51,172 nt of DNA from Verrucomicrobiia bacterium. Lineage in GTDB: Bacteria; Verrucomicrobiota; Verrucomicrobiia; Limisphaerales; UBA8199. The stretch's first letter is position 1, and the number at the start of each line of letters is the position of its first letter. Location of the stretch: assembly GCA_035946615.1 (NCBI GenBank), contig DASYZB010000086.1, forward strand, positions 1 through 51,172, read 5' to 3'. The position numbers and the translations under genes are program-made. This document shows, piece after piece, positions 1 through 51,172 of this stretch. The notes below the pieces were generated by a model that was not told where the DNA came from, did no database searches, and was given only the letters and a program-made list of their open reading frames with translations.

Positions 1-110
1 TCCTGTCCAGCCAGAGCCGCCTGCGAAGCGAAGCGCCCCATTGAAATATTCGCCCATGCCATCGTGCCCGCGGCGGATAAAATGGCGAAATCGCTTTTGC
101 CATAAGCCAT
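1..110 (-). CDS. Start of an unidentified gene, cut by the window edge
   Basis: On the minus strand an ATG at 110 directly abuts the stop codon of the DUF2997 gene (stop 113-111) and the frame stays open for 36 codons to the window edge. The visible peptide begins MAYGKSDFAI and is weakly hydrophobic. Its place as the third gene after DUF1257-like and DUF2997 genes suggests the same transcript; in related loci an AAA ATPase or a small ferredoxin often follows. No motif in the visible part identifies it, and there is no clear Shine-Dalgarno sequence, so it may not be real. Confidence 0.3.
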   Translation of the reverse strand, partial: MAYGKSDFAILSAAGTMAWANISMGRFASQAALAGQ

Positions 111-311
111 TCAGAGGCGCTGATCGATCCGGAACTGCACCTGCTCCTCAGGCTCGTAGAACTCGCTGGTTTTTTGTTCGGATTGAATCTCGCCGACAAT
201 TTGCTCGAAGAGCTTGACGGCCTCGGTGCAACTGCGGCCTTTATAACCTTTGACGTGGACCTCGACGCTTCCATCCGCGCCGATCGTAATGTTGAATTCG
301 CGTTGAGCCAT
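111..311 (-). CDS. DUF2997 family protein
   Basis: A 66-residue protein starting at the ATG at 311 and beginning MAQREFNITIGADGSVEVHV. The short beta-rich start, the GYKG turn followed by SC, and a helix (EAVKLFEQIVGEI) leading to an acidic tail are the pattern of the DUF2997 family. Members are small proteins found in cyanobacteria, planctomycetes and verrucomicrobia beside DUF1257 (Ycf35-like) proteins and AAA ATPases; the function is unknown. The start lies 2 bp after the stop of the upstream gene, so the two are very likely cotranscribed. A longer in-frame extension upstream to 506 overlaps the neighbour completely and is not supported. Confidence 0.65.
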   Translation of the reverse strand: MAQREFNITIGADGSVEVHVKGYKGRSCTEAVKLFEQIVGEIQSEQKTSEFYEPEEQVQFRIDQRL

Positions 312-313
312 GG

Positions 314-787
314 CTAACCCTCCCAATGCCGGACCTTGAGGTGGATGGCGCGTTCCTGCGTCCGCTCCTCTTCCACAACCACAAAACCCCTGGCCCGCAT
401 CTCGTCGGTTATTTTCCGATAGACGTATTCCTGAACCACGGCATGGCCTAGCTCTTCGCCCAAAGCCTTTAATGCATCGTGGTCCTGGCCCTGGCCGGTG
501 ACACACAGAGAGGCCTTGCCGCGGGCATCGCGCGAGAAGGTGACCGTCACGCCCTCGCGCGTCACGGAGAGCCGCTGGTCACGGCCCAATTGATTTGTCA
601 CCACTTCGCTCCGGTCAATTGCAAGATTGACGACTCCGCTGCTCTTGGCAGCGGCTGGCGCGCGGGCCTGATGAGCCGCTTCGGAGGCGACGTGATAGCC
701 CAGGGACGCGGCGGCGGCGACCACGGCGGCGCTGAAGGCCGGCCATGCTGCTATAACAACCGGAACCAGAATCAGTGTTGCTCCCAT
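314..787 (-). CDS. DUF1257 (Ycf35)-like protein with an N-terminal hydrophobic segment
   Basis: A 157-residue protein starting at the ATG at 787. Residues 1-33 are strongly hydrophobic (MGATLILVPVVIAAWPAFSA...), probably a membrane segment or signal anchor. The C-terminal half has the layout of DUF1257 proteins: a strand with FSRDARGKASL, a V-x-G turn, a helix (LKALGEELGHAVVQEYVYRK), then RGFVVVEEE. DUF1257 is not functionally defined. Its partnership with DUF2997 immediately downstream (2 bp gap) supports the call. Sequence similarity was judged by eye only, so the family is probable, not certain. Confidence 0.5.
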   Translation of the reverse strand: MGATLILVPVVIAAWPAFSAAVVAAAASLGYHVASEAAHQARAPAAAKSSGVVNLAIDRSEVVTNQLGRDQRLSVTREGVTVTFSRDARGKASLCVTGQGQDHDALKALGEELGHAVVQEYVYRKITDEMRARGFVVVEEERTQERAIHLKVRHWEG

Positions 788-929
788 AATCGGGTTTGGT
801 GTTGTCCGTTCAGGAGTTTAGACCGAGCGATGTGCCATTCATCACGCAACACATGGCAGGATTGCCCCTGCTTCCCTATCCATGTTTAGAGTGCTTGACG
901 AACCGGCCGGCCCAAGCACTATGGCTGGC

Positions 930-1772
930 ATGAATAAACTGCTCCTCTGCCTTGCGGTCCTGGCGACGCGTTTGCCCGCCCTGGGCGCTGACGGCGCTTC
1001 TGCACAAACCGACCCTATTGACGGCTTTCGCGATACACCCCTCATTCCGGGCACCAAATGGCATCTGCACGATCCCGACCGTCCGCAGCCGCCGGTTGTC
1101 ACTCCTGGCGCCAACTTTAGCCAAAACGCACCGCCGCCCTCGGATGCGGAGGTGCTTTTCGATGGGCACGATTTGTCGAAGTGGCAAAACGCCCTTGGCC
1201 AGGATGCCCCCTGGACGCTGAAGGATGGTTACATGGAAACTGCGGGTCGCGAAGGCATCCGCACACGCGGGAAATGGGATGATTTCCAGTTGCACGTGGA
1301 ATTTGCCACGCCTTTCCCGCCCAAGGGTACTGGCCAGGGCCGCGGCAACAGCGGCATCCTCATCAACGGCATGTACGAGGTTCAGGTGCTCGACTCCTAT
1401 CGAGCCAAAACCTATCCCGACGGCCAATGCGGCGCCATCTACGGGCAGTCTCCGCCGTTGGTCAACGCCAGCAAACCGCCCGGTCAATGGCAAACCTATG
1501 ACATTGTCTTTGAGTCGCCTCGCTGGGATAAGGATGGCCAGTTGATCAAAAAAGCGGTGGTAACAGTTCTTCAGAACGGGGTGGTCGTGCAGAACCATTA
1601 CGAGTTCACAGGTATCACCGATGGCATTACCCAGCAGGTCCCATGGAGGACGTTGTCGCGTTACGGCAGCCCGCAGCCGCCGGAAGTGTTCATCGAACTG
1701 CAGTACCACAATAACCCGCTGCGTTACCGGAACATCTGGATTCGCAGGCTCGATAAGCAGGATAAATCTTAG
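930..1772 (+). CDS. Secreted DUF1080 (3-keto-disaccharide hydrolase-like) protein
   Basis: A protein of 280 residues from the ATG at 930; this start gives a clean signal peptide (MNKLLLCLAVLATRLPALGA), while upstream ATGs at 882 and 921 add a non-signal extension. The mature part carries the DUF1080 concanavalin-like fold: VLFDGHDLSKWQN at the domain start, then NSGILINGMYEVQVLDS and a C-terminal strand ending in YRNIWIRRL. These three segments are typical of the family, which is hugely expanded in Verrucomicrobia and Planctomycetes and includes 3-keto-disaccharide hydrolases acting on oxidised glycosides in the periplasm. The substrate here is unknown. The next gene on the same strand starts 7 bp after the stop, so the two may be cotranscribed. 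Confidence 0.85.
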   Translation: MNKLLLCLAVLATRLPALGADGASAQTDPIDGFRDTPLIPGTKWHLHDPDRPQPPVVTPGANFSQNAPPPSDAEVLFDGHDLSKWQNALGQDAPWTLKDGYMETAGREGIRTRGKWDDFQLHVEFATPFPPKGTGQGRGNSGILINGMYEVQVLDSYRAKTYPDGQCGAIYGQSPPLVNASKPPGQWQTYDIVFESPRWDKDGQLIKKAVVTVLQNGVVVQNHYEFTGITDGITQQVPWRTLSRYGSPQPPEVFIELQYHNNPLRYRNIWIRRLDKQDKS

Positions 1773-1779
1773 ACTCGTG

Positions 1780-4521
1780 ATGAACCTTCCTGGCAGAAGC
1801 CGAACCAGCAAAAAGCGGATTTCGCGGCGGATTCGAAAGGCAAATCCAAGCTGCGATCTGTTTATGGGAGGTTTGGTTTGTGCCGTGTCCTGGCTGTTGC
1901 TTTCGACCAGCGGCATCGCAGCAAGCCCGGCAATGCAAGTCGTCCGGGGAAGCGCGTCCGGAGCCGAGCTGGTCGGCAACGGCCAATTCGAACAGGCATC
2001 GGGTGGCAAGTTGAGCGACTGGACACCCGGTCCGAAGGGATTTGTTCTGGCGCCGGGTGAGGGGCGCCGCGGTTCTCGTGGGATACGCTGTGATAACCCG
2101 AGCGGCGCCGGGTGGTACGGGGCGAGCCAAACGGTGGCCTTGAACCGAACCAAAGCTCTGCCCTTGATTGTGCGCGGCTGGAGCAAGGCGGACAATGTCA
2201 GCAGCGGAGCCGACAGCGATTATTCGCTCTACGTGGACATCCTTTACACTGACGGCACTCCGTTGTGGGGGCAAACCGCGGACTTCCGAACGGGCACGCA
2301 TGATTGGGAAGCGCGCGAGCTGTTAATTCTTCCTGAAAAGCCGGTTAAATCGCTGACCCTGCATTGCCTTTTCAGGAATCATTCAGGCAAAGTTTGGTTC
2401 GATGACCTGAGCGTTGAAGAGCTGCGGAGCCAGGCCGGCACCGTGCTGTTTCAAGGGGTGCCGGCGACTCCGGGCGCACGGCTCACCGCGGCTCCTTCGG
2501 CGGGACCTCAATCGGACGCTTCGATTACCCAAACACGCGACGGATTGAAGCTGGTGATGCGGGATAACACGGTCGCTTCTTTGAGCGTCTCTGGAACGAA
2601 CCTCGCGAGCGATTCCCCCTCGGGATTCCTCGCAAGGGATGTGGGCGCCGACTCGGACTTTTATGCGTTCGAAGGGGGCGCCTGCTCCGAGTTGGGCCTC
2701 AAATTGAAAGCTCAGTTCAGAGGCGAGTCCGACCACATTGTCATCGAGGGCCGCCTTTCCGACTTTCGGGGTAAAGACCGGGCGGTGACGCTTGTTTTCG
2801 CGCTGCCGCTCGATGCGCTTGGGTGGCATTGGAATGACGACATCCGCCACAGCCGCTTGATTGAAGGGGCGGGCGAATTCAGCAAGCTGGTGAGCATCAA
2901 ATGCGGGGCTACGGGCTCGATGTCGCTGTATCCGCTGGCTGCCATTTCGAGTCAAACTGAGGGATTGGCCCTCGCGATTGATATGGGGCAACCCGCCCAA
3001 TACCGTCTTGGTTACCACGCCGGGACCAGGCAACTCTTCATTGCCTATGATTTCGGGTTGGCGCCCGATACCGAGCGCTTTCCATCGAGCGCAGACTTCC
3101 GTTTCGTGCTGTACCGCTTTGATCCGCGCTGGGGTTTCCGCGCCGCTTTTCAAAAGCTCACCACCATTTTCCCGGATTATTTTGTGGCGCGCTCACGCGA
3201 GCAGGGGCTTTGGATGCCCTTTACAGACATCCGCACGGTGCAGGGTTGGGAAGACTTCGGGTTCAGATACCATGAAGGCGATAACAATGTGGTTTGGGAC
3301 GATGCGCACGGGGTGTTGAGCTTTCGCTATACCGAGCCGATGACCTGGTGGATGCGGATGCCCACGGAAGCGCCGCGAACCATTCCTGAAGCGCTGCGCC
3401 TGCGGGATGAATTGGCTAGGGGCCCGCGGCAATTCGAGCGGCAGATGGCTGAGGTTAGCCAGGTGGCGGCCATGTGGGATGAGACGGGCCAGCCGTGCCT
3501 GCTCTTTCGGAACGAGCCATGGTGCAACGGGGCGGTCTGGAGCTTCAACCCCAACCCGTTCCTTCCGGCCGTTGGAAATGTTGGTTCGGCAGGCAAGCAG
3601 GGTGCGCTGCCTGCACGGTACAATGCCGCGACCGTTCACTGGAACCAGGCGCTACGGCAGGCGTTGTACGGGCCCGGTGCGAAGGGCAAACTGGATGGAG
3701 AATACCTTGATTCACTCGAAGGCTATGTCACCTCGGACCTGAATTTTCGCCGTGAACACTTTCGCTACACCACCGTGCCGCTGACCTTTTCGAGCGAAAC
3801 CCGGCAGCCGGCGTTATTCAAGGGCCTGGCAGTTTTTGAGTTTACGCGCTGGTTTTGCGGGCAGGTCCATCAATTGGGCAAGCTGACCTTTGCCAACGGG
3901 GTGCCCTATCGCTTCACGTATCTCTGCCCGTGGCTGGACGTTCTGGGCACCGAAACGGACTGGCTGCGGGAAGGCCAATATCGGCCCGCATCAGACGAGC
4001 AGATGAGCCTGTGGCGTACGATGTCCGGCGCCAAACCGTATCTGCTTTTGATGAACACCGATTTTGACATCTTCACCTCAGATATGGTCGAGCGCTACTT
4101 CGAGCGGAGCCTTTTCTATGGGATGTTCCCAGGCATGTTCAGCCATAATGCGGCTGATAATCCCTACTGGCAGAACCCGAAGTGGTACAACCGAGACCGG
4201 CCGCTGTTCAAGAAGTTCATGCCGCTAATAAGGCGCGTCGCCCAGGCTGGGTGGCAGCCCGTTACCGAAGCGGCGTGTGACAACAGCAACATTTTTATCG
4301 AGAGATTCGGCCCTGAACCAGGCGGGACAGTGTTGTTGACGCTTTTCAATGGTACCGGCAAGCGCCAGCAGGGCAAGGTTCATGTTCAGTTGGCTGCGCT
4401 TGGCCTGGCCGGCTCTACGCGCGCCCGCGAATTGATTTCCAGCAAACCGCTCGAAGGCGCCGCCGATTGGGAAATGGACCTGGCCTCTCAAGAGGTAAAT
4501 GTGGTTGAGCTGTCGAGATGA
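1780..4521 (+). CDS. Large secreted protein with a carbohydrate-binding-like N-terminus; family not recognised
   Basis: A protein of 913 residues if started at the ATG at 1780; an ATG at 1864 would give a more compact signal sequence (MGGLVCAVSWLLLSTSGIAA), so the start is uncertain. After the signal there is a beta-rich module with NGQFEQASGGKLSDW and VWFDDLSVEE, the layout of CBM4/9-like carbohydrate-binding domains. The long remainder has many aromatic and acidic motifs (GELDGEYLDSLEGY-like region, FEFTRWFCGQ, YLCPWLDVLGTETDW) that suggest a TIM-barrel glycosidase, but I recognise no defined GH family. It starts 7 bp after the DUF1080 gene, pointing to an extracellular glycan-related pair. 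The call of an enzyme is inference. Confidence 0.6.
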   Translation: MNLPGRSRTSKKRISRRIRKANPSCDLFMGGLVCAVSWLLLSTSGIAASPAMQVVRGSASGAELVGNGQFEQASGGKLSDWTPGPKGFVLAPGEGRRGSRGIRCDNPSGAGWYGASQTVALNRTKALPLIVRGWSKADNVSSGADSDYSLYVDILYTDGTPLWGQTADFRTGTHDWEARELLILPEKPVKSLTLHCLFRNHSGKVWFDDLSVEELRSQAGTVLFQGVPATPGARLTAAPSAGPQSDASITQTRDGLKLVMRDNTVASLSVSGTNLASDSPSGFLARDVGADSDFYAFEGGACSELGLKLKAQFRGESDHIVIEGRLSDFRGKDRAVTLVFALPLDALGWHWNDDIRHSRLIEGAGEFSKLVSIKCGATGSMSLYPLAAISSQTEGLALAIDMGQPAQYRLGYHAGTRQLFIAYDFGLAPDTERFPSSADFRFVLYRFDPRWGFRAAFQKLTTIFPDYFVARSREQGLWMPFTDIRTVQGWEDFGFRYHEGDNNVVWDDAHGVLSFRYTEPMTWWMRMPTEAPRTIPEALRLRDELARGPRQFERQMAEVSQVAAMWDETGQPCLLFRNEPWCNGAVWSFNPNPFLPAVGNVGSAGKQGALPARYNAATVHWNQALRQALYGPGAKGKLDGEYLDSLEGYVTSDLNFRREHFRYTTVPLTFSSETRQPALFKGLAVFEFTRWFCGQVHQLGKLTFANGVPYRFTYLCPWLDVLGTETDWLREGQYRPASDEQMSLWRTMSGAKPYLLLMNTDFDIFTSDMVERYFERSLFYGMFPGMFSHNAADNPYWQNPKWYNRDRPLFKKFMPLIRRVAQAGWQPVTEAACDNSNIFIERFGPEPGGTVLLTLFNGTGKRQQGKVHVQLAALGLAGSTRARELISSKPLEGAADWEMDLASQEVNVVELSR

Positions 4522-4600
4522 TTGCGTGAATCTGAAGTCTCAGAACACGTGATCCCGGCTTGGAGTTCTGCCGTGTGCCTGGAACTCGCATGGGCTCAAA

Positions 4601-4668
4601 ACGGAGTGATGGAGTGCTGGAGTATTGGTTTCCCACCACTCCATCACTCCAATACACCATCACTCCGT
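4601..4668. repeat. Extragenic inverted repeat between convergent genes (GGAGTG-rich)
   Basis: The arm ACGGAGTGATGG at 4601-4612 is exactly repeated in inverse at 4657-4668, and an inner pair GTATTGG (4622-4628) / CCAATAC (4649-4655) extends the stem after a 9-nt bulge. The left arm is itself built of a short tandem theme, ggagtgatgg / agtgctgg / agtattgg. The right arm runs across the stop codon (4660-4662) of the minus-strand transglutaminase gene, so the element sits exactly between two converging genes. It may act as a bidirectional transcription end signal or be a REP-like repeat. Confidence 0.7.
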
Positions 4669-6783
4669 CTCACTCGTTTTCCACGAGATCAGGAAGTCCG
4701 AGTCTTCCTTTTTAAGGACCTCCTGGAGGCATTCCCTGGCTTTGGATTTGAGTCGTTGCCTGCCTGCTGAGTCCAGTCCACGCGGATCAAAGCGGTATCG
4801 ATAATGCAGCAAGAGCAACTCCTGAAGGGCAAGCCGGTTTTGACCCAGGGCGGGATTCTCCAGCGCCCGCCCGAGCCAGTCGGAGAGTGGCTCGCTGGCA
4901 TCGCGGGCCACCCCCCTCTGAGCCAGGGACCGTTCGAGTTGATAAAATTCCGAGTCCAGCCCGGGCCACAATACGTCCTGGGTGCTGCCTGGACGCTGCC
5001 GGCGCTGGCGGTGCCGCCGCCGGAAAACAATCTGATAAAATAGAAAGACCAGAATCGGTATGAGGGCCCAAAGGAAATACTCGCGCAAATGCGTTTGGCC
5101 CCAGCGGAGTTTGGAGAACTGGAAAGTGACCCAGGACCATAAATCTTGCAGGGATTGGAGTTTGGAGGTTCGCTCGCCCTCAATGGAGACCCAAGTCGGT
5201 GGCGTGAAATCGACGTCGCGCCATCTTGAAGTGGCTTTGTCCCAAACCAGGCACCAGGCATGCGCATCGCGCAGGCGCACGACGTATTTTTCCCCCATCC
5301 CCTCATGAACGTCAAAGCCGACGGCGTAGCGGGCCGGGATATGCAAGCGCCGCAAAAGCAGCACGCCGGCGGTTGCGAAGTATTCGCAATGGCCGGTCCG
5401 CGTGCGAAGCAAAAAGCGCGTCAAGGGCGTTTCGCCGGTTCGGCTGATTCGGCCGGGGTCGCTCCAGATGCTGTAAGAGAACTGCTGGCGGAAAAAGCGG
5501 CTCAGGGTCCTCAGGGCCTGGTCGCAAGTGAGGCTATCCCCCGCCTGCAACTCGGCAAGGACTTGGTCCAAAGCAGGTTTCTCGAGTTCCGGCACGCGGA
5601 GATCGAACCGCTCATCGGGGGCCGAATCCATGGTGTTGCCGGGGCCGTAGCAGGCATCGAACATCACCATGTCCGGCCCTTCCTCCAGGACAGCGCCGAG
5701 AGGACTTTTGCCTAAATCATAAGCCATCAAATGCTCCAGGCGCCCGCTGCCGGCGGGCAATGGCAACAGGGCGGTGCCGCCTTCAAGATAGCACGCGATA
5801 TTGACGGTAGAGGAGTTGGTCTTGCCATGCACCAGGATGTAGGTCTGCTGGTTTGTTTCCTCAGAAACCCGCACGAAGGCATTGGTGGTGATATCGGCAT
5901 ACCAAGTTTGATGCTTGAAGGTGCGGTAACTGGTTTCACGCAGCAGGCCTGGTGGGGCGCCCGTTTTGGTCGTCAACCGGATAATGATTTTCTTGGAGGC
6001 CTGCAGCCGCCCGATGCGCCCCAGCTCAGTTCGGGTTTGAGCCGGGTCGAAGCGGTGCCGGCTGAAATTCATCCACCACTGCGGGTTGAGATTGCCAATA
6101 TAGGCCTGCAACTGGCTCAATCCACGCTGGCCGAAGTAGGCTGACACCAGTGCGATTGCCAGCGTAGCGCTCCACATCGCCAGCCCAAAGCGCTGCGAGC
6201 GTTGAGGCCATAACGCCCAGCTAACCAACGCGCAGAACCCGAGAAAGAAGCTCAGGCTCTCCGTAAAATGGGCGCTAGCCGAGAATAAGCAGAGCGCCAG
6301 ATACGCATACGACACATCAATACACCGGCTTTCCGGCAGAGGCCGGCCCAGCTTGCGCGCCCGGCTCCAACGCAGGCGCAGAATCAGTGAAATGGTTTCC
6401 AGCGGGATACCGCCTTTCGAACTATAGACCTGCGCGCCGACGAACAGAAAGAAGCTCATCGGCAGCCAGCGGAATAGAGACGCTAGCGTGCGCGCGGTGG
6501 CATTGCCCGCCTCACGGGTGCTGAAAAAGTTCGGGTCCTGAAACAACCCGCGAAAACCCCCGGGGCCGTCATTTACCGTGAATGCGTACACGGCCGCCCC
6601 CAGCAACAGCAGCGCGCAAAAAGTCCAGATGCGCCGGAAATCCGTATCAGAAAACTCCCACCGCGGCTTAAGCCAGCGGCTCGATTCGAGGACCACCCCC
6701 ATGACCACACCCGGGACAATAAAGCCAGTCTGCCACCCCCAAAAAACCAAGCCAGCCCCGACAAGCAAAGGAGGAGTCTTCAT
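4660..6783 (-). CDS. TgpA-like membrane transglutaminase (DUF3488/transglutaminase/DUF4129)
   Basis: A 707-residue membrane protein from the ATG at 6783. The N-terminal third is a bundle of hydrophobic helices. A periplasmic transglutaminase-like core follows with the Cys-His-Asp triad visible as TGHCEYFATAGVLLLRRL (Cys), RDAHAWCLVWD (His) and WRDVDFTPP (Asp). A further membrane helix (FLWALIPILVFLFYQIVF) precedes a cytoplasmic tail with the LAQRG...PLSDWLGRALE region of DUF4129 type. This is the architecture of TgpA from Pseudomonas. It is third in the classic MoxR-DUF58-transglutaminase order, 16 bp after the DUF58 gene, whose products are thought to act together at the envelope. The biological substrate is not known. 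Confidence 0.85.
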   Translation of the reverse strand: MKTPPLLVGAGLVFWGWQTGFIVPGVVMGVVLESSRWLKPRWEFSDTDFRRIWTFCALLLLGAAVYAFTVNDGPGGFRGLFQDPNFFSTREAGNATARTLASLFRWLPMSFFLFVGAQVYSSKGGIPLETISLILRLRWSRARKLGRPLPESRCIDVSYAYLALCLFSASAHFTESLSFFLGFCALVSWALWPQRSQRFGLAMWSATLAIALVSAYFGQRGLSQLQAYIGNLNPQWWMNFSRHRFDPAQTRTELGRIGRLQASKKIIIRLTTKTGAPPGLLRETSYRTFKHQTWYADITTNAFVRVSEETNQQTYILVHGKTNSSTVNIACYLEGGTALLPLPAGSGRLEHLMAYDLGKSPLGAVLEEGPDMVMFDACYGPGNTMDSAPDERFDLRVPELEKPALDQVLAELQAGDSLTCDQALRTLSRFFRQQFSYSIWSDPGRISRTGETPLTRFLLRTRTGHCEYFATAGVLLLRRLHIPARYAVGFDVHEGMGEKYVVRLRDAHAWCLVWDKATSRWRDVDFTPPTWVSIEGERTSKLQSLQDLWSWVTFQFSKLRWGQTHLREYFLWALIPILVFLFYQIVFRRRHRQRRQRPGSTQDVLWPGLDSEFYQLERSLAQRGVARDASEPLSDWLGRALENPALGQNRLALQELLLLHYRYRFDPRGLDSAGRQRLKSKARECLQEVLKKEDSDFLISWKTSETE

Positions 6784-6799
6784 AATCCTGGGCCGCGCC

Positions 6800-8146
6800 T
6801 CATTTTAGTTTGCCCAAACCCGATTCGATCGCGCCGACCTCCAGCCGATGAAACCGCTCCGGTTCGTCCTGCATTGGACCGAGCTCGAAAGGCTTGGTGT
6901 TGCCTCGTTCGGCCACGACTAGGACCAGCACCGGAACACCCAGGCCCCTCAGTTTGCGAATGAACTCCTGCCGCTCGCTGTCCCAGGCAAGCAGGATGCA
7001 AATGCAGCCGCTGACGAGTTCCACCCTGCTTAGCACCAGCCGTTCCAGGGAGCCGAATGAGGGTTCGTGGCAGGGGCGCACAGAGGCCAGCACTTCGAGC
7101 ATTTGGTCGGTTTGCCCCAAGCCACGCCCGCCTGTGAAGCAATAGGACTCCAACCCGACGAACAGCAAATCGAGCAGCGATTCCTGGGTTTGAATCGTGC
7201 TGGCGAAGGAAGCTGCGACCGACACGGCTTCCTCGAACGCTTCGCTCCGTGGGTCGTCTGTGAACGTGTCCAGGACCAAAGCGTGGCGGACATAAAACTC
7301 GTCCTCGAACTCTTTGACGACTGGCTTGCCGGCTCGAGCCCAGCTTCTCCAATGAATATGGCGCATGGGGTCGCCGGGCCGATATTCGCGCAAGGCAACG
7401 AAATCCTCGCTCTGGCCGACGTGCGAGGCCAGGGCAATACCGCCTTGCTGGTATTTCATGTTTCCCGGGAGATCAATGAGCGGCAAAGGGTAGCGTTTGG
7501 GCAAAATCAATACCGATTGGGTCAGAGACACGGGGGCCAGCGCACGAACCAAACCAAGCGGGTCAGGCCGCGCCAAAGTGACACCTTCGAGCCGCAAGAG
7601 CCCTCGGCGCAAGGGCATTAACTCGGCCTGGACGGCTACCTCCTGCCCCGGCAAACTGGCCGGCACCGGCTTTTCAGAAGCTGCTGCGAGGTTGAATGGA
7701 TTCGAGGCCCGCCGCCGGTTGAACCGGAACGAGCGCGCCCGCTTCTCATCGGCCAGTTGCACCGCCAGCCAGTCGGCAAATGGCGGGCGTGGGTCGGCAA
7801 AATCCTCGAGCATGGTCAGGCCGTGCTGGGTTTTATGCGTCAGGTTCTTCAGTTGCACCGTGTAGTTCAGTGGAGAGCCCGCTGTGCCGAACCGGGGCAA
7901 GAGCCGCATCGCAGAGAAACGGGCACGGAAAACCCAACTGAAACCATACGCCAGCAAGAGCAGGCAAAGCAGAACTGCAAAACCCTGATAAGCGACGTTG
8001 TTGTCCGTGTCGGGGCACATGATTGCCGCAAAAGCCAAAGCCCCAAGCACGATTAACCCGGCGTTGGTAAACCGGCGCCGGCCCCAGTGTCGCAGACCGG
8101 AGAATAACCGGTACAACCGGTAGAGGACTTTAAAGATTGGCCTCAT
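6800..8146 (-). CDS. DUF58 domain protein
   Basis: About 448 residues when started at the ATG at 8146; a GTG at 8164 would add six residues. Two N-terminal hydrophobic helices (FTNAGLIVLGALAFAAIMC, then GFAVLLCLLLLAYGFSWVF) are followed by a beta-rich part and then the DUF58 signature, seen as DFVALREYRPGDPMRHIHWR and KPVVKEFEDEF. The C-terminal part resembles a vWA-like fold (HALVLDTFTDD). DUF58 proteins are encoded beside MoxR ATPases in many bacteria and are presumed to be their envelope clients. Here the gene lies between the MoxR and transglutaminase genes on one strand, with short gaps, so an operon is likely. Confidence 0.85.
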   Translation of the reverse strand: MRPIFKVLYRLYRLFSGLRHWGRRRFTNAGLIVLGALAFAAIMCPDTDNNVAYQGFAVLLCLLLLAYGFSWVFRARFSAMRLLPRFGTAGSPLNYTVQLKNLTHKTQHGLTMLEDFADPRPPFADWLAVQLADEKRARSFRFNRRRASNPFNLAAASEKPVPASLPGQEVAVQAELMPLRRGLLRLEGVTLARPDPLGLVRALAPVSLTQSVLILPKRYPLPLIDLPGNMKYQQGGIALASHVGQSEDFVALREYRPGDPMRHIHWRSWARAGKPVVKEFEDEFYVRHALVLDTFTDDPRSEAFEEAVSVAASFASTIQTQESLLDLLFVGLESYCFTGGRGLGQTDQMLEVLASVRPCHEPSFGSLERLVLSRVELVSGCICILLAWDSERQEFIRKLRGLGVPVLVLVVAERGNTKPFELGPMQDEPERFHRLEVGAIESGLGKLK

Positions 8147-8281
8147 CTTTTCATTGGGAGCCACTGGCGGGGCGCGCCCGTTCGGGGTGGAGCGAGCACC
8201 AAACTTGCAGCGCCCAAGGTATTTCCCAAACGCTCATGATTCTAGCCTTGCTGCGCCCGCCGGACGCGCACCGAGGTTCTT

Positions 8282-9337
8282 TCAAGCAGGAACCCGGGTT
8301 TTCTTTACAATCCCCTCGACCACTGCCCGCGCGGTCAGGCCCGAGAAGCGGGCCTGGGGTTCCATAACCAATCGATGGGCGATGACCGGCACAGCAATTT
8401 CCTGGATTTGTTCGGGAATGACAAACTCGCGCCCGTCGAATAGTGCAAGGGCCTGGGCGGTTTTCATCAGCGTAATCGAGGCGCGCGGGCTTGCGCCCAA
8501 TTGGACGCCTGCGGCCGTTCGGGTGGCGCCAACCAGATCGACTGAATAGCGCTTGAGTTCCTCGCTGATGCGCACCGCCTGCACAGCCTCACGGAGCATC
8601 AATACCTCCTCGAGCGTCGCGCATGGGGCGAGGTCTTCAAGGGGGTGATTGCGCTGGTGCGCTGTCAGAATCGCGACCTCATCGGCCGATTGCACGTAAC
8701 CCAAGGCAAATTGCATCGCAAAGCGGTCCATCTGCGCCTCGGGCAGAGGGTAAGTGCCGCGAAATTCGACGGGGTTTTCCGTAGCAATGACGAAGAACAA
8801 CCCGGCCAAATCGCGCCGTTCGCCATCCACGCTAACCTGGCTCTCGCCCATCGCTTCGAGCAGAGCCGATTGGGTGCGCGGCGAGGCGCGATTGATTTCA
8901 TCTGCCAGCAGGATATTGGTGAAGATGGGGCCCTCGTGGAAATGAAACTGCTGGTCCCGCTGATTAAACACCGACACCCCAAGAATATCTGACGGGAGCA
9001 GGTCGGGCGTGAACTGGATGCGCTTGAATTGGGCGTCAATCGAACGGGCAAGGGCCTTGGCCAATGTCGTTTTGCCTGTTCCGGGAAAATCCTCGAGCAA
9101 GACGTGGCCGCCGCTGGCCAAGGCGGCCAAAAGCGACCGCGTCGAGCCGGCCTGGCCTTTCATAATCCGGGCGATATTGGCCGCGATTTTGCGATACACC
9201 TCGCGGGCGGCCTGATGCCGCGCCACAGGGTGTGTCTCGGTTGGCTCTCGCTCCACGGGACGGGGTTCGACTCCCAACCCTGGTTCCCTTGGATGGACCC
9301 CCTCGATTGCATGCGGCTGAGCTGTCACTGGCGTCAT
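8282..9337 (-). CDS. MoxR-family AAA+ ATPase
   Basis: A 351-residue protein from the ATG at 9337. After about 45 variable residues comes the MoxR AAA core: Walker A in LLEDFPGTGKTTLAKALARS, the segment FTPDLLPSDILGVSVFN, Walker B in ILLADEINRASPRTQSALLE, sensor 1 in FFVIATENPVEFRGTYPLPEAQMDRF, and an arginine-containing helical lid with GASPRASITLMKTAQALAL. These blocks are diagnostic for MoxR/RavA-type ATPases, which work as chaperone-like remodelling enzymes for vWA or DUF58 partners. It is the first gene of the MoxR-DUF58-TgpA set on the minus strand. Confidence 0.92.
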   Translation of the reverse strand: MTPVTAQPHAIEGVHPREPGLGVEPRPVEREPTETHPVARHQAAREVYRKIAANIARIMKGQAGSTRSLLAALASGGHVLLEDFPGTGKTTLAKALARSIDAQFKRIQFTPDLLPSDILGVSVFNQRDQQFHFHEGPIFTNILLADEINRASPRTQSALLEAMGESQVSVDGERRDLAGLFFVIATENPVEFRGTYPLPEAQMDRFAMQFALGYVQSADEVAILTAHQRNHPLEDLAPCATLEEVLMLREAVQAVRISEELKRYSVDLVGATRTAAGVQLGASPRASITLMKTAQALALFDGREFVIPEQIQEIAVPVIAHRLVMEPQARFSGLTARAVVEGIVKKTRVPA

Positions 9338-9411
9338 AATTTAGCGGCGCTTTTCGGGCGCTGGCTCATTCTAACCGTCAAAACCCCTCACCGCGAACTA
9401 ATTTCGACCAC

Positions 9412-9585
9412 GATGAGCAATCAGGTTTATATCTCTCTTGAATCCAGCACGAATCTCGTCAGTTGGACTGATGCCACCAACGGCGTTATGGCGGACCGGA
9501 CGTCGCGCGGTTCTTCCGCATTCGCATTGGAAAACCCAACGGACCAATATCAGCTTCGCGATTGAATCCCTTCGTGGAATTCGTG
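9412..9585 (+). pseudogene. Frameshifted tail fragment of a secreted protein (ESSTNL...FFRIRI)
   Basis: On the plus strand one frame from 9412 reads SNQVYISLESSTNLVSWTDATNGV; after a single frameshift the neighbouring frame reads DVARFFRIRIGKPNGPIS. Read together these make the usual C-terminal module of verrucomicrobial secreted proteins, where an ESSTNLV-x-W segment is followed by a terminal FFRIRI strand. No signal peptide or upstream domain is present, and the frame upstream is not protein-like. The fragment fills most of the stretch between the MoxR gene and the response regulator gene. It is called from pattern recognition only. Confidence 0.45.
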
Positions 9586-9660
9586 CAATTCGCGCCATGA
9601 ATTTCGCGGCAGGGGACCGTCCTGATAGATGATTGGCACAAGGAGTGCTCTTTCAAACCT

Positions 9661-10362
9661 ATGAATGTCCGCAGTACCGTTCTGCCTTTAGATGACGAAC
9701 TCGCCGGGTCGCAGGCACAGCGTTTCGGCAAAGAGCAAATCCTCATCGTCGAGGACGATCCTACCATCGCGCAGGACCTAAAGTACAAGCTCCAGAACCT
9801 CGATTACGAAGTGGCTGGCATCACGCCTTCAGCCGAGGAGGCAATCGTCCTAGCCCAGAGTCTGAAACCGGACCTGGTGCTCATGGACATCCACTTGGCC
9901 GGCGAGATGGACGGCATCCAGGCCGCCGAGCAAATCCGCACGTTGCGAGTCCCGATTGTTTACGTCAGCGGCTACTATGACGGTCCCGTGCTCCAGCGGG
10001 CTCAGCGCACCGAGCCCTATGGTTACATTCTAAAGCCCTACCGAACCGAGGACCTCAGAATATCGGTCGAGATGAGTCTGCAGAGACACCGGGCGGAGCA
10101 GGAACGAGAGCGATTGCTCCAGCGATTCCAAGAAGTGCTGGCCAGCCTTAAAACGCTGACCGGGCGGCTGTCGATTTGCTGCTATTGCAAGAAAATTAAA
10201 GACGAGGCCGGCGACTGGCCGGACGTTGAAACCTACGTCATGAAGCATTCCCATGCGTCCTTCACCCACGGGATGTGTCCGGACTGCCTGACGCGATTAC
10301 AAAAACGGATCGACGCCATTGACAAAGTGGATGCCGCTTCAGGATCGGTCGTTTTAGGTTAA
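9661..10362 (+). CDS. Response regulator with a C-terminal Cys-cluster domain
   Basis: A 233-residue protein. Residues about 25-145 form a receiver domain: the acidic pair in ILIVEDDPTIAQ, the phospho-acceptor Asp in LVLMDIHLAG, the conserved Ser in VYVSGYY and the Lys in YILKPYR. A coiled-coil linker (QRHRAEQERERLLQRFQEVLASLK) leads to a terminal motif LSICCYCKKIKDEAGDW...FTHGMCPDCL with two Cys pairs. This terminal motif recurs at the ends of histidine kinases and receiver proteins in environmental bacteria and is probably zinc-binding; its role is not known. There is no HTH or enzymatic output. An AAGGAG lies about 15 nt before the ATG, farther than usual. No partner kinase lies nearby. 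Confidence 0.85.
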   Translation: MNVRSTVLPLDDELAGSQAQRFGKEQILIVEDDPTIAQDLKYKLQNLDYEVAGITPSAEEAIVLAQSLKPDLVLMDIHLAGEMDGIQAAEQIRTLRVPIVYVSGYYDGPVLQRAQRTEPYGYILKPYRTEDLRISVEMSLQRHRAEQERERLLQRFQEVLASLKTLTGRLSICCYCKKIKDEAGDWPDVETYVMKHSHASFTHGMCPDCLTRLQKRIDAIDKVDAASGSVVLG

Positions 10363-10437
10363 TATTCCCGGGTCCTCCATCACTGCGTAGTTCCTGATGA
10401 TTCACCGAACCTCCTAGCTCAACCATCGGCCGTCCAT

Positions 10438-10791
10438 TCAACCCCGATACACACAACGCGCAGTGCATGTTTCAGCGACCGCGACCTCGGTCAGGCCGGG
10501 CAGTTTGGGCTTGAGCCGGTCCCATATCCAAATGGCAATGTTCTCGCTGGTCGGGTTTTCCAAGCCACGGACCTTGTTGAGGTAATTATGGTCGAGCTGT
10601 TCCCAGAGCGGCTTGAATGCCTCTGTTATATCGGCGTAATCTATTACCCAGCCCAGTTTCGGATCGCACGGGCCGTCGATGACAATCTCGACTTGGAAAC
10701 TGTGGCCATGCAGACGCCGGCATTTATGGGACCTGGGCAAACGCGGCAAGAGGTGCGCCGCCTCGAATTGAAACATTTTGCGTAGCTCCAT
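10438..10791 (-). CDS. queD: 6-carboxytetrahydropterin synthase (QueD/PTPS family)
   Basis: A 117-residue protein of normal family length. It shows the zinc triad His13 (FEAAHLLP), His28 and His30 (RRLHGHSF), the catalytic Cys24 in [10 protein letters not shown], the LDHNYLN segment and the substrate-binding NPTSENIA. QueD converts 7,8-dihydroneopterin triphosphate to 6-carboxy-tetrahydropterin, an early step towards queuosine and other deazapurines in the cytoplasm. It starts 6 bp after the LuxC-like gene and is presumably cotranscribed with it, a curious pairing. Other PTPS-family activities are possible, since no other queuosine gene is in the window. Confidence 0.88.
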
Positions 10792-10797
10792 TTTGTC

Positions 10798-12162
10798 TCA
10801 ACCCTGTTCCCAATCCGACCATACAACCAAGTCCGCCAGGGCCAGACGGCCATCATGCCGCCAGGCCAGGGGCGGTTGCTGCATTTGGCCCAGCGGACAG
10901 ACCCGCGTCACACCCCAGCGGGCCAGCTCGGTTGCCAGTTCATGAACCCGTTGCTCGGGGGAGGCCAGCCCCACCGTCGAGACTCTGCCGCGAAAAGCAT
11001 CGGCGTGTTGCAATGCCTCGCTCACACCTGCAACCGGCTTCACATAAATGAAACGGTACAGGCAGGAAAGCTGGAACCGGGGGTCGGCTTCATAAACAAC
11101 TGTCCAAGCGGTCGCGCCTTTGCTCGACCACACGCGCGTCCCGGGCGAGTTGGCGGCGCGCAGTTCGTAAATGGCCCGGCGCGAGGCGATGGCCGCCGCT
11201 GCCTCGGCGGGCGGTTGGCCGCGCGGCTCGACCGCTTCGCGTTCGGCCATTTCCTCCGCGAGCAATTCGCCGAATTTTTCCGGCGTCGAAGCTCCGCCTT
11301 CTTGCACGTAGATCACATGGGGCGAGAGGCAGCCGAGCTGGTCCCAGGCCGCCACATCGAGGGCTGCGCGCGCCGCGAGTTTTCTGGCGTTCCAACCGGT
11401 GACGGCCTCATGGGCGACGTACGCAAAGCTAACACGGTGTCCATATCCTAAGAGCCGCGTCTTCGGGGGGACCCGCCGCCGAATGTCCTCCAAGGTCTGA
11501 TCGCTGCCGGTTGCGATTACGCAATCTGCCTCGGCAAAAAGCGCCTGCTCGCATTGGGCATCGCCTCCGCGCCATTCGGCGATTTCAATGCAGGCGCCCA
11601 GCTTGGGGTCGGCGTCGTAAATGGAGTGGGCCAGGAGCCGCGGGAGCAAGGCGGCGCCGCTGGCGCACTTCACAAATTGGGCTGAGCGCGCCAACACGCC
11701 CAGGATGATGCTCATGAAAGCAGGGCTCGGCAAATTCCCCGCTGCGATGTGCGCCAGAAGCTCCGGCCCGGTCGCCAGCGCGGCGCGATTGGCCTTTTGC
11801 TCATGCTCGCTGGCGGTCATTTTGTCGAGGCGGTGGGCGTGGCCGAGGTCCTGGTTCAACAGCGTCTCAAAGGCATGCGGCGTCAATGTCTTGAAAAACC
11901 CGTCCAATCCCGAGGCCAAAGTTGCGCTGGAAAAGCCGGTCGAGCCGGAGCCTTTCTCGAGGGCGAGTTTGCGGAACGGAAACTCGGGGTTGAGCCAGCT
12001 TTTCGCCAACTCGCTCAGGAGGTGGACCAGGCTGTGGGTCGAGCGGTGGGCCAGGTAACGTTCGCGATTGCGTTTCAGTGTTTGGCACGCTTCCCCAATC
12101 AAGGCAGGGTTGACGGCAGCTTCCGGAGGCAGATCGGCGATAAAATAATCAGGCAGGTTCAT
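10798..12162 (-). CDS. LuxC-like acyl-CoA reductase
   Basis: 454 residues from the ATG at 12162, preceded by an AAGAG-type ribosome site; a TTG at 12165 is also in frame. The protein matches the acyl-CoA/acyl-protein reductase (LuxC, aldehyde dehydrogenase-like) family: a cofactor-binding region (IATGSDQTLEDIRRRVPP), the nucleophile-bearing segment WDQLGCLSPHVIYVQEGG with its Cys, and the FYRFIYVK-like C-terminal part. LuxC reduces an acyl thioester handed over by LuxE to a fatty aldehyde. The gene overlaps the LuxE-like gene by 14 bp, so translation is probably coupled. No luciferase or transferase gene accompanies them. Confidence 0.82.
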   Translation of the reverse strand: MNLPDYFIADLPPEAAVNPALIGEACQTLKRNRERYLAHRSTHSLVHLLSELAKSWLNPEFPFRKLALEKGSGSTGFSSATLASGLDGFFKTLTPHAFETLLNQDLGHAHRLDKMTASEHEQKANRAALATGPELLAHIAAGNLPSPAFMSIILGVLARSAQFVKCASGAALLPRLLAHSIYDADPKLGACIEIAEWRGGDAQCEQALFAEADCVIATGSDQTLEDIRRRVPPKTRLLGYGHRVSFAYVAHEAVTGWNARKLAARAALDVAAWDQLGCLSPHVIYVQEGGASTPEKFGELLAEEMAEREAVEPRGQPPAEAAAAIASRRAIYELRAANSPGTRVWSSKGATAWTVVYEADPRFQLSCLYRFIYVKPVAGVSEALQHADAFRGRVSTVGLASPEQRVHELATELARWGVTRVCPLGQMQQPPLAWRHDGRLALADLVVWSDWEQG

Positions 12163-13399
12163 CAAGGTGCTCTTTTGAAACCTCGCACGCCATCAGTGAG
12201 CAGCCGCGCGGCTCGGCCAGGGCTGCCCGGCCCAATAACTCAAAGCGGTTGCCTCGGCGTACGGCCAAATCTTCAGTTTGGATAGCCAGGACAGAATAGA
12301 CATTGGCCAGATCGAAGATGCGAAGCAAACCGGTCTCGCCATCACTCACCTCTCTGCCACTCTCAGGCGAAATAACCTGCGCTCGGGCCCAGGGTGGGAA
12401 ATGGAAGGCCCCCTGCGCCCGAGACGAGGGCACTCCGATGGCAGCACGCTCGCCAGACCTTGCCAAGAGGGCATGGGCGCCGTGCGCACTTGCCACGCTA
12501 TCATAGGCTTGCGAGCTTAACTCGCTCATCCCATATTCGCTAATCACCCTATTTTCTGGAACGCCGAGGATGGAATCCATCCACTCGTGCAACTCAGCTT
12601 TAGATAAGCTGCGTGATCGGCCCTTGTAACCGCCGGTCTCCATGACGCGCGACCCGGGCGGCAGCCGAACTCGAAGAGCCCGAGCCTCAAGACTGTCGAG
12701 CAAGTGCACGAATAAAAACGCGGTGCCGAGCAGTAAAACAGGCCGCTCAAGTTCGATCCCTTCCTGTAAAACCTCGAGCGCCCCTGCAATATCCAGCGTC
12801 CACGCCCCATCTTCACTGAGGCTGCCCAGAAATATAGTGTCAGGCGCGCCTAATTGGCGCCGAATCGTCTCGCACATATAGGCCAGCGATGAATGAGGCG
12901 CTTGGGTTGGATTGGGTACGAGCATTACCAGACGAGGGGCGGCCGGCTGGCTTCGGCCACTCGGGCTGCACTCGGTCCATTCCGGGAGCAAATGCTTTTG
13001 GAACCAGGGCCATAGCGAGGCTTCATAAATGGCAAGCGACTCTGTATGATGCCAATGCCGGCTTGGCCGATGCTCGCTGGTGCCGCTCGAGTGGAAGACT
13101 GCCGTCCCCTCACGCGCGCCAAGGCAGGAAAACTCGAATTCCTTGAATGCGGAAGCCGGCGCGGCGGGAATCTCCTGCCAACTTACCACATTGGCGGGGC
13201 TCATGCCCCGGCGCTCGCAAAGTTTGCGGTACGGGACATTGTTCTTGAACTGAAGGTCGAACAGTTCGAGGGCTAGGCGGTTGAATTCCGACCCAAGCGC
13301 CGGTCCGAAGGCCGCCATATTTGCGGTTGGCTCATTGCATCCACGAATAAACTCGCGGAGGCGCTCGCCGAATTCCTTGAAACTAAAAATAGGACTCAT
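12149..13399 (-). CDS. LuxE-like acyl-protein synthetase
   Basis: 416 residues from the ATG at 13399. Typical LuxE features are the segment VVSWQEIPAAPASAFKEFE, then the adenylation-like loop FHSSGTSEHRPSRHW, and the later MSELSSQAYD motif (EYGMSELSSQ) of acyl-adenylate-forming enzymes. LuxE activates a fatty acid with ATP and passes the acyl group to the reductase. Here it sits directly ahead of the LuxC-like gene. LuxE/LuxC pairs without luciferase occur in several non-luminous bacteria and presumably make aldehydes or alcohols for lipids or secondary products; the product in this organism is unknown. Confidence 0.82.
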   Translation of the reverse strand: MSPIFSFKEFGERLREFIRGCNEPTANMAAFGPALGSEFNRLALELFDLQFKNNVPYRKLCERRGMSPANVVSWQEIPAAPASAFKEFEFSCLGAREGTAVFHSSGTSEHRPSRHWHHTESLAIYEASLWPWFQKHLLPEWTECSPSGRSQPAAPRLVMLVPNPTQAPHSSLAYMCETIRRQLGAPDTIFLGSLSEDGAWTLDIAGALEVLQEGIELERPVLLLGTAFLFVHLLDSLEARALRVRLPPGSRVMETGGYKGRSRSLSKAELHEWMDSILGVPENRVISEYGMSELSSQAYDSVASAHGAHALLARSGERAAIGVPSSRAQGAFHFPPWARAQVISPESGREVSDGETGLLRIFDLANVYSVLAIQTEDLAVRRGNRFELLGRAALAEPRGCSLMACEVSKEHLDEPA

Positions 13400-13441
13400 G
13401 CGGTTTTATTGCCGGCTGGTTTTCCGCCACAGCCTGGGATG

Positions 13442-13471
13442 AATATATACCGGCGGGAAGTTTGAGGGCAA
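13442..13471 (-). promoter_or_regulatory. Possible promoter of the LuxE-LuxC-QueD operon
   Basis: Reading the minus strand, TTGCCC (13471-13466) is followed after 16-18 bp by TATATATT (from 13449), about 45 bp before the LuxE ATG at 13399. The spacing and hexamers fit a sigma-70 type promoter, but the AT-rich patch is the only evidence and no start site is known. Confidence 0.35.
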
Positions 13472-13495
13472 ACTATTCCACTGCTACAAGAAATA

Positions 13496-15583
13496 CTATC
13501 TTTGTGATGGAGCCGGGCTGAACCGCGCCACAAACCCACCGTCGAGGGCAATGTGGACCTTGAGGGTTTGATCGGATGAGACTTGCAGGTTTTCCATGGT
13601 GAGGTGGTTGGGGTCGGTCTCGGCATCGGGCGCATCTTTCCAGAGGTCGGCCCGGTATTGTCCGGCGCCCAGGAAAGTGAGTGGCAGGTCGAGGTCGCGA
13701 GGGTGCCGGGCCGACATGCAGCCGATATACCAGGTTTTGCCTTTCCGGCGCGCGGTCACGAGCAACTCGCCGACCTTGCCTTCCAGGACGCGCGTTTGGT
13801 CCCACCAGGTGGGCACGAGTTTGAGAAAATCGAATCCGGGCTGGCCTTCGTAAGCTGTGGGGTAGTCGGCGAGCATGGGGTTGGGATTGTCGAAGCAGAC
13901 GTACATTGCCAGATGATGGCAGCGGGTGCCGAGGACGTTCGGGGCGATGTTGTGGGGCTTGAACGCGGCGCGCGTCACGGCCCTGAATCCGCCCAGATGA
14001 TAGTCCATCGGCCCGGCGATGAGCCGGGTGAAGGCCATGTTGAGGTTGTGCTCCGGCGTGCAGCGGTCACTCCACTTAAGGTATTCCAGATTGAGCGCCC
14101 CTTCATGGTTCATCAGGTTGGGGTAGGTGCGCTGCCAACCCGTCGGCTTCCAGACGCCGTGGAAATGAATCAGCAGGTGGTGACGGGCGGCAGCTTGCAG
14201 AATGGATTCGGCGAACTCGACGGATTCCTGGTCGTCGTGGTCGAAGAAATCCACCATCATGCCGCTCCAGCCCATTTTCTCGAACGCCGTGAAGGCCTCC
14301 TCAACTCGCCCGCGCAATGCCCCCTGGTGGACCCAAGTCCAGAGCCGCACATGCTTCGATTGCGCATAACGGCGAATGGCCGGCAAGTCGAAGTCCGCCC
14401 GAGTCCGTGTAACATCGGTGTCGGGGCCGGGAGCCACGCCCAAGTTGGATTGAAAATACCAGGGGGAGACCGTCTTCTCGTCTGAAGTCAGTGAGTGAGT
14501 CGGAATTCCATTGCGCGCGCAAAAATCGATGTATTTTTTTGCCATCGCGAACGAGAGAATCGGCAGGGTGCGGTGGCCGTCGTAAACGTCGCCATTCCAC
14601 CAAGAGAAGGTGATTTTGCCTGGTTTAATCCACGACACATCTTTAATGACCGAAGTCTCGTTCAGGCAATAGGTGGTGCTGGATTCCAGAAGCGCTCCGG
14701 GATGGTCGGCCACCAGCACGACGCGCCAGGGCGTCAGCATAGGCAAGGGCCGCACGACCTTGGCGCCGTCGGGGCGTGGCGTGAGTTTGCAGACCAGCTC
14801 GCCGCCGGTGGTGGGGCTGGCCGGGCGCATCAGGGACATTCCGGCGTAATGACGCAGCGCCGCCTCGGTGATGGCTGCGTAGGTGCCATCGTCCCAGGAA
14901 AAGGTCAGGGGCATGTCCAGCAGCACGTCTGGGGGCAATTCGCGGCACGCCACGGTGGTCACGTTGTGTTCGTGGGAAGTGCGGTAGCTTTCGAGATACT
15001 GCGCATAGGCCGTGGGCTCGCCTTCAATCCGGAACGAGGTCGTTTCGTCCGCGATAGTTACGGTCTGGGCGCCGGCGTTTTTGGGCAACTCATAACGGAA
15101 TGCAACGGCGTCGTTGTAACAACGGAACACTACGTCGAGCCGGCGATGTTGAGGTGTTTCCAGGATGAACCGGGTTTCGCGGAAATGGTCATCAGCGTGA
15201 TCCGCCTTGCCGAACAAGACAGGGATGCGACGGTTCAGCGAGCGGGGGCGCTCGCGGAGCACCTGGACGCCTGCCAGCAACTCACCGGCGTCGGTCGTTT
15301 GCAGACCCAGGGCGCAGTTGGTCAGGATCGGTTTGTCGTGAAACCACGCGGCCCATTGCGGGCGGTCAGCCGAACCCGGCACCGGCATCTGGATCGAGAC
15401 GCGGATGCGGTTATCGGGCGAGGCGATTCGGTAAAGGGTCTCGGCTCGGGAAACGAACGCGCTCAAGCCAAGTAGCACGCAGGCGATTGCCGTGCCAAGC
15501 CAAGTAGCTTTTCCTGGTAGAGTGGGAACTCTCAAACGGCATAGAGACCTGCCGATGGGTTGAGTGCAGGAGGTGGTTGTCAT
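13496..15583 (-). CDS. Glycoside hydrolase family 97 (SusB-like)
   Basis: 695 residues with an N-terminal export signal (hydrophobic stretch WLGTAIACVLLGLSAF). The N-terminal beta-sandwich begins with the family-typical LYRIASPDNRIRVSIQ. The barrel contains FSWWNGDVYDG, LWTWVHQGAL, GWSGMMVDFFDHDDQ and LIHFHGVWKPTGWQRTYPNLMNHEGALNLEY. In the retaining GH97 alpha-galactosidase branch the nucleophile is an Asp in the VDF-x-DRDDQ stretch, and the same stretch (VDFFDHDDQ) is present, suggesting a retaining enzyme; the inverting alpha-glucosidase branch uses a Glu instead. The product probably acts on alpha-linked galacto- or gluco-oligosaccharides in the periplasm. It stands alone, without SusC/D genes. 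Confidence 0.9.
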   Translation of the reverse strand: MTTTSCTQPIGRSLCRLRVPTLPGKATWLGTAIACVLLGLSAFVSRAETLYRIASPDNRIRVSIQMPVPGSADRPQWAAWFHDKPILTNCALGLQTTDAGELLAGVQVLRERPRSLNRRIPVLFGKADHADDHFRETRFILETPQHRRLDVVFRCYNDAVAFRYELPKNAGAQTVTIADETTSFRIEGEPTAYAQYLESYRTSHEHNVTTVACRELPPDVLLDMPLTFSWDDGTYAAITEAALRHYAGMSLMRPASPTTGGELVCKLTPRPDGAKVVRPLPMLTPWRVVLVADHPGALLESSTTYCLNETSVIKDVSWIKPGKITFSWWNGDVYDGHRTLPILSFAMAKKYIDFCARNGIPTHSLTSDEKTVSPWYFQSNLGVAPGPDTDVTRTRADFDLPAIRRYAQSKHVRLWTWVHQGALRGRVEEAFTAFEKMGWSGMMVDFFDHDDQESVEFAESILQAAARHHLLIHFHGVWKPTGWQRTYPNLMNHEGALNLEYLKWSDRCTPEHNLNMAFTRLIAGPMDYHLGGFRAVTRAAFKPHNIAPNVLGTRCHHLAMYVCFDNPNPMLADYPTAYEGQPGFDFLKLVPTWWDQTRVLEGKVGELLVTARRKGKTWYIGCMSARHPRDLDLPLTFLGAGQYRADLWKDAPDAETDPNHLTMENLQVSSDQTLKVHIALDGGFVARFSPAPSQR

Positions 15584-15623
15584 GGGCCGAGAGTACCTCC
15601 GCTGCCGCTGACTGCGCGAGTGT

Positions 15624-15960
15624 TTAATCGCCAGAGTTGTGAAGCCTATGGCCGGCCGAATCGATAAGTGTCGGCGTGATCAGGACCAGCAGCGACTTGG
15701 GCGAGTTGCCCCCTGCCTCGAAAGGAGTTCCCGATTCATCGAGCGGATTGCCAAGCAATAAACTTTGCCCGGCGCGGACCTTAACCGCCGGCGCGGAAAT
15801 CTCCCTGACCCGAAAATGCGGGACGGTCCAACGCGTTTGGCCATTACACTCATGCCGCCAGTGGCTTCCACCACATCTTTCAACGCCACCACTGAGTCGC
15901 GCGATAAAGTTTCCGGATGACGTGGACGAAAAGACAGGGTGGTTTTGTCCCAAAACGGGC
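15624..15960 (-). pseudogene. Frameshifted C-terminal remnant of a secretin-like (GspD family) protein
   Basis: On the minus strand, one frame reads ETLSRDSVVALKDVVEATGGMSVMAKRV and the neighbouring frame continues as FRVREISAPAVKV, then AGQSLLLGNP, then SLLVLITPTLIDSAGHRLH. The last part is the usual C-terminal end of secretin-type outer-membrane channels (a gate strand followed by LLVLITPTLIDPAGNR in relatives). A single frameshift near 15825 separates the halves, and no start or N-domains are present. The remnant lies right after the ECF sigma factor stop. An alternative is a small real gene using only the second frame, which I consider unlikely. Confidence 0.45.
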
Positions 15961-15985
15961 TGGTGGCGCTAGTGATTGGGTTGCT

Positions 15986-16579
15986 TCAAGAGGCTTGCGC
16001 CAATTCGCCCAGCCCGGCGCGCAGTTGTAGCCGCGCGCGATAGATGCGAGTCTCGACTGCCTTGACCGAGCAATTGAGGATGGCAGCGATTTCCGCCTGC
16101 GACATCTCCTCGTACACGGCCAGAATAAGCGGTTGCCGCAACTCCTGTGGCAGCGCTGCAACGGCCTTTCGCACCGCGTTAGCGCGTTCCTGGGTTTGCA
16201 GGTTCTGGTCGGGCGCCCGGTCGAGAGAAGGGAGGCTGTCCTTTAGAGCCGCCTCGGACTGGCCGTTTTCGGCATCGAGAGAGACTTGAGGATGTCTCGA
16301 ACGCCAGCGGTAACGATCCCGGACCAGGTTGCTGGCAATAGCATAAAACCAGGTGGTGAACTTCTGGTTTGGATCGAATTTCGCCCTGTTTTGATAAATT
16401 CTGGCGAACGTTTCCTGGGCCAGATCGGCGGCGTCATCCTCATCTTGCAACGAGCGGAGGAGATAATGGAAAAGCTTCTGCGCATGGCGTGCCATCAAAG
16501 CGTTTAAAGCAGCTTCATGGCCCTCCGCCAATAGGGCCATGTCGCGCGTATCCAGTTCGTCCGTAGCGGGCTCGTTCAT
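15986..16579 (-). CDS. ECF-type RNA polymerase sigma factor (CnrH-like by context)
   Basis: 197 residues from the ATG at 16579. Region 2 is clear: LFHYLLRSLQDEDDAADLAQETFARIYQ, then KFTTWFYAIASNLVRDRYR. Region 4 follows a 35-residue linker: LPQELRQPLILAVYEEMSQAEIAAILNCSVKAVETRIYRARLQLR, a complete helix-turn-helix. There is no region 1.1 or 3, as in ECF sigma factors. The two genes upstream on the same strand encode a membrane anti-sigma-like protein and a periplasmic sensor-like protein, in the order of cnrY-cnrX-cnrH from Cupriavidus metallidurans. It is the natural candidate to read the shared promoter motif found in front of four units of the neighbouring metal block. Confidence 0.9.
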   Translation of the reverse strand: MNEPATDELDTRDMALLAEGHEAALNALMARHAQKLFHYLLRSLQDEDDAADLAQETFARIYQNRAKFDPNQKFTTWFYAIASNLVRDRYRWRSRHPQVSLDAENGQSEAALKDSLPSLDRAPDQNLQTQERANAVRKAVAALPQELRQPLILAVYEEMSQAEIAAILNCSVKAVETRIYRARLQLRAGLGELAQAS

Positions 16580-16585
16580 GGGCTC

Positions 16586-16710
16586 GTGGAGCGTAGAGCG
16601 TGGAGCGTGAGGTTGAGAGTTCCACGCTCAAAAGTATGCAGGTTCCACGCTCTGGACGGTCCACGCTCGACGCCCGGACGCTCAGCCGGTCTAACGCTCA
16701 CCACGCACCT
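16586..16710. repeat. GGAGCGT / ACGCTCC repeat cluster
   Basis: The stretch between the sigma factor gene and the sensor gene carries repeated gtggagcgt units in one direction (for example gtggagcgtagagcgtggagcgt at 16586-16608, in pieces) and several inverse copies ccacgctc downstream (16621-16665), ending in acgctcaccacgc. It can fold as nested hairpins. A related cluster lies at 24979-25045. It looks like a REP-type extragenic element and may reduce read-through from the sensor gene into the sigma gene. Confidence 0.6.
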
Positions 16711-17185
16711 CCGCCATGGGATGGTGGTGGCGGGTTTCCATTGCCGGGTCGTTCAGGAAGGCCTGCTGCTCGACCCACTCGAGGTAGCGCCGGCCCTCGT
16801 CGGGCGGCATCGCGCGGCTGACTTCCAAAAAATGGTTGAGCATTTCGGCCTCGCAGTCGGCTCGTGTCTTGGCGCGTTCGGCCAATAGGTTCTGGATTTC
16901 GGGCGTCACTGAGGATGCCTGGGAGAGTAATTGCTCGAGCTGCCGGTTTTGCTCGGCAATGCGCAGACAGCGTTGCGCGCACTGAGGCAAGTAGGCCGCG
17001 TGCAGCCTGGTAATGCGCGCGAACTCGGCGTCACTCAAGTGGAACTCCTTTTTCAACCAGGCCAACTCGGGTTGCGGCTGGCTGATCATGGCTCGGCACG
17101 GCGCCGTGCCGAAATAATAGAAGCCTGAAAAGGCCGCAGCGCAGACCAGCAGGCCCGACAATAAAATGAGTGCGCCCTTTTTCAC
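16691..17185 (-). CDS. Periplasmic metal-sensor-like protein (CnrX / Metal_resist type)
   Basis: 164 residues starting at a GTG at 17185 that overlaps the stop of the previous gene (GTGA). An N-terminal membrane anchor (ALILLSGLLVCAAAFSGFYYFG) is followed by an all-helical periplasmic domain: ELAWLKKEFHLSDAEFARITRLHAAYLPQCAQRCLRIAEQNRQ, then VTPEIQNLLAERAKTRADCEAEML and a helix with AMPPDEGRRYLEWV. This is the four-helix layout of the CnrX/CpxP/Spy-like heavy-metal resistance family, with several Cys (QCAQRC, DCEAEM) and a His-rich tail (ETRHHHP) that could bind metal. In the CnrYXH system the equivalent protein senses metal and controls release of the sigma factor; that role is inferred here from gene order. 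Confidence 0.75.
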   Translation of the reverse strand: MKKGALILLSGLLVCAAAFSGFYYFGTAPCRAMISQPQPELAWLKKEFHLSDAEFARITRLHAAYLPQCAQRCLRIAEQNRQLEQLLSQASSVTPEIQNLLAERAKTRADCEAEMLNHFLEVSRAMPPDEGRRYLEWVEQQAFLNDPAMETRHHHPMAEVRGER

Positions 17186-17529
17186 TGTTCTGAAGGAGCC
17201 TTGCGATAGGGATCAATGGACTGCACATAACGAGAACCCAAAGCCGCGTCCAGGCGGCTGGTTTCTCTCTGGGCGGCCCAGGAGCCGGCCATCACCCCCA
17301 GCACCAGCAAAACTGCCACATAGGAACAAGCGAATCGGGGCTGCGGCAGCGCGGCTTCAATGAGGCGGCTCAATGAGGCCAGGAAGGTTGGCGCGGGGCG
17401 AGCTTCCGTTCGAGCGATCCGCTGCCAGACTTGTTCTTCAAAACGCGGCGGGAGCGGGGCATCCACCACCCACTGCTTCAAGACTTTGTCCAGGGCGCGG
17501 TCCTTATCGGGTTCATGATTGGGTTTCAT
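17182..17529 (-). CDS. Single-pass membrane anti-sigma-like protein (CnrY-like by position)
   Basis: 115 residues from the ATG at 17529. A charged N-terminal cytoplasmic part (DRALDKVLKQWVVDAPLPPRFEEQVWQRIA) precedes one transmembrane helix (FACSYVAVLLVLGVMAGSWAA) and a short periplasmic tail. The N-terminal helix with the PLPPRFEEQVWQRI box resembles the sigma-binding part of small anti-sigma factors in these phyla. It overlaps the sensor-like gene by 4 bp and is followed by the ECF sigma gene, the same order as cnrY, cnrX and cnrH. The call rests on topology and context; no catalytic motif is expected. Confidence 0.7.
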   Translation of the reverse strand: MKPNHEPDKDRALDKVLKQWVVDAPLPPRFEEQVWQRIARTEARPAPTFLASLSRLIEAALPQPRFACSYVAVLLVLGVMAGSWAAQRETSRLDAALGSRYVQSIDPYRKAPSEQ

Positions 17530-17775
17530 ACAGCAAACGACAACACGAGATTACCATTCGCCACAGATGGGAACAACGTTTTGGATGGGCGCGCCGCAGC
17601 CACCGTGGCAAGCGGTTGCTCCCCATCCCGCCACGGAGTACACCTTCGCTTTGAAGGACATCCGGCCTTGGGACCGCTATGCAACCAGTCCTCGAGGTTT
17701 GTCGGTATGGTTCTGTGGGCTTTCATTATTTCGAGAGGCTAACTTTTGGCGCGCTTGGGATGTTTCTGACCCGGC
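17530..17775. other. Intergenic stretch ahead of the cnrYXH-like genes
   Basis: About 250 bp between the ASPK-repeat gene and the anti-sigma-like gene. I see no protein-like frame, no strong terminator and no copy of the GGGAT/CGTATT motif found ahead of the other units of the block. The three regulator genes may therefore have their own constitutive promoter here or be reached by read-through. Confidence 0.4.
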
Positions 17776-18180
17776 TTACTTAAGCGGCGCGATGATGACT
17801 GGCGCGGTGCGCTCATCCAGTTGTTCGCGAAATTTCGGGGACGCGGTGATGCCATCGGCGCCAGTCGGGCGATATGCGGAAACCGCCACCTCGGTAGTGG
17901 GCGCGCCGCTCACGACTACTTCCCGTTCGGCCAACATTTGGCGAAGTTTGGGCGAGGCGGTAAGGCCTTCCAACCCGGGTGTCCGATACGTAACCATGGC
18001 AGCGGCCACCGAGGGGCTTGCGAGCGCGGCAGCCGCTCTTTCGTTGAGCCTTTGGCGGACCTTGGGCGAGGCGGTAATGCCATCGTCTCCGGTGGGTTTG
18101 TATTGGGCGCTGGCCGCGCTGGCCAAGCTGAGAGTTGCGGCGACAGCCGCGGCGAACAGGACTTTATTCAGATTCTTCAT
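17776..18180 (-). CDS. Small secreted protein with three TASPKxR repeats
   Basis: 134 residues from the ATG at 18180, the first to give a proper signal peptide (MKNLNKVLFAAAVAATLSLA, cleavage after SAASA). The mature chain contains three related units: GDDGITASPKVRQRLNER (31-48), GLEGLTASPKLRQMLAER (69-87) and GADGITASPKFREQLDER (107-124), joined by Ala/Val-rich linkers, and it ends in APLK. I do not recognise a named family. The gene lies just downstream of cusA and has its own promoter-like motif at 18230-18254. A related protein with ASPR units and the same APLK end is encoded at 25121-25579, on the other side of the pump genes. Function unknown; a periplasmic role linked to metal stress is inferred from context. 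Confidence 0.75.
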   Translation of the reverse strand: MKNLNKVLFAAAVAATLSLASAASAQYKPTGDDGITASPKVRQRLNERAAAALASPSVAAAMVTYRTPGLEGLTASPKLRQMLAEREVVVSGAPTTEVAVSAYRPTGADGITASPKFREQLDERTAPVIIAPLK

Positions 18181-18229
18181 GGTTTTGTCTTTCTTTGGCG
18201 GCTTAACCCGCCGGTTTCTTCTGTTCTTT

Positions 18230-18254
18230 AATACGCCGCCGCAGTTGGAATCCC
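18230..18254 (-). promoter_or_regulatory. ECF-type promoter-like motif, copy 1
   Basis: On the minus strand GGGAT (18254-18250) is followed by 14 bp and CGTATT (18235-18230), then AAAGAACAGAAG. It lies about 50 bp before the ATG of the ASPK-repeat gene. The same arrangement occurs ahead of three other units of the metal block, which makes a shared sigma factor likely. Confidence 0.6.
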
Positions 18255-18276
18255 TCACCATTATTTCATGGCGCGG

Positions 18277-21200
18277 TCAAGCAGCAGGGCCTGGCAATGG
18301 TTCGCCTGGTTTCTTGAGCTCCTGCGAACGCCACAGGTAAAAGATGGCGGGATAGACCATCAATTCCATGATGGTCGAGGTGACGACGCCCCCCACCATC
18401 GGGGTAGCGATGCGTTTCATGACGTCGGCGCCAGCGCCGTGGCTCCACAAGATGGGGGCCAAGCCGGCAATGATGACGCACGCCGTCATGGCTTTGGGGC
18501 GGACACGCTTCACCGCGCCGTGGTAGATGGCGTCGCGGAGGTGGGCGAGGTTATGCATAAGACCCTTCTTCTGCCATTCGGCGTAAGCGAGGTCGAGATA
18601 GAGGAGCATGACGACCCCGGTTTCGGCGTCTAGACCGGCCAGGGCGATGATGCCGACCCAGACGGCGACACTCAGATTGTAGTGAAGGATGGCGAGAATG
18701 CCAATTGCCCCCACCAGGGAGAAAGGCACGGCCAGCATAACGACGGCGGTCTTGATGGCGGAGCGCGTGTTGAGATAGATGATCAGGATGATAAGGAGCA
18801 GAGTGAGGGGAACGACGAGCATGAGTCGTTGCTTGGCCCGCTGCATGTATTCGTACTGGCCGCTCCAAAAGATGTTGTAGCCGCTCGGCAGCTTGATTTG
18901 GCCCTTGGCGATGGCGTCGTTGACGGCGCGCATGGCCATCTGGACGTAGGTGCCGATGTCAATGTCCTTGATGTCCACATAAATCCAGGCGTTGGGGACC
19001 GCGGCTTCGCTCTTGATGCCCATCGGCGCCCGTAACACCTTCAGAGTGGCCAGTTGGCTCAAGGGCACCTGGGCGCCGGTGGGCGCGGGGATGATGATCT
19101 GGCGCAGGGCGCCCAGGTTTTCCCGGAAATCGCGGTTGTAGCGCAGGTTGACGGTGTAGCGCTCGAGACCCTCGACCGTGGTAGTGAGGGGCATGCCGCC
19201 CAACGCGACTTCCAGCACGTCTTGCACGTCGCCCACCTTGAGGCCGTAGCGGGCAATGGCGTCGCGGTCAATGTTGAACTCGATGTAGTTGCCGCCCATC
19301 GTGCGCTCCGCAAAGGCGCTCAAGGTGCCAGGAACGCCCTTCACCACCGCTTCGATCTCGGAGGCGACGAGCTCGAGTTCCGCCAGGTCCGGCCCGGCGA
19401 CTTTGATGCCGACGGGGGTCTTGATGCCGGTGGCCAGCATGTCGATGCGAGTCTTGATGGGCATGGTCCAGGCGTTATTCAGGCCGGGAAACTGGATCGC
19501 GGCGTTCATGGCGTCAGTGAGTTCATCAGGCGTGCGGCGGCGGTGGGCAATGACTTTGCCATCCGCGTCTTTGATGTCCACAGCGGGCCATTCTTCCTCG
19601 GGCTTGAGCATGATCGTGGTTTCAATCATATCCATCGGCGCCGGGTCGGTGGCCGTTTCAGCGCGGCCAATTTTGCCGAAGACGTGATGGACCTCGGGGA
19701 AGTTCTTGAGGATTTTGTCGGTTTGCTGGATGATGGCGCGGGCTTCGGTGACGCCGAGTCCGGGAAAGGTCGTGGGCATGTAGAGCAGGTCGCCTTCGTA
19801 GAGCGGGGGCATGAATTCGGAGCCGAGGTTCTGGTAGGGGAAGTATTTTCCAAGCTTAAACGCCCATTCCTTGACCGGGCCGTTGGGCAACAGGCGGGCG
19901 GCGAGTTTATTCCAGGGGAAAAACACCCAGACGATGAGGGCGGCGGCGGTGAAGACGACCAGCCATCTCCATTTGATGACGAAATCGATGACCGGGTGAT
20001 AGAGCCAGATCAGGAAGCGGTTGATGGGGTTTTTCTCCTCGGCCGGGATCTTGCCGCGGATGAAGAAGCCCATGAGGACCGGAGCCAGGGTGATGGAAAG
20101 GATTGCCGCCGCCGCCATGGAGTAGGTCTTGGTGAAGGCCAGCGGTTTGAACATGCGGCCCTCCTGCGCCTGGAGGGTGAAGACCGGCAGGAAGGAGACG
20201 GTAATGACCAGCAGCGAATAGAAGAGCGTGGGGCCGACCTCGACCGATGCATCGCGGATGATGTCCCAGTGAGGCTTCCTGCCCTGGTCGTGCTCCATGT
20301 GTTTGTGAGCGTTCTCAATCATGATGATGGCGGCATCGACCATGGCCCCGATGGCGATGGCGATGCCGCCCAGAGACATGATATTGGAGCTGATCCCCTG
20401 AGTGAACATGACGAGAAACGACATCAGCACGGCGATGGGCAGGATCAGAATGGCGACAAAGGCGCTGCGCAGGTGCATCAGGAAGGCAATGCAGACGAGC
20501 GCTACGACGATGCTTTCCTCGAGGAGCTTTTCTTCGAGTGTTTTAACGGCGCGCTGGATGAGCGCGCTGCGGTCATAGGCGATGCTGTATTTCACGTCCG
20601 GCGGCAGGCCCTTCATCGCGGCGTCGAGCTTCTTCTTCACGTCGAGGACGACCTGGCGGGCGTTGGCGCCGTAACGGACGATAACGACGCCGCCGACGGT
20701 TTCACCTTGGCCGTTGAGTTCGGCGATGCCACGCCGCATGTCCGGTCCGAGTTCCACGTTGGCCACCTGCCCGAGGAGGATGGGCACGCCGTTGTTGCCG
20801 ACACTCACAGCAACCTTCCTCAAGTCGTCCAGGGCGTGGACGTAGCCCCGCACGCGCAGGATGAATTCCTTTTCGGCCAACTCGATGGAGCGTCCGCCGA
20901 CTTCGCCGTTGCTGCGCTGGACGGCCATCGCCACGTCCGAGATGGAAAGGTTGTACGCGCGCAGTTTGGTCGGATCCACGGTGACCTGGTACTGCTTCAC
21001 GAACCCGCCGATAGAGGCGACTTCCGACACCCCTTCGACCGAGGCCAACTGATAACGCAGGTACCAATCCTGCATGGAGCGCAGTTGGGCCAAGTCGCGG
21101 TTGGTCGAATTGATGGAATACATGAAGGCCCAACCGACGCCCGTGGCATCCGGCCCCAGTGCGGGCGACACACCCTTGGGCAGGCGGTCGCTCAAGCCGC

Positions 21201-21543
21201 TGAGGTATTCCAACACGCGACTGCGCGCCCAATAGGGGTCGGTGCCGTCCTGAAAAATCACATAGACGAACGAAAAGCCGTAGAACGAATAGCCGCGCAC
21301 GACGGTCGCCTTGGGCACCGAGAGCATCTTGGTGGTAATTGGGTAGGTAACCTGGTCCTGGACGATCTGCGGTGCCTGGCCGGGCCATTGCGTGTAAATG
21401 ATGACCTGCACATCCGAGAGATCGGGGATGGCGTCGAGCGGGATGTTTTTGAGCGCATAGACGCCGCCCAGGACGAGGGCGATCGTTCCCAGCAGGACGA
21501 TGAACTTGTTGTTCAGCGAGAAATCGATGATGCGTTTGAGCAT
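18277..21543 (-). CDS. cusA: CusA/CzcA-type heavy-metal RND permease
   Basis: 1088 residues from the ATG at 21543, preceded by AAGGAG at good spacing; in-frame codons further upstream overlap the cusB-like gene in the wrong frame and are not used. It begins MLKRIIDFSLNNKFIVLL and shows the HME-RND hallmarks: LDAIPDLSDVQVIIYTQWPGQAPQ in pieces, GGIAIAIGAMVDAAIIMIENAHK in TM4, and NRFLIWLYHPVIDF near mid-protein. The Met triad known from E. coli CusA is only partly kept: Met is present in TRIDMLATG, the second position is Leu (ARYGLKV), and the third Met is shifted by one (LRAPMGIKSE). The pump exports mono- or divalent metal through the cusB/cusC partners encoded just upstream. The exact ion cannot be told. 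Confidence 0.9.
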   Translation of the reverse strand: MLKRIIDFSLNNKFIVLLGTIALVLGGVYALKNIPLDAIPDLSDVQVIIYTQWPGQAPQIVQDQVTYPITTKMLSVPKATVVRGYSFYGFSFVYVIFQDGTDPYWARSRVLEYLSGLSDRLPKGVSPALGPDATGVGWAFMYSINSTNRDLAQLRSMQDWYLRYQLASVEGVSEVASIGGFVKQYQVTVDPTKLRAYNLSISDVAMAVQRSNGEVGGRSIELAEKEFILRVRGYVHALDDLRKVAVSVGNNGVPILLGQVANVELGPDMRRGIAELNGQGETVGGVVIVRYGANARQVVLDVKKKLDAAMKGLPPDVKYSIAYDRSALIQRAVKTLEEKLLEESIVVALVCIAFLMHLRSAFVAILILPIAVLMSFLVMFTQGISSNIMSLGGIAIAIGAMVDAAIIMIENAHKHMEHDQGRKPHWDIIRDASVEVGPTLFYSLLVITVSFLPVFTLQAQEGRMFKPLAFTKTYSMAAAAILSITLAPVLMGFFIRGKIPAEEKNPINRFLIWLYHPVIDFVIKWRWLVVFTAAALIVWVFFPWNKLAARLLPNGPVKEWAFKLGKYFPYQNLGSEFMPPLYEGDLLYMPTTFPGLGVTEARAIIQQTDKILKNFPEVHHVFGKIGRAETATDPAPMDMIETTIMLKPEEEWPAVDIKDADGKVIAHRRRTPDELTDAMNAAIQFPGLNNAWTMPIKTRIDMLATGIKTPVGIKVAGPDLAELELVASEIEAVVKGVPGTLSAFAERTMGGNYIEFNIDRDAIARYGLKVGDVQDVLEVALGGMPLTTTVEGLERYTVNLRYNRDFRENLGALRQIIIPAPTGAQVPLSQLATLKVLRAPMGIKSEAAVPNAWIYVDIKDIDIGTYVQMAMRAVNDAIAKGQIKLPSGYNIFWSGQYEYMQRAKQRLMLVVPLTLLLIILIIYLNTRSAIKTAVVMLAVPFSLVGAIGILAILHYNLSVAVWVGIIALAGLDAETGVVMLLYLDLAYAEWQKKGLMHNLAHLRDAIYHGAVKRVRPKAMTACVIIAGLAPILWSHGAGADVMKRIATPMVGGVVTSTIMELMVYPAIFYLWRSQELKKPGEPLPGPAA

Positions 21544-21557
21544 AAACTCCTTGCCGC

Positions 21558-23345
21558 TCAGTGCTGATTTTCGGGCATGACCATCCCTTTGGGCATGGCT
21601 TCGCTGCCGGACGGGACGGATTTGGGCAGTGACGGGGCCTCCATCACTGGGATGAGCGTCATACCGCACTTGGGGCACTTGCCCGGTTTGCTTTCGTGAA
21701 CGTCGCTGTGCTCGGGCATGGGACACGTATAATAGAGCAGCTTGCCGCCGGGCTGAAGCTTTTGCAGGGTGGCAGCCGTGACGGGCACGAGGGTCATGCC
21801 GCAGATGGGGCACTTGCCCGGATGATCATATTCAATCGAGACGTGTTCCGGCATCGGGCAGATGTATTTGACCACGGGCGGTTGCGCCGGCGGCTTGGTG
21901 GGGGGCTTTGCCTCTCCCGGGACGACGTTGGTGGCTTCGGCTGAGCCGGGCATGATTTCGGCCGGCTTGCCCGGCTCGCGCATCTTCAGGATGGCTTCGC
22001 GGAGTTGGCTTTCGGAGTCGAGCAGGAACTGGCCGGAAATCACGATGCGCTCGCCGGCTTTCACTCCACTGATGACCTGGTAGGTGTCGTTCTCTGCTTG
22101 TGGCCCCAGGGTGACAGTCCGTGGGTCAAACTTCCCGCCTTCCAGCGCCACAAAGACGGTATTCTTCTCGCCGCTGCGCAGGATGGCCATGTCGGGAACC
22201 AGCACCGCGGAAGGCTCCAACTCAGATATAACCTGAACGGTGGCGAACATGCCCGGCTTAAGGAAGTAGCCCGGGTTGTGAAACTCCATGCGCACCTGAG
22301 CCGTGCGGGTTTTCTCATCCACGTTCGGATAAACATAGGTCACTCGCCCGCGAAATTCGCGGTCCGGCAGGTAGTCCAGCGTCACGGTCGCCTCCTGGCC
22401 CAGCTTGATATACACCAGGTCGTTCTCGTAAATCTGCGCCTGCACCCAGACCAGGCCCAGGTCGGCCAGCCGGTAGATTTTCATGCCCGGCTCTACCATT
22501 TGGCCTTCCACAACGTCTTTCTCGATCACGAACCCATCCTGGGGCGCGAGGATGCGCAGCGTCTTGCTCGGTTGGCGGCTGCGCTCCAATTCCGAAATCT
22601 GTTGGTCGGAAATATCGAAGAATTTCAGTTTGGTCAGGGCGCTGGTTCGGAGCGCGGCAGCTCCGGGCGCGTTGGTGCTTTGTTCGAGGGCCAAGAGGTA
22701 CTCCCGCTGGGCGCTGTAAAGTTCAGGTGAATAAATCTCAAACAGCGGCTCACCGCGCATTACCAATTGGCCCGTGGCGCTTACAAAGAGTTTCTCGATC
22801 CAGCCTTTGAACTTGGTGGTCACGTCCGCCAAAGTAGTCTCGTTGTAATTGATGATGCCCACGGTGCGGATGGTTCGGCGCAGCGGCCCTTGGGTCACCG
22901 GCGCGGTGCGCAAGTCCATGTCCTGCATTGTGACCGGGTCAATCGAGATCAAGCCCGATTCCTCAGAACCTGCCGCCGCGCTCTCATAAACGGGAACCAT
23001 GTCCATCCCCATGCTGTCTTTGGCGGCGACCGGGCTGGTTTCCCCCGGCATCATGGTGGATTTGTAGTAAACTATCTTGCGCGGGCCGGTCGGAGCGTTG
23101 GTCGATGCGGGGTGGGGCGAGGCTAGCTGCTTGCGGACGGGAGTGAGCCTCATGCCACAGATGGGGCAATTGCCGGGATGGTCCTGCACGACCTGCGGGT
23201 GCATGCCGCAGGTGTAAAGGGTTTTGGCCGCCTCGGCGGCATGCATGTGGGCGGCGCCAGTGAACAAAGCGGTGGTCCCACCCAACAGCGCCACAGCTAA
23301 AGCGAGGAGAATCGAGGACTTTGTGCGTTTATTTCCAACTTTCAT
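21558..23345 (-). CDS. cusB: CusB-type membrane fusion protein with three heavy-metal-binding domains
   Basis: 595 residues from the ATG at 23345 with a signal sequence (SSILLALAVALLGGTTALF). Residues about 44-70 form a heavy-metal-binding domain (YTCGMHPQVVQDHPGNCPIC...GM), then comes the usual degenerate copy (YYKSTMMPGE...MGMDMVPVYE). The adaptor core follows: IKLYV-like GWIEKLFVSATGQ, a helical hairpin and barrel domains. Unusually, the C-terminus has two more complete domains, at about 491-522 (YICPMPEHVSIEYDHPGKCP) and 537-567 (YTCPMPEHSDVHESKPGKCP), and a Met/His-rich end. It links the CusA-like pump to the CusC-like channel and probably feeds metal to the pump. The gene starts 73 bp after cusC. 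Confidence 0.88.
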   Translation of the reverse strand: MKVGNKRTKSSILLALAVALLGGTTALFTGAAHMHAAEAAKTLYTCGMHPQVVQDHPGNCPICGMRLTPVRKQLASPHPASTNAPTGPRKIVYYKSTMMPGETSPVAAKDSMGMDMVPVYESAAAGSEESGLISIDPVTMQDMDLRTAPVTQGPLRRTIRTVGIINYNETTLADVTTKFKGWIEKLFVSATGQLVMRGEPLFEIYSPELYSAQREYLLALEQSTNAPGAAALRTSALTKLKFFDISDQQISELERSRQPSKTLRILAPQDGFVIEKDVVEGQMVEPGMKIYRLADLGLVWVQAQIYENDLVYIKLGQEATVTLDYLPDREFRGRVTYVYPNVDEKTRTAQVRMEFHNPGYFLKPGMFATVQVISELEPSAVLVPDMAILRSGEKNTVFVALEGGKFDPRTVTLGPQAENDTYQVISGVKAGERIVISGQFLLDSESQLREAILKMREPGKPAEIMPGSAEATNVVPGEAKPPTKPPAQPPVVKYICPMPEHVSIEYDHPGKCPICGMTLVPVTAATLQKLQPGGKLLYYTCPMPEHSDVHESKPGKCPKCGMTLIPVMEAPSLPKSVPSGSEAMPKGMVMPENQH

Positions 23346-23418
23346 ATTTGAATTTGTTCGGATTTCGAAATTCGAAATTCGGAATTTAGTGGCCGTCCGC
23401 CAAGACTTTGGGTTTCTT
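23346..23418. repeat. AT-rich TTCGAAATTCGAAATTC repeat between cusC and cusB
   Basis: The gap between cusC and cusB contains gatttcgaaattcg / aaattcggaattt (23361-23387), where TTCGAA occurs twice and the stretch is nearly self-complementary. Similar TTCGAAATTCG runs are common extragenic sequences. It may form a hairpin that tunes relative expression of the channel and the adaptor. No Shine-Dalgarno sequence is visible before the cusB ATG. Confidence 0.4.
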
Positions 23419-24837
23419 TTACATGCCACCGCTGGTTTTTCTTGGTGCCGAGGAGTTGCCCCGGCTCATGCCGGCGCTTGTGGGACTCAGCGAGGCGCCA
23501 CTCGGGGGCATGCCCTGAACGATCAGCGACAATTCCGCCAGGACCACTTCGCGCTGTGTGCTTGCCTCGATCTGGTCCAACTCGAACCCAAGCAGCGTGC
23601 GCTCGGAGTCGGTCAGATTGAAGAAATCGATCTGGCCGGCCAGGTAACCGGAGCGGGCCACTTCGAGCGACCGCCGCGCCTTGGGCAGGAGTTGGTCGTT
23701 CAGCAGCGCCAGATTGCGGCTCGCTTCGCGATAAAGGTATGATCTGGCGGCCCAATCGGCCGCCAGCGCAATTTGCTCGCTCGACAATTGCGCCTGAGCA
23801 GAACGCTTATTGGCCTGGGCCTCGGCAATTTGCGCGGCGATCTTGTCGCGCCAGATGGGAAGTGACATGGTGCCCGGATTTCCCGGCAAACGATAGAGAG
23901 TTGGGTCGGTCTTTGCGTCACCCATGAAACCCAGGGTGAAGTCGGGCAGGCGGGACTTTTGGGCGAGGAGAATCGAAGCCTCGGCGGCGCGGACCTCCGC
24001 TTCGATGGCCTTGAGCCGCGTGTTTTGCGCCAGCGCCATGTCGAAGAGCTTGTCCGCGGTAAGGTCCAATGGCGTGGATTCAAAACGCTGAGGCATCGGC
24101 GGAGCCGGGTCCTCGGCTTTCAAACCCAGGGCGGCTTTAAACTGTGCCACCAGCGCGTTGCGCGAGTCCTCGAGGTTGGCAATGTCCGTGCGCAGCCGGT
24201 CCTCTTCGATCTGAGCGCGCAGCACGTCTTGCAGGGTGACCTTGCCCACTTCGTTTTGGGCGAGAGCTAGCTTTTCCAGGTCCGCCAGCAGGCCAAGCGT
24301 TTCCTGGTTGACCCGGAGTTTCTCCGCTAAAAAGTAGAGTTGGTAGTAGGAGCGCTTCACGTCGAACGCGCTCTCCAGTACAGTGGATTGAAAAGCGAAG
24401 TATTTGGCCTGGCTTTGGGCTGAGGCAATTTGCGCCCCCACTCGGAGTTTATCCGGCCAGGGGATGGTCCCCATCAGCCCGGGCATGATCGAAGTGACGA
24501 TGTTCTGGATGTCCATCTGGAAGGTGAACTGGGGGTCGGGCAAAGAGCGCGCTTGGGTGATGCGTTCGATGGACGCGAGCCAATCGTAGTAGGCTGTTTC
24601 GACCTTTGGCTGGTTTAACAAGGCATAAGCGAGATAATTGCTGAGGCTGGAACTGGCCGAGAGCTCAGGCAGCACCGGCTTTTCGCCATGGGGGCGATAA
24701 TCGGCGGCCACGCTTTGGGCCTGGCGGCGAGCTTCCTTCTCGCCTTTGGTCGGCACCCCTTTGCAGCCCGAAAGAATCAGGGCCAGAGCCGCGAGGCCCG
24801 CCATTGCGGCGTTGCGCGTCGGTTTCAAACTAATCAT
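23419..24837 (-). CDS. cusC: CusC/TolC-type outer-membrane efflux lipoprotein
   Basis: 472 residues from the ATG at 24837; a TTG at 24846 is less likely. A lipoprotein signal (AALALILSGC) gives a lipidated Cys. Two homologous halves of TolC type follow, each with long helices: LAYALLNQPKVETAYYDWLASIERITQ and LFDMALAQNTRLKAIEAEVRAAEASI. Such proteins form the trimeric outer-membrane duct of tripartite pumps. The gene is first in the cusC-cusB-cusA order on the minus strand, and a promoter-like motif lies about 36 bp before it (24873-24897). The C-terminus ends in a Gly/Ser-rich tail with a GGM end. Confidence 0.85.
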   Translation of the reverse strand: MISLKPTRNAAMAGLAALALILSGCKGVPTKGEKEARRQAQSVAADYRPHGEKPVLPELSASSSLSNYLAYALLNQPKVETAYYDWLASIERITQARSLPDPQFTFQMDIQNIVTSIMPGLMGTIPWPDKLRVGAQIASAQSQAKYFAFQSTVLESAFDVKRSYYQLYFLAEKLRVNQETLGLLADLEKLALAQNEVGKVTLQDVLRAQIEEDRLRTDIANLEDSRNALVAQFKAALGLKAEDPAPPMPQRFESTPLDLTADKLFDMALAQNTRLKAIEAEVRAAEASILLAQKSRLPDFTLGFMGDAKTDPTLYRLPGNPGTMSLPIWRDKIAAQIAEAQANKRSAQAQLSSEQIALAADWAARSYLYREASRNLALLNDQLLPKARRSLEVARSGYLAGQIDFFNLTDSERTLLGFELDQIEASTQREVVLAELSLIVQGMPPSGASLSPTSAGMSRGNSSAPRKTSGGM

Positions 24838-24872
24838 AAAATTCAAATGCGATATTTTGCATCGTCTCCTCT

Positions 24873-24897
24873 ACTACGCCGAAAGGTGCGCCTTCCC
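24873..24897 (-). promoter_or_regulatory. ECF-type promoter-like motif, copy 2, ahead of cusCBA
   Basis: On the minus strand GGGAA (24897-24893) is followed by exactly 14 bp and CGTAGT (24878-24873). It differs by one base in each half from the other copies but keeps the spacing and position, 36 bp before the cusC start codon. Confidence 0.5.
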
Positions 24898-24978
24898 TCT
24901 CGGAATTCACAGAAAGAAATGAAGTGCGCGCAGCTCGATGAATCGTGCGGGCGAAAGCAGCATTTGCCTGATGATGTC

Positions 24979-25045
24979 GGAGCGTGGAGCGTCAGGGTGG
25001 GTGGAGCACGGCGTACGTTTCAACGCCCTCACGCTCTACGGTCCT
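24979..25045. repeat. Imperfect inverted repeat of the GGAGCGT family
   Basis: The left arm begins ggagcgtggagcgtcaggg (from about 24980) and an inverse copy, ccctcacgctctacggtcc, ends near 25045; most positions pair. The element lies between the ASPR-repeat gene and the cusC promoter motif, on the downstream side of the former. It shares the GGAGCGTGGAGCGT unit with the cluster at 16586-16710. A role in ending transcription of the ASPR gene is possible. Confidence 0.55.
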
Positions 25046-25120
25046 CCCGCTCACGCCGATCCATGCCGGCCGGTTCGGGATATGAAACTGCTTTTGCCCA
25101 CTCCTTTCGTCAGCCAGTGC

Positions 25121-25579
25121 CTACTTGAGGGGAGCCACCTGAATGGAATCATTTGTGTAGCCTCGGGCGAGCCAGGGAAACTCTTCTTTCACTCTCGGGC
25201 TTGCGGCCCAGGCCTGGTCCTTGGTTACCCGATTGAATTCATTCACGCTCACGATCGGCTTTGCAGTGGTTAGAGTCGGCGACTGCCCGCCGCGACCCAA
25301 TGCGGGGAAATCTTCACGCACTCGCGGACTGGCCGCCAAGGCGCTGTTCTTTCTGATGTACGAGGGAACCCTGTTGGCGCGCGCCACTGCTCCAGTTGAG
25401 GTCTGGGACTGCCTGGTCAGCCATTGGAATTCCTCCAGCCCGTGCGGGCTGGCAATGACCGGCCCGTTTACAATTGCAGATGCCTTGGCTGCCAGAGCCG
25501 CCAGGTTATCGGCCCGGACATTGGTCGCAAATGCCGCGACGATTGTCGCGCTCAAGAGAAGTGATTTTGTCATTTTCAT
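25121..25579 (-). CDS. Small secreted protein with ASPR/ASPH repeats
   Basis: 152 residues from the ATG at 25579 (a second ATG at 25573 is possible) with a signal peptide (SLLLSATIVAAFATNVRA). Three related units are seen: ASPHGLEEFQWLTR (from 43), ASPRVREDFPALGR (from 83) and ASPRVKEEFPWLAR (from 126); the protein ends in IQVAPLK. It is clearly related in design to the ASPK-repeat protein at 17776-18180 (same ASP-basic-x-R/K unit and same APLK end), though the repeat flanks differ. No known domain is recognised. A promoter-like motif lies 57 bp before the start. The pair flanks the cusCBA genes, so a periplasmic part in metal handling or envelope stress is inferred. Confidence 0.75.
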   Translation of the reverse strand: MKMTKSLLLSATIVAAFATNVRADNLAALAAKASAIVNGPVIASPHGLEEFQWLTRQSQTSTGAVARANRVPSYIRKNSALAASPRVREDFPALGRGGQSPTLTTAKPIVSVNEFNRVTKDQAWAASPRVKEEFPWLARGYTNDSIQVAPLK

Positions 25580-25635
25580 ATCATTGGCAATTTTAAGTTT
25601 TCTGCGGGCGATCCTCTCGCGCCCGTCTGTTCATT

Positions 25636-25661
25636 AATACGCCGGGACTGATCCGCATCCC
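25636..25661 (-). promoter_or_regulatory. ECF-type promoter-like motif, copy 3
   Basis: On the minus strand GGGAT (25661-25657), 15 bp, CGTATT (25641-25636), then AATGAACAGACG. It lies 57 bp before the ATG of the ASPR-repeat gene. The downstream AACAGA is shared with copies 1 and 4. Confidence 0.6.
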
Positions 25662-25714
25662 TTTGACATTCTTTGCCAAAACCTCACCCTTTTTTGCCAC
25701 GGCAGGAGCAACGG

Positions 25715-25970
25715 CGGCGAATAGATTGGGGACGGAATCACGGTGGGCGGAGCTGGGTATCGATTGGCCGTAGGTGACGCCGTTGACGCCCATGAGCATG
25801 TCCGCCTGCGGACCCTCATGCGGCCGAAATAGGGCCCGCCGATTCGATTTCCACATAGCTGGTTGCGTTCTGGCGGCTCTGATGACAGTTCATGCAAAGG
25901 GCTGGCTCACCGGCATTTGTGACAGTCGTTCCGTCATGCAGGGTAAATGGCGGCCAAGGTCCGAAGCAGG
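25715..25970 (-). pseudogene. Frameshifted remnant of a multihaem cytochrome c-like gene
   Basis: On the minus strand one frame reads FTLHDGTTVTNAGEPALCMN, then CHQSRQNATSYVE, with one CxxCH haem site (CMNCH, about 25889-25903). The frame then shifts and the neighbouring frame continues RPHEGPQADMLMGVNGVTYG, then QSIPSSAHRDSVPNL. In cytochrome c3-like proteins a second CxxCH normally comes just after such a SAH...VPN segment, but here that site is lost. There is no start, and the copy-3 promoter motif begins where the homology ends. This is a decayed fragment, judged by motif pattern only. Confidence 0.5.
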
Positions 25971-26083
25971 TGCGGGTAGTTTGGTGGGCGTGGTCGTTCC
26001 GTGCGGCTCATGGCGGCCTTTCAAATTTCACGCGGAACCGCGCTATCCTGTGATTGCCGCGAGTCGCAGCGGGATTCCTGGTC

Positions 26084-26124
26084 AAAAAGAAAAGCGGCGA
26101 GAAGCTTGGAGAAACCTCGCCGCC
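26084..26124 (-). terminator. Rho-independent terminator of the Cys-rich protein gene
   Basis: On the minus strand an 8-bp perfect stem, CTCGCCGC (26101-26094 side) pairing with GCGGCGAG (26123-26116 side), encloses a 14-nt loop and is followed by TTTTCTTTTTG. It begins about 20 bp after the stop codon at 26144. This is the clearest intrinsic terminator in the window. Confidence 0.8.
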
Positions 26125-26143
26125 CTCTGGCCGAGCGTGTTCT

Positions 26144-26608
26144 TTACTTCTTTTCTTCCATGCCAGCCGTTGAACCACTGCCCGGCTTCGTCGCGCAGCA
26201 AAAGACCGAACTGCTGCCGCACTTTTCGCAGACATGCTTGACTTCATTTTTCCGCCCATGTTTGCCGGCTGCGATGACCTTGATAAAGGAGTCGCAGCCC
26301 GGGCAGAGATGTTTCTCGCCCACCGTCATGATTTTAATGTGTCCCTTTTCGGTGGTGACATTATGGATCATCACCGACTTGCACTTGGAACACACCATCG
26401 CGATGGTGTCACCGGGCTTGAGCGCCTCCGCCTCCGCCGTAGTCTTGATGCCCTGGAGCTTGAGCATGTGGGTTGCGCCCTTCATGTCGCTAATGTCATC
26501 CTGCGCCCGTGCCGCGTTGGGCAGTCCGACAGCAAGAGCCGCCGCCAGCGCCAGGCCATAGCATGGGCGCAGGCGGCCCTTCAGGTCCCTGATAGTCATT
26601 TTCTTCAT
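26144..26608 (-). CDS. Secreted Cys-rich protein with three CxxC pairs
   Basis: 154 residues from the ATG at 26608; a longer in-frame reading to 26938 adds about 110 residues that do not look like protein. A signal peptide (YGLALAAALAVGLPNAARA) is followed by GDTIAMVCSKCKSVM (Cys73/76), GEKHLCPGCDSFIKV (Cys102/105), VKHVCEKCGSSSVFCC (Cys127/130 and 137/138) and a Met/Gly/Ser tail. The arrangement is a zinc-ribbon or metal-trapping fold; I recognise no named family. It is followed by a strong terminator, so it is transcribed alone. A promoter-like motif of the block lies at 26937-26961, about 330 bp upstream. A periplasmic metal-binding role is inferred from the Cys pairs and the neighbours. 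Confidence 0.75.
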   Translation of the reverse strand: MKKMTIRDLKGRLRPCYGLALAAALAVGLPNAARAQDDISDMKGATHMLKLQGIKTTAEAEALKPGDTIAMVCSKCKSVMIHNVTTEKGHIKIMTVGEKHLCPGCDSFIKVIAAGKHGRKNEVKHVCEKCGSSSVFCCATKPGSGSTAGMEEKK

Positions 26609-27358
26609 GTTATTGTCTTTCGTTTGTTTTGTTTTGGTTTCGATTTCGATTCTCAGCGGATGTCCTATCACGAGGGGGGGGTGGTTCAATGCGCAACGAA
26701 AGTTGAGCGCGCCATAATGGCTGGCTTCGTGAGCGAACGCGAGACCCCTGAATAAGCATTCGCGCAAGGCGCCTTTCGGTGCCTTGAGTCCATGTTGGCT
26801 GCCACGGCGCAGCCAGAGCCGCCTTCCATCCGGACTGGTTGGAACCACTCGCGCGATGGGAATCACGACCGATTTGTCTGCCCACCTGCTTGGTATGATT
26901 CTCAAAGTGCTCGTCTTCATGTTTCGTTCTGTTTCCAATACGCCGCGACAGCGCGCATCCCTCAGAATTTCGGTTCGGTTCTAATAATAAGGCGCAGCGC
27001 CTGGGGTTTGACACGTTCGGACCAAGCCCTGGGAAGCAATTCGCGTTGCCGAAACAATAACTGATTAAGGGCTTCGGAATCCTCTGCCGCGCCCGGCCGT
27101 TTTCATCAACCCCCCTCTGCAAAAGACCCCGGCGCGGTTTAGGGCGCCAATTGATCAAATCATCGAGCGCGACGATCAATCCGTGGTTTCCGGTCTCCGT
27201 ATTAGGACGATATGGACCCGGGCGGGGAATGAGTTGGCCAATTCTTGCATAGCCTTTGGCAATCCGTGGGGAGTCAGGAGCAAGCCAAAAGCCGTTAATC
27301 AGCATTATTAGCGGGCGAAAAAACATAAAGCCGACAACACATTTAGACAATAATCACT
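26609..27358. other. Long divergent intergenic region with a promoter motif and hairpins
   Basis: About 750 bp without a convincing gene, between the Cys-rich protein (-) and the Met-rich HAF protein (+). It holds the copy-4 promoter motif (26937-26961) and, 17 bp after it, an ATG at 26920 opening a frame that runs into the Cys-rich gene; its predicted peptide lacks a signal and looks random, so it may be a leader or a decayed gene. Hairpins are seen at 26766-26787 (AAGGCGCC/GGTGCCTT) and about 26793-26815 (GGCTGCC/GCAGCC). Nothing is recognised from 27000 to 27358. Confidence 0.5.
26937..26961 (-). promoter_or_regulatory. ECF-type promoter-like motif, copy 4
   Basis: On the minus strand GGGAT (26961-26957), 14 bp, CGTATT (26942-26937), then GGAAACAGAACG. 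It points towards the Cys-rich secreted protein gene, with an ATG only 17 bp downstream but the real start about 330 bp away. Confidence 0.55.
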
Positions 27359-28948
27359 ATGCGCTTCGTAAACCAAATCGACCAAATCGCAGTCAGCCGC
27401 CCCGCCTCTCCTTTTCTGCGGTGGAACCTGGCAGCCGCGCTTGTTCTCTTCGGACTGTGCTGGCCGGCCCGCGGTCAGTTTTATGCCGTGACCGACCTCG
27501 GCACTCTTGGCGGCGCCAACGGCATGGCCTACGGCATCAACAATCATGAGCAAATTGTGGGAGCAATGCAGACCGGCTTGGGCGGCTATCACGCCTTCAT
27601 GTTCGATGGCGGCCGCATGGTGGATCTCGGCACGATGGGCGGGAGCAACAGTTGGGCTTATGGCGTTAACGACAGCGGTTGGATGGTCGGCGGGGCGCAG
27701 ATGGCTTCGACCAACATGCGCGCTTTCCTCTGCGCCAACGCGCTGATGAATCCCGCAATGATGGATTTGGGCGCCCTTGGCGGCAGCAATAGCGCCGCGT
27801 GGATGATCAACATGCGCGGGGATATTGTCGGTTGGGCACTGACGACCAACGGCAGCCAGCATGCGTTTTTCATGACCAATTTTGCGGCCGGCGACATGAT
27901 GGACCTGGGCACATCTGGCGGCACTAATTCGGCAGCGTATTGCATCAATAGCAACCGCATGGTGGTCGGGGGCGCGATGATGTCCAACGGCGTGATGGAG
28001 CCGATCATGTCCACCAATGCCCTATTCGGCAGTTCGAGCATGATGGCGATGGGAATGGGCAGCATGGGCGCATCGGGCGGCCAATCGTGGTACGTCAACG
28101 ACATGGGAGACACCGCCGGGCAGGCAATGATGTCCGGCGGCAACTTCCATGCCTTCGTCTCCAGCGGCGGAGGCATGATGGGGCAAACGGTGGTCGATCT
28201 CGGTACGCTGGGCGGGACGAACAGCGCAGCCTATTGCCTGAACAACGCGGGCACAGCCGTTGGGATGGCGCAACTGGCCGCAGGAATGCCGCACGCATTC
28301 ATGGTAACCAACGCTCTGGGAGGGATGGGCGGAATGGCTCGCATGACAGACTTGAACAACTTGATTCCAACCAACAGTGGCTGGGAACTGATGGTGGCGC
28401 GCGGCGTGAACGCGGCGGATCAAATTGTGGGCTGGGGAATGCGCGCCGGACACACGAATGCGTTTCTGCTCACGCCAGTGTCCGCTCCGGTCACGATGGT
28501 GGCGGGTCCGTCGCCGCGAGTCGTCGGGCCGGGAACTTCAGTTACACTCGGGATGCAGATGAGCGCCAGTGAACCGCTGACTTATCAATGGCTCCTAAAC
28601 GGGATGCCCATTGAGGGCGCCACCAACGCAACATGCACGCTTTCTGGCATGAGCCTGGCAAATGCCGGTCAGTACACCGTCACGGCGAAAAACGTCGTGG
28701 GCACCGTGGCCAACTCATCGGCCGCCGTCAGCATGTTCAGTATGCAGTTCACCGGTGTAACCTTGCGCCTGACGCTCGCGGCGCCTGCCGGAAGCCACTT
28801 CAGGATTGATTACTCCGACATGTTAGGCGGCGCCGTGAATTGGCTGGCGATGACCAACTTCACCGTGATGGGCTCGATGACCCAGGTGAGCGACACGCCT
28901 CCCCAGGGTTTGCGCGCTCGATTCTATCGGGCGGTGATGGTTCCATGA
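27359..28948 (+). CDS. Secreted HAF-repeat plus Ig-like protein, exceptionally rich in methionine
   Basis: 529 residues with a signal peptide (hydrophobic LAAALVLFGLCWPARG). Residues about 41-375 are HAF repeats: DLGTLGG, DLGTMGG, DLGALGG, DLGTSGG and again DLGTLGG, each followed by a short N-rich turn and a HAF or AFM strand (YHAFMFDGG, QHAFFMTN, FHAFVSSGG, PHAFMVTN). Residues about 380-460 form an Ig-like domain (TYQWLLNGMPIEGATNATC, then NAGQYTVTAKN), and the tail ends RARFYRAVMVP. By my count about 52 of 529 residues are Met, around 10 percent, spread through both domain types and often doubled (MM). HAF repeats are extracellular beta-propeller-like units of unknown role. The gene is divergent from the metal block. 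Confidence 0.88.
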   Translation: MRFVNQIDQIAVSRPASPFLRWNLAAALVLFGLCWPARGQFYAVTDLGTLGGANGMAYGINNHEQIVGAMQTGLGGYHAFMFDGGRMVDLGTMGGSNSWAYGVNDSGWMVGGAQMASTNMRAFLCANALMNPAMMDLGALGGSNSAAWMINMRGDIVGWALTTNGSQHAFFMTNFAAGDMMDLGTSGGTNSAAYCINSNRMVVGGAMMSNGVMEPIMSTNALFGSSSMMAMGMGSMGASGGQSWYVNDMGDTAGQAMMSGGNFHAFVSSGGGMMGQTVVDLGTLGGTNSAAYCLNNAGTAVGMAQLAAGMPHAFMVTNALGGMGGMARMTDLNNLIPTNSGWELMVARGVNAADQIVGWGMRAGHTNAFLLTPVSAPVTMVAGPSPRVVGPGTSVTLGMQMSASEPLTYQWLLNGMPIEGATNATCTLSGMSLANAGQYTVTAKNVVGTVANSSAAVSMFSMQFTGVTLRLTLAAPAGSHFRIDYSDMLGGAVNWLAMTNFTVMGSMTQVSDTPPQGLRARFYRAVMVP

Positions 28949-29028
28949 ACCTGGAGGCCGGTCTCTCTGGCCCATGTGCCTGAATCGAAGCTCCCAATAA
29001 AGCACCATAAATCATTAGCAATCCGTCT

Positions 29029-29895
29029 TTAGGGCGCTGCCTTTGGCGCGGATGGGAGCTGTGGTCCCAAAACCAGCCTGCCCCTGGCTGAATCAATCGT
29101 GACGGTCTCAAATTGACTAAGCAGGCCATTCCCCACAAGTCCGGCCTCGCCCTCAAAAATTGGGTTGGCGTGCAAACCCGTTTCCACATCGCCCAGAATT
29201 TCCGCACCAATTTTTACAGCCGTCCTTGTCTGCGGAATTCCCAGCTCTGCCAATCCCACCGCCACCTTGCGGCTGCAATCCTTTGGGCTGACGTCTCGAG
29301 TAACCCACTGCAAGGGCGTGGCGCACCCGGTATCCACCCGAAACCACCGGGCCCTTTTCCCGCCGACGCTCGCCTTGACTCTGATTCCGCAGCGCCGCGC
29401 GTCCAACGGCACAACGTCACCCGCGGTCGCCGTGCCGGAAGCAAGTAACCGGACCTTCGATTCGCGAAAATCGATCTGCACTGCTCTGTCTTTAAAGAAC
29501 CCCGCCCCAATCAAACCATCCACTCGGCGCGCGCATGAGCGGCTCAGCTTCCCCAAATCAAGAGCCAGCAGGCGGTTTGGCAGGGTCACCTCGTTGGCTT
29601 TGGCCCAGCGCGTCCCGGTCCAGAACCCATCCATCGAAACCCCGACCCCGCGCACCTCGGCTCGCTGGCCGAGCGGGAGACCCAGTTCCTTCGCGGTCTG
29701 CAGATTCACCACGCTCGCCTCCGCCCCGCTATCGAGCAGGAAATTCAATACCCTCCCGGATTCCGGGACCTGGACTTTCACCCAAAGCAAGCCTTCGCGG
29801 AACTCAAACGGGAATTCGCCTCTCGGCACCACATCAGCGTGACCTTGAATCAGCCAACTCGAGCACAATAAGCCGCAAAACAGCATCCGCCGCAT
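29029..29895 (-). CDS. Secreted retropepsin-like aspartic protease
   Basis: 288 residues with a signal peptide (MLFCGLLCSSWLIQGHA); the ATG at 29886 is an alternative start. The first half has the classic clan AA motif FLLDSGAEASVVN, followed by a helix (AKELGLPLG) and a strand that ends in a GLIGAGFF-like turn. The second half has a second Asp motif, RVDTGCATPLQW, and ends VGNGLLSQFETVTID-like, a pseudo-repeat of the first half. So one chain carries two DSG/DTG lobes, as in a single-chain pepsin-like layout made of bacterial retropepsin units. It probably acts in the periplasm; substrate unknown. It converges on the Met-rich HAF gene. Confidence 0.78.
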   Translation of the reverse strand: MRRMLFCGLLCSSWLIQGHADVVPRGEFPFEFREGLLWVKVQVPESGRVLNFLLDSGAEASVVNLQTAKELGLPLGQRAEVRGVGVSMDGFWTGTRWAKANEVTLPNRLLALDLGKLSRSCARRVDGLIGAGFFKDRAVQIDFRESKVRLLASGTATAGDVVPLDARRCGIRVKASVGGKRARWFRVDTGCATPLQWVTRDVSPKDCSRKVAVGLAELGIPQTRTAVKIGAEILGDVETGLHANPIFEGEAGLVGNGLLSQFETVTIDSARGRLVLGPQLPSAPKAAP

Positions 29896-30237
29896 TGCCG
29901 CCTTTCGGCAAAATCAATGCCATAAACGCCGCGAGGCGCTTTATATTGCGCATCAGTGACTTAGCTGACTTCCGAACCCTCTGGGAACACCGAATGATTG
30001 TTTCGTTGTGGCCACGCGGGTTAAAAAGCTCCATGCGAACGCGGACAAAGTTTGCTGGAAACGTCGGAACCAACGAAGGCAATTCAGCGGCTGCATCGGC
30101 CCGCAGCCGACAAGATTATCCCTGAACGGCGACTGGCGTGGTCGCCAGAACTCGTGCATTGCCACGATACTCGACCGTGGCTGGTGTCTGGCCGATGATT
30201 CCGCATTGCGCAAAAATGAGCGCCAAAATGAACACAG
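29896..30237. other. Intergenic stretch, no gene seen
   Basis: About 340 bp between the aspartic protease start and the NifS remnant. Open frames here give random-looking peptides without start signals or known motifs. I see no tRNA and no strong promoter. Confidence 0.4.
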
Positions 30238-30351
30238 CTTTGCCTCAAACCGATGGGCGCGCCGGAAGCCATCGGCCTGGGCGCGGTGCGCTTCAGCCTG
30301 GGAAGATGGACCACCACAGAAGAACTGGACCATGTTCTCGGCCTTCTCCCG
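30238..30351 (+). pseudogene. 3' fragment of a cysteine desulfurase (NifS/IscS family)
   Basis: The plus frame from about 30241 reads LKPMGAPEAIGLGAVRFSLG and then RWTTTEELDHVLGLLP. The RFSLG-x-TT-EE segment and the closing hydrophobic helix are the C-terminal end of NifS/IscS-like cysteine desulfurases. A TGA stands directly upstream in frame, and the PLP-lysine and catalytic Cys regions are absent. The homology stops at 30351, where a transglutaminase frame begins three bases later in another frame, so this is a deletion junction. Confidence 0.55.
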
Positions 30352-30353
30352 CG

Positions 30354-30899
30354 AACGAAACCTTCACGGCTATCGCACAGCAAGTCACACGAGGCAAAAC
30401 GACGGACCTGGCCCGCGCTCGCGCGCTCTACGACCACGTCATCGAAAAGGTGCGCTATGCCCGGTACGGCTCGGGTTGGGGCGTCGGTGACGCGGTGTAT
30501 GCCTGCAATGCACATTCGGGCAATTGCTCGGATTTCCATGCCTACTTCATCGCGCTGGCGCGCTCCATCGGCATCCCGGCCCGCTTCGCCATTGGCGCAG
30601 CCATTCCTTCCGAGCGCAATGACGGCGGCATTGATGGCTACCACTGTTGGGCTGAGTTCTTCGCCGACGGCAAATGGGAGCCCGTGGACATCAGCGAAGC
30701 GAACAAAAACTCCAGCCTGGCGAATTATTACTTCGGCCATCACCCGGCGAACCGGTTCGAGTTGAGCAAGGGCCGCGACTTGGTCGTGGAACCCGGACCT
30801 GCCTCCGGCCTAATCAATTTCCTCGCCTACCCGGTCCTCGAGGTGGATGGCAAGGCGGTCCAGGTGCAGACGGAGTTCCTTTTTCGACGTCATCGCTAA
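30354..30899 (+). pseudogene. 5'-truncated transglutaminase-like protein gene
   Basis: The frame is recognisable from about 30354 (NETFTAIAQQVTRGKTTDLA) to the stop at 30899. The catalytic triad is complete: Cys in HSGNCSDFHAYFIALARSIG, His in GYHCWAEFF and Asp in EPVDISEANK, followed by the usual ANYYFGHHPANRFELSKGRD. Homologous secreted proteins have a signal peptide and about 100 more residues before this point; here these are replaced by an out-of-frame NifS end. The frame is open back to 30138, so a truncated product could be made, but without a signal. I call it a remnant; a working cytoplasmic domain is possible. Confidence 0.6.
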
Positions 30900-30984
30900 G
30901 AAACCAATCGGGTTTCATTCGAGCGCCGGAGCCGGCGCCCGTTTCGGCGCGCACGGGGGGTTATTTCGGGGACGGGTCCGCCCG

Positions 30985-32451
30985 CTACCAGCCCCCGCCC
31001 AGCGCCTGGTAGAGTTGAACAATGACAATAAGCTGGTTGCGTCGAGTTTGGGCGAGGGCGTTTTCTGCGGGAAAAAGCTGCTGCTGCGCTTCGAGCACCT
31101 CGTAGTAATTGGCTTTGCCAGCGAGGTAGCGCCGGGTCGAGACCTCGACCGCTTTGCGATAGGCCGCCACCGCTCGCTCCTGCGCAGTACGGACCGCCTC
31201 AAGTTTCTGCCGCGTGATGAGCGCGTCAACGACCTCCCGCAAGGCATTCAAAGCCGTCTGTTGGTATTGGAGTTTGGCTTGTTCCCACGCGGCTTCGGAC
31301 TGGCGATATTGGCCGTAGAGCCGGCCTCCCTGAAAGAGCGGGCCGGTGACGTTGGCCCCGATGGACCACAGGTTCGCCCCAGGCGAGGTGATGGCCGAGA
31401 GGTCCATCGAGACGCCCCCGTAAAGCGCGGTCAGTCCGATCTTCGGCAGAAAGTCTCCCAGCGCGACTCCCACCTGCGCGTTGGCCGAGCGCGCAAGCTG
31501 CTCGGCCTGGCGCAGGTCGGGCCGGCGTTCGAGCAATTCGGAGGGGAGGCCGGCGGGAACCTCAGGCGGCATGGCTTGTTGAAGCAACGTTTTGTTACGA
31601 GGGATGGGGCCGGGGTTCCTGCCCAGCAGGATGCTGATTTGGTCCTCCTTGAGGGCGATCTGGCGCTCGAGCTCGGGCGCCGCTGCCGTCGCGGTTGCGA
31701 GCGCCGCCTCGGCGCGCCAGGTCTCAAGCTCCGAGGCGGCCCCCGCGCCCAGCCGGTTGCTGAAAACCTCGAGGGTTTCGCCAAACGAGTTGGTGGCCCG
31801 CCGCGCGATTCCGAGTTGTTCGTCTAATTCCAGCAGTTCAAAGTAGGCTTGGGCCACTTGGCTGATCAGCGAGAGGGCCACACCGCGCCGCGCTTCCTCG
31901 CTGGCGAAGTATTGCGCGCGGGCCGACTCATTCAAGCGGCGGATGCGGCCCCACAGGTCCACTTCCCAGGAGGCGTTGAACAGCGCCAGGAACGATTCCT
32001 TGGGCAGCGCCGCGCCGCTGACAACTCCCATCGGAAAGGGCGAGCCAAGGAATGAATTTCGGCCGCGGGCCGCTTCGCCGTCGTAACCAATCTGCGGGAG
32101 GAACTGGGCGCGCGCCTCCATGGCCAGGGCGCGGGACTGTTCCACGCGGCTAACGGCCAGACGCAGGTCGTAATTGTTGGTCAGGGCAATCTGCACCAGA
32201 TTCGTCAGAGTTTGGTCCTTGAAAACGCCCCACCACGGCAGGTCCGCAAGCGAATTGGCCGAGTTAGTCTCCGGGGCCCCTCGAAATTGAGCCGGGGCGG
32301 CGATGGCGGGCCGCTTGTAATTTGGCCCGATGGCGCAGCCCGAGAGGCCGAGAGCCAGACCCGAGATGCCTAGAAGCAGGGAAGCGGTTCGGGCTGCGCA
32401 AAACAGGTGATGGCCGTGCTGCGATTGGGAGTTGATGGTTGCTGGTTTCAT
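30985..32451 (-). CDS. NodT/OprM-type outer-membrane efflux lipoprotein
   Basis: 488 residues from the ATG at 32451. The lipoprotein signal is clear (GISGLALGLSGC), followed by the family opening AIGPNYKRPAIAAPAQFR and WWGVFKDQTLTNLVQIAL. Two TolC-type halves follow, ending in the YRQSEAAWEQAKLQYQQTALNALREV helix. It forms the outer-membrane duct of a tripartite exporter. The ATG overlaps the ABC ATPase stop by 4 bp (ATGA), so it is the last gene of a tightly coupled set: adaptor, permease, ATPase, channel. Combining a DevBCA-like ABC exporter with its own channel in one operon makes a complete exporter. Confidence 0.88.
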   Translation of the reverse strand: MKPATINSQSQHGHHLFCAARTASLLLGISGLALGLSGCAIGPNYKRPAIAAPAQFRGAPETNSANSLADLPWWGVFKDQTLTNLVQIALTNNYDLRLAVSRVEQSRALAMEARAQFLPQIGYDGEAARGRNSFLGSPFPMGVVSGAALPKESFLALFNASWEVDLWGRIRRLNESARAQYFASEEARRGVALSLISQVAQAYFELLELDEQLGIARRATNSFGETLEVFSNRLGAGAASELETWRAEAALATATAAAPELERQIALKEDQISILLGRNPGPIPRNKTLLQQAMPPEVPAGLPSELLERRPDLRQAEQLARSANAQVGVALGDFLPKIGLTALYGGVSMDLSAITSPGANLWSIGANVTGPLFQGGRLYGQYRQSEAAWEQAKLQYQQTALNALREVVDALITRQKLEAVRTAQERAVAAYRKAVEVSTRRYLAGKANYYEVLEAQQQLFPAENALAQTRRNQLIVIVQLYQALGGGW

Positions 32452-33197
32452 GCCCTGGGATTGTCATGGCGGCCTGGCATCGATGGCGGTTTCTGCCCGG
32501 GCCGCACTCGGCCATCCTCCATTTCGACGATGCGGTCAAACACCTCGAGGGCGCGCTGATCATGCGTGACGACGATGGCCCCGGCCCCGCGTTCGTGTGC
32601 CACTTTGCGGAACAATTCCATCACCTGCCGTCCGCGGGCGCCGTCCAGCGCGGCGGTCGGCTCGTCGGCGAGAATGAGGCTCGGCTCGTTGGCGAGCGCG
32701 CGGGCCACCGCCACGCGCTGTTGCTGCCCGCCGGAAAGCGCGTCGGGCAGGTTGGTGGCGCGGTCTGCCACGCCCAGGTATTCCAGCAACTCCATCGAGC
32801 GGCGGCGCGCCGCGCGCGGCGGCACGTCGTTGATCTCGAGGGCCACCTGCACGTTTTGCACCGCGTTCAAAAACGGAATCAGATTCGCCTTCTGAAAAAC
32901 AAAGCCAAGATGCTTTCGCCGGAATGCAGCCAGGTTGACCAAAGCGCGCGGGCCGTCCATCACCCGCTCACCGGCCATGGTGATGCGTCCGGCGGTGGGC
33001 GGATTGATGAGGCCCAGCGCGGTGAGCAACGTCGTTTTCCCCGCGCCGCTCGGTCCCAGCAACGCGACCACTTCCCCGCGCGCGACCTGCAGCGACACTT
33101 CTTTCATCGCCACGACCTCGGTGTTGCCGCTGCCGTAAACCTTGGTCAAGCCGGCGGCCTCCAGCGCGGCGGCAGACTGGTTGGCGCGCGCGTTCAT
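32448..33197 (-). CDS. ABC transporter ATP-binding protein (DevA/MacB/LolD type)
   Basis: 249 residues from the ATG at 33197, which overlaps the permease stop by 4 bp (ATGA); an ATG at 33236 is deeper inside the permease gene. Walker A (GPSGAGKTTLL, about residues 48-58), the Q-loop in GFVFQKANLIPF, the signature LSGGQQQRVAVARAL, Walker B with LILADEPTAALD and the switch His in IVVTHDQRAL are all intact. The sequence is of the LolD/MacB/DevA branch that works with FtsX-like permeases. It powers export with the permease and adaptor encoded just upstream. Confidence 0.92.
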   Translation of the reverse strand: MNARANQSAAALEAAGLTKVYGSGNTEVVAMKEVSLQVARGEVVALLGPSGAGKTTLLTALGLINPPTAGRITMAGERVMDGPRALVNLAAFRRKHLGFVFQKANLIPFLNAVQNVQVALEINDVPPRAARRRSMELLEYLGVADRATNLPDALSGGQQQRVAVARALANEPSLILADEPTAALDGARGRQVMELFRKVAHERGAGAIVVTHDQRALEVFDRIVEMEDGRVRPGQKPPSMPGRHDNPRA

Positions 33198-34405
33198 GAC
33201 AGAACCGTGTTGGGCGAGATGCGCATCGCCTTCCAAATTCCCAGCAAGCTGGCGAGCACGGAAATTCCCGCCACGGCCATCGCCAGGAACCAGAAATCCC
33301 GCGGGGTGATGACAACCAGCCGCGGAAACAAGGGAAACAGCCAGTGGCCCAGCAACACCGCCAGCCCGTAACCCAGGGCGCCGAGCAACAACGCCTGCTG
33401 CAAGATCAGGCCGATGATGACGCCGCGGCGCGCGCCCATGAGTTTGAGCATCGCGATGTCATGCGTCTTGTCGAGAGTAAGGGTGTAGAGGATCAGAGTC
33501 ATGATGATGGTGGAAACGACCACGAGGATGGCGCGGAACAATCCCAACTGCCGGCGCGAGCGGTCCACGAACCCGCGCACCAGCAGGTCGTCCTCTTGCG
33601 CCTGCGTATAGACCGTCAGGTCCGGCCAGCCGTTGATGGTGTGGATGACCGCCTGCTGGTCCGCGCCCGGGGCCAGCTTGACCAGGATGGCGCTGACCGT
33701 CGGGGGCAGAATGGCGGGCAAGTTCGCCGCAGGGCCCGAGGCGCGCGCCGCCAGAGCCGGTTGTTGCTGTCCGAGGTCTTGCGCCGCCAATTGAGCCGCG
33801 CGGCTGTTGCGCTGTAAACGAATGGCTTCACCCGGTTGGTCAAACTGAATCGCCTGCGCATCTGGCAACGAGAAAAAGGCCATGCCATCGCCCGAAGCCG
33901 AGGTCATTCCCTTGGTCAGGCCAACGACCGTGTAGAAATCCTTGCCCAGCTTGATGCGCTCGCCGAGTTGCAGGCCGAGGCTGCGGTCGGCGACCATCTC
34001 GTAATGCGCCTGCCCCAGCGGCCGCCCGGCCGCGAGCGGCAACCACGCGCCGGGATCGTAAGGCCAGACCAAACCCTGAATGGCCAGCCGCAATGGGCGT
34101 CCCGCGAGTTCGCGCTGAATGGTCCAATAGACGAAACGCCGCGTCGTGGCCACACCCGGCACTGCCAGTGCGCGGTTCTCGACATTGGCCGGGACGGAAG
34201 AAAGCTCCGCAAACGGGCCGCGCGTGTTGCGTTGTACGACCCACAAGTCGGTGTTCACGCGGTCCACCAGCAGGGTCGCCTCATACACCAGTCCCCGATA
34301 AATGCCGCCCATGCCGAGCACGATCATCAGCAGCAGCCCGATGCCGCAGGCGGTCAGGCTAAAGCGGGCGAGGTTGTGGCGGATGTCTTGCGCGGCGAGA
34401 TTCAT
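33194..34405 (-). CDS. FtsX/DevC-like ABC permease
   Basis: 403 residues, starting at an ATG (34405) that overlaps the adaptor stop by 4 bp. One N-terminal membrane helix (FSLTACGIGLLLMIVLGMGGIY) is followed by a large periplasmic domain and three C-terminal helices (LFRAILVVVSTIIMTLILYTL, VIIGLILQQALLLGALGYGLAVLL and FLAMAVAGISVLASLLGIW). This is the four-helix MacB/FtsX topology, and WVVQRNTRGPFAELSSVP resembles DevC proteins. With the ATPase and the adaptor it makes a mechanotransmission-type exporter. The substrate is unknown; an ArsR-type regulator upstream hints at a metal-related signal. Confidence 0.85.
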   Translation of the reverse strand: MNLAAQDIRHNLARFSLTACGIGLLLMIVLGMGGIYRGLVYEATLLVDRVNTDLWVVQRNTRGPFAELSSVPANVENRALAVPGVATTRRFVYWTIQRELAGRPLRLAIQGLVWPYDPGAWLPLAAGRPLGQAHYEMVADRSLGLQLGERIKLGKDFYTVVGLTKGMTSASGDGMAFFSLPDAQAIQFDQPGEAIRLQRNSRAAQLAAQDLGQQQPALAARASGPAANLPAILPPTVSAILVKLAPGADQQAVIHTINGWPDLTVYTQAQEDDLLVRGFVDRSRRQLGLFRAILVVVSTIIMTLILYTLTLDKTHDIAMLKLMGARRGVIIGLILQQALLLGALGYGLAVLLGHWLFPLFPRLVVITPRDFWFLAMAVAGISVLASLLGIWKAMRISPNTVLS

Positions 34406-35610
34406 GGCGACGCATCTTTGTTCGCCGGCTGGACGCCGGGCAGGACGCGCACGCCTCGTCCGTCGAGTGCCAACGAGTTTTCCCCCATGACTGTTGCGAC
34501 GACCTGTTCACCGGCCGAGAGTCCGGCAACCACTTCCACGGCTTCGAGTCCGCGCAAGCCGAGTTGCACGTCCCTCCAGCGCGCCCGGCCATGGTCGTTT
34601 ACAAACACACCGGGCCGGCCTTCGCGCCACAACAGGAATTTCGCGGGCAACGCGAGGACGCTCGCGGCCCGACCGGTTTGGATGTAAACCTCCGCGCGCT
34701 GCCCCAAGGCCCAGTTGCGCGGCAATACCGTCACGTCCACGTCCACGTCAAATTCGCGCGTCTCGGTGTCCACCTCGCGCCCCAGCCGGGCGACCTTGCC
34801 GGGGAAACTCTTTTCCGGCTCGGACCGGAAGACGATGCGCGCCGGCTGGCCGGGCGCCAGGGCCGCCATGGCCGTCTCGTCCACCCAGGCCGAGACCCAA
34901 ATCTCGTTGGTGGAAATCAATTGCAGGATGGAACTGCCCGGCAGCGCGATGCTGCCGGGGTCGAGCTCGCGCCGGACAATTAATCCGTTGTAGGGGCTGA
35001 GAATCGGCGTGAACGCCAGCAACGCCATTTGATAGGACCGAGTCTTGTCCGCAGAGGTCGCCTGGCGCTCGGCCTCGGTGGTGGCCGCTTGCGCGCGCTT
35101 CACATCGGCCTCTGCGTTTTGCAGCGTTGCTTCTGCCGTGTCAAAATCCTGCTGCGAGGTGCTCTTGGTGGGCAGCAATTCGGATTCACGCTCGTAATTG
35201 AGCCGCGCCAGTTTTTCCGACGCGACGGCCCGGGCCTCATCCGCCTTGACCCGTTCCAGGGTGGCGCGCGCCGCCGCCAGTCCCGCTTCGGCTACCTCGA
35301 CTTGTCGTTTGAGTTCGCTGTCGTCCAACCGCGCCAGCAGTTGGCCAGCCGCGACGCAGTCGTTTTGGTCCACCAGCACCTCGGCCAGTGGTTCCTGGAT
35401 GTGCGAACTGATGGTGGTCTTGACCCGCGCCCCCAGCGCGCCCGTGCCCATCACCTCGGCGACCAGAGGGCCGGTCGTGATCTGATGCGCCACTACTGGA
35501 ACGGGGGCGAACTTCAGGCGGTAAGCGCCAAAGCCAACGACGGCCGCCAGCGCCAGCCACTTCAGGTTGGCGCGGGCCAAGCCCCTCAGGCGTATGGATT
35601 CTATCTTCAT
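34402..35610 (-). CDS. DevB/HlyD-like membrane fusion protein
   Basis: 402 residues from the ATG at 35610, with one N-terminal membrane helix (LKWLALAAVVGFGAYRL). The adaptor core is visible: GTGALGARVKTTISSHIQEPL (in pieces), the lipoyl-like LLARLDDSELKRQVEVAEAGL, a coiled-coil hairpin rich in Ala/Glu, then PYNGLIVRRELDPGSIALPGSS and the barrel domain with VSAWVDETAMAALAPGQPA. It bridges the inner-membrane permease and the outer-membrane channel. It is the first of four overlapping genes and lies 114 bp after the ArsR-type gene on the same strand. Confidence 0.88.
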   Translation of the reverse strand: MKIESIRLRGLARANLKWLALAAVVGFGAYRLKFAPVPVVAHQITTGPLVAEVMGTGALGARVKTTISSHIQEPLAEVLVDQNDCVAAGQLLARLDDSELKRQVEVAEAGLAAARATLERVKADEARAVASEKLARLNYERESELLPTKSTSQQDFDTAEATLQNAEADVKRAQAATTEAERQATSADKTRSYQMALLAFTPILSPYNGLIVRRELDPGSIALPGSSILQLISTNEIWVSAWVDETAMAALAPGQPARIVFRSEPEKSFPGKVARLGREVDTETREFDVDVDVTVLPRNWALGQRAEVYIQTGRAASVLALPAKFLLWREGRPGVFVNDHGRARWRDVQLGLRGLEAVEVVAGLSAGEQVVATVMGENSLALDGRGVRVLPGVQPANKDASP

Positions 35611-35724
35611 AACGAAATCGATCGGGCCGCCACCCTAAACCCGGAGTGCCGGCCGTCTGCGCCCAGCGAGTCAAGGATTTTCACAGTGATGATCTGGTTT
35701 TGACTCATGGCAAAGCTTCTTTCG

Positions 35725-36027
35725 TCAGCAACCGGCGCGGCCGGCTTGCACCGCCTCGATGCACTTGAAAAAGTTCAGCGCGCACGGCGCGCGCAGCCGG
35801 TAGAAAACCTGCAAGCCGCGCTTCTCGTCCTCCAAGAGGCCGGCGTTCTTGAGCTGGCTCAAATGCCGCGACACCGTCGGCATCTCGACGCCGATCATGT
35901 CGGTGAGTTCGCACACGCAGCGTTCGCCCCGCGACAATTCGTCCACGATGAACAGGCGGGTGGGATGCGCGAGGGCCTTGAGGATGCGGGCCTGCGCCTT
36001 GTATTTGGCATGAGCGGCGGCAGTCAT
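35725..36027 (-). CDS. ArsR-family metal-responsive repressor
   Basis: About 100 residues from the ATG at 36027 (a GTG at 36033 is also in frame). The winged helix-turn-helix is complete: ILKALAHPTRLFIVDEL, the metal-type motif GERCVCELTDMIG with a Cys-x-Cys at about 37 and 39, the recognition helix VEMPTVSRHLSQLKNAGLL and the wing DEKRGLQVFYRL. The CVCEL box is the alpha-3 metal site of ArsR/CadC-like sensors, and extra Cys residues lie in the C-terminal helix (APCALNFFKC) and at the last residue. It probably represses itself and the DevBCA-like exporter genes downstream. A palindromic site lies just upstream of its start. Confidence 0.88.
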   Translation of the reverse strand: MTAAAHAKYKAQARILKALAHPTRLFIVDELSRGERCVCELTDMIGVEMPTVSRHLSQLKNAGLLEDEKRGLQVFYRLRAPCALNFFKCIEAVQAGRAGC

Positions 36028-36041
36028 AGTCACCGCTTAAA

Positions 36042-36063
36042 TAATTAGCCAAATAGCGAATTA
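36042..36063 (-). promoter_or_regulatory. Probable ArsR operator
   Basis: On the minus strand TAATTCGC and GCTAATTA are separated by TATTTG: an inverted repeat of 8 bp arms (7 of 8 pairing) with a 6-bp spacer, ending about 15 bp before the arsR start codon. Its size and position fit an ArsR-family operator. A lone half-site AATTAGCC recurs near 36117. Confidence 0.55.
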
Positions 36064-36315
36064 GGCTCGCCTGGTTTTGGCTTTTTCCAATCAAAAATTG
36101 CCATCGGCTTTTCGTCAATTAGCCTGGTTGCGATGCCCGCGTTGCGGGTGGGCATGGCAGCCATTCGGCACAGGAACCACAGAACTAGCCTGGATTTCCA
36201 CGGAACAGAATTGACCTAACATTCCGGCAGATTCGGGCATGGCGTTTACGCTGCCAGGCGCGCGCCGCTTGAGTTTTCTCTTAATTAATGGGTCGTCAAA
36301 ACCAACGCTTGTCCC
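36064..36315. other. Intergenic stretch upstream of arsR
   Basis: About 250 bp between the ArsR operator and the stop of the TolC-like gene, both on the minus strand. Apart from the AATTAGCC half-site near 36117 I see no gene, no clear terminator and no copy of the ECF motif. Confidence 0.4.
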
Positions 36316-37695
36316 CTATTGCTGTTTAGACTCTTGCATTTCAGGCAGAGAGCCAGTTGCCCTCGTTAATGAGTATTGCGCATTGGCGTTCTCAGCCACA
36401 GCAGTCACATAGTCCGAACGCGCCTGGGTGAGGGCCTGTTGGGCCTGGATATCCTCGAGAACGATGCCGACGCCGTATTGTTTGCGCTGGCGGGTCAGAC
36501 GAAGCGTTTCGTCTGCGGTGTTCAGGTTGTGCTCTGAAAGCTCAATCTGGGCCGCCGTGGAGTTCACGCGGACCAGGCCGGCAACAACCTGGGCAATAAT
36601 CGTATCCTTAAGCTTGGAATCTGCGAAGCGAGCAGCAGCCAGCCGGGCCTTGCTGGCATTGATTCGTCCGGAATCAAACAAACCGCCTGGGCCTATCCGC
36701 CAATTCAATCCCACCATGTAATCTCCTTCAGCGAGCAAATTATTGGGACCGCCGTCCGGGCCGCCTCCCATCCCGCCCCCAAATACCTGGGCGCCGATTG
36801 AAGGAATCAGGGGCCCGTAAAGCGCACCGTTCTTCGTGGGGCGCGTGGCCGCCAAGAAGGCCTGGCTTTGCTTCAGTTCGGGCCGGAATGCCATGGCCTG
36901 CGCAACCAGCGCATTCATCGAGGCATTGGTAGGAAACAGCCTTAGTGGCGACACCCCGGGGTCCAGCGGCGTCAATTCCACGCGCGAATCCAGGTGCAGC
37001 ACTTGGGCCAGATTTACCGCCGCTACCCGTTGCTGTTCGAGCGCCTGCTGCAGCACAATCCTGTATTGTTCGGTCTGCGTTTGGACTCGCAGTTGGTCGC
37101 CTTTGAAAGCAATCCCCGCGGTGACGACCCGTTGCAGTTCCTGCTGATAATCCTGGGAGATTTGAATGGCTTGCCGGGCGACTTCGGCGAGCGCTTTGGC
37201 TTTGACTAGGTCTAAATACCCCCGAGCAGCAGACAAGATGGCGTCCTGGCGCTGGGTTTCCAAAGCTTGATCGGAGGCTTTGACCAATTGCTTGGCGGCG
37301 AGGAAATTATAAATAGCGTCACCCAGGGCGATTTGTGCGGTCAGTGTGGCGCCCGGTGAATACGATTGGAAGTGGGTATCAGAGATGATCCCGGAGGGGA
37401 CAGCCTGGGCTGCGCCATCGCGGCGGTGGGAGCCAATCCCAGGCGCCACCCACGGGAAAAACTGCTCGACAGCGCTTTGGCGATTGGCTTGGGCTTCATT
37501 CAGGGCTTCGCGTGCGATTTGAATATCGAGGTTTCGCGCGCCCGCCAAACGCAATGTCGCCGGCAGATCGATGGGATAAACCATGTTTGTTCCGGTCTCA
37601 GACTTGGGAATCGCCAGCCCGGCCGCGGTGCTGTCAGCCGCCTGACCCGAAATGGCAAGCGTGGCGGCGAAGATAGCGGCAATCGTACCTCTCAC
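36316..37695 (-). CDS. TolC-family outer-membrane efflux protein
   Basis: 459 residues from a GTG at 37695 that overlaps the stop of the adaptor gene (GTGA). A signal peptide (AAIFAATLAISGQAA) is followed by two TolC-type halves: DLPATLRLAGARNLDIQIAREALNEAQANRQS and, later, AMAFRPELKQSQAFLAA plus QIELSEHNLNTADETLRL. A Gly/Pro-rich insertion (FGGGMGGGPDGGPN) lies in the middle. There is no lipobox, unlike the other two channels in this window. It is the last gene of the second RND operon and serves as its outer-membrane duct. Confidence 0.87.
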   Translation of the reverse strand: MRGTIAAIFAATLAISGQAADSTAAGLAIPKSETGTNMVYPIDLPATLRLAGARNLDIQIAREALNEAQANRQSAVEQFFPWVAPGIGSHRRDGAAQAVPSGIISDTHFQSYSPGATLTAQIALGDAIYNFLAAKQLVKASDQALETQRQDAILSAARGYLDLVKAKALAEVARQAIQISQDYQQELQRVVTAGIAFKGDQLRVQTQTEQYRIVLQQALEQQRVAAVNLAQVLHLDSRVELTPLDPGVSPLRLFPTNASMNALVAQAMAFRPELKQSQAFLAATRPTKNGALYGPLIPSIGAQVFGGGMGGGPDGGPNNLLAEGDYMVGLNWRIGPGGLFDSGRINASKARLAAARFADSKLKDTIIAQVVAGLVRVNSTAAQIELSEHNLNTADETLRLTRQRKQYGVGIVLEDIQAQQALTQARSDYVTAVAENANAQYSLTRATGSLPEMQESKQQ

Positions 37696-38828
37696 CTGGC
37701 CTCCACAGGGTTGACGGGCTGGCCATCGTTGAGCGTTTGCTTGCCTACGAGGATGACCGCTTGGTCAGGGTTGAGACCATTGGCTATCTCAACATTGACG
37801 CCATCGTTAAAGCCCGTTTTGACAGAGAGCTTTTTAATTTTCCCTTCTGCAATGGTGAAAACGGATGTCCCTGCTTTCTTTACCAGCAGGGCTTGGACGG
37901 GTAAAAGCAACACATTCTGCTTGCGTTCGAGTTCCAACTGCACGGTGGCATAGGCCCCGGGCCGGAGTTCACCGTCTGGATTAGGTATCTCGATTTCGGT
38001 GAGCATGGTTTTGGTGGCGGGGTCCAGCGCGTGGGCGAAACGGGTTACGAACCCTGGAAAAACGCGGTCGGGCAACTCTTCCACAGAAACTTTTGCAGGC
38101 GCGGCGTTCTTAATGAAAGGGACCTCCGGCTCCGGCACGAAGGCCTGGACGCGCACGCGACTGTAATCCATCAACGTCAAGACTGCGGCCCCTTGCGGAG
38201 TGCTGCCGGTGGTCGCGGCGGGGATAAACGCGCCGGGGTCCACGAAGCGCGCCGTGACCATGCCGGAGAACGGCGCCACCAGCCGGGCATACTGCAAGAG
38301 CGTCTGTGTCCGTTGTAACTTCGCTTGCGCGACCTCCCACTGCCCTCGCAGGGCATCCACCGTCTGAGGAACGACCAGGTCGGGAGCTTTTTGGCGAGCT
38401 TCAGCCATGCGTTGGTAAGTGGTGCGCGCCACCTCTGATTCCGCTGTGTACTGGGCTTCATCAGCGAACAGTTCGGGCACTTCAATCTCGCCGAGCAGCT
38501 GGCCTGCTGTGACAGCGTCGCCTTTGTCCACGAAAAGGGTCTTCAAGTAGCCGGAAACTTTGGCGTAAAGGGTGGCCTCCTGAAGCGCCAGGATACGAAA
38601 CGTTGGCAGGGTGAGGGTGCGGGCAATCTCGCCCCGATGAGGAAGGACGGTTTGCACGGTGATGGGAGGAGGGGCTTTCGGCCCTTCAGTTTGGGTCTGG
38701 CCGCAACCGCATAGCATGACCAGGCCGAGCAAGGCCAATGTCCTTAAGAATGCCCCGCCAGTCCTATTCCTCAAGATTCCCTGGTTCTGGCAATGCCAGG
38801 TTGGGATTTCGGATTTCATCTTACGCAT
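37692..38828 (-). CDS. RND-type membrane fusion lipoprotein
   Basis: 378 residues from the ATG at 38828 (an ATG at 38819 is also possible). A lipobox-like signal (LALLGLVMLCGC) is followed by the adaptor core: TLPTFRILALQEATLYAKVSG, the lipoyl half-motif LFVDKGDAVTAGQLLGEIEVPEL, a helical hairpin, and YARLVAPFSGMVTARFVDPGAFI. The C-terminal barrel and membrane-proximal domains end in QAVILVGKQTLNDGQPV. There is no heavy-metal-binding domain, unlike the CusB-type protein of the first pump. It lies 26 bp after the permease gene and overlaps the TolC-like gene. Confidence 0.9.
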   Translation of the reverse strand: MRKMKSEIPTWHCQNQGILRNRTGGAFLRTLALLGLVMLCGCGQTQTEGPKAPPPITVQTVLPHRGEIARTLTLPTFRILALQEATLYAKVSGYLKTLFVDKGDAVTAGQLLGEIEVPELFADEAQYTAESEVARTTYQRMAEARQKAPDLVVPQTVDALRGQWEVAQAKLQRTQTLLQYARLVAPFSGMVTARFVDPGAFIPAATTGSTPQGAAVLTLMDYSRVRVQAFVPEPEVPFIKNAAPAKVSVEELPDRVFPGFVTRFAHALDPATKTMLTEIEIPNPDGELRPGAYATVQLELERKQNVLLLPVQALLVKKAGTSVFTIAEGKIKKLSVKTGFNDGVNVEIANGLNPDQAVILVGKQTLNDGQPVNPVEAR

Positions 38829-38854
38829 GGTTGACTAATTCGCGCATAACGTTC

Positions 38855-41800
38855 TTACACCGGCTCTGCGGCTGAGCTTTGCGGATCAATGGGGTCCAGC
38901 GAGACAGAGCGCCGGTGGGCGCGAGCCTGGACCAGCGCAAATATGGCAGGCAGCACCAGCAGGGTCGCCACCGTCGCGACCGCCAGCCCCCCAACTACAG
39001 CCCGGCCAAGCGGAGCGGTTTGCTGGCCACCCTCGCCTAAACCCAGGGCCATCGGCATCATGCCGGCTATCATCGCCGTGCTGGTCATGAGAATCGGCCT
39101 CAGACGACTGCGCGCCCCTTCGATTGCCGCCTCAGGCGCGCTGGCCCCTCCCAGCCGGCTGCGCTCGGCAAAAGTCACCAACAAGATGGCATTGGCCACA
39201 GCCACGCCGACCGCCATGATTGCCCCCATGAAGGATTGGATGTTCAGTGTCGTGCCCGTTACCCACAACATGAGGAGGACGCCAGCAATGACGGCCGGCG
39301 CGGTGGAAACCACCAGGAACGATAACTTGAGGGACTGGAAATTGGCCGCCAGCAGCAGAAAAATGACCACCACCGCCATGAGTAACCCGGTTCGCAACCC
39401 GTCGAGCATTTGTGCCAGCGGGACAACCTGGCCGCGCACCGTCACGGTTATACCCGGTGGTTGCTGCCCCAGTTTCCGGAGCGCCTCTTTGACCTCCTTG
39501 GCCACGCTGCCCAGGTCAGCACCCGCAATGTTGGCGGTCACCGTCACCATCCGCTGCATGTTGTATCGCTCATATTGACCGACCGCAGTGCTCTGCGTGA
39601 CGTTGGCGACATTGCGGAGTAACAGTCCATGGCCACCGTGGTCCATCACCGGCACATTTTTGATCTGTTCGACCGAGTCCATTCGAGTCTGGGGAACCTG
39701 CACTTGTACCTGGTAGGTGACGCCGCTGTTGGGGTCGGCCCAGTAGTTGGGAACCACAAACCGGCTGGACGAAGTGGCCGTCACAAGCGCGCGCGATACA
39801 TCGGCCATTTTGACTCCCATCACGCCGGCTTTTTCGCGATCCACGGTCACATCCACGGTGGGATAATCCAGGGCCTGGCCGAATTGGATGTCGCGCAGGG
39901 ATGGGATTTCCTCGAGGGCCGCTTTCACCTGCTCGCCAAATGCGCGGTCAGCGGCCAGGTTTTGGCCGCTGATGGCTATCTCAATGGGCGTGGGTGAACC
40001 CAGGCTCATCACGCGGCTGACGATATCGCTGGGTTCGAACGAGAAGCTGACACCGGACATCTTTTGGGCAAAAATCTTCCGCAGCCGTTCCTTCGACTCT
40101 TCGACGTGAATTGGGGCGCCGGGCTTTAGTTGCACTTGGAGCACGCCTTCCTCAGGACCGCCGTTCCAGAGGTAAATGAAATTGATCGGGTAAGGCGACC
40201 CATGCACTCCCAGGAAACCCAGGGAAATCTCGATATTTTGAGAACCGACCTCCTGTTTGATGAGGTCCAGGGTTTGCAGCGCAATTGCCTCGGTCCAATC
40301 AAGCTGCGTGCCGGTTGGAGCCCGCAAACGCAGTTGAATCTGCCCGGCTTCCACCTTTGGGAATATCTCGGCGCCCAAACGCCGCCCGAGAAACACGATG
40401 ACCGCAGCCGCTAACACCAGGTAAAGGCCGGCCACCGCCCAACGCGCGTGAACCAACTTCTGCCCCAGGGCGGCATAGCGTTGTTGGAATCGAGTGAAGC
40501 GGCTCTCGGCTGCGGTATGGCCCGCAGCGGCGTTTTCGTGACTGCGTAGAAGCCAAACCGAGAGGATAGGCACCAGGGTGCTCGACAACAAATACGAGGT
40601 CATCATGGCAAAGCCGACCGCCAATGACAGCGGCAAGAACATCGCTTTGGCAGCCCCTGACATGAAGAGCGTCGGGCTAAATATTGCCAGGATGCAGAGC
40701 ATGGCCAGCAATCGAGGCACTGTTGTCTCGGTTGTCGCCTCTAGTGCTGCGCATCCAATGGAACGGCCTCGCATCAGATGAGTGTGGATGTTTTCGATGC
40801 TAACGGTCGCCTCGTCCACCAGGATGCCCACGGCCAATGCCAGCCCTCCCAAGGTCATAATGTTGATAGTCTGTTTCGTCAGCCACAGCGCCAGTACGGA
40901 ACCCATCAAGGAAAGGGGAATGTTGATGACCACGATCAAGGCGCTTCGCCAGTCCCGCAGGAACAACAATACCATGAGCCCTGTCAGCACCGCGCCCATG
41001 GCGCCCTCGAGCACCAGGCCCCCAATGGCGTGCGTGACGTAAAGGGATTGATCAAACTGATAGCTGACCTTCACGTCAGCCGGCAACACGCTCTGGAACT
41101 TCGACAGGTTCGCCTTGACCAGGTTGACAACCGACAGGGTCGAAGCCGTCGAACGCTTGATAACCGGGATATAGACCGTCCGGCGTCCATTGACCAGCGC
41201 GTAACTGGTGACAATGTCCGAGCCGTCAATGACCTGGCCGACATCGCGCAGAAAAACGGTGGGGAACGTCCCGGTCCGAATCGGCACGCCTTCCAGGTCC
41301 TTGATATTGAGCGCTACAGAATTGAGGGGCACCATTGGATATTTGCCTTTAATGGGGACGTTCCCAGAAGGACTGATGAGGTTGGCGGAGGTGACGGCGG
41401 CCACGACTTCATCAGGAGACATATTAAAAGCGCGGAGGCGCTCAGGTCTGAGGTTAATGACGATGCTCCGGGCGCTGCCGCCAAAGGGTGGCGGCGCCGA
41501 AACGCCCGGCAAGGTCGCAAACAGGGGTCTTACCCGATTCAAGGCCAGGTCCTGCATCTCGCCTACCGTGCGGCTGGTGCTCGAAAAAACCAGGTCTCCC
41601 ACCGGGACACTCCCGGCGTCGAAGCGCATCACAAAGGGTGGCACGGTCCCGGGCGGCATGAACGCCCGCGCGCGGTTCACATAGGCGAGCGTCTCCGACA
41701 TCGCCTGCGACATATCGGTGGCCGGGTGGAATTGCAGTTTCAGAAGCGCGGCGCCCTGGATGGACTTGGATTCGACGTGCTCGATGCCGGTGATGTAGAG

Positions 41801-42013
41801 GAAGTGGTACTCGTAATAATAACTGAGATAACCTTCCATTTGCGCCGGGTCCATGCCGCCGTAAGGCTGAGCGACGTAGATTGTGGGAATGCCCAGCGTG
41901 GGAAAGATGTCCCGAGGCATTTGCTCCACCGCCAGCACCGCGGCCAGCACGAGGCCAATCATGAGCACCACGATCGTCAGCGGGCGGCGCAACGCGATGT
42001 GGACTAGGCTCAT
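38855..42013 (-). CDS. RND efflux permease, second system
   Basis: 1052 residues from the ATG at 42013. It begins [20 protein letters not shown] and has all the RND landmarks: [19 protein letters not shown], two large periplasmic loops, TM4 with [24 protein letters not shown] and the TM10-12 block [22 protein letters not shown]. The TM4 pattern and porter domains differ from the CusA type, and the protein is nearer to hydrophobic/amphiphilic or uncharacterised RND pumps. It is preceded by a cupredoxin lipoprotein gene 3 bp upstream, which hints at a copper-linked task, but the substrate is not evident from the sequence. Confidence 0.9.
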
Positions 42014-42016
42014 TGG

Positions 42017-42538
42017 CTAAGGAGCTTTTGGCGGCAGCACCAGAATCTGGCCCGCCATCGAGGCGGGGTGCATGGCGCAAACAAAGGTGAACAGCCCTTC
42101 TTCATGGAAGCTGAATATATAGGCAGTTTCTTTCAACGGTGGCAGCCGGGCACTCATCAGAACCCGCGAATGCGGATCAATGAGCATAAAATCGTGATTG
42201 TCATCGGGCTGCAGATTCCACAAACGGATGCGCGTGGGTTCCTCACGACGGACGGCAAAGAAATTCGGTGAGAAACAATATACCTCGCCAAATCTCTCGA
42301 TGGTCTCTTTGAGACCGGTCTCGTTGACCGCTACGCGGTGGGTTTGCACCAGGATATTGGCGCCGCTAACGCCGTTGGTCGTGACGCTTACGACCCGTGA
42401 GGCCTCGGCGTTGGGCAGATAGAATAACTTCGGGTCCGGCTTCTCCGGCGAACGCTCCTTGCTCTCCATCTTGGAAGTGGCGCACCCGCTCAGGACAACA
42501 ATCCCGAGGAGGGTTGGGATGATAAGGTCGAATTTCAT
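42017..42538 (-). CDS. Cupredoxin-like lipoprotein heading an RND operon
   Basis: 173 residues from the ATG at 42538; this start gives a lipoprotein signal (LIIPTLLGIVVLSGC). The C-terminal domain is a cupredoxin: a first His in DDNHDFMLID and the ligand loop TFVCAMHPASMAGQILVLP, giving Cys, His (Cys+3) and Met (Cys+7). These are the four ligands of a type 1 copper site. The N-terminal third has no known motif. The stop lies 3 bp before the RND permease ATG, so the two are cotranscribed. A copper-delivery or copper-sensing role for the pump is inferred; simple electron transfer is an alternative. Confidence 0.78.
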   Translation of the reverse strand: MKFDLIIPTLLGIVVLSGCATSKMESKERSPEKPDPKLFYLPNAEASRVVSVTTNGVSGANILVQTHRVAVNETGLKETIERFGEVYCFSPNFFAVRREEPTRIRLWNLQPDDNHDFMLIDPHSRVLMSARLPPLKETAYIFSFHEEGLFTFVCAMHPASMAGQILVLPPKAP

Positions 42539-42786
42539 CGAGTGGAGCTGGTTTGATTTCCCTTTCAATCGCGCAGAGGAGTCGCAACATGCGCTACAAC
42601 CGTACGCCGCCGAGAATTCTCGAATCGTTTTACAAGGTTCATCACAAGGAGCTTATTGCTAAACCCTTATTACACGGAAAGTAACCGGAACATGACCGCT
42701 GGATTACATTTCGGTCATCTGTGAGGAGCGCGCGATCGTCCACAATCGAAAATCCAAAACCCAAATTCAAGAATCCATTCCGGGCT
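42539..42786. other. Intergenic stretch between the dead kinase and the cupredoxin gene
   Basis: About 250 bp, expected to hold the promoter of the second RND operon. A perfect 12-bp palindrome CGAGAATTCTCG lies at 42611-42622, about 75 bp before the cupredoxin ATG; it could be an operator, for instance of the neighbouring dead two-component system. No gene is seen. Confidence 0.4.
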
Positions 42787-44241
42787 TCAGGCCGGGAACT
42801 CAAGACTGACCACCGTCCCGCGGCCCAGGGCGCTCTGAATCGAGGCGGCGCCTCCGTGCAGTTGCATGATCGAGCGCACGATGGCCAAACCCAGGCCGGT
42901 CCCACGCGCTGGCCGTGAGCGGGAAGGGTCCACCCGGTAAAAGCGGTCGAAGATTTTCGGAAGGTGCTGCGGCGCGATTCCGTCCCCGCTGTCGCGCACA
43001 TCAACCCGCACCGTGGCCGAATCAACCGACGCGATGGAGATGTTTACGGTCCCCTTTCGCGGAGTGTGTTGTAATGCGTTTGCCAGCAAGTTGCTAATGG
43101 CCCGTCGAAATAAATCCGGGTCGCCGGTCAGGCTGGCCTCGCCCTAGCAGGTCACCTCGACCTCCTGCTCCTTTGCCAAAGCTTCGTAGAACTCCCGGAC
43201 CGCGTCGATTTCCTTGCGAGCATCGATGCGCACGCGCGTCACAGCCGCGTCCTGGTTCTCCGCTCGCGCCAGAAAAAGCATGCCATCGATCATCCGCGAG
43301 AGCGTTTCGCACTCCTCAAGGCTCGACGCCAGAATTTGCTGGTACTCTTCGACGGAACGAGGGCGGGCGAGTGCCACTTCGGCCTCTCCGCGGAGGTTGT
43401 TGATGGGGGTGCGCCACTCATGGGCCAGGTCGGCGGAGAACTGTGAGAGGCGCGTGAAGGAGTTCTCGAGGCGGTCGAGCATGGCATCGAAGGCGGCGGA
43501 CAACTCGGCAAGTTCGGCCGGCCAGCGTGAGGCGGCGATGCGTTCGTGAAGATGGCTGGCCGTGATGCGACGCGCGGTTTTGGCGATGTCCGTAAGCGGT
43601 TCCATCCCTGTTCGCGCGATGAACACGCCAGCCGCAGCCGCAAACACCTCCCCCACGACCAACACCGCCATAAATGTCCAGCGATAGCTCGCCAGCAGGG
43701 CCTCATCCAAAGAGACGTCCAGGGCCACTTGCAGGGTCCAAACACCTTTGCGCGAAGCGCCGGTCGGCGAGAGCGCCGACATCAGCAGAAAGATGTTCCT
43801 CGATCGCGATTTCCATTTGCCGCCTGAGCCAGGAACAGCAGCCGGCTGAACTGGTGCCGGGAAGACCTTGACCGGGACCTGGTCTCGCATGCCGGGTGTT
43901 TCAACGGCCACTTCGTTTCGCGCATCCAACATGCGGATCTAATACCTGGCAGGCTGGATGGCGGAAGGTTCGAGTTCTACCTCACTGCTCAGAATGGATG
44001 CATCGTTGGCGTGCTTGTTCAGGACCAGGCGCAGAGCCAGGATTTTGTTTGCCACAAAGGAGGCGTTTTCGCGCTCCAGATTTCAAGCCAAAACCCAGTA
44101 GAGAAATCCGGTGCAGAGAAACAGCAGGACCAGAGTCGATGCCACGTACAGCAGCGTCAGCCGGCGCGTGATCGACCAGGCTCGCGCCGAACCGGGCGGT
44201 CCAGAGGCGGCCCGCTGGGATTCAATGTTCTTCGAGAACAT
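42787..44241 (-). pseudogene. CusS-like heavy-metal sensor kinase broken by three in-frame stops
   Basis: One frame runs from an ATG at 44241 to the stop at 42787 (484 codons), but contains TGA at codon 53 (44085-44083), TAG at codon 101 (43941-43939) and TAG at codon 366 (43146-43144). Read through, it is a complete kinase: first membrane helix (LLYVASTLVLLFLCTGFLYW), a periplasmic part, second helix (FMAVLVVGEVFAAAAGVF), HAMP (EPLTDIAKTARRITASHL), H-box (SADLAHEWRTPINNLR), N-box (NLLANALQHTP), DSGDGIAPQ and RGTGLGLAIV. The order and the overlap with the regulator stop are those of cusR-cusS. Two different stop codons at three places argue for decay, not recoding. Confidence 0.85.
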
Positions 44242-44785
44242 AGCCCAACCCGCGGACGGTGTGGATTAGCTTGCGGGCAAAGGGGTCGTCGGCCTTTCTG
44301 CGCAGCCGGCGGACGGCCACAAACTCTTTCGGGGCAAGGTCCAGGCGCTGGCCTCCGCGCATTGCCTTGTGCCGGAGGAGGTCCATCTCCAAATCGGCCA
44401 CGCGCACCATATCGGGCTGCCGGGCAGGCCCACGGCGCAAGATGGAGCGGACTCGCGCCAGCAGCTCTGAAAAAGCCAATGGCTTAACAAGATAATCGTC
44501 GGCGCCCAATTCCAAACCTTTGACCCGGTCTGGTACCGCATCGCGGGCCGTCAGGAACAGGACGGGGGTCTGTTTGCCCGCGCGGCGGATTTCAGCGAGG
44601 ACAGCCCAGCCGTCCCGTTCCGGCAACATCACGTCGAGAATAACCATGTCGTAATCGCGGCTGAGCGCCAACTCGACCCCATCATCGCCCCGGCCGGCGG
44701 GGTCCACCACAAAGCCGCTTTCGGAAAGCCCGCGTTGGAGATATGCCGCCGTTTTGCGCTCATCTTCGACCACCAGGATACGCAT
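44222..44785 (-). pseudogene. CusR-like response regulator lacking the core of its DNA-binding domain
   Basis: 187 residues against about 225 in CusR-type regulators. The receiver is intact: VVEDERKTA, phospho-acceptor Asp51 in [13 protein letters not shown] and Lys101 in [10 protein letters not shown]. The winged-helix domain begins normally ([24 protein letters not shown]) but then jumps at residues 155/156 to [32 protein letters not shown]. The missing part, about 36 residues, is the segment that normally runs from FALL through the recognition-helix region to NVVD. The deletion is in frame (near 44320), so a protein could still be made, but it is unlikely to bind DNA. Its partner kinase next door is broken as well. 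Confidence 0.75.
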
Positions 44786-44858
44786 AGCCGCAGGTCATGA
44801 TAACGCCGGCAAGACCTGCAAGAGCGCTCGGGCAAGCCGTCCATTCTCAAAACACGCT

Positions 44859-45497
44859 TTAACGGCTGCGTTCGCCTTCGATTAGCAAATAGGCGTCCCG
44901 CTTGAGGAAGCGGGTATTGAGCAACTGGAGCTTCGATGCCTCGCGAACATGACTCAAGGTGTTGCGGTCAAAGCGGGCTCCGTAGATTTTTTCGACAAAA
45001 GGCGCAAAAAGCTCCTGGCGCCGCCTGAGCCGCGGATTTTTGGAGTATATGATTTCGAGCAAGCGGAAACGCCCGCCGGGTTTGAGGATTCGCGCAAACT
45101 GCGCGAGGGCCAGGGGTTGGAGATGGTCGGGCATGACGCAGCAGAGAAAGGTCGAAATCACCCAGTCGAAATGGTTTGAAGGAATGGATGCCATCGTGGT
45201 GGCATCTTCTTGGCGCAGCACAACGGGACAGCCTGCATGGCGGCCCCTTTTGGCTGCGCGGCGGAGCATCGCCTGGGACAGATCGATTCCCGTCACCGAG
45301 GCCTCGGGAGGATAGTAGGGGAGATTACGACCCGTGCCGACGCCGGCTTCCAGCACCGCGCCCCGCACATCCTCAAGCAACGATGGCCGCCAGCGGCGAT
45401 ACTGGAGTTCCCAGGGCAAATCCAAAATGTCGTAAAACCACGCCGTGAGACCGTACTTAGCCTGAAGCCGCCGGTTTTCTTCGAGCAGCGAATGCAT
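44859..45497 (-). CDS. Class I SAM-dependent methyltransferase
   Basis: 212 residues. The SAM-binding motif I is clear (GAVLEAGVGTGRNLPYYP), followed by motif II (SVTGIDLSQAMLRRA), an Asp motif (VVLRQEDATTMASIP), the FDWVISTFLCCVMPD strand and LKPGGRFRLLEII. The pattern belongs to the UbiE/Methyltransf_11 group of small-molecule methyltransferases. The N-terminal YGLTAWFYDILDLPWE resembles methyltransferases linked to lipid or quinone metabolism and to arsenic-adjacent loci, but the substrate cannot be told. It is separate from the regulator upstream by about 70 bp. Confidence 0.85.
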   Translation of the reverse strand: MHSLLEENRRLQAKYGLTAWFYDILDLPWELQYRRWRPSLLEDVRGAVLEAGVGTGRNLPYYPPEASVTGIDLSQAMLRRAAKRGRHAGCPVVLRQEDATTMASIPSNHFDWVISTFLCCVMPDHLQPLALAQFARILKPGGRFRLLEIIYSKNPRLRRRQELFAPFVEKIYGARFDRNTLSHVREASKLQLLNTRFLKRDAYLLIEGERSR

Positions 45498-45507
45498 TCA
45501 GAGCGGT

Positions 45508-46458
45508 CTATTCCTTGCTGAAGCGCTCACCGATTTTTCCGCCGGAGTTCGTTGCGATAGCGTGGCCGGATTCATCGACCAGCGGCACTTCGCATTCGGA
45601 CCAGTAATAATGGAGTTTTTGAACGATGCCTTCCAGCCCGTTGAGTTCCGTTGGTTTGACGATGAAAGAGCTGGCGCCCAGCAGGTAGGCCTGCCGCACG
45701 TCATCCGGGTCGTCGGAGCCGGAGAGCATCACCACGGGGACGATTAGTATCTCGGGGTGCTGTTTGAGGTAATAGAGAATCTCGAAGCCGTCGCCTCCGG
45801 ACATCTTAAGGTCGGTCAGGATAAAGCTCGGGAAGGGATATGCCTTTCGATCCGCATAAATGCCTTCTCCTTTGATGAGCGCCAGGGCTTCCCGTCCGTT
45901 TGCCAAAGGTTGAATTCGGTAGCCCACGTTGAGCTTCTCGAAAGCGCGCTCGATGAGCAAGCGGTCGTTCTCGTCATCATCGACGATCAGCAAACCTAAA
46001 GCGCGCCGCCGTGTGAGCCATCGACGGTTGATGTCTTTGGCCACGCCTACGAGCCTTGTGAAGTCAACCGGCTTGGTGTAATAGCTGCGCGCGCCCAGGT
46101 CTTTCGCCCTTTTTTTATCATCCTCTCGATTGGATGAGGTCAGGACCACAACCGGCGCGGGCTTAAGGGCGTTCTGGTCTCGTAACCACTGGAGAACTTC
46201 GAAACCGTCCTTCTTGGGCATCTTCAGGTCCAGCACGATTACATCGGGCACGGGATAAAGCGCGCTATCGTCGTACGGGTTTTGGCGCGAAAGATACTTG
46301 ATTGCTTCCTCTCCGTCGCCCACTTGGGAGATGCGGTGCTGAAGGTCAGCGGATTTAAACGCGCGGCGGAAGAAGAAAACGTCTTCCTCACGGTCATCGA
46401 CCACAAGAATATTTGCGAAGTCTTTCAAGCCCGGATTTTCTCCTTCCTCTTCGGACAT
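45508..46458 (-). CDS. Dual receiver-domain protein without output domain
   Basis: 316 residues from the ATG at 46458; a further in-frame ATG at 46503 adds 15 residues. Two complete receiver domains stand in tandem. The first has ILVVDDREED, the Asp in VIVLDLKMPKKDGFE, and the Lys in YYTKPVDF. The second has LLIVDDDEND, the Asp in FILTDLKMSGGDGFE, and the Lys in FIVKPTEL. Both are of the Rcp1-like type (an extra loop after the acidic pair and a PKKDG turn). The tail is short and has no HTH or enzyme. It probably works as a phosphorelay sink or adaptor. No kinase lies beside it. Confidence 0.88.
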   Translation of the reverse strand: MSEEEGENPGLKDFANILVVDDREEDVFFFRRAFKSADLQHRISQVGDGEEAIKYLSRQNPYDDSALYPVPDVIVLDLKMPKKDGFEVLQWLRDQNALKPAPVVVLTSSNREDDKKRAKDLGARSYYTKPVDFTRLVGVAKDINRRWLTRRRALGLLIVDDDENDRLLIERAFEKLNVGYRIQPLANGREALALIKGEGIYADRKAYPFPSFILTDLKMSGGDGFEILYYLKQHPEILIVPVVMLSGSDDPDDVRQAYLLGASSFIVKPTELNGLEGIVQKLHYYWSECEVPLVDESGHAIATNSGGKIGERFSKE

Positions 46459-46585
46459 AATAACTAACAACTCAAAGTCCCATGGAGAAACGGTGCCACA
46501 CATGGCCGAATCTTCAAGTTACATTTTCCAATCTCGTTGCCCTTGCGATTCTCTGCGCGCCCTCGGGCAATTTCGGTCCTAGGAT

Positions 46586-48472
46586 TCACCTCGGGATGTC
46601 TGCGCGCGTCAATGTCCAATAAATGCTGTAACGCTCATGGTTAAGTTTGTAAAAGGGGATCAGTGTGATATCTTTGGGCTTGCCAAGCCCCTGGGTGCGG
46701 AAAGTGAGCGAACGACGCGCGCGCTCTATCCGTTTCAGAAATGATCCCGGCGCTTCAACCAATACCGGCACGGCCGGATCGGGCACTTTGGCGAAATCTA
46801 ATTGGTCCCGGGCGTATGGATTGGGCATTGCATTGGCGCCCAGCTCACCGGCCAGCACGAGAGGACCGTAGAGCACAGCGATGGTGTTGCTCGACCCCGG
46901 CAGCGGCTCGGTGTGCAGTTTCATTGAAAACCTGATTTCCACCCGGTCGCCGTCACGCCATTCGCGGTTTACTTTCACATACGAAGCAGGGGCGCCCGAG
47001 ATTTTCTGCTTTCGGCCATTCACACGCACCGAAAGACGGTCGCTCCAGGATGGCCAGCGGATTTTCAGCGCAATCTCGGTCGGGGTTTCGGTGTTAAAAG
47101 TCAGCCGCGTTCTGTCTGTCTCTGGAAAAGCTGTTTCCTGCCGCAGGTGCAGATGTTTTTCAGGCCATGAGAGTTCCGAAGGAATGAAAAGATTCACAAA
47201 AAGCGAGTCGTCGCTGTGAAAATAAATTGAGTCGCCGTACTTCGCATGATTCTCCATGCCCGTGCCGACACAGCACCAGAACGAATTCTCCGCAGTGGAG
47301 TACGTCTTGAAGTGGCCGGGCTTGAGCGGCATGAAATAAGTGAACATGCCGCTGGCGGGGTCTTGGGAGGCAAGGATGTCGTTGTAAAGCGCGCGCTCAT
47401 AGAAGTCCATCGTTGCGGTGTCCGGCTGCCATTGGAAAAGGTGCCGGGTGAGCTTGAGCATGTTATAGGTGTTGCACGTCTCGCAAGTCTCAACCGAAAG
47501 ATGCCGGGAGAACTCATTGACATGGAAAAAGTGTTCCCGGTCGCTGTCACCGCCAATGACATACGAACGGCGCAGGGCGACCTGGTCCCAGAAGAGCCTT
47601 GCGATGCGTTCATCCCGCGGGTCGTTTGTCAATTCATACTGCCGGGCTGCGCCGATAATTTTCGGAATTTGAGTGTTTGCGTGGAGTCCGTCCAGGCAAT
47701 CCTCGCCGCGCGCGAGCGGCTCAAAAAGCTTCTTCTGATTAAATGCTCCAGCAATGCGCAGGTAGTCCGGAGTGCCGGTTACGGCGTAAAGATTGGCCAG
47801 CACCTCGTTCATGCCGCCGAATTCGGTATCGAGCGAGGCCTGCATTTTGGCCGGCGACAAACGGTCCACGCGAAATGTCACCCAATCCGCCATGTTCGTT
47901 AGGATTTGGAGCGCCTGCGCGTTGGCACAAAGCTGGTAGGAATCTAAAAGGCCGGCCATGATTTTGTGCAACGTGTACCAGGGCGCCCAAACCGGCTTTC
48001 GGTTTTCCACACGGTCAATGAACGATTCAGGAAAAGCCGATAAATAGCCCGAATGCGACCCGTTTGTTGAGAGCGCGGCCTGGCATTCGGCGAGGCATGA
48101 AATGATCGTGTCCACGCGCTCCTTAAAACGCGCCTCGCCAGTGCTGGCGTACATCAGAGAGCAGGCCGAGAGATAATGGCCGACGCTGTGCCCTCGGAGT
48201 TCGCACTTTGGCGCTTCCCAGCCCCCGTAGGGCTCCGCAGACGAGGGCAAGGCGGCATTAACGCGAAAGTTGTAGAGCAGACGGTCCGTATCAAGGCTTA
48301 AGAGATAATGCCCGTCTCGCACCATTGCATCCTTAAAGGGGCCATCGAGCAGGCGCACCTGACTCAGCGGAAAGGGTTGCACCGGCAGAGAACCGGCTGG
48401 TTTGACGTCGCCTCGCGCCCGCAAGGTGAAAGCGACCACCGCGAAAATGAGAGATGTTTGCCAATTCTTCAT
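46586..48472 (-). CDS. GH127 beta-L-arabinofuranosidase-like glycosidase (DUF1680)
   Basis: 628 residues with a signal peptide (WQTSLIFAVVAFTLRARG). The family hallmarks are LRGHSVGHYLSACSLMYA, APWYTLHKIMAGLLD, LDTEFGGMNEVLANLYAVTG and, at the active site, SVETCETCNTYNMLKLTR and ENSFWCCVGTGMENH. In the Bifidobacterium enzyme a Glu and Cys in the first of these, plus two adjacent Cys in the second (one the nucleophile), bind zinc; all are present here. The enzyme removes terminal beta-L-arabinofuranose from plant glycans in the periplasm. It stands alone on this strand. Confidence 0.93.
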   Translation of the reverse strand: MKNWQTSLIFAVVAFTLRARGDVKPAGSLPVQPFPLSQVRLLDGPFKDAMVRDGHYLLSLDTDRLLYNFRVNAALPSSAEPYGGWEAPKCELRGHSVGHYLSACSLMYASTGEARFKERVDTIISCLAECQAALSTNGSHSGYLSAFPESFIDRVENRKPVWAPWYTLHKIMAGLLDSYQLCANAQALQILTNMADWVTFRVDRLSPAKMQASLDTEFGGMNEVLANLYAVTGTPDYLRIAGAFNQKKLFEPLARGEDCLDGLHANTQIPKIIGAARQYELTNDPRDERIARLFWDQVALRRSYVIGGDSDREHFFHVNEFSRHLSVETCETCNTYNMLKLTRHLFQWQPDTATMDFYERALYNDILASQDPASGMFTYFMPLKPGHFKTYSTAENSFWCCVGTGMENHAKYGDSIYFHSDDSLFVNLFIPSELSWPEKHLHLRQETAFPETDRTRLTFNTETPTEIALKIRWPSWSDRLSVRVNGRKQKISGAPASYVKVNREWRDGDRVEIRFSMKLHTEPLPGSSNTIAVLYGPLVLAGELGANAMPNPYARDQLDFAKVPDPAVPVLVEAPGSFLKRIERARRSLTFRTQGLGKPKDITLIPFYKLNHERYSIYWTLTRADIPR

Positions 48473-48727
48473 ACTCAGTCCGAAATTGAAAACCGAACGT
48501 GAAGTGTGCTTTGATTACCGCTGTGGTTGGGATTTGTCAATCATAACTGAAAAATGGAGCGCCTCACGATTGGGGTGGTCGGTGGCCAATGCGACCACGG
48601 AGGCGCGGAGGGCGGCGGTCGGTTTGACGGCGGGGGCGCAGGAGGAGAGTCCGATAGGGGCGCTGTTGCTTGATATTTGGGTGTTGCTGGTGGGCCAGAC
48701 ATCTCAGGATTGCACTTGATGTTTAAT
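48473..48727. other. Intergenic stretch ahead of the toxin-antitoxin pair
   Basis: About 255 bp between divergently oriented units (GH127 on minus, antitoxin on plus). The middle (48590-48640) is very G-rich on the plus strand. I see no gene or RNA structure; promoters for both sides must lie here but none stands out except the operator just downstream. Confidence 0.4.
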
Positions 48728-48751
48728 TTGTTAGACGCTATTGTCTAACAA
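48728..48751 (+). promoter_or_regulatory. Palindromic operator of the antitoxin gene
   Basis: Perfect 9-bp arms TTGTTAGAC (48728-48736) and GTCTAACAA (48743-48751) are separated by GCTATT. The last base is the A of the antitoxin ATG, so a bound repressor would block the start of the message. The arrangement fits autoregulation by a Phd/VapB-type antitoxin. Confidence 0.75.
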
Positions 48752-48975
48752 TGAAGACGGTAACTGTTCGCGAATTTTACCATAACGCCGCCTTGGTTGA
48801 TGGATTGGCAGAAGGAAATCAACTTGTGGTGACCTCCAATGGGAAGCCAAAGTTTGTGGTCAGCAAAAGCTCGCGGCCGAAAATGACGCGGGAACTGGCC
48901 GAAAGGCGAGCCATTGGCGACTCGAAAGCCCCACGGTTTAACGGGGCAGCCTTCCTCGCGTCGCTCAAGAAATGA
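48751..48975 (+). CDS. Phd/YefM-type antitoxin
   Basis: 74 residues. The N-terminal half has the Phd/YefM pattern: MKTVTVREFYHNAALVDGLA, then NQLVVTSNGKPKFVV, the DNA-binding beta-alpha fold that starts with a VREF-like segment. The C-terminal half (TRELAERRAIGDSKAPRF) is charged and would wrap the toxin. The stop overlaps the toxin ATG by 4 bp (ATGA), which couples translation. A perfect inverted repeat covers the start codon. It neutralises the PIN-domain toxin and probably represses the operon. Confidence 0.8.
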   Translation: MKTVTVREFYHNAALVDGLAEGNQLVVTSNGKPKFVVSKSSRPKMTRELAERRAIGDSKAPRFNGAAFLASLKK

Positions 48976-49427
48976 GACTCTATGCCGACACGTCGTGGTG
49001 GCTGGGATACAAGTGCCGCAGCGATACGCAACACCACTCGGCTTTGAGGTTGTTCGAGCGTGAACCGGAGGCGGAGGTCCTCTGGACGCCTTGGCAGCGG
49101 GTCGAGGTCTTTAACGGCTTTAGCCAGGCCGAGCGCGCGGGTTTGATGCGCAAGGGAGAATCTCAGCAGACTATTCGCATCCTGGAGCAAGAGGTAAGGA
49201 TCGGCTATTGGCCACATGTCGAGTTCGACTGGACAGACGCTGTGCGGACAGCCGGGGAACTCAGAGCCGAACATTCCCTTAAGAGGGTGGTCCGAGCGAT
49301 GGACCTGTTTCACCTGGCGATCGCAATCGAGGTTGGGGCAGACGCCCTGCTCTCTTTTGACACCGACCAAATAGCGCTCGCGAAGGCGGCCGGCCTAATG
49401 GTCTTTAATTTAGCGGAGGGAACCTGA
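48972..49427 (+). CDS. vapC: PIN-domain toxin (VapC-like ribonuclease)
   Basis: 151 residues. The four acidic PIN positions are visible: Asp in RLYADTSWW, Glu in QRVEVFNGF, Asp in RAMDLFHLAIAIE and Asp in LLSFDTDQIALA, the last followed by AKAAGLMVF. This is the VapC/PIN ribonuclease family; the mRNA or tRNA target is not known. The gene overlaps the antitoxin by 4 bp. Together they form a complete type II pair, but with a Phd-like and not an AbrB- or RHH-type antitoxin. Confidence 0.85.
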   Translation: MRLYADTSWWLGYKCRSDTQHHSALRLFEREPEAEVLWTPWQRVEVFNGFSQAERAGLMRKGESQQTIRILEQEVRIGYWPHVEFDWTDAVRTAGELRAEHSLKRVVRAMDLFHLAIAIEVGADALLSFDTDQIALAKAAGLMVFNLAEGT

Positions 49428-49546
49428 TAAGCTTGGGTTTTTGGCGCAATCCCCCTGCTGTACTGCGTGCACCTGACGCGTTTGATGCGCATGAGTATCA
49501 AAGAGCAGGGCAGCCTGAGACCGACATGAAATCCTCCCGCAGGTCG

Positions 49547-49972
49547 ATGAAGATCCGATGCTTTCAGTCGGAAGACGAGCCGGCCGTCATCGCCCTTTGG
49601 CAACAGTGTGATTTAGTTCGCCCCTGGAACGATCCCCACCGCGACATCTGCCGCAAGCGCAAGATCAACCCGGAGTGGTTCCACGTGGGATTAGTTGATG
49701 GACAAGTCGTGGCCACAGTCTTGGCCGGTTACGAAGGACACCGCGGGTGGCTCAATTACCTGGCGGTTGCTCGCGAATTCCAGCGCTGCGGCTTGGCGCG
49801 GGCGATCGTGGCCGAGGCGGAGCGGTTGCTTCGGAAAGCAGGTTGCCCCAAGATCAACCTCCAGATCCGCACTTCCAACCGGCCTGTGATTGAGTTTTAT
49901 CGTCGGCTCGGTTACTCAGTGGATGATGTCGTGAGCATGGGCAAACGACTAGAGCATGATGATCGGCCATGA
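49547..49972 (+). CDS. GNAT acetyltransferase, YpeA-like
   Basis: 141 residues from the ATG at 49547, where homology to E. coli YpeA begins (MKIRCFQSEDEPAVIALWQQ versus its MEIRVF start); an ATG at 49526 and a TTG at 49433 lie further upstream. Characteristic segments are CDLVRPWNDPHRDI, VVATVLAGYEGHRGWLNYLAV, the acetyl-CoA loop FQRCGLARAIV and RLGYSVDDVVSMGKRL. The length matches YpeA (about 141). YpeA is one of several protein lysine acetyltransferases in E. coli; whether this homologue does the same is unknown. It follows the toxin gene by about 120 bp. Confidence 0.82.
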   Translation: MKIRCFQSEDEPAVIALWQQCDLVRPWNDPHRDICRKRKINPEWFHVGLVDGQVVATVLAGYEGHRGWLNYLAVAREFQRCGLARAIVAEAERLLRKAGCPKINLQIRTSNRPVIEFYRRLGYSVDDVVSMGKRLEHDDRP

Positions 49973-50240
49973 TAAACCGCGTGACAGGAGAAATCGACTT
50001 TGGGGATTCATTGTCTACGGCGCGAGAACGGCACTGAAGGTCCATAGCTCTCATTCGGAGATTGGAAACGCCATGTTCTTGGCTCTCATCCCTCGGAGCA
50101 TGGAACCTTCGTGTCACTAAAGACTTTTAGGTCCCAGGTCTGGGTAACGGAACACCCGATGGCCGAAATTTCAAAAGCAATCGCAGGAGAGGAGTTATCT
50201 GCTTAAGCGCATAATCCATATTTATGTGTTATTTACTATA
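49973..50240. other. Intergenic stretch ahead of hipB
   Basis: About 270 bp without a convincing reading frame on either strand. Base composition becomes AT-rich from about 50200, leading into the hipB promoter. Nothing else is recognised. Confidence 0.4.
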
Positions 50241-50277
50241 TTGACGAATTATCGGGTTTGACACATAATTACTGTGT
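50241..50277 (+). promoter_or_regulatory. hipB promoter with overlapping palindrome
   Basis: TTGACG (50241-50246), 17 bp, CATAAT (50264-50269) is a near-consensus sigma-70 promoter in an AT-rich patch. The arms ACACA (50261-50265) and TGTGT (50273-50277) surround the -10 element, a likely HipB operator. The expected start site falls at about 50276, where the GTG start codon of hipB begins, so the message may be leaderless. Confidence 0.6.
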
Positions 50278-50524
50278 GAGTGATTTAGCCCGTGATCCGA
50301 AACAGATAGGCAACTTAATCCGCCGCGCCCGTAAGCGCCGGGGATTGAGCCAGGGCGCGCTTGGTGCCAAAGCCGGCCTGCGCCAGGAAACCATTTCGTT
50401 GATAGAGAACGGGAATGAGGCTGCCAAGCTCGAAACAATCCTGAAAGTCCTTTCCGCCCTGGACCTTGAATTTCGTATTGCATCGCGTTCCAAAGGAGAC
50501 TTGGGCATAGAAACTGATTTTTGA
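50276..50524 (+). CDS. hipB: HipB-like XRE antitoxin
   Basis: 82 residues from the GTG at 50276; a TTG at 50258 would lie inside the promoter. A Cro/C1-type helix-turn-helix is complete: IGNLIRRARKRRGLSQGALG, then AKAGLRQETISLIENGNEAA, and a closing helix with LETILKVLSALDLEF. This matches HipB in size and ending. Its stop overlaps the next start (TGATG). HipB represses its operon and holds HipA inactive. Since the HipA encoded here has lost its kinase part, the repressor may be an orphan. Confidence 0.85.
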   Translation: MSDLARDPKQIGNLIRRARKRRGLSQGALGAKAGLRQETISLIENGNEAAKLETILKVLSALDLEFRIASRSKGDLGIETDF

Positions 50525-51051
50525 TGCCGCGGAAGCCTACAAATACACCGTTACGGGTCCTCCTAAATAACCGGTTGGTCGGCCGGCTTTTGAAAGAGAC
50601 GAGCGGGGCTATCTCGTTTCAATACGATGAGAGTTGGTTATCCTGGAGCAATACCTTCCCGATTTCGATGTCGCTCCCGCTACGGGATGATGCTTTTAAG
50701 GGAGATCGGGTGGTGGCTGTGTTCGAGAACCTCCTGCCGGACTCAGAGGAACTCCGGCGGCGAGTGGCGGAAAGGGTTGGAGCAAAAGGCACGGATGCTT
50801 ACAGCCTGCTCTTTCAGATAGGGCGAGATTGCGTTGGGGCGCTTCAGTTTCTTCCAGAGGACGATGTGACGGTGTACGATACCTCCGAGATTAAGGGCGA
50901 GGGGATCGATGAAGAGACGATTGAAAAACTTCTGAAAAACTTGGTTCGGGCGCCACTTGGTCTCGGAACCGACAAAGAGTTTCGCATTTCGGTCGCTGGT
51001 GCTCAGGAAAAAACCGCTTTGCTCCATTATAAGGATATTCGGGGAATTTAG
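50524..51051 (+). pseudogene. HipA cut off at the start of its kinase core
   Basis: 175 residues from the ATG at 50524, against about 430 in HipA. The N-terminal part is clear: LRVLLNNRLVGRLLKETSGA, YDESWLSWSNTFPISMSLPL, then FENLLPDSEELRRRVAERVG and DAYSLLFQIGRDCVGALQFL. The chain reaches the Gly-rich segment RISVAGAQEKTALLHYK and then stops at DIRGI. The catalytic lysine-to-aspartate kinase lobe that normally follows is not found in any frame up to 51172. It could alternatively work as a HipS-like antitoxin fragment, but it is longer than HipS and ends in the middle of a kinase loop. Confidence 0.7.
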
Positions 51052-51172
51052 TGGCTGAGTTTGGGTAGAAGGGGAAGGAGCTTTTAGAATGAAGGCGGTT
51101 GGAACGGTATGATTGCACGCTGGAGGGCGGTAGGCGGAACTGAGATCCAAACGCTTCGCGCTGGCCTTCGCT

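Follow-up and report, generated by a model that had tools for sequence, protein, structure and literature searches.

Does a CnrYXH-like set of regulators lying beside a Cu(I)/Ag(I)-type efflux pump govern its neighbors, and which metal would it sense? We address this question in a window of 51,172 nucleotides, the whole stretch of DNA analyzed here, from a Verrucomicrobiia bacterium. The locus is likely, in our view, to be a variant of the CnrYXH mechanism that responds to copper or silver and commands a regulon of its own. The genes named in an earlier note, made from the letters alone, are real, each being a minus-strand open reading frame, and all features located below lie on that strand.

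The regulatory genes run in the order anti-sigma-like protein (115 aa; 17182..17529), CnrX-like periplasmic sensor with a predicted membrane anchor (164 aa; 16691..17185), whose GTG start overlaps the anti-sigma stop, and ECF sigma factor (197 aa; 15986..16579). The earlier note had equated this order with CnrYXH, and gene order, a weak NccX/CnrX profile match, and the fold of the sensor bear it out. The arrangement is conserved more than chance would allow: among 112 dereplicated loci, nearly all from Verrucomicrobiota or bacteria without a stated phylum, the sensor gene has an anti-sigma gene no more than 1.5 kb away in 111, a sigma gene in 107, and both in 106, the genome-collection scan covering the best 80 of 91 matches. 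The sigma factor matches Sigma70_r2 (PF04542, E 4e-16) and Sigma70_r4_2 (PF08281, E 2.5e-16) in Pfam and ends about 10 residues past region 4, without a Cys-rich extension. Its anti-sigma-like partner, which adjoins the sensor in relatives as well, has one hydrophobic stretch, judged by eye, and a short tail with a conserved RYVxxVDPY (alignment A2, 31 sequences). CnrY is described as a class II anti-sigma in excerpts of PMC7406223; a search of solved structures with the window protein gave no CnrY match and nothing useful.

In family-profile searches, the sensor reached PF13801 (Metal_resist) at E 4e-6, just below the curated cut-off, and the anti-sigma gave a weak hit to NF052375 at E 7e-4, far below the cut-off of that model. 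In a profile search with the sensor, NccX ranked first (E 1.2e-4) and CnrX gave E 0.005. Its structure model has a pLDDT of 91.5, and in Foldseek CnrX and NccX chains took ranks 1-15, every E-value being at least 0.001. The VIA Z-score was highest for CnrX at 10.8, which is less than the 13 advised for helical bundles, a class that matches widely; the next family scored 9.1, the stress proteins ZraP and Spy 8.9 and up to 8.0, respectively, and NccX itself reached just 8.8, a score that several unrelated families equal or exceed. CnrX is the best match among solved structures, with middling scores, for a protein that combines an N-terminal anchor with the CnrX fold.

Within this scaffold, the metal site appears to have been rebuilt. 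E63 and M123 of CnrX are named in the titles of PDB entries, and we take H42, H46, and H119 to be CnrX metal ligands too. On the NccX profile alignment this set is not retained in the window sensor, where H62 stands for E63, H118 for H119, V122 for M123, L41 for H42, and K45 for H46. Relatives carry valine at the M123 position in 108 of 112 cases, and mostly L and R, K, or Q at the positions of H42 and H46, respectively. M123 is required for Ni/Co signalling by CnrX, according to excerpts of PMC7689651. Three sensor cysteines are near-invariant among relatives (C69 in 110/111, C73 in 111/112, C111 in 112/112), and H62, M115, and H118 are mostly conserved. Because the scan pattern was seeded with M126, R133, and Y134, the conservation of these three residues is biased; that of the cysteines is not. 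Read from the alignments, the site would have lost the H42, H46, and M123 positions and gained three cysteines together with H62, M115, and H118.

The neighboring pump is consistent with a soft-metal ligand set. The CusA-like RND protein (18277..21543) exceeds the cut-off of the CusA/CzcA family model TIGR00914 (1148 bits) and aligns with E. coli CusA at 1125 bits, with M573, M623, and M672 all matched. This methionine triad, described for CusA in excerpts of PMC8092243, supports the earlier note's reading of the pump as CusA-like and points to the Cu(I)/Ag(I) type; it recurs in 44 of 49 CusA-like proteins from relatives' loci. A CusB-like adaptor (21558..23345; PF16576, E 1.5e-79) with three HMBD metal-binding stretches (PF19335) and a CusC-like outer-membrane factor (23419..24837; PF02321, E 3e-39) complete the set, the starts of both having been picked by eye. 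Pump genes occur at 39 of 55 well-flanked loci, with a CusA-like gene above 300 bits at 35, and the commonest neighbors overall are Cu(I)/Ag(I)-type pumps and Cys-rich, TRASH, or DUF3347 proteins.

Gene order and fold would also suit an ordinary CnrYXH system for sensing Co or Ni, with a pump of wider range. We dropped this reading as our first choice because ligand positions and pump type disagree with it, the former through the substitutions at M123, H42, and H46 and the latter through the Cu(I) methionine triad. The sigma factor also speaks against it: among solved chains, the sigma-H factor 6in7 (E 2.5e-41), SigW (6.8e-39), and RpoE (7.9e-33) are closer than CnrH (4e-26). We judge it very unlikely.

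The earlier note had held that regulators lying elsewhere without metal genes would count against a metal-response locus. Such loci exist: 11 of the 55 well-flanked loci, including L040 from the window's own family, lack any recognized metal gene nearby, whether for a pump, a P-type ATPase, or a Cys-rich/TRASH/DUF3347 protein, and 8 of these 11 nevertheless carry the promoter motif discussed below. These 11 loci, the three near-invariant cysteines in a predicted periplasmic domain, and a fold common to the stress proteins Spy, CpxP, and ZraP would fit a thiol or envelope redox sensor, in which a disulfide involving the cysteines would close or open, the pump and the small proteins being just one part of a general response to envelope stress. 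The conservation of H62, M115, and H118 in most relatives, and the pumps and proteins listed above as the commonest neighbors, make such a sensor improbable in our view, and we retain copper or silver as the probable signal.

That the block forms a single regulon, as the earlier note proposed, is supported by a common promoter motif that it had not noticed, TGAGGGAT-N14-CGTATTA. Of its four copies in the window, three are strong and one is weak. GTGAGGGAT-N14-CGTATTAA (18228..18258) lies 49 nt before the start of ASP1, a copy with spacing 15 (25636..25661) lies 57 nt before ASP2, and CTGAGGGAT-N14-CGTATTGG (26935..26965) lies about 330 nt before the start of the Cys-rich gene, beyond the usual distance. 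The weak match, GAGAGGGAA-N14-CGTAGTAG (24871..24901), scores 11.5 at spacing 14 and lies about 35 nt before cusC. The promoter sequence recurs in dozens of relatives.

To gauge chance matches, we used other spacings, the whole genome, and the motif pattern in reverse. Across 196 genomes of the order there are 12 exact motifs, none more than 5 kb from a CnrX-like gene, and one match to the reversed control. The half-sites form 117 sites at spacing 14, against 0-7 at each of 13 other spacings; the position weights were trained on 18 exact sites from the same loci, so this spacing comparison is the fair control. Only 77 of the 112 loci have a site scoring at least 13. A shorter form of the motif has five matches in the window's own genome, against one for its reversed control; three belong to this locus, and the remaining pair, which fall within open frames of 170 and 324 codons, were set aside. 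Allowing up to two mismatches adds four further places, one being an open-frame site just mentioned (reversed control, 1).

We propose that the motif is a promoter read by this sigma factor. It could instead be the site of another regulator, such as a DNA-binding repressor, since scans of this kind reveal a conserved motif and not its binder; a constant spacing between two dissimilar half-sites and the confinement of the exact motif to this module in the 196 genomes are hard to reconcile with that. So is the placement of genes: the script-chosen start lies 44 to 60 nt past the motif in 36 of 42 genes of the SPR cluster. Moreover, the -10 variant (C or not C) follows the sigma tree, with 2 changes against 20.3 in shuffles and none of 500 as low, bearing in mind that relatedness alone can cluster such a label. 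We therefore regard another regulator as exceedingly improbable and keep to the sigma-read promoter.

Downstream of these motifs lie small, putatively secreted proteins. The two ASP-repeat genes of the earlier note are present, with their positions corrected: ASP1 (17776..18180), with three TASPKxRxxL repeats and the C-terminus IAPLK, lies between cusA and the anti-sigma gene, and ASP2 (25121..25579), with AASPRVxExFPxL-type repeats and the C-terminus VAPLK, lies before cusC. ASP1 is one of 42 putatively motif-driven proteins in one cluster, and this SPR family is nearly confined to the module, which lies no more than 5 kb away for 38 of its 43 matches. Six Cys-rich proteins downstream of the motif elsewhere form another cluster. 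Starts of small genes were assigned by a script that applied a crude rule for signal peptides, and the 11 unclustered proteins certainly include some that are not genes. The accessory proteins appear new, as had been suggested, insofar as none of the scanned SPR/ASP-repeat and Cys-rich proteins, among them ASP1, ASP2, and the Cys-rich protein of the window (26144..26608), reaches the cut-off of any Pfam family; the corresponding position in relatives is held by TRASH/YHS-like and DUF3347 proteins. Neither window SPR protein has cysteine, and ASP1 also has no histidine, which leaves a metal role for them unsupported. No confident fold was obtained for the family: a pLDDT of 53 on a shallow alignment (11) may reflect disorder.

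SPR genes are often paired with a retropepsin-like aspartic protease gene, which in relatives usually stands directly before the SPR gene; here it lies about 11 kb upstream of ASP1 (29029..29895; PF13650, E 1e-7), outside the interval of the earlier note, and its relatives belong to the same module elsewhere. The two proteins might act as a new secreted pair, protease and substrate or protease and inhibitor, by which this sigma pathway is tuned. The protease would recognize either the SP[RK] repeats or the APLK tail, and its being occupied by newly induced SPR protein would feed back on cleavage of the anti-sigma or on metal-damaged envelope proteins. We offer this as a speculation that is rather unlikely to hold.

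In our preferred model, the membrane-spanning anti-sigma would keep the ECF sigma at the inner membrane at rest. The CnrX-fold sensor, anchored beside it, would bind periplasmic Cu(I) or Ag(I) through a thiol-rich site of C69, C73, and C111 with H62, M115, and H118, and the change would be relayed to the short conserved periplasmic tail of the anti-sigma, freeing the sigma. Free sigma would then read TGAGGGAT-N14-CGTATTA and turn on its own operon (SPR protein, anti-sigma, sensor, and sigma), the Cu(I)/Ag(I) pump CusCBA, and small secreted proteins, of which several are Cys-rich. If this is correct, ligand exchange has shifted the CnrX scaffold from Ni/Co toward soft metals, which would allow direct tests of how periplasmic sensors select their metals. 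An ECF family in Verrucomicrobiota would also gain a candidate promoter of high specificity, and SPR would be named as a family of small secreted proteins nearly confined to the module.

The earlier note's description of the locus as undescribed agrees with our literature searches, whose results, the published main ECF reclassification not being among them, contained no prior description of the system. E. coli CusCBA shares the RND pump with its methionine triad, the CusB-type adaptor, and the outer-membrane factor, and is controlled by the CusRS two-component system, whereas the window pump is probably under an ECF sigma and is accompanied by SPR and Cys-rich proteins. Bufferin systems are linked to ECF sigma factors. 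As described in part of PMC12452194, they too connect small secreted proteins with copper stress; however, 20 Pfam-scanned proteins (13 from the window) gave no DUF2282 or MNIO match, and the window SPR proteins are cysteine-free. CorE of Myxococcus xanthus is likewise a copper-linked ECF sigma; excerpts of a copper-signalling review (PMC10141476) present it as the copper ECF sigma, controlled by its own Cys-rich C-terminal extension and not by an anti-sigma, whereas here sensor and anti-sigma are separate proteins and the sigma has no such extension. Closest in design is CnrYXH of Cupriavidus metallidurans, with NccX, which shares the codirectional order of anti-sigma, anchored CnrX-fold sensor, and ECF sigma, and the link to an RND metal pump. 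The window differs from it in a putative metal site that has three cysteines and lacks the M123, H42, and H46 positions, in a sigma to which, among solved chains, CnrH is less close than other ECF factors are, in the Cu/Ag type of its pump, and in its small secreted proteins and common promoter.

We identify a module spanning 29.9 to 16.0 kb on the minus strand of the window, in the order protease, Cys-rich, ASP2, cusC, cusB, cusA, ASP1, anti-sigma, CnrX-like sensor, ECF sigma; ASP1 and ASP2 are the window's two small secreted proteins of the SPR-repeat (SPR) type. The retropepsin-like protease gene (29895-29029, minus) lies at some distance from the other module genes, and between them the plus strand encodes a Met-rich repeat protein (27359-28948; weak DUF3466 and Ig-like matches), which we take to be HAF-like. 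Its relatives adjoin the module in L037, L039, L131 and L146, four related loci, with a weak copy of the promoter motif 5' of the relative in L131. Genes for a transglutaminase-like protein (30138-30899, plus; PF01841, E 1e-25) and more RND, adaptor and outer-membrane factor proteins (30985-42013, minus) follow. Short GAGCGTGGA-type intergenic repeats occur at 16596-16668 and 24980-25010, one set between the sensor and sigma genes.

The CnrYXH-like regulator triad proposed in the earlier note is right in essentials. Sensor relatives are found in 83 of 196 genomes sampled from the order, and these loci were joined with those of a one-genome-per-species scan to give 112 dereplicated loci. Within 1.5 kb of the sensor lie an anti-sigma gene in 111/112 loci, a sigma gene in 107/112, and both partners in 106/112. 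In L057 the sigma gene is located behind cusA, and L051, on a contig shared with L124, has two tandem anti-sigma/sensor pairs with a single sigma gene between them. Among the best 80 of 91 matching scan loci, all that carry a taxon label are Verrucomicrobiota except L189 (Proteobacteria), whose sensor relative lacks C69 and C73 and has no anti-sigma found adjoining; its contig may be mis-binned into a MAG titled Proteobacteria.

A sequence search with a 35-row sensor alignment matched NccX (E 1.2e-4) better than CnrX (E 0.005); since a coiled coil scored 0.0014, between the two, sequence by itself is weak evidence of kinship to CnrX. With the sensor model (pLDDT 91.5), Foldseek ranks 1 to 15 are all CnrX or NccX chains, none with an E-value below 0.001; the CnrX chains have a target TM of 0.72 to 0.81, and NccX has one of 0.57. 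VIA gives CnrX a Z of 10.8, ahead of the next family at 9.1 and NccX at 8.8, all in a range (below 13) where helical bundles need caution. The sensor is CnrX-like but with a different metal site. In positions taken from the NccX alignment, CnrX H42, H46 and M123 become L41, K/R/Q45 and V122, E63 becomes H62, and H119 is kept as H118. Ni/Co signalling by CnrX depends on M123, according to PMC7689651. Conserved across relatives are C69 (110/111), C73 (111/112) and C111 (112/112), together with H62 (106/111), M115 (107/112) and H118 (100/112). Metal chemistry suggests that a site so rich in cysteine would be suited to Cu(I) or Ag(I).

The pump was likewise correctly described as CusA-like: it scores 1125 bits against E. 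coli CusA versus 485 bits against the CzcA-like pump ZneA, and keeps the three Cu(I)-site methionines (site described in PMC8092243). This triad is kept in 44 of 49 CusA-like proteins encoded at the loci; it is missing from four others and from the window's separate RND protein at 42.0-38.9 kb (38855-42013, minus). Across 55 loci flanked on both sides by more than 8 kb, the module neighbours pump genes in 39, a Cys-rich, TRASH or DUF3347 gene in 36, an SPR gene in 27 and a P-type ATPase (by motif) in 4; 11 have no pump, Cys-rich/TRASH/DUF3347 or P-type ATPase gene, and the motif is present in 8 of these. The 5.6 Mb genome to which the window belongs has 19 pump-model matches, a count that includes fragments and other RND pumps; at that density, we estimate, a 20 kb stretch taken at random would rarely contain one.

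The putative ECF sigma promoter came to light in a repeat search, through words common to the regions 5' of ASP1, ASP2 and the Cys-rich gene. The window has 3 matches to GGGAT-N12-17-CGTATT versus 0.05 expected from shuffles, and a fourth, weaker copy lies ~35 nt 5' of cusC. Genome-wide, GGGAT-N13-16-GCGTATT occurs 5 times (reversed control 1), 3 at this locus and two inside ORFs 170 and 324 codons long. Exact GGGAT/CGTATT halves in 59 loci yield 14 sites at spacing 14 versus 0 to 2 at the other 15 spacings (reversed control 0). With weights trained on 18 exact sites, the 112 loci hold 117 sites scoring at least 14 at spacing 14, while 13 other spacings have between 0 and 7 apiece; at a score of at least 13, 119 sites are spread over 77 loci, with none in 35. 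Exact GAGGGAT-N14-CGTATTA occurs once each in 12 of the 196 genomes (reversed control 1), always with a CnrX-like gene less than 5 kb away. Of the 63 loci where a site precedes the triad and the sigma could be read, 37 begin the -10 element with C and 26 with another base. On the sigma tree this label changes twice, versus 20.3 times in shuffles (0/500 as low). Kinship by itself may group this label, so the pattern fits, without proving, recognition by the sigma.

Script-based reading behind 120 sites (the 119 plus the window's N15 copy) gives 95 small proteins: SPR cluster 42, TRASH/YHS-like or DUF3347-like 18 (each label based on one scanned protein, TRASH under the curated cut-off and DUF3347 over it), anti-sigma parts 12, Cys-rich 6, another Cys-bearing type 6 and single 11. 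For 36 of the 42 genes in the SPR cluster, the script-chosen start lies 44 to 60 nt 3' of the motif. A signal peptide is recognisable by eye in SPR proteins, which also contain short S-P-[RK] words; 25 of the cluster's 42 have an APLK C-terminus. The 196 genomes contain 43 SPR matches, 38 of them less than 5 kb from a CnrX-like gene; such a gene is present in 29 of 31 SPR-bearing genomes. The protease is tied to the module less than SPR is: its 25 genes occur in 24/196 genomes, by our reading 16 of them less than 5 kb from a sensor gene, and the window's copy is 12 kb away. Across 96 loci with 3 kb of upstream sequence, a protease lies upstream in 17, 16 of them with SPR; the 79 without protease have SPR in 23 and none in 56 (Fisher p 7e-7). 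The seventeenth protease locus, L070, carries a divergent SPR-cluster member. The protease-SPR intergenic gap is 69 to 197 nt in 14 of the 16 loci having both. Pairing of the two as protease and substrate is speculative.

Collectively, the predicted mode of action is like that of CnrYXH of Cupriavidus. The window system is set apart from CnrYXH, however, by its own metal site and its own sigma, and adds a defined candidate promoter along with a novel group of secreted proteins.
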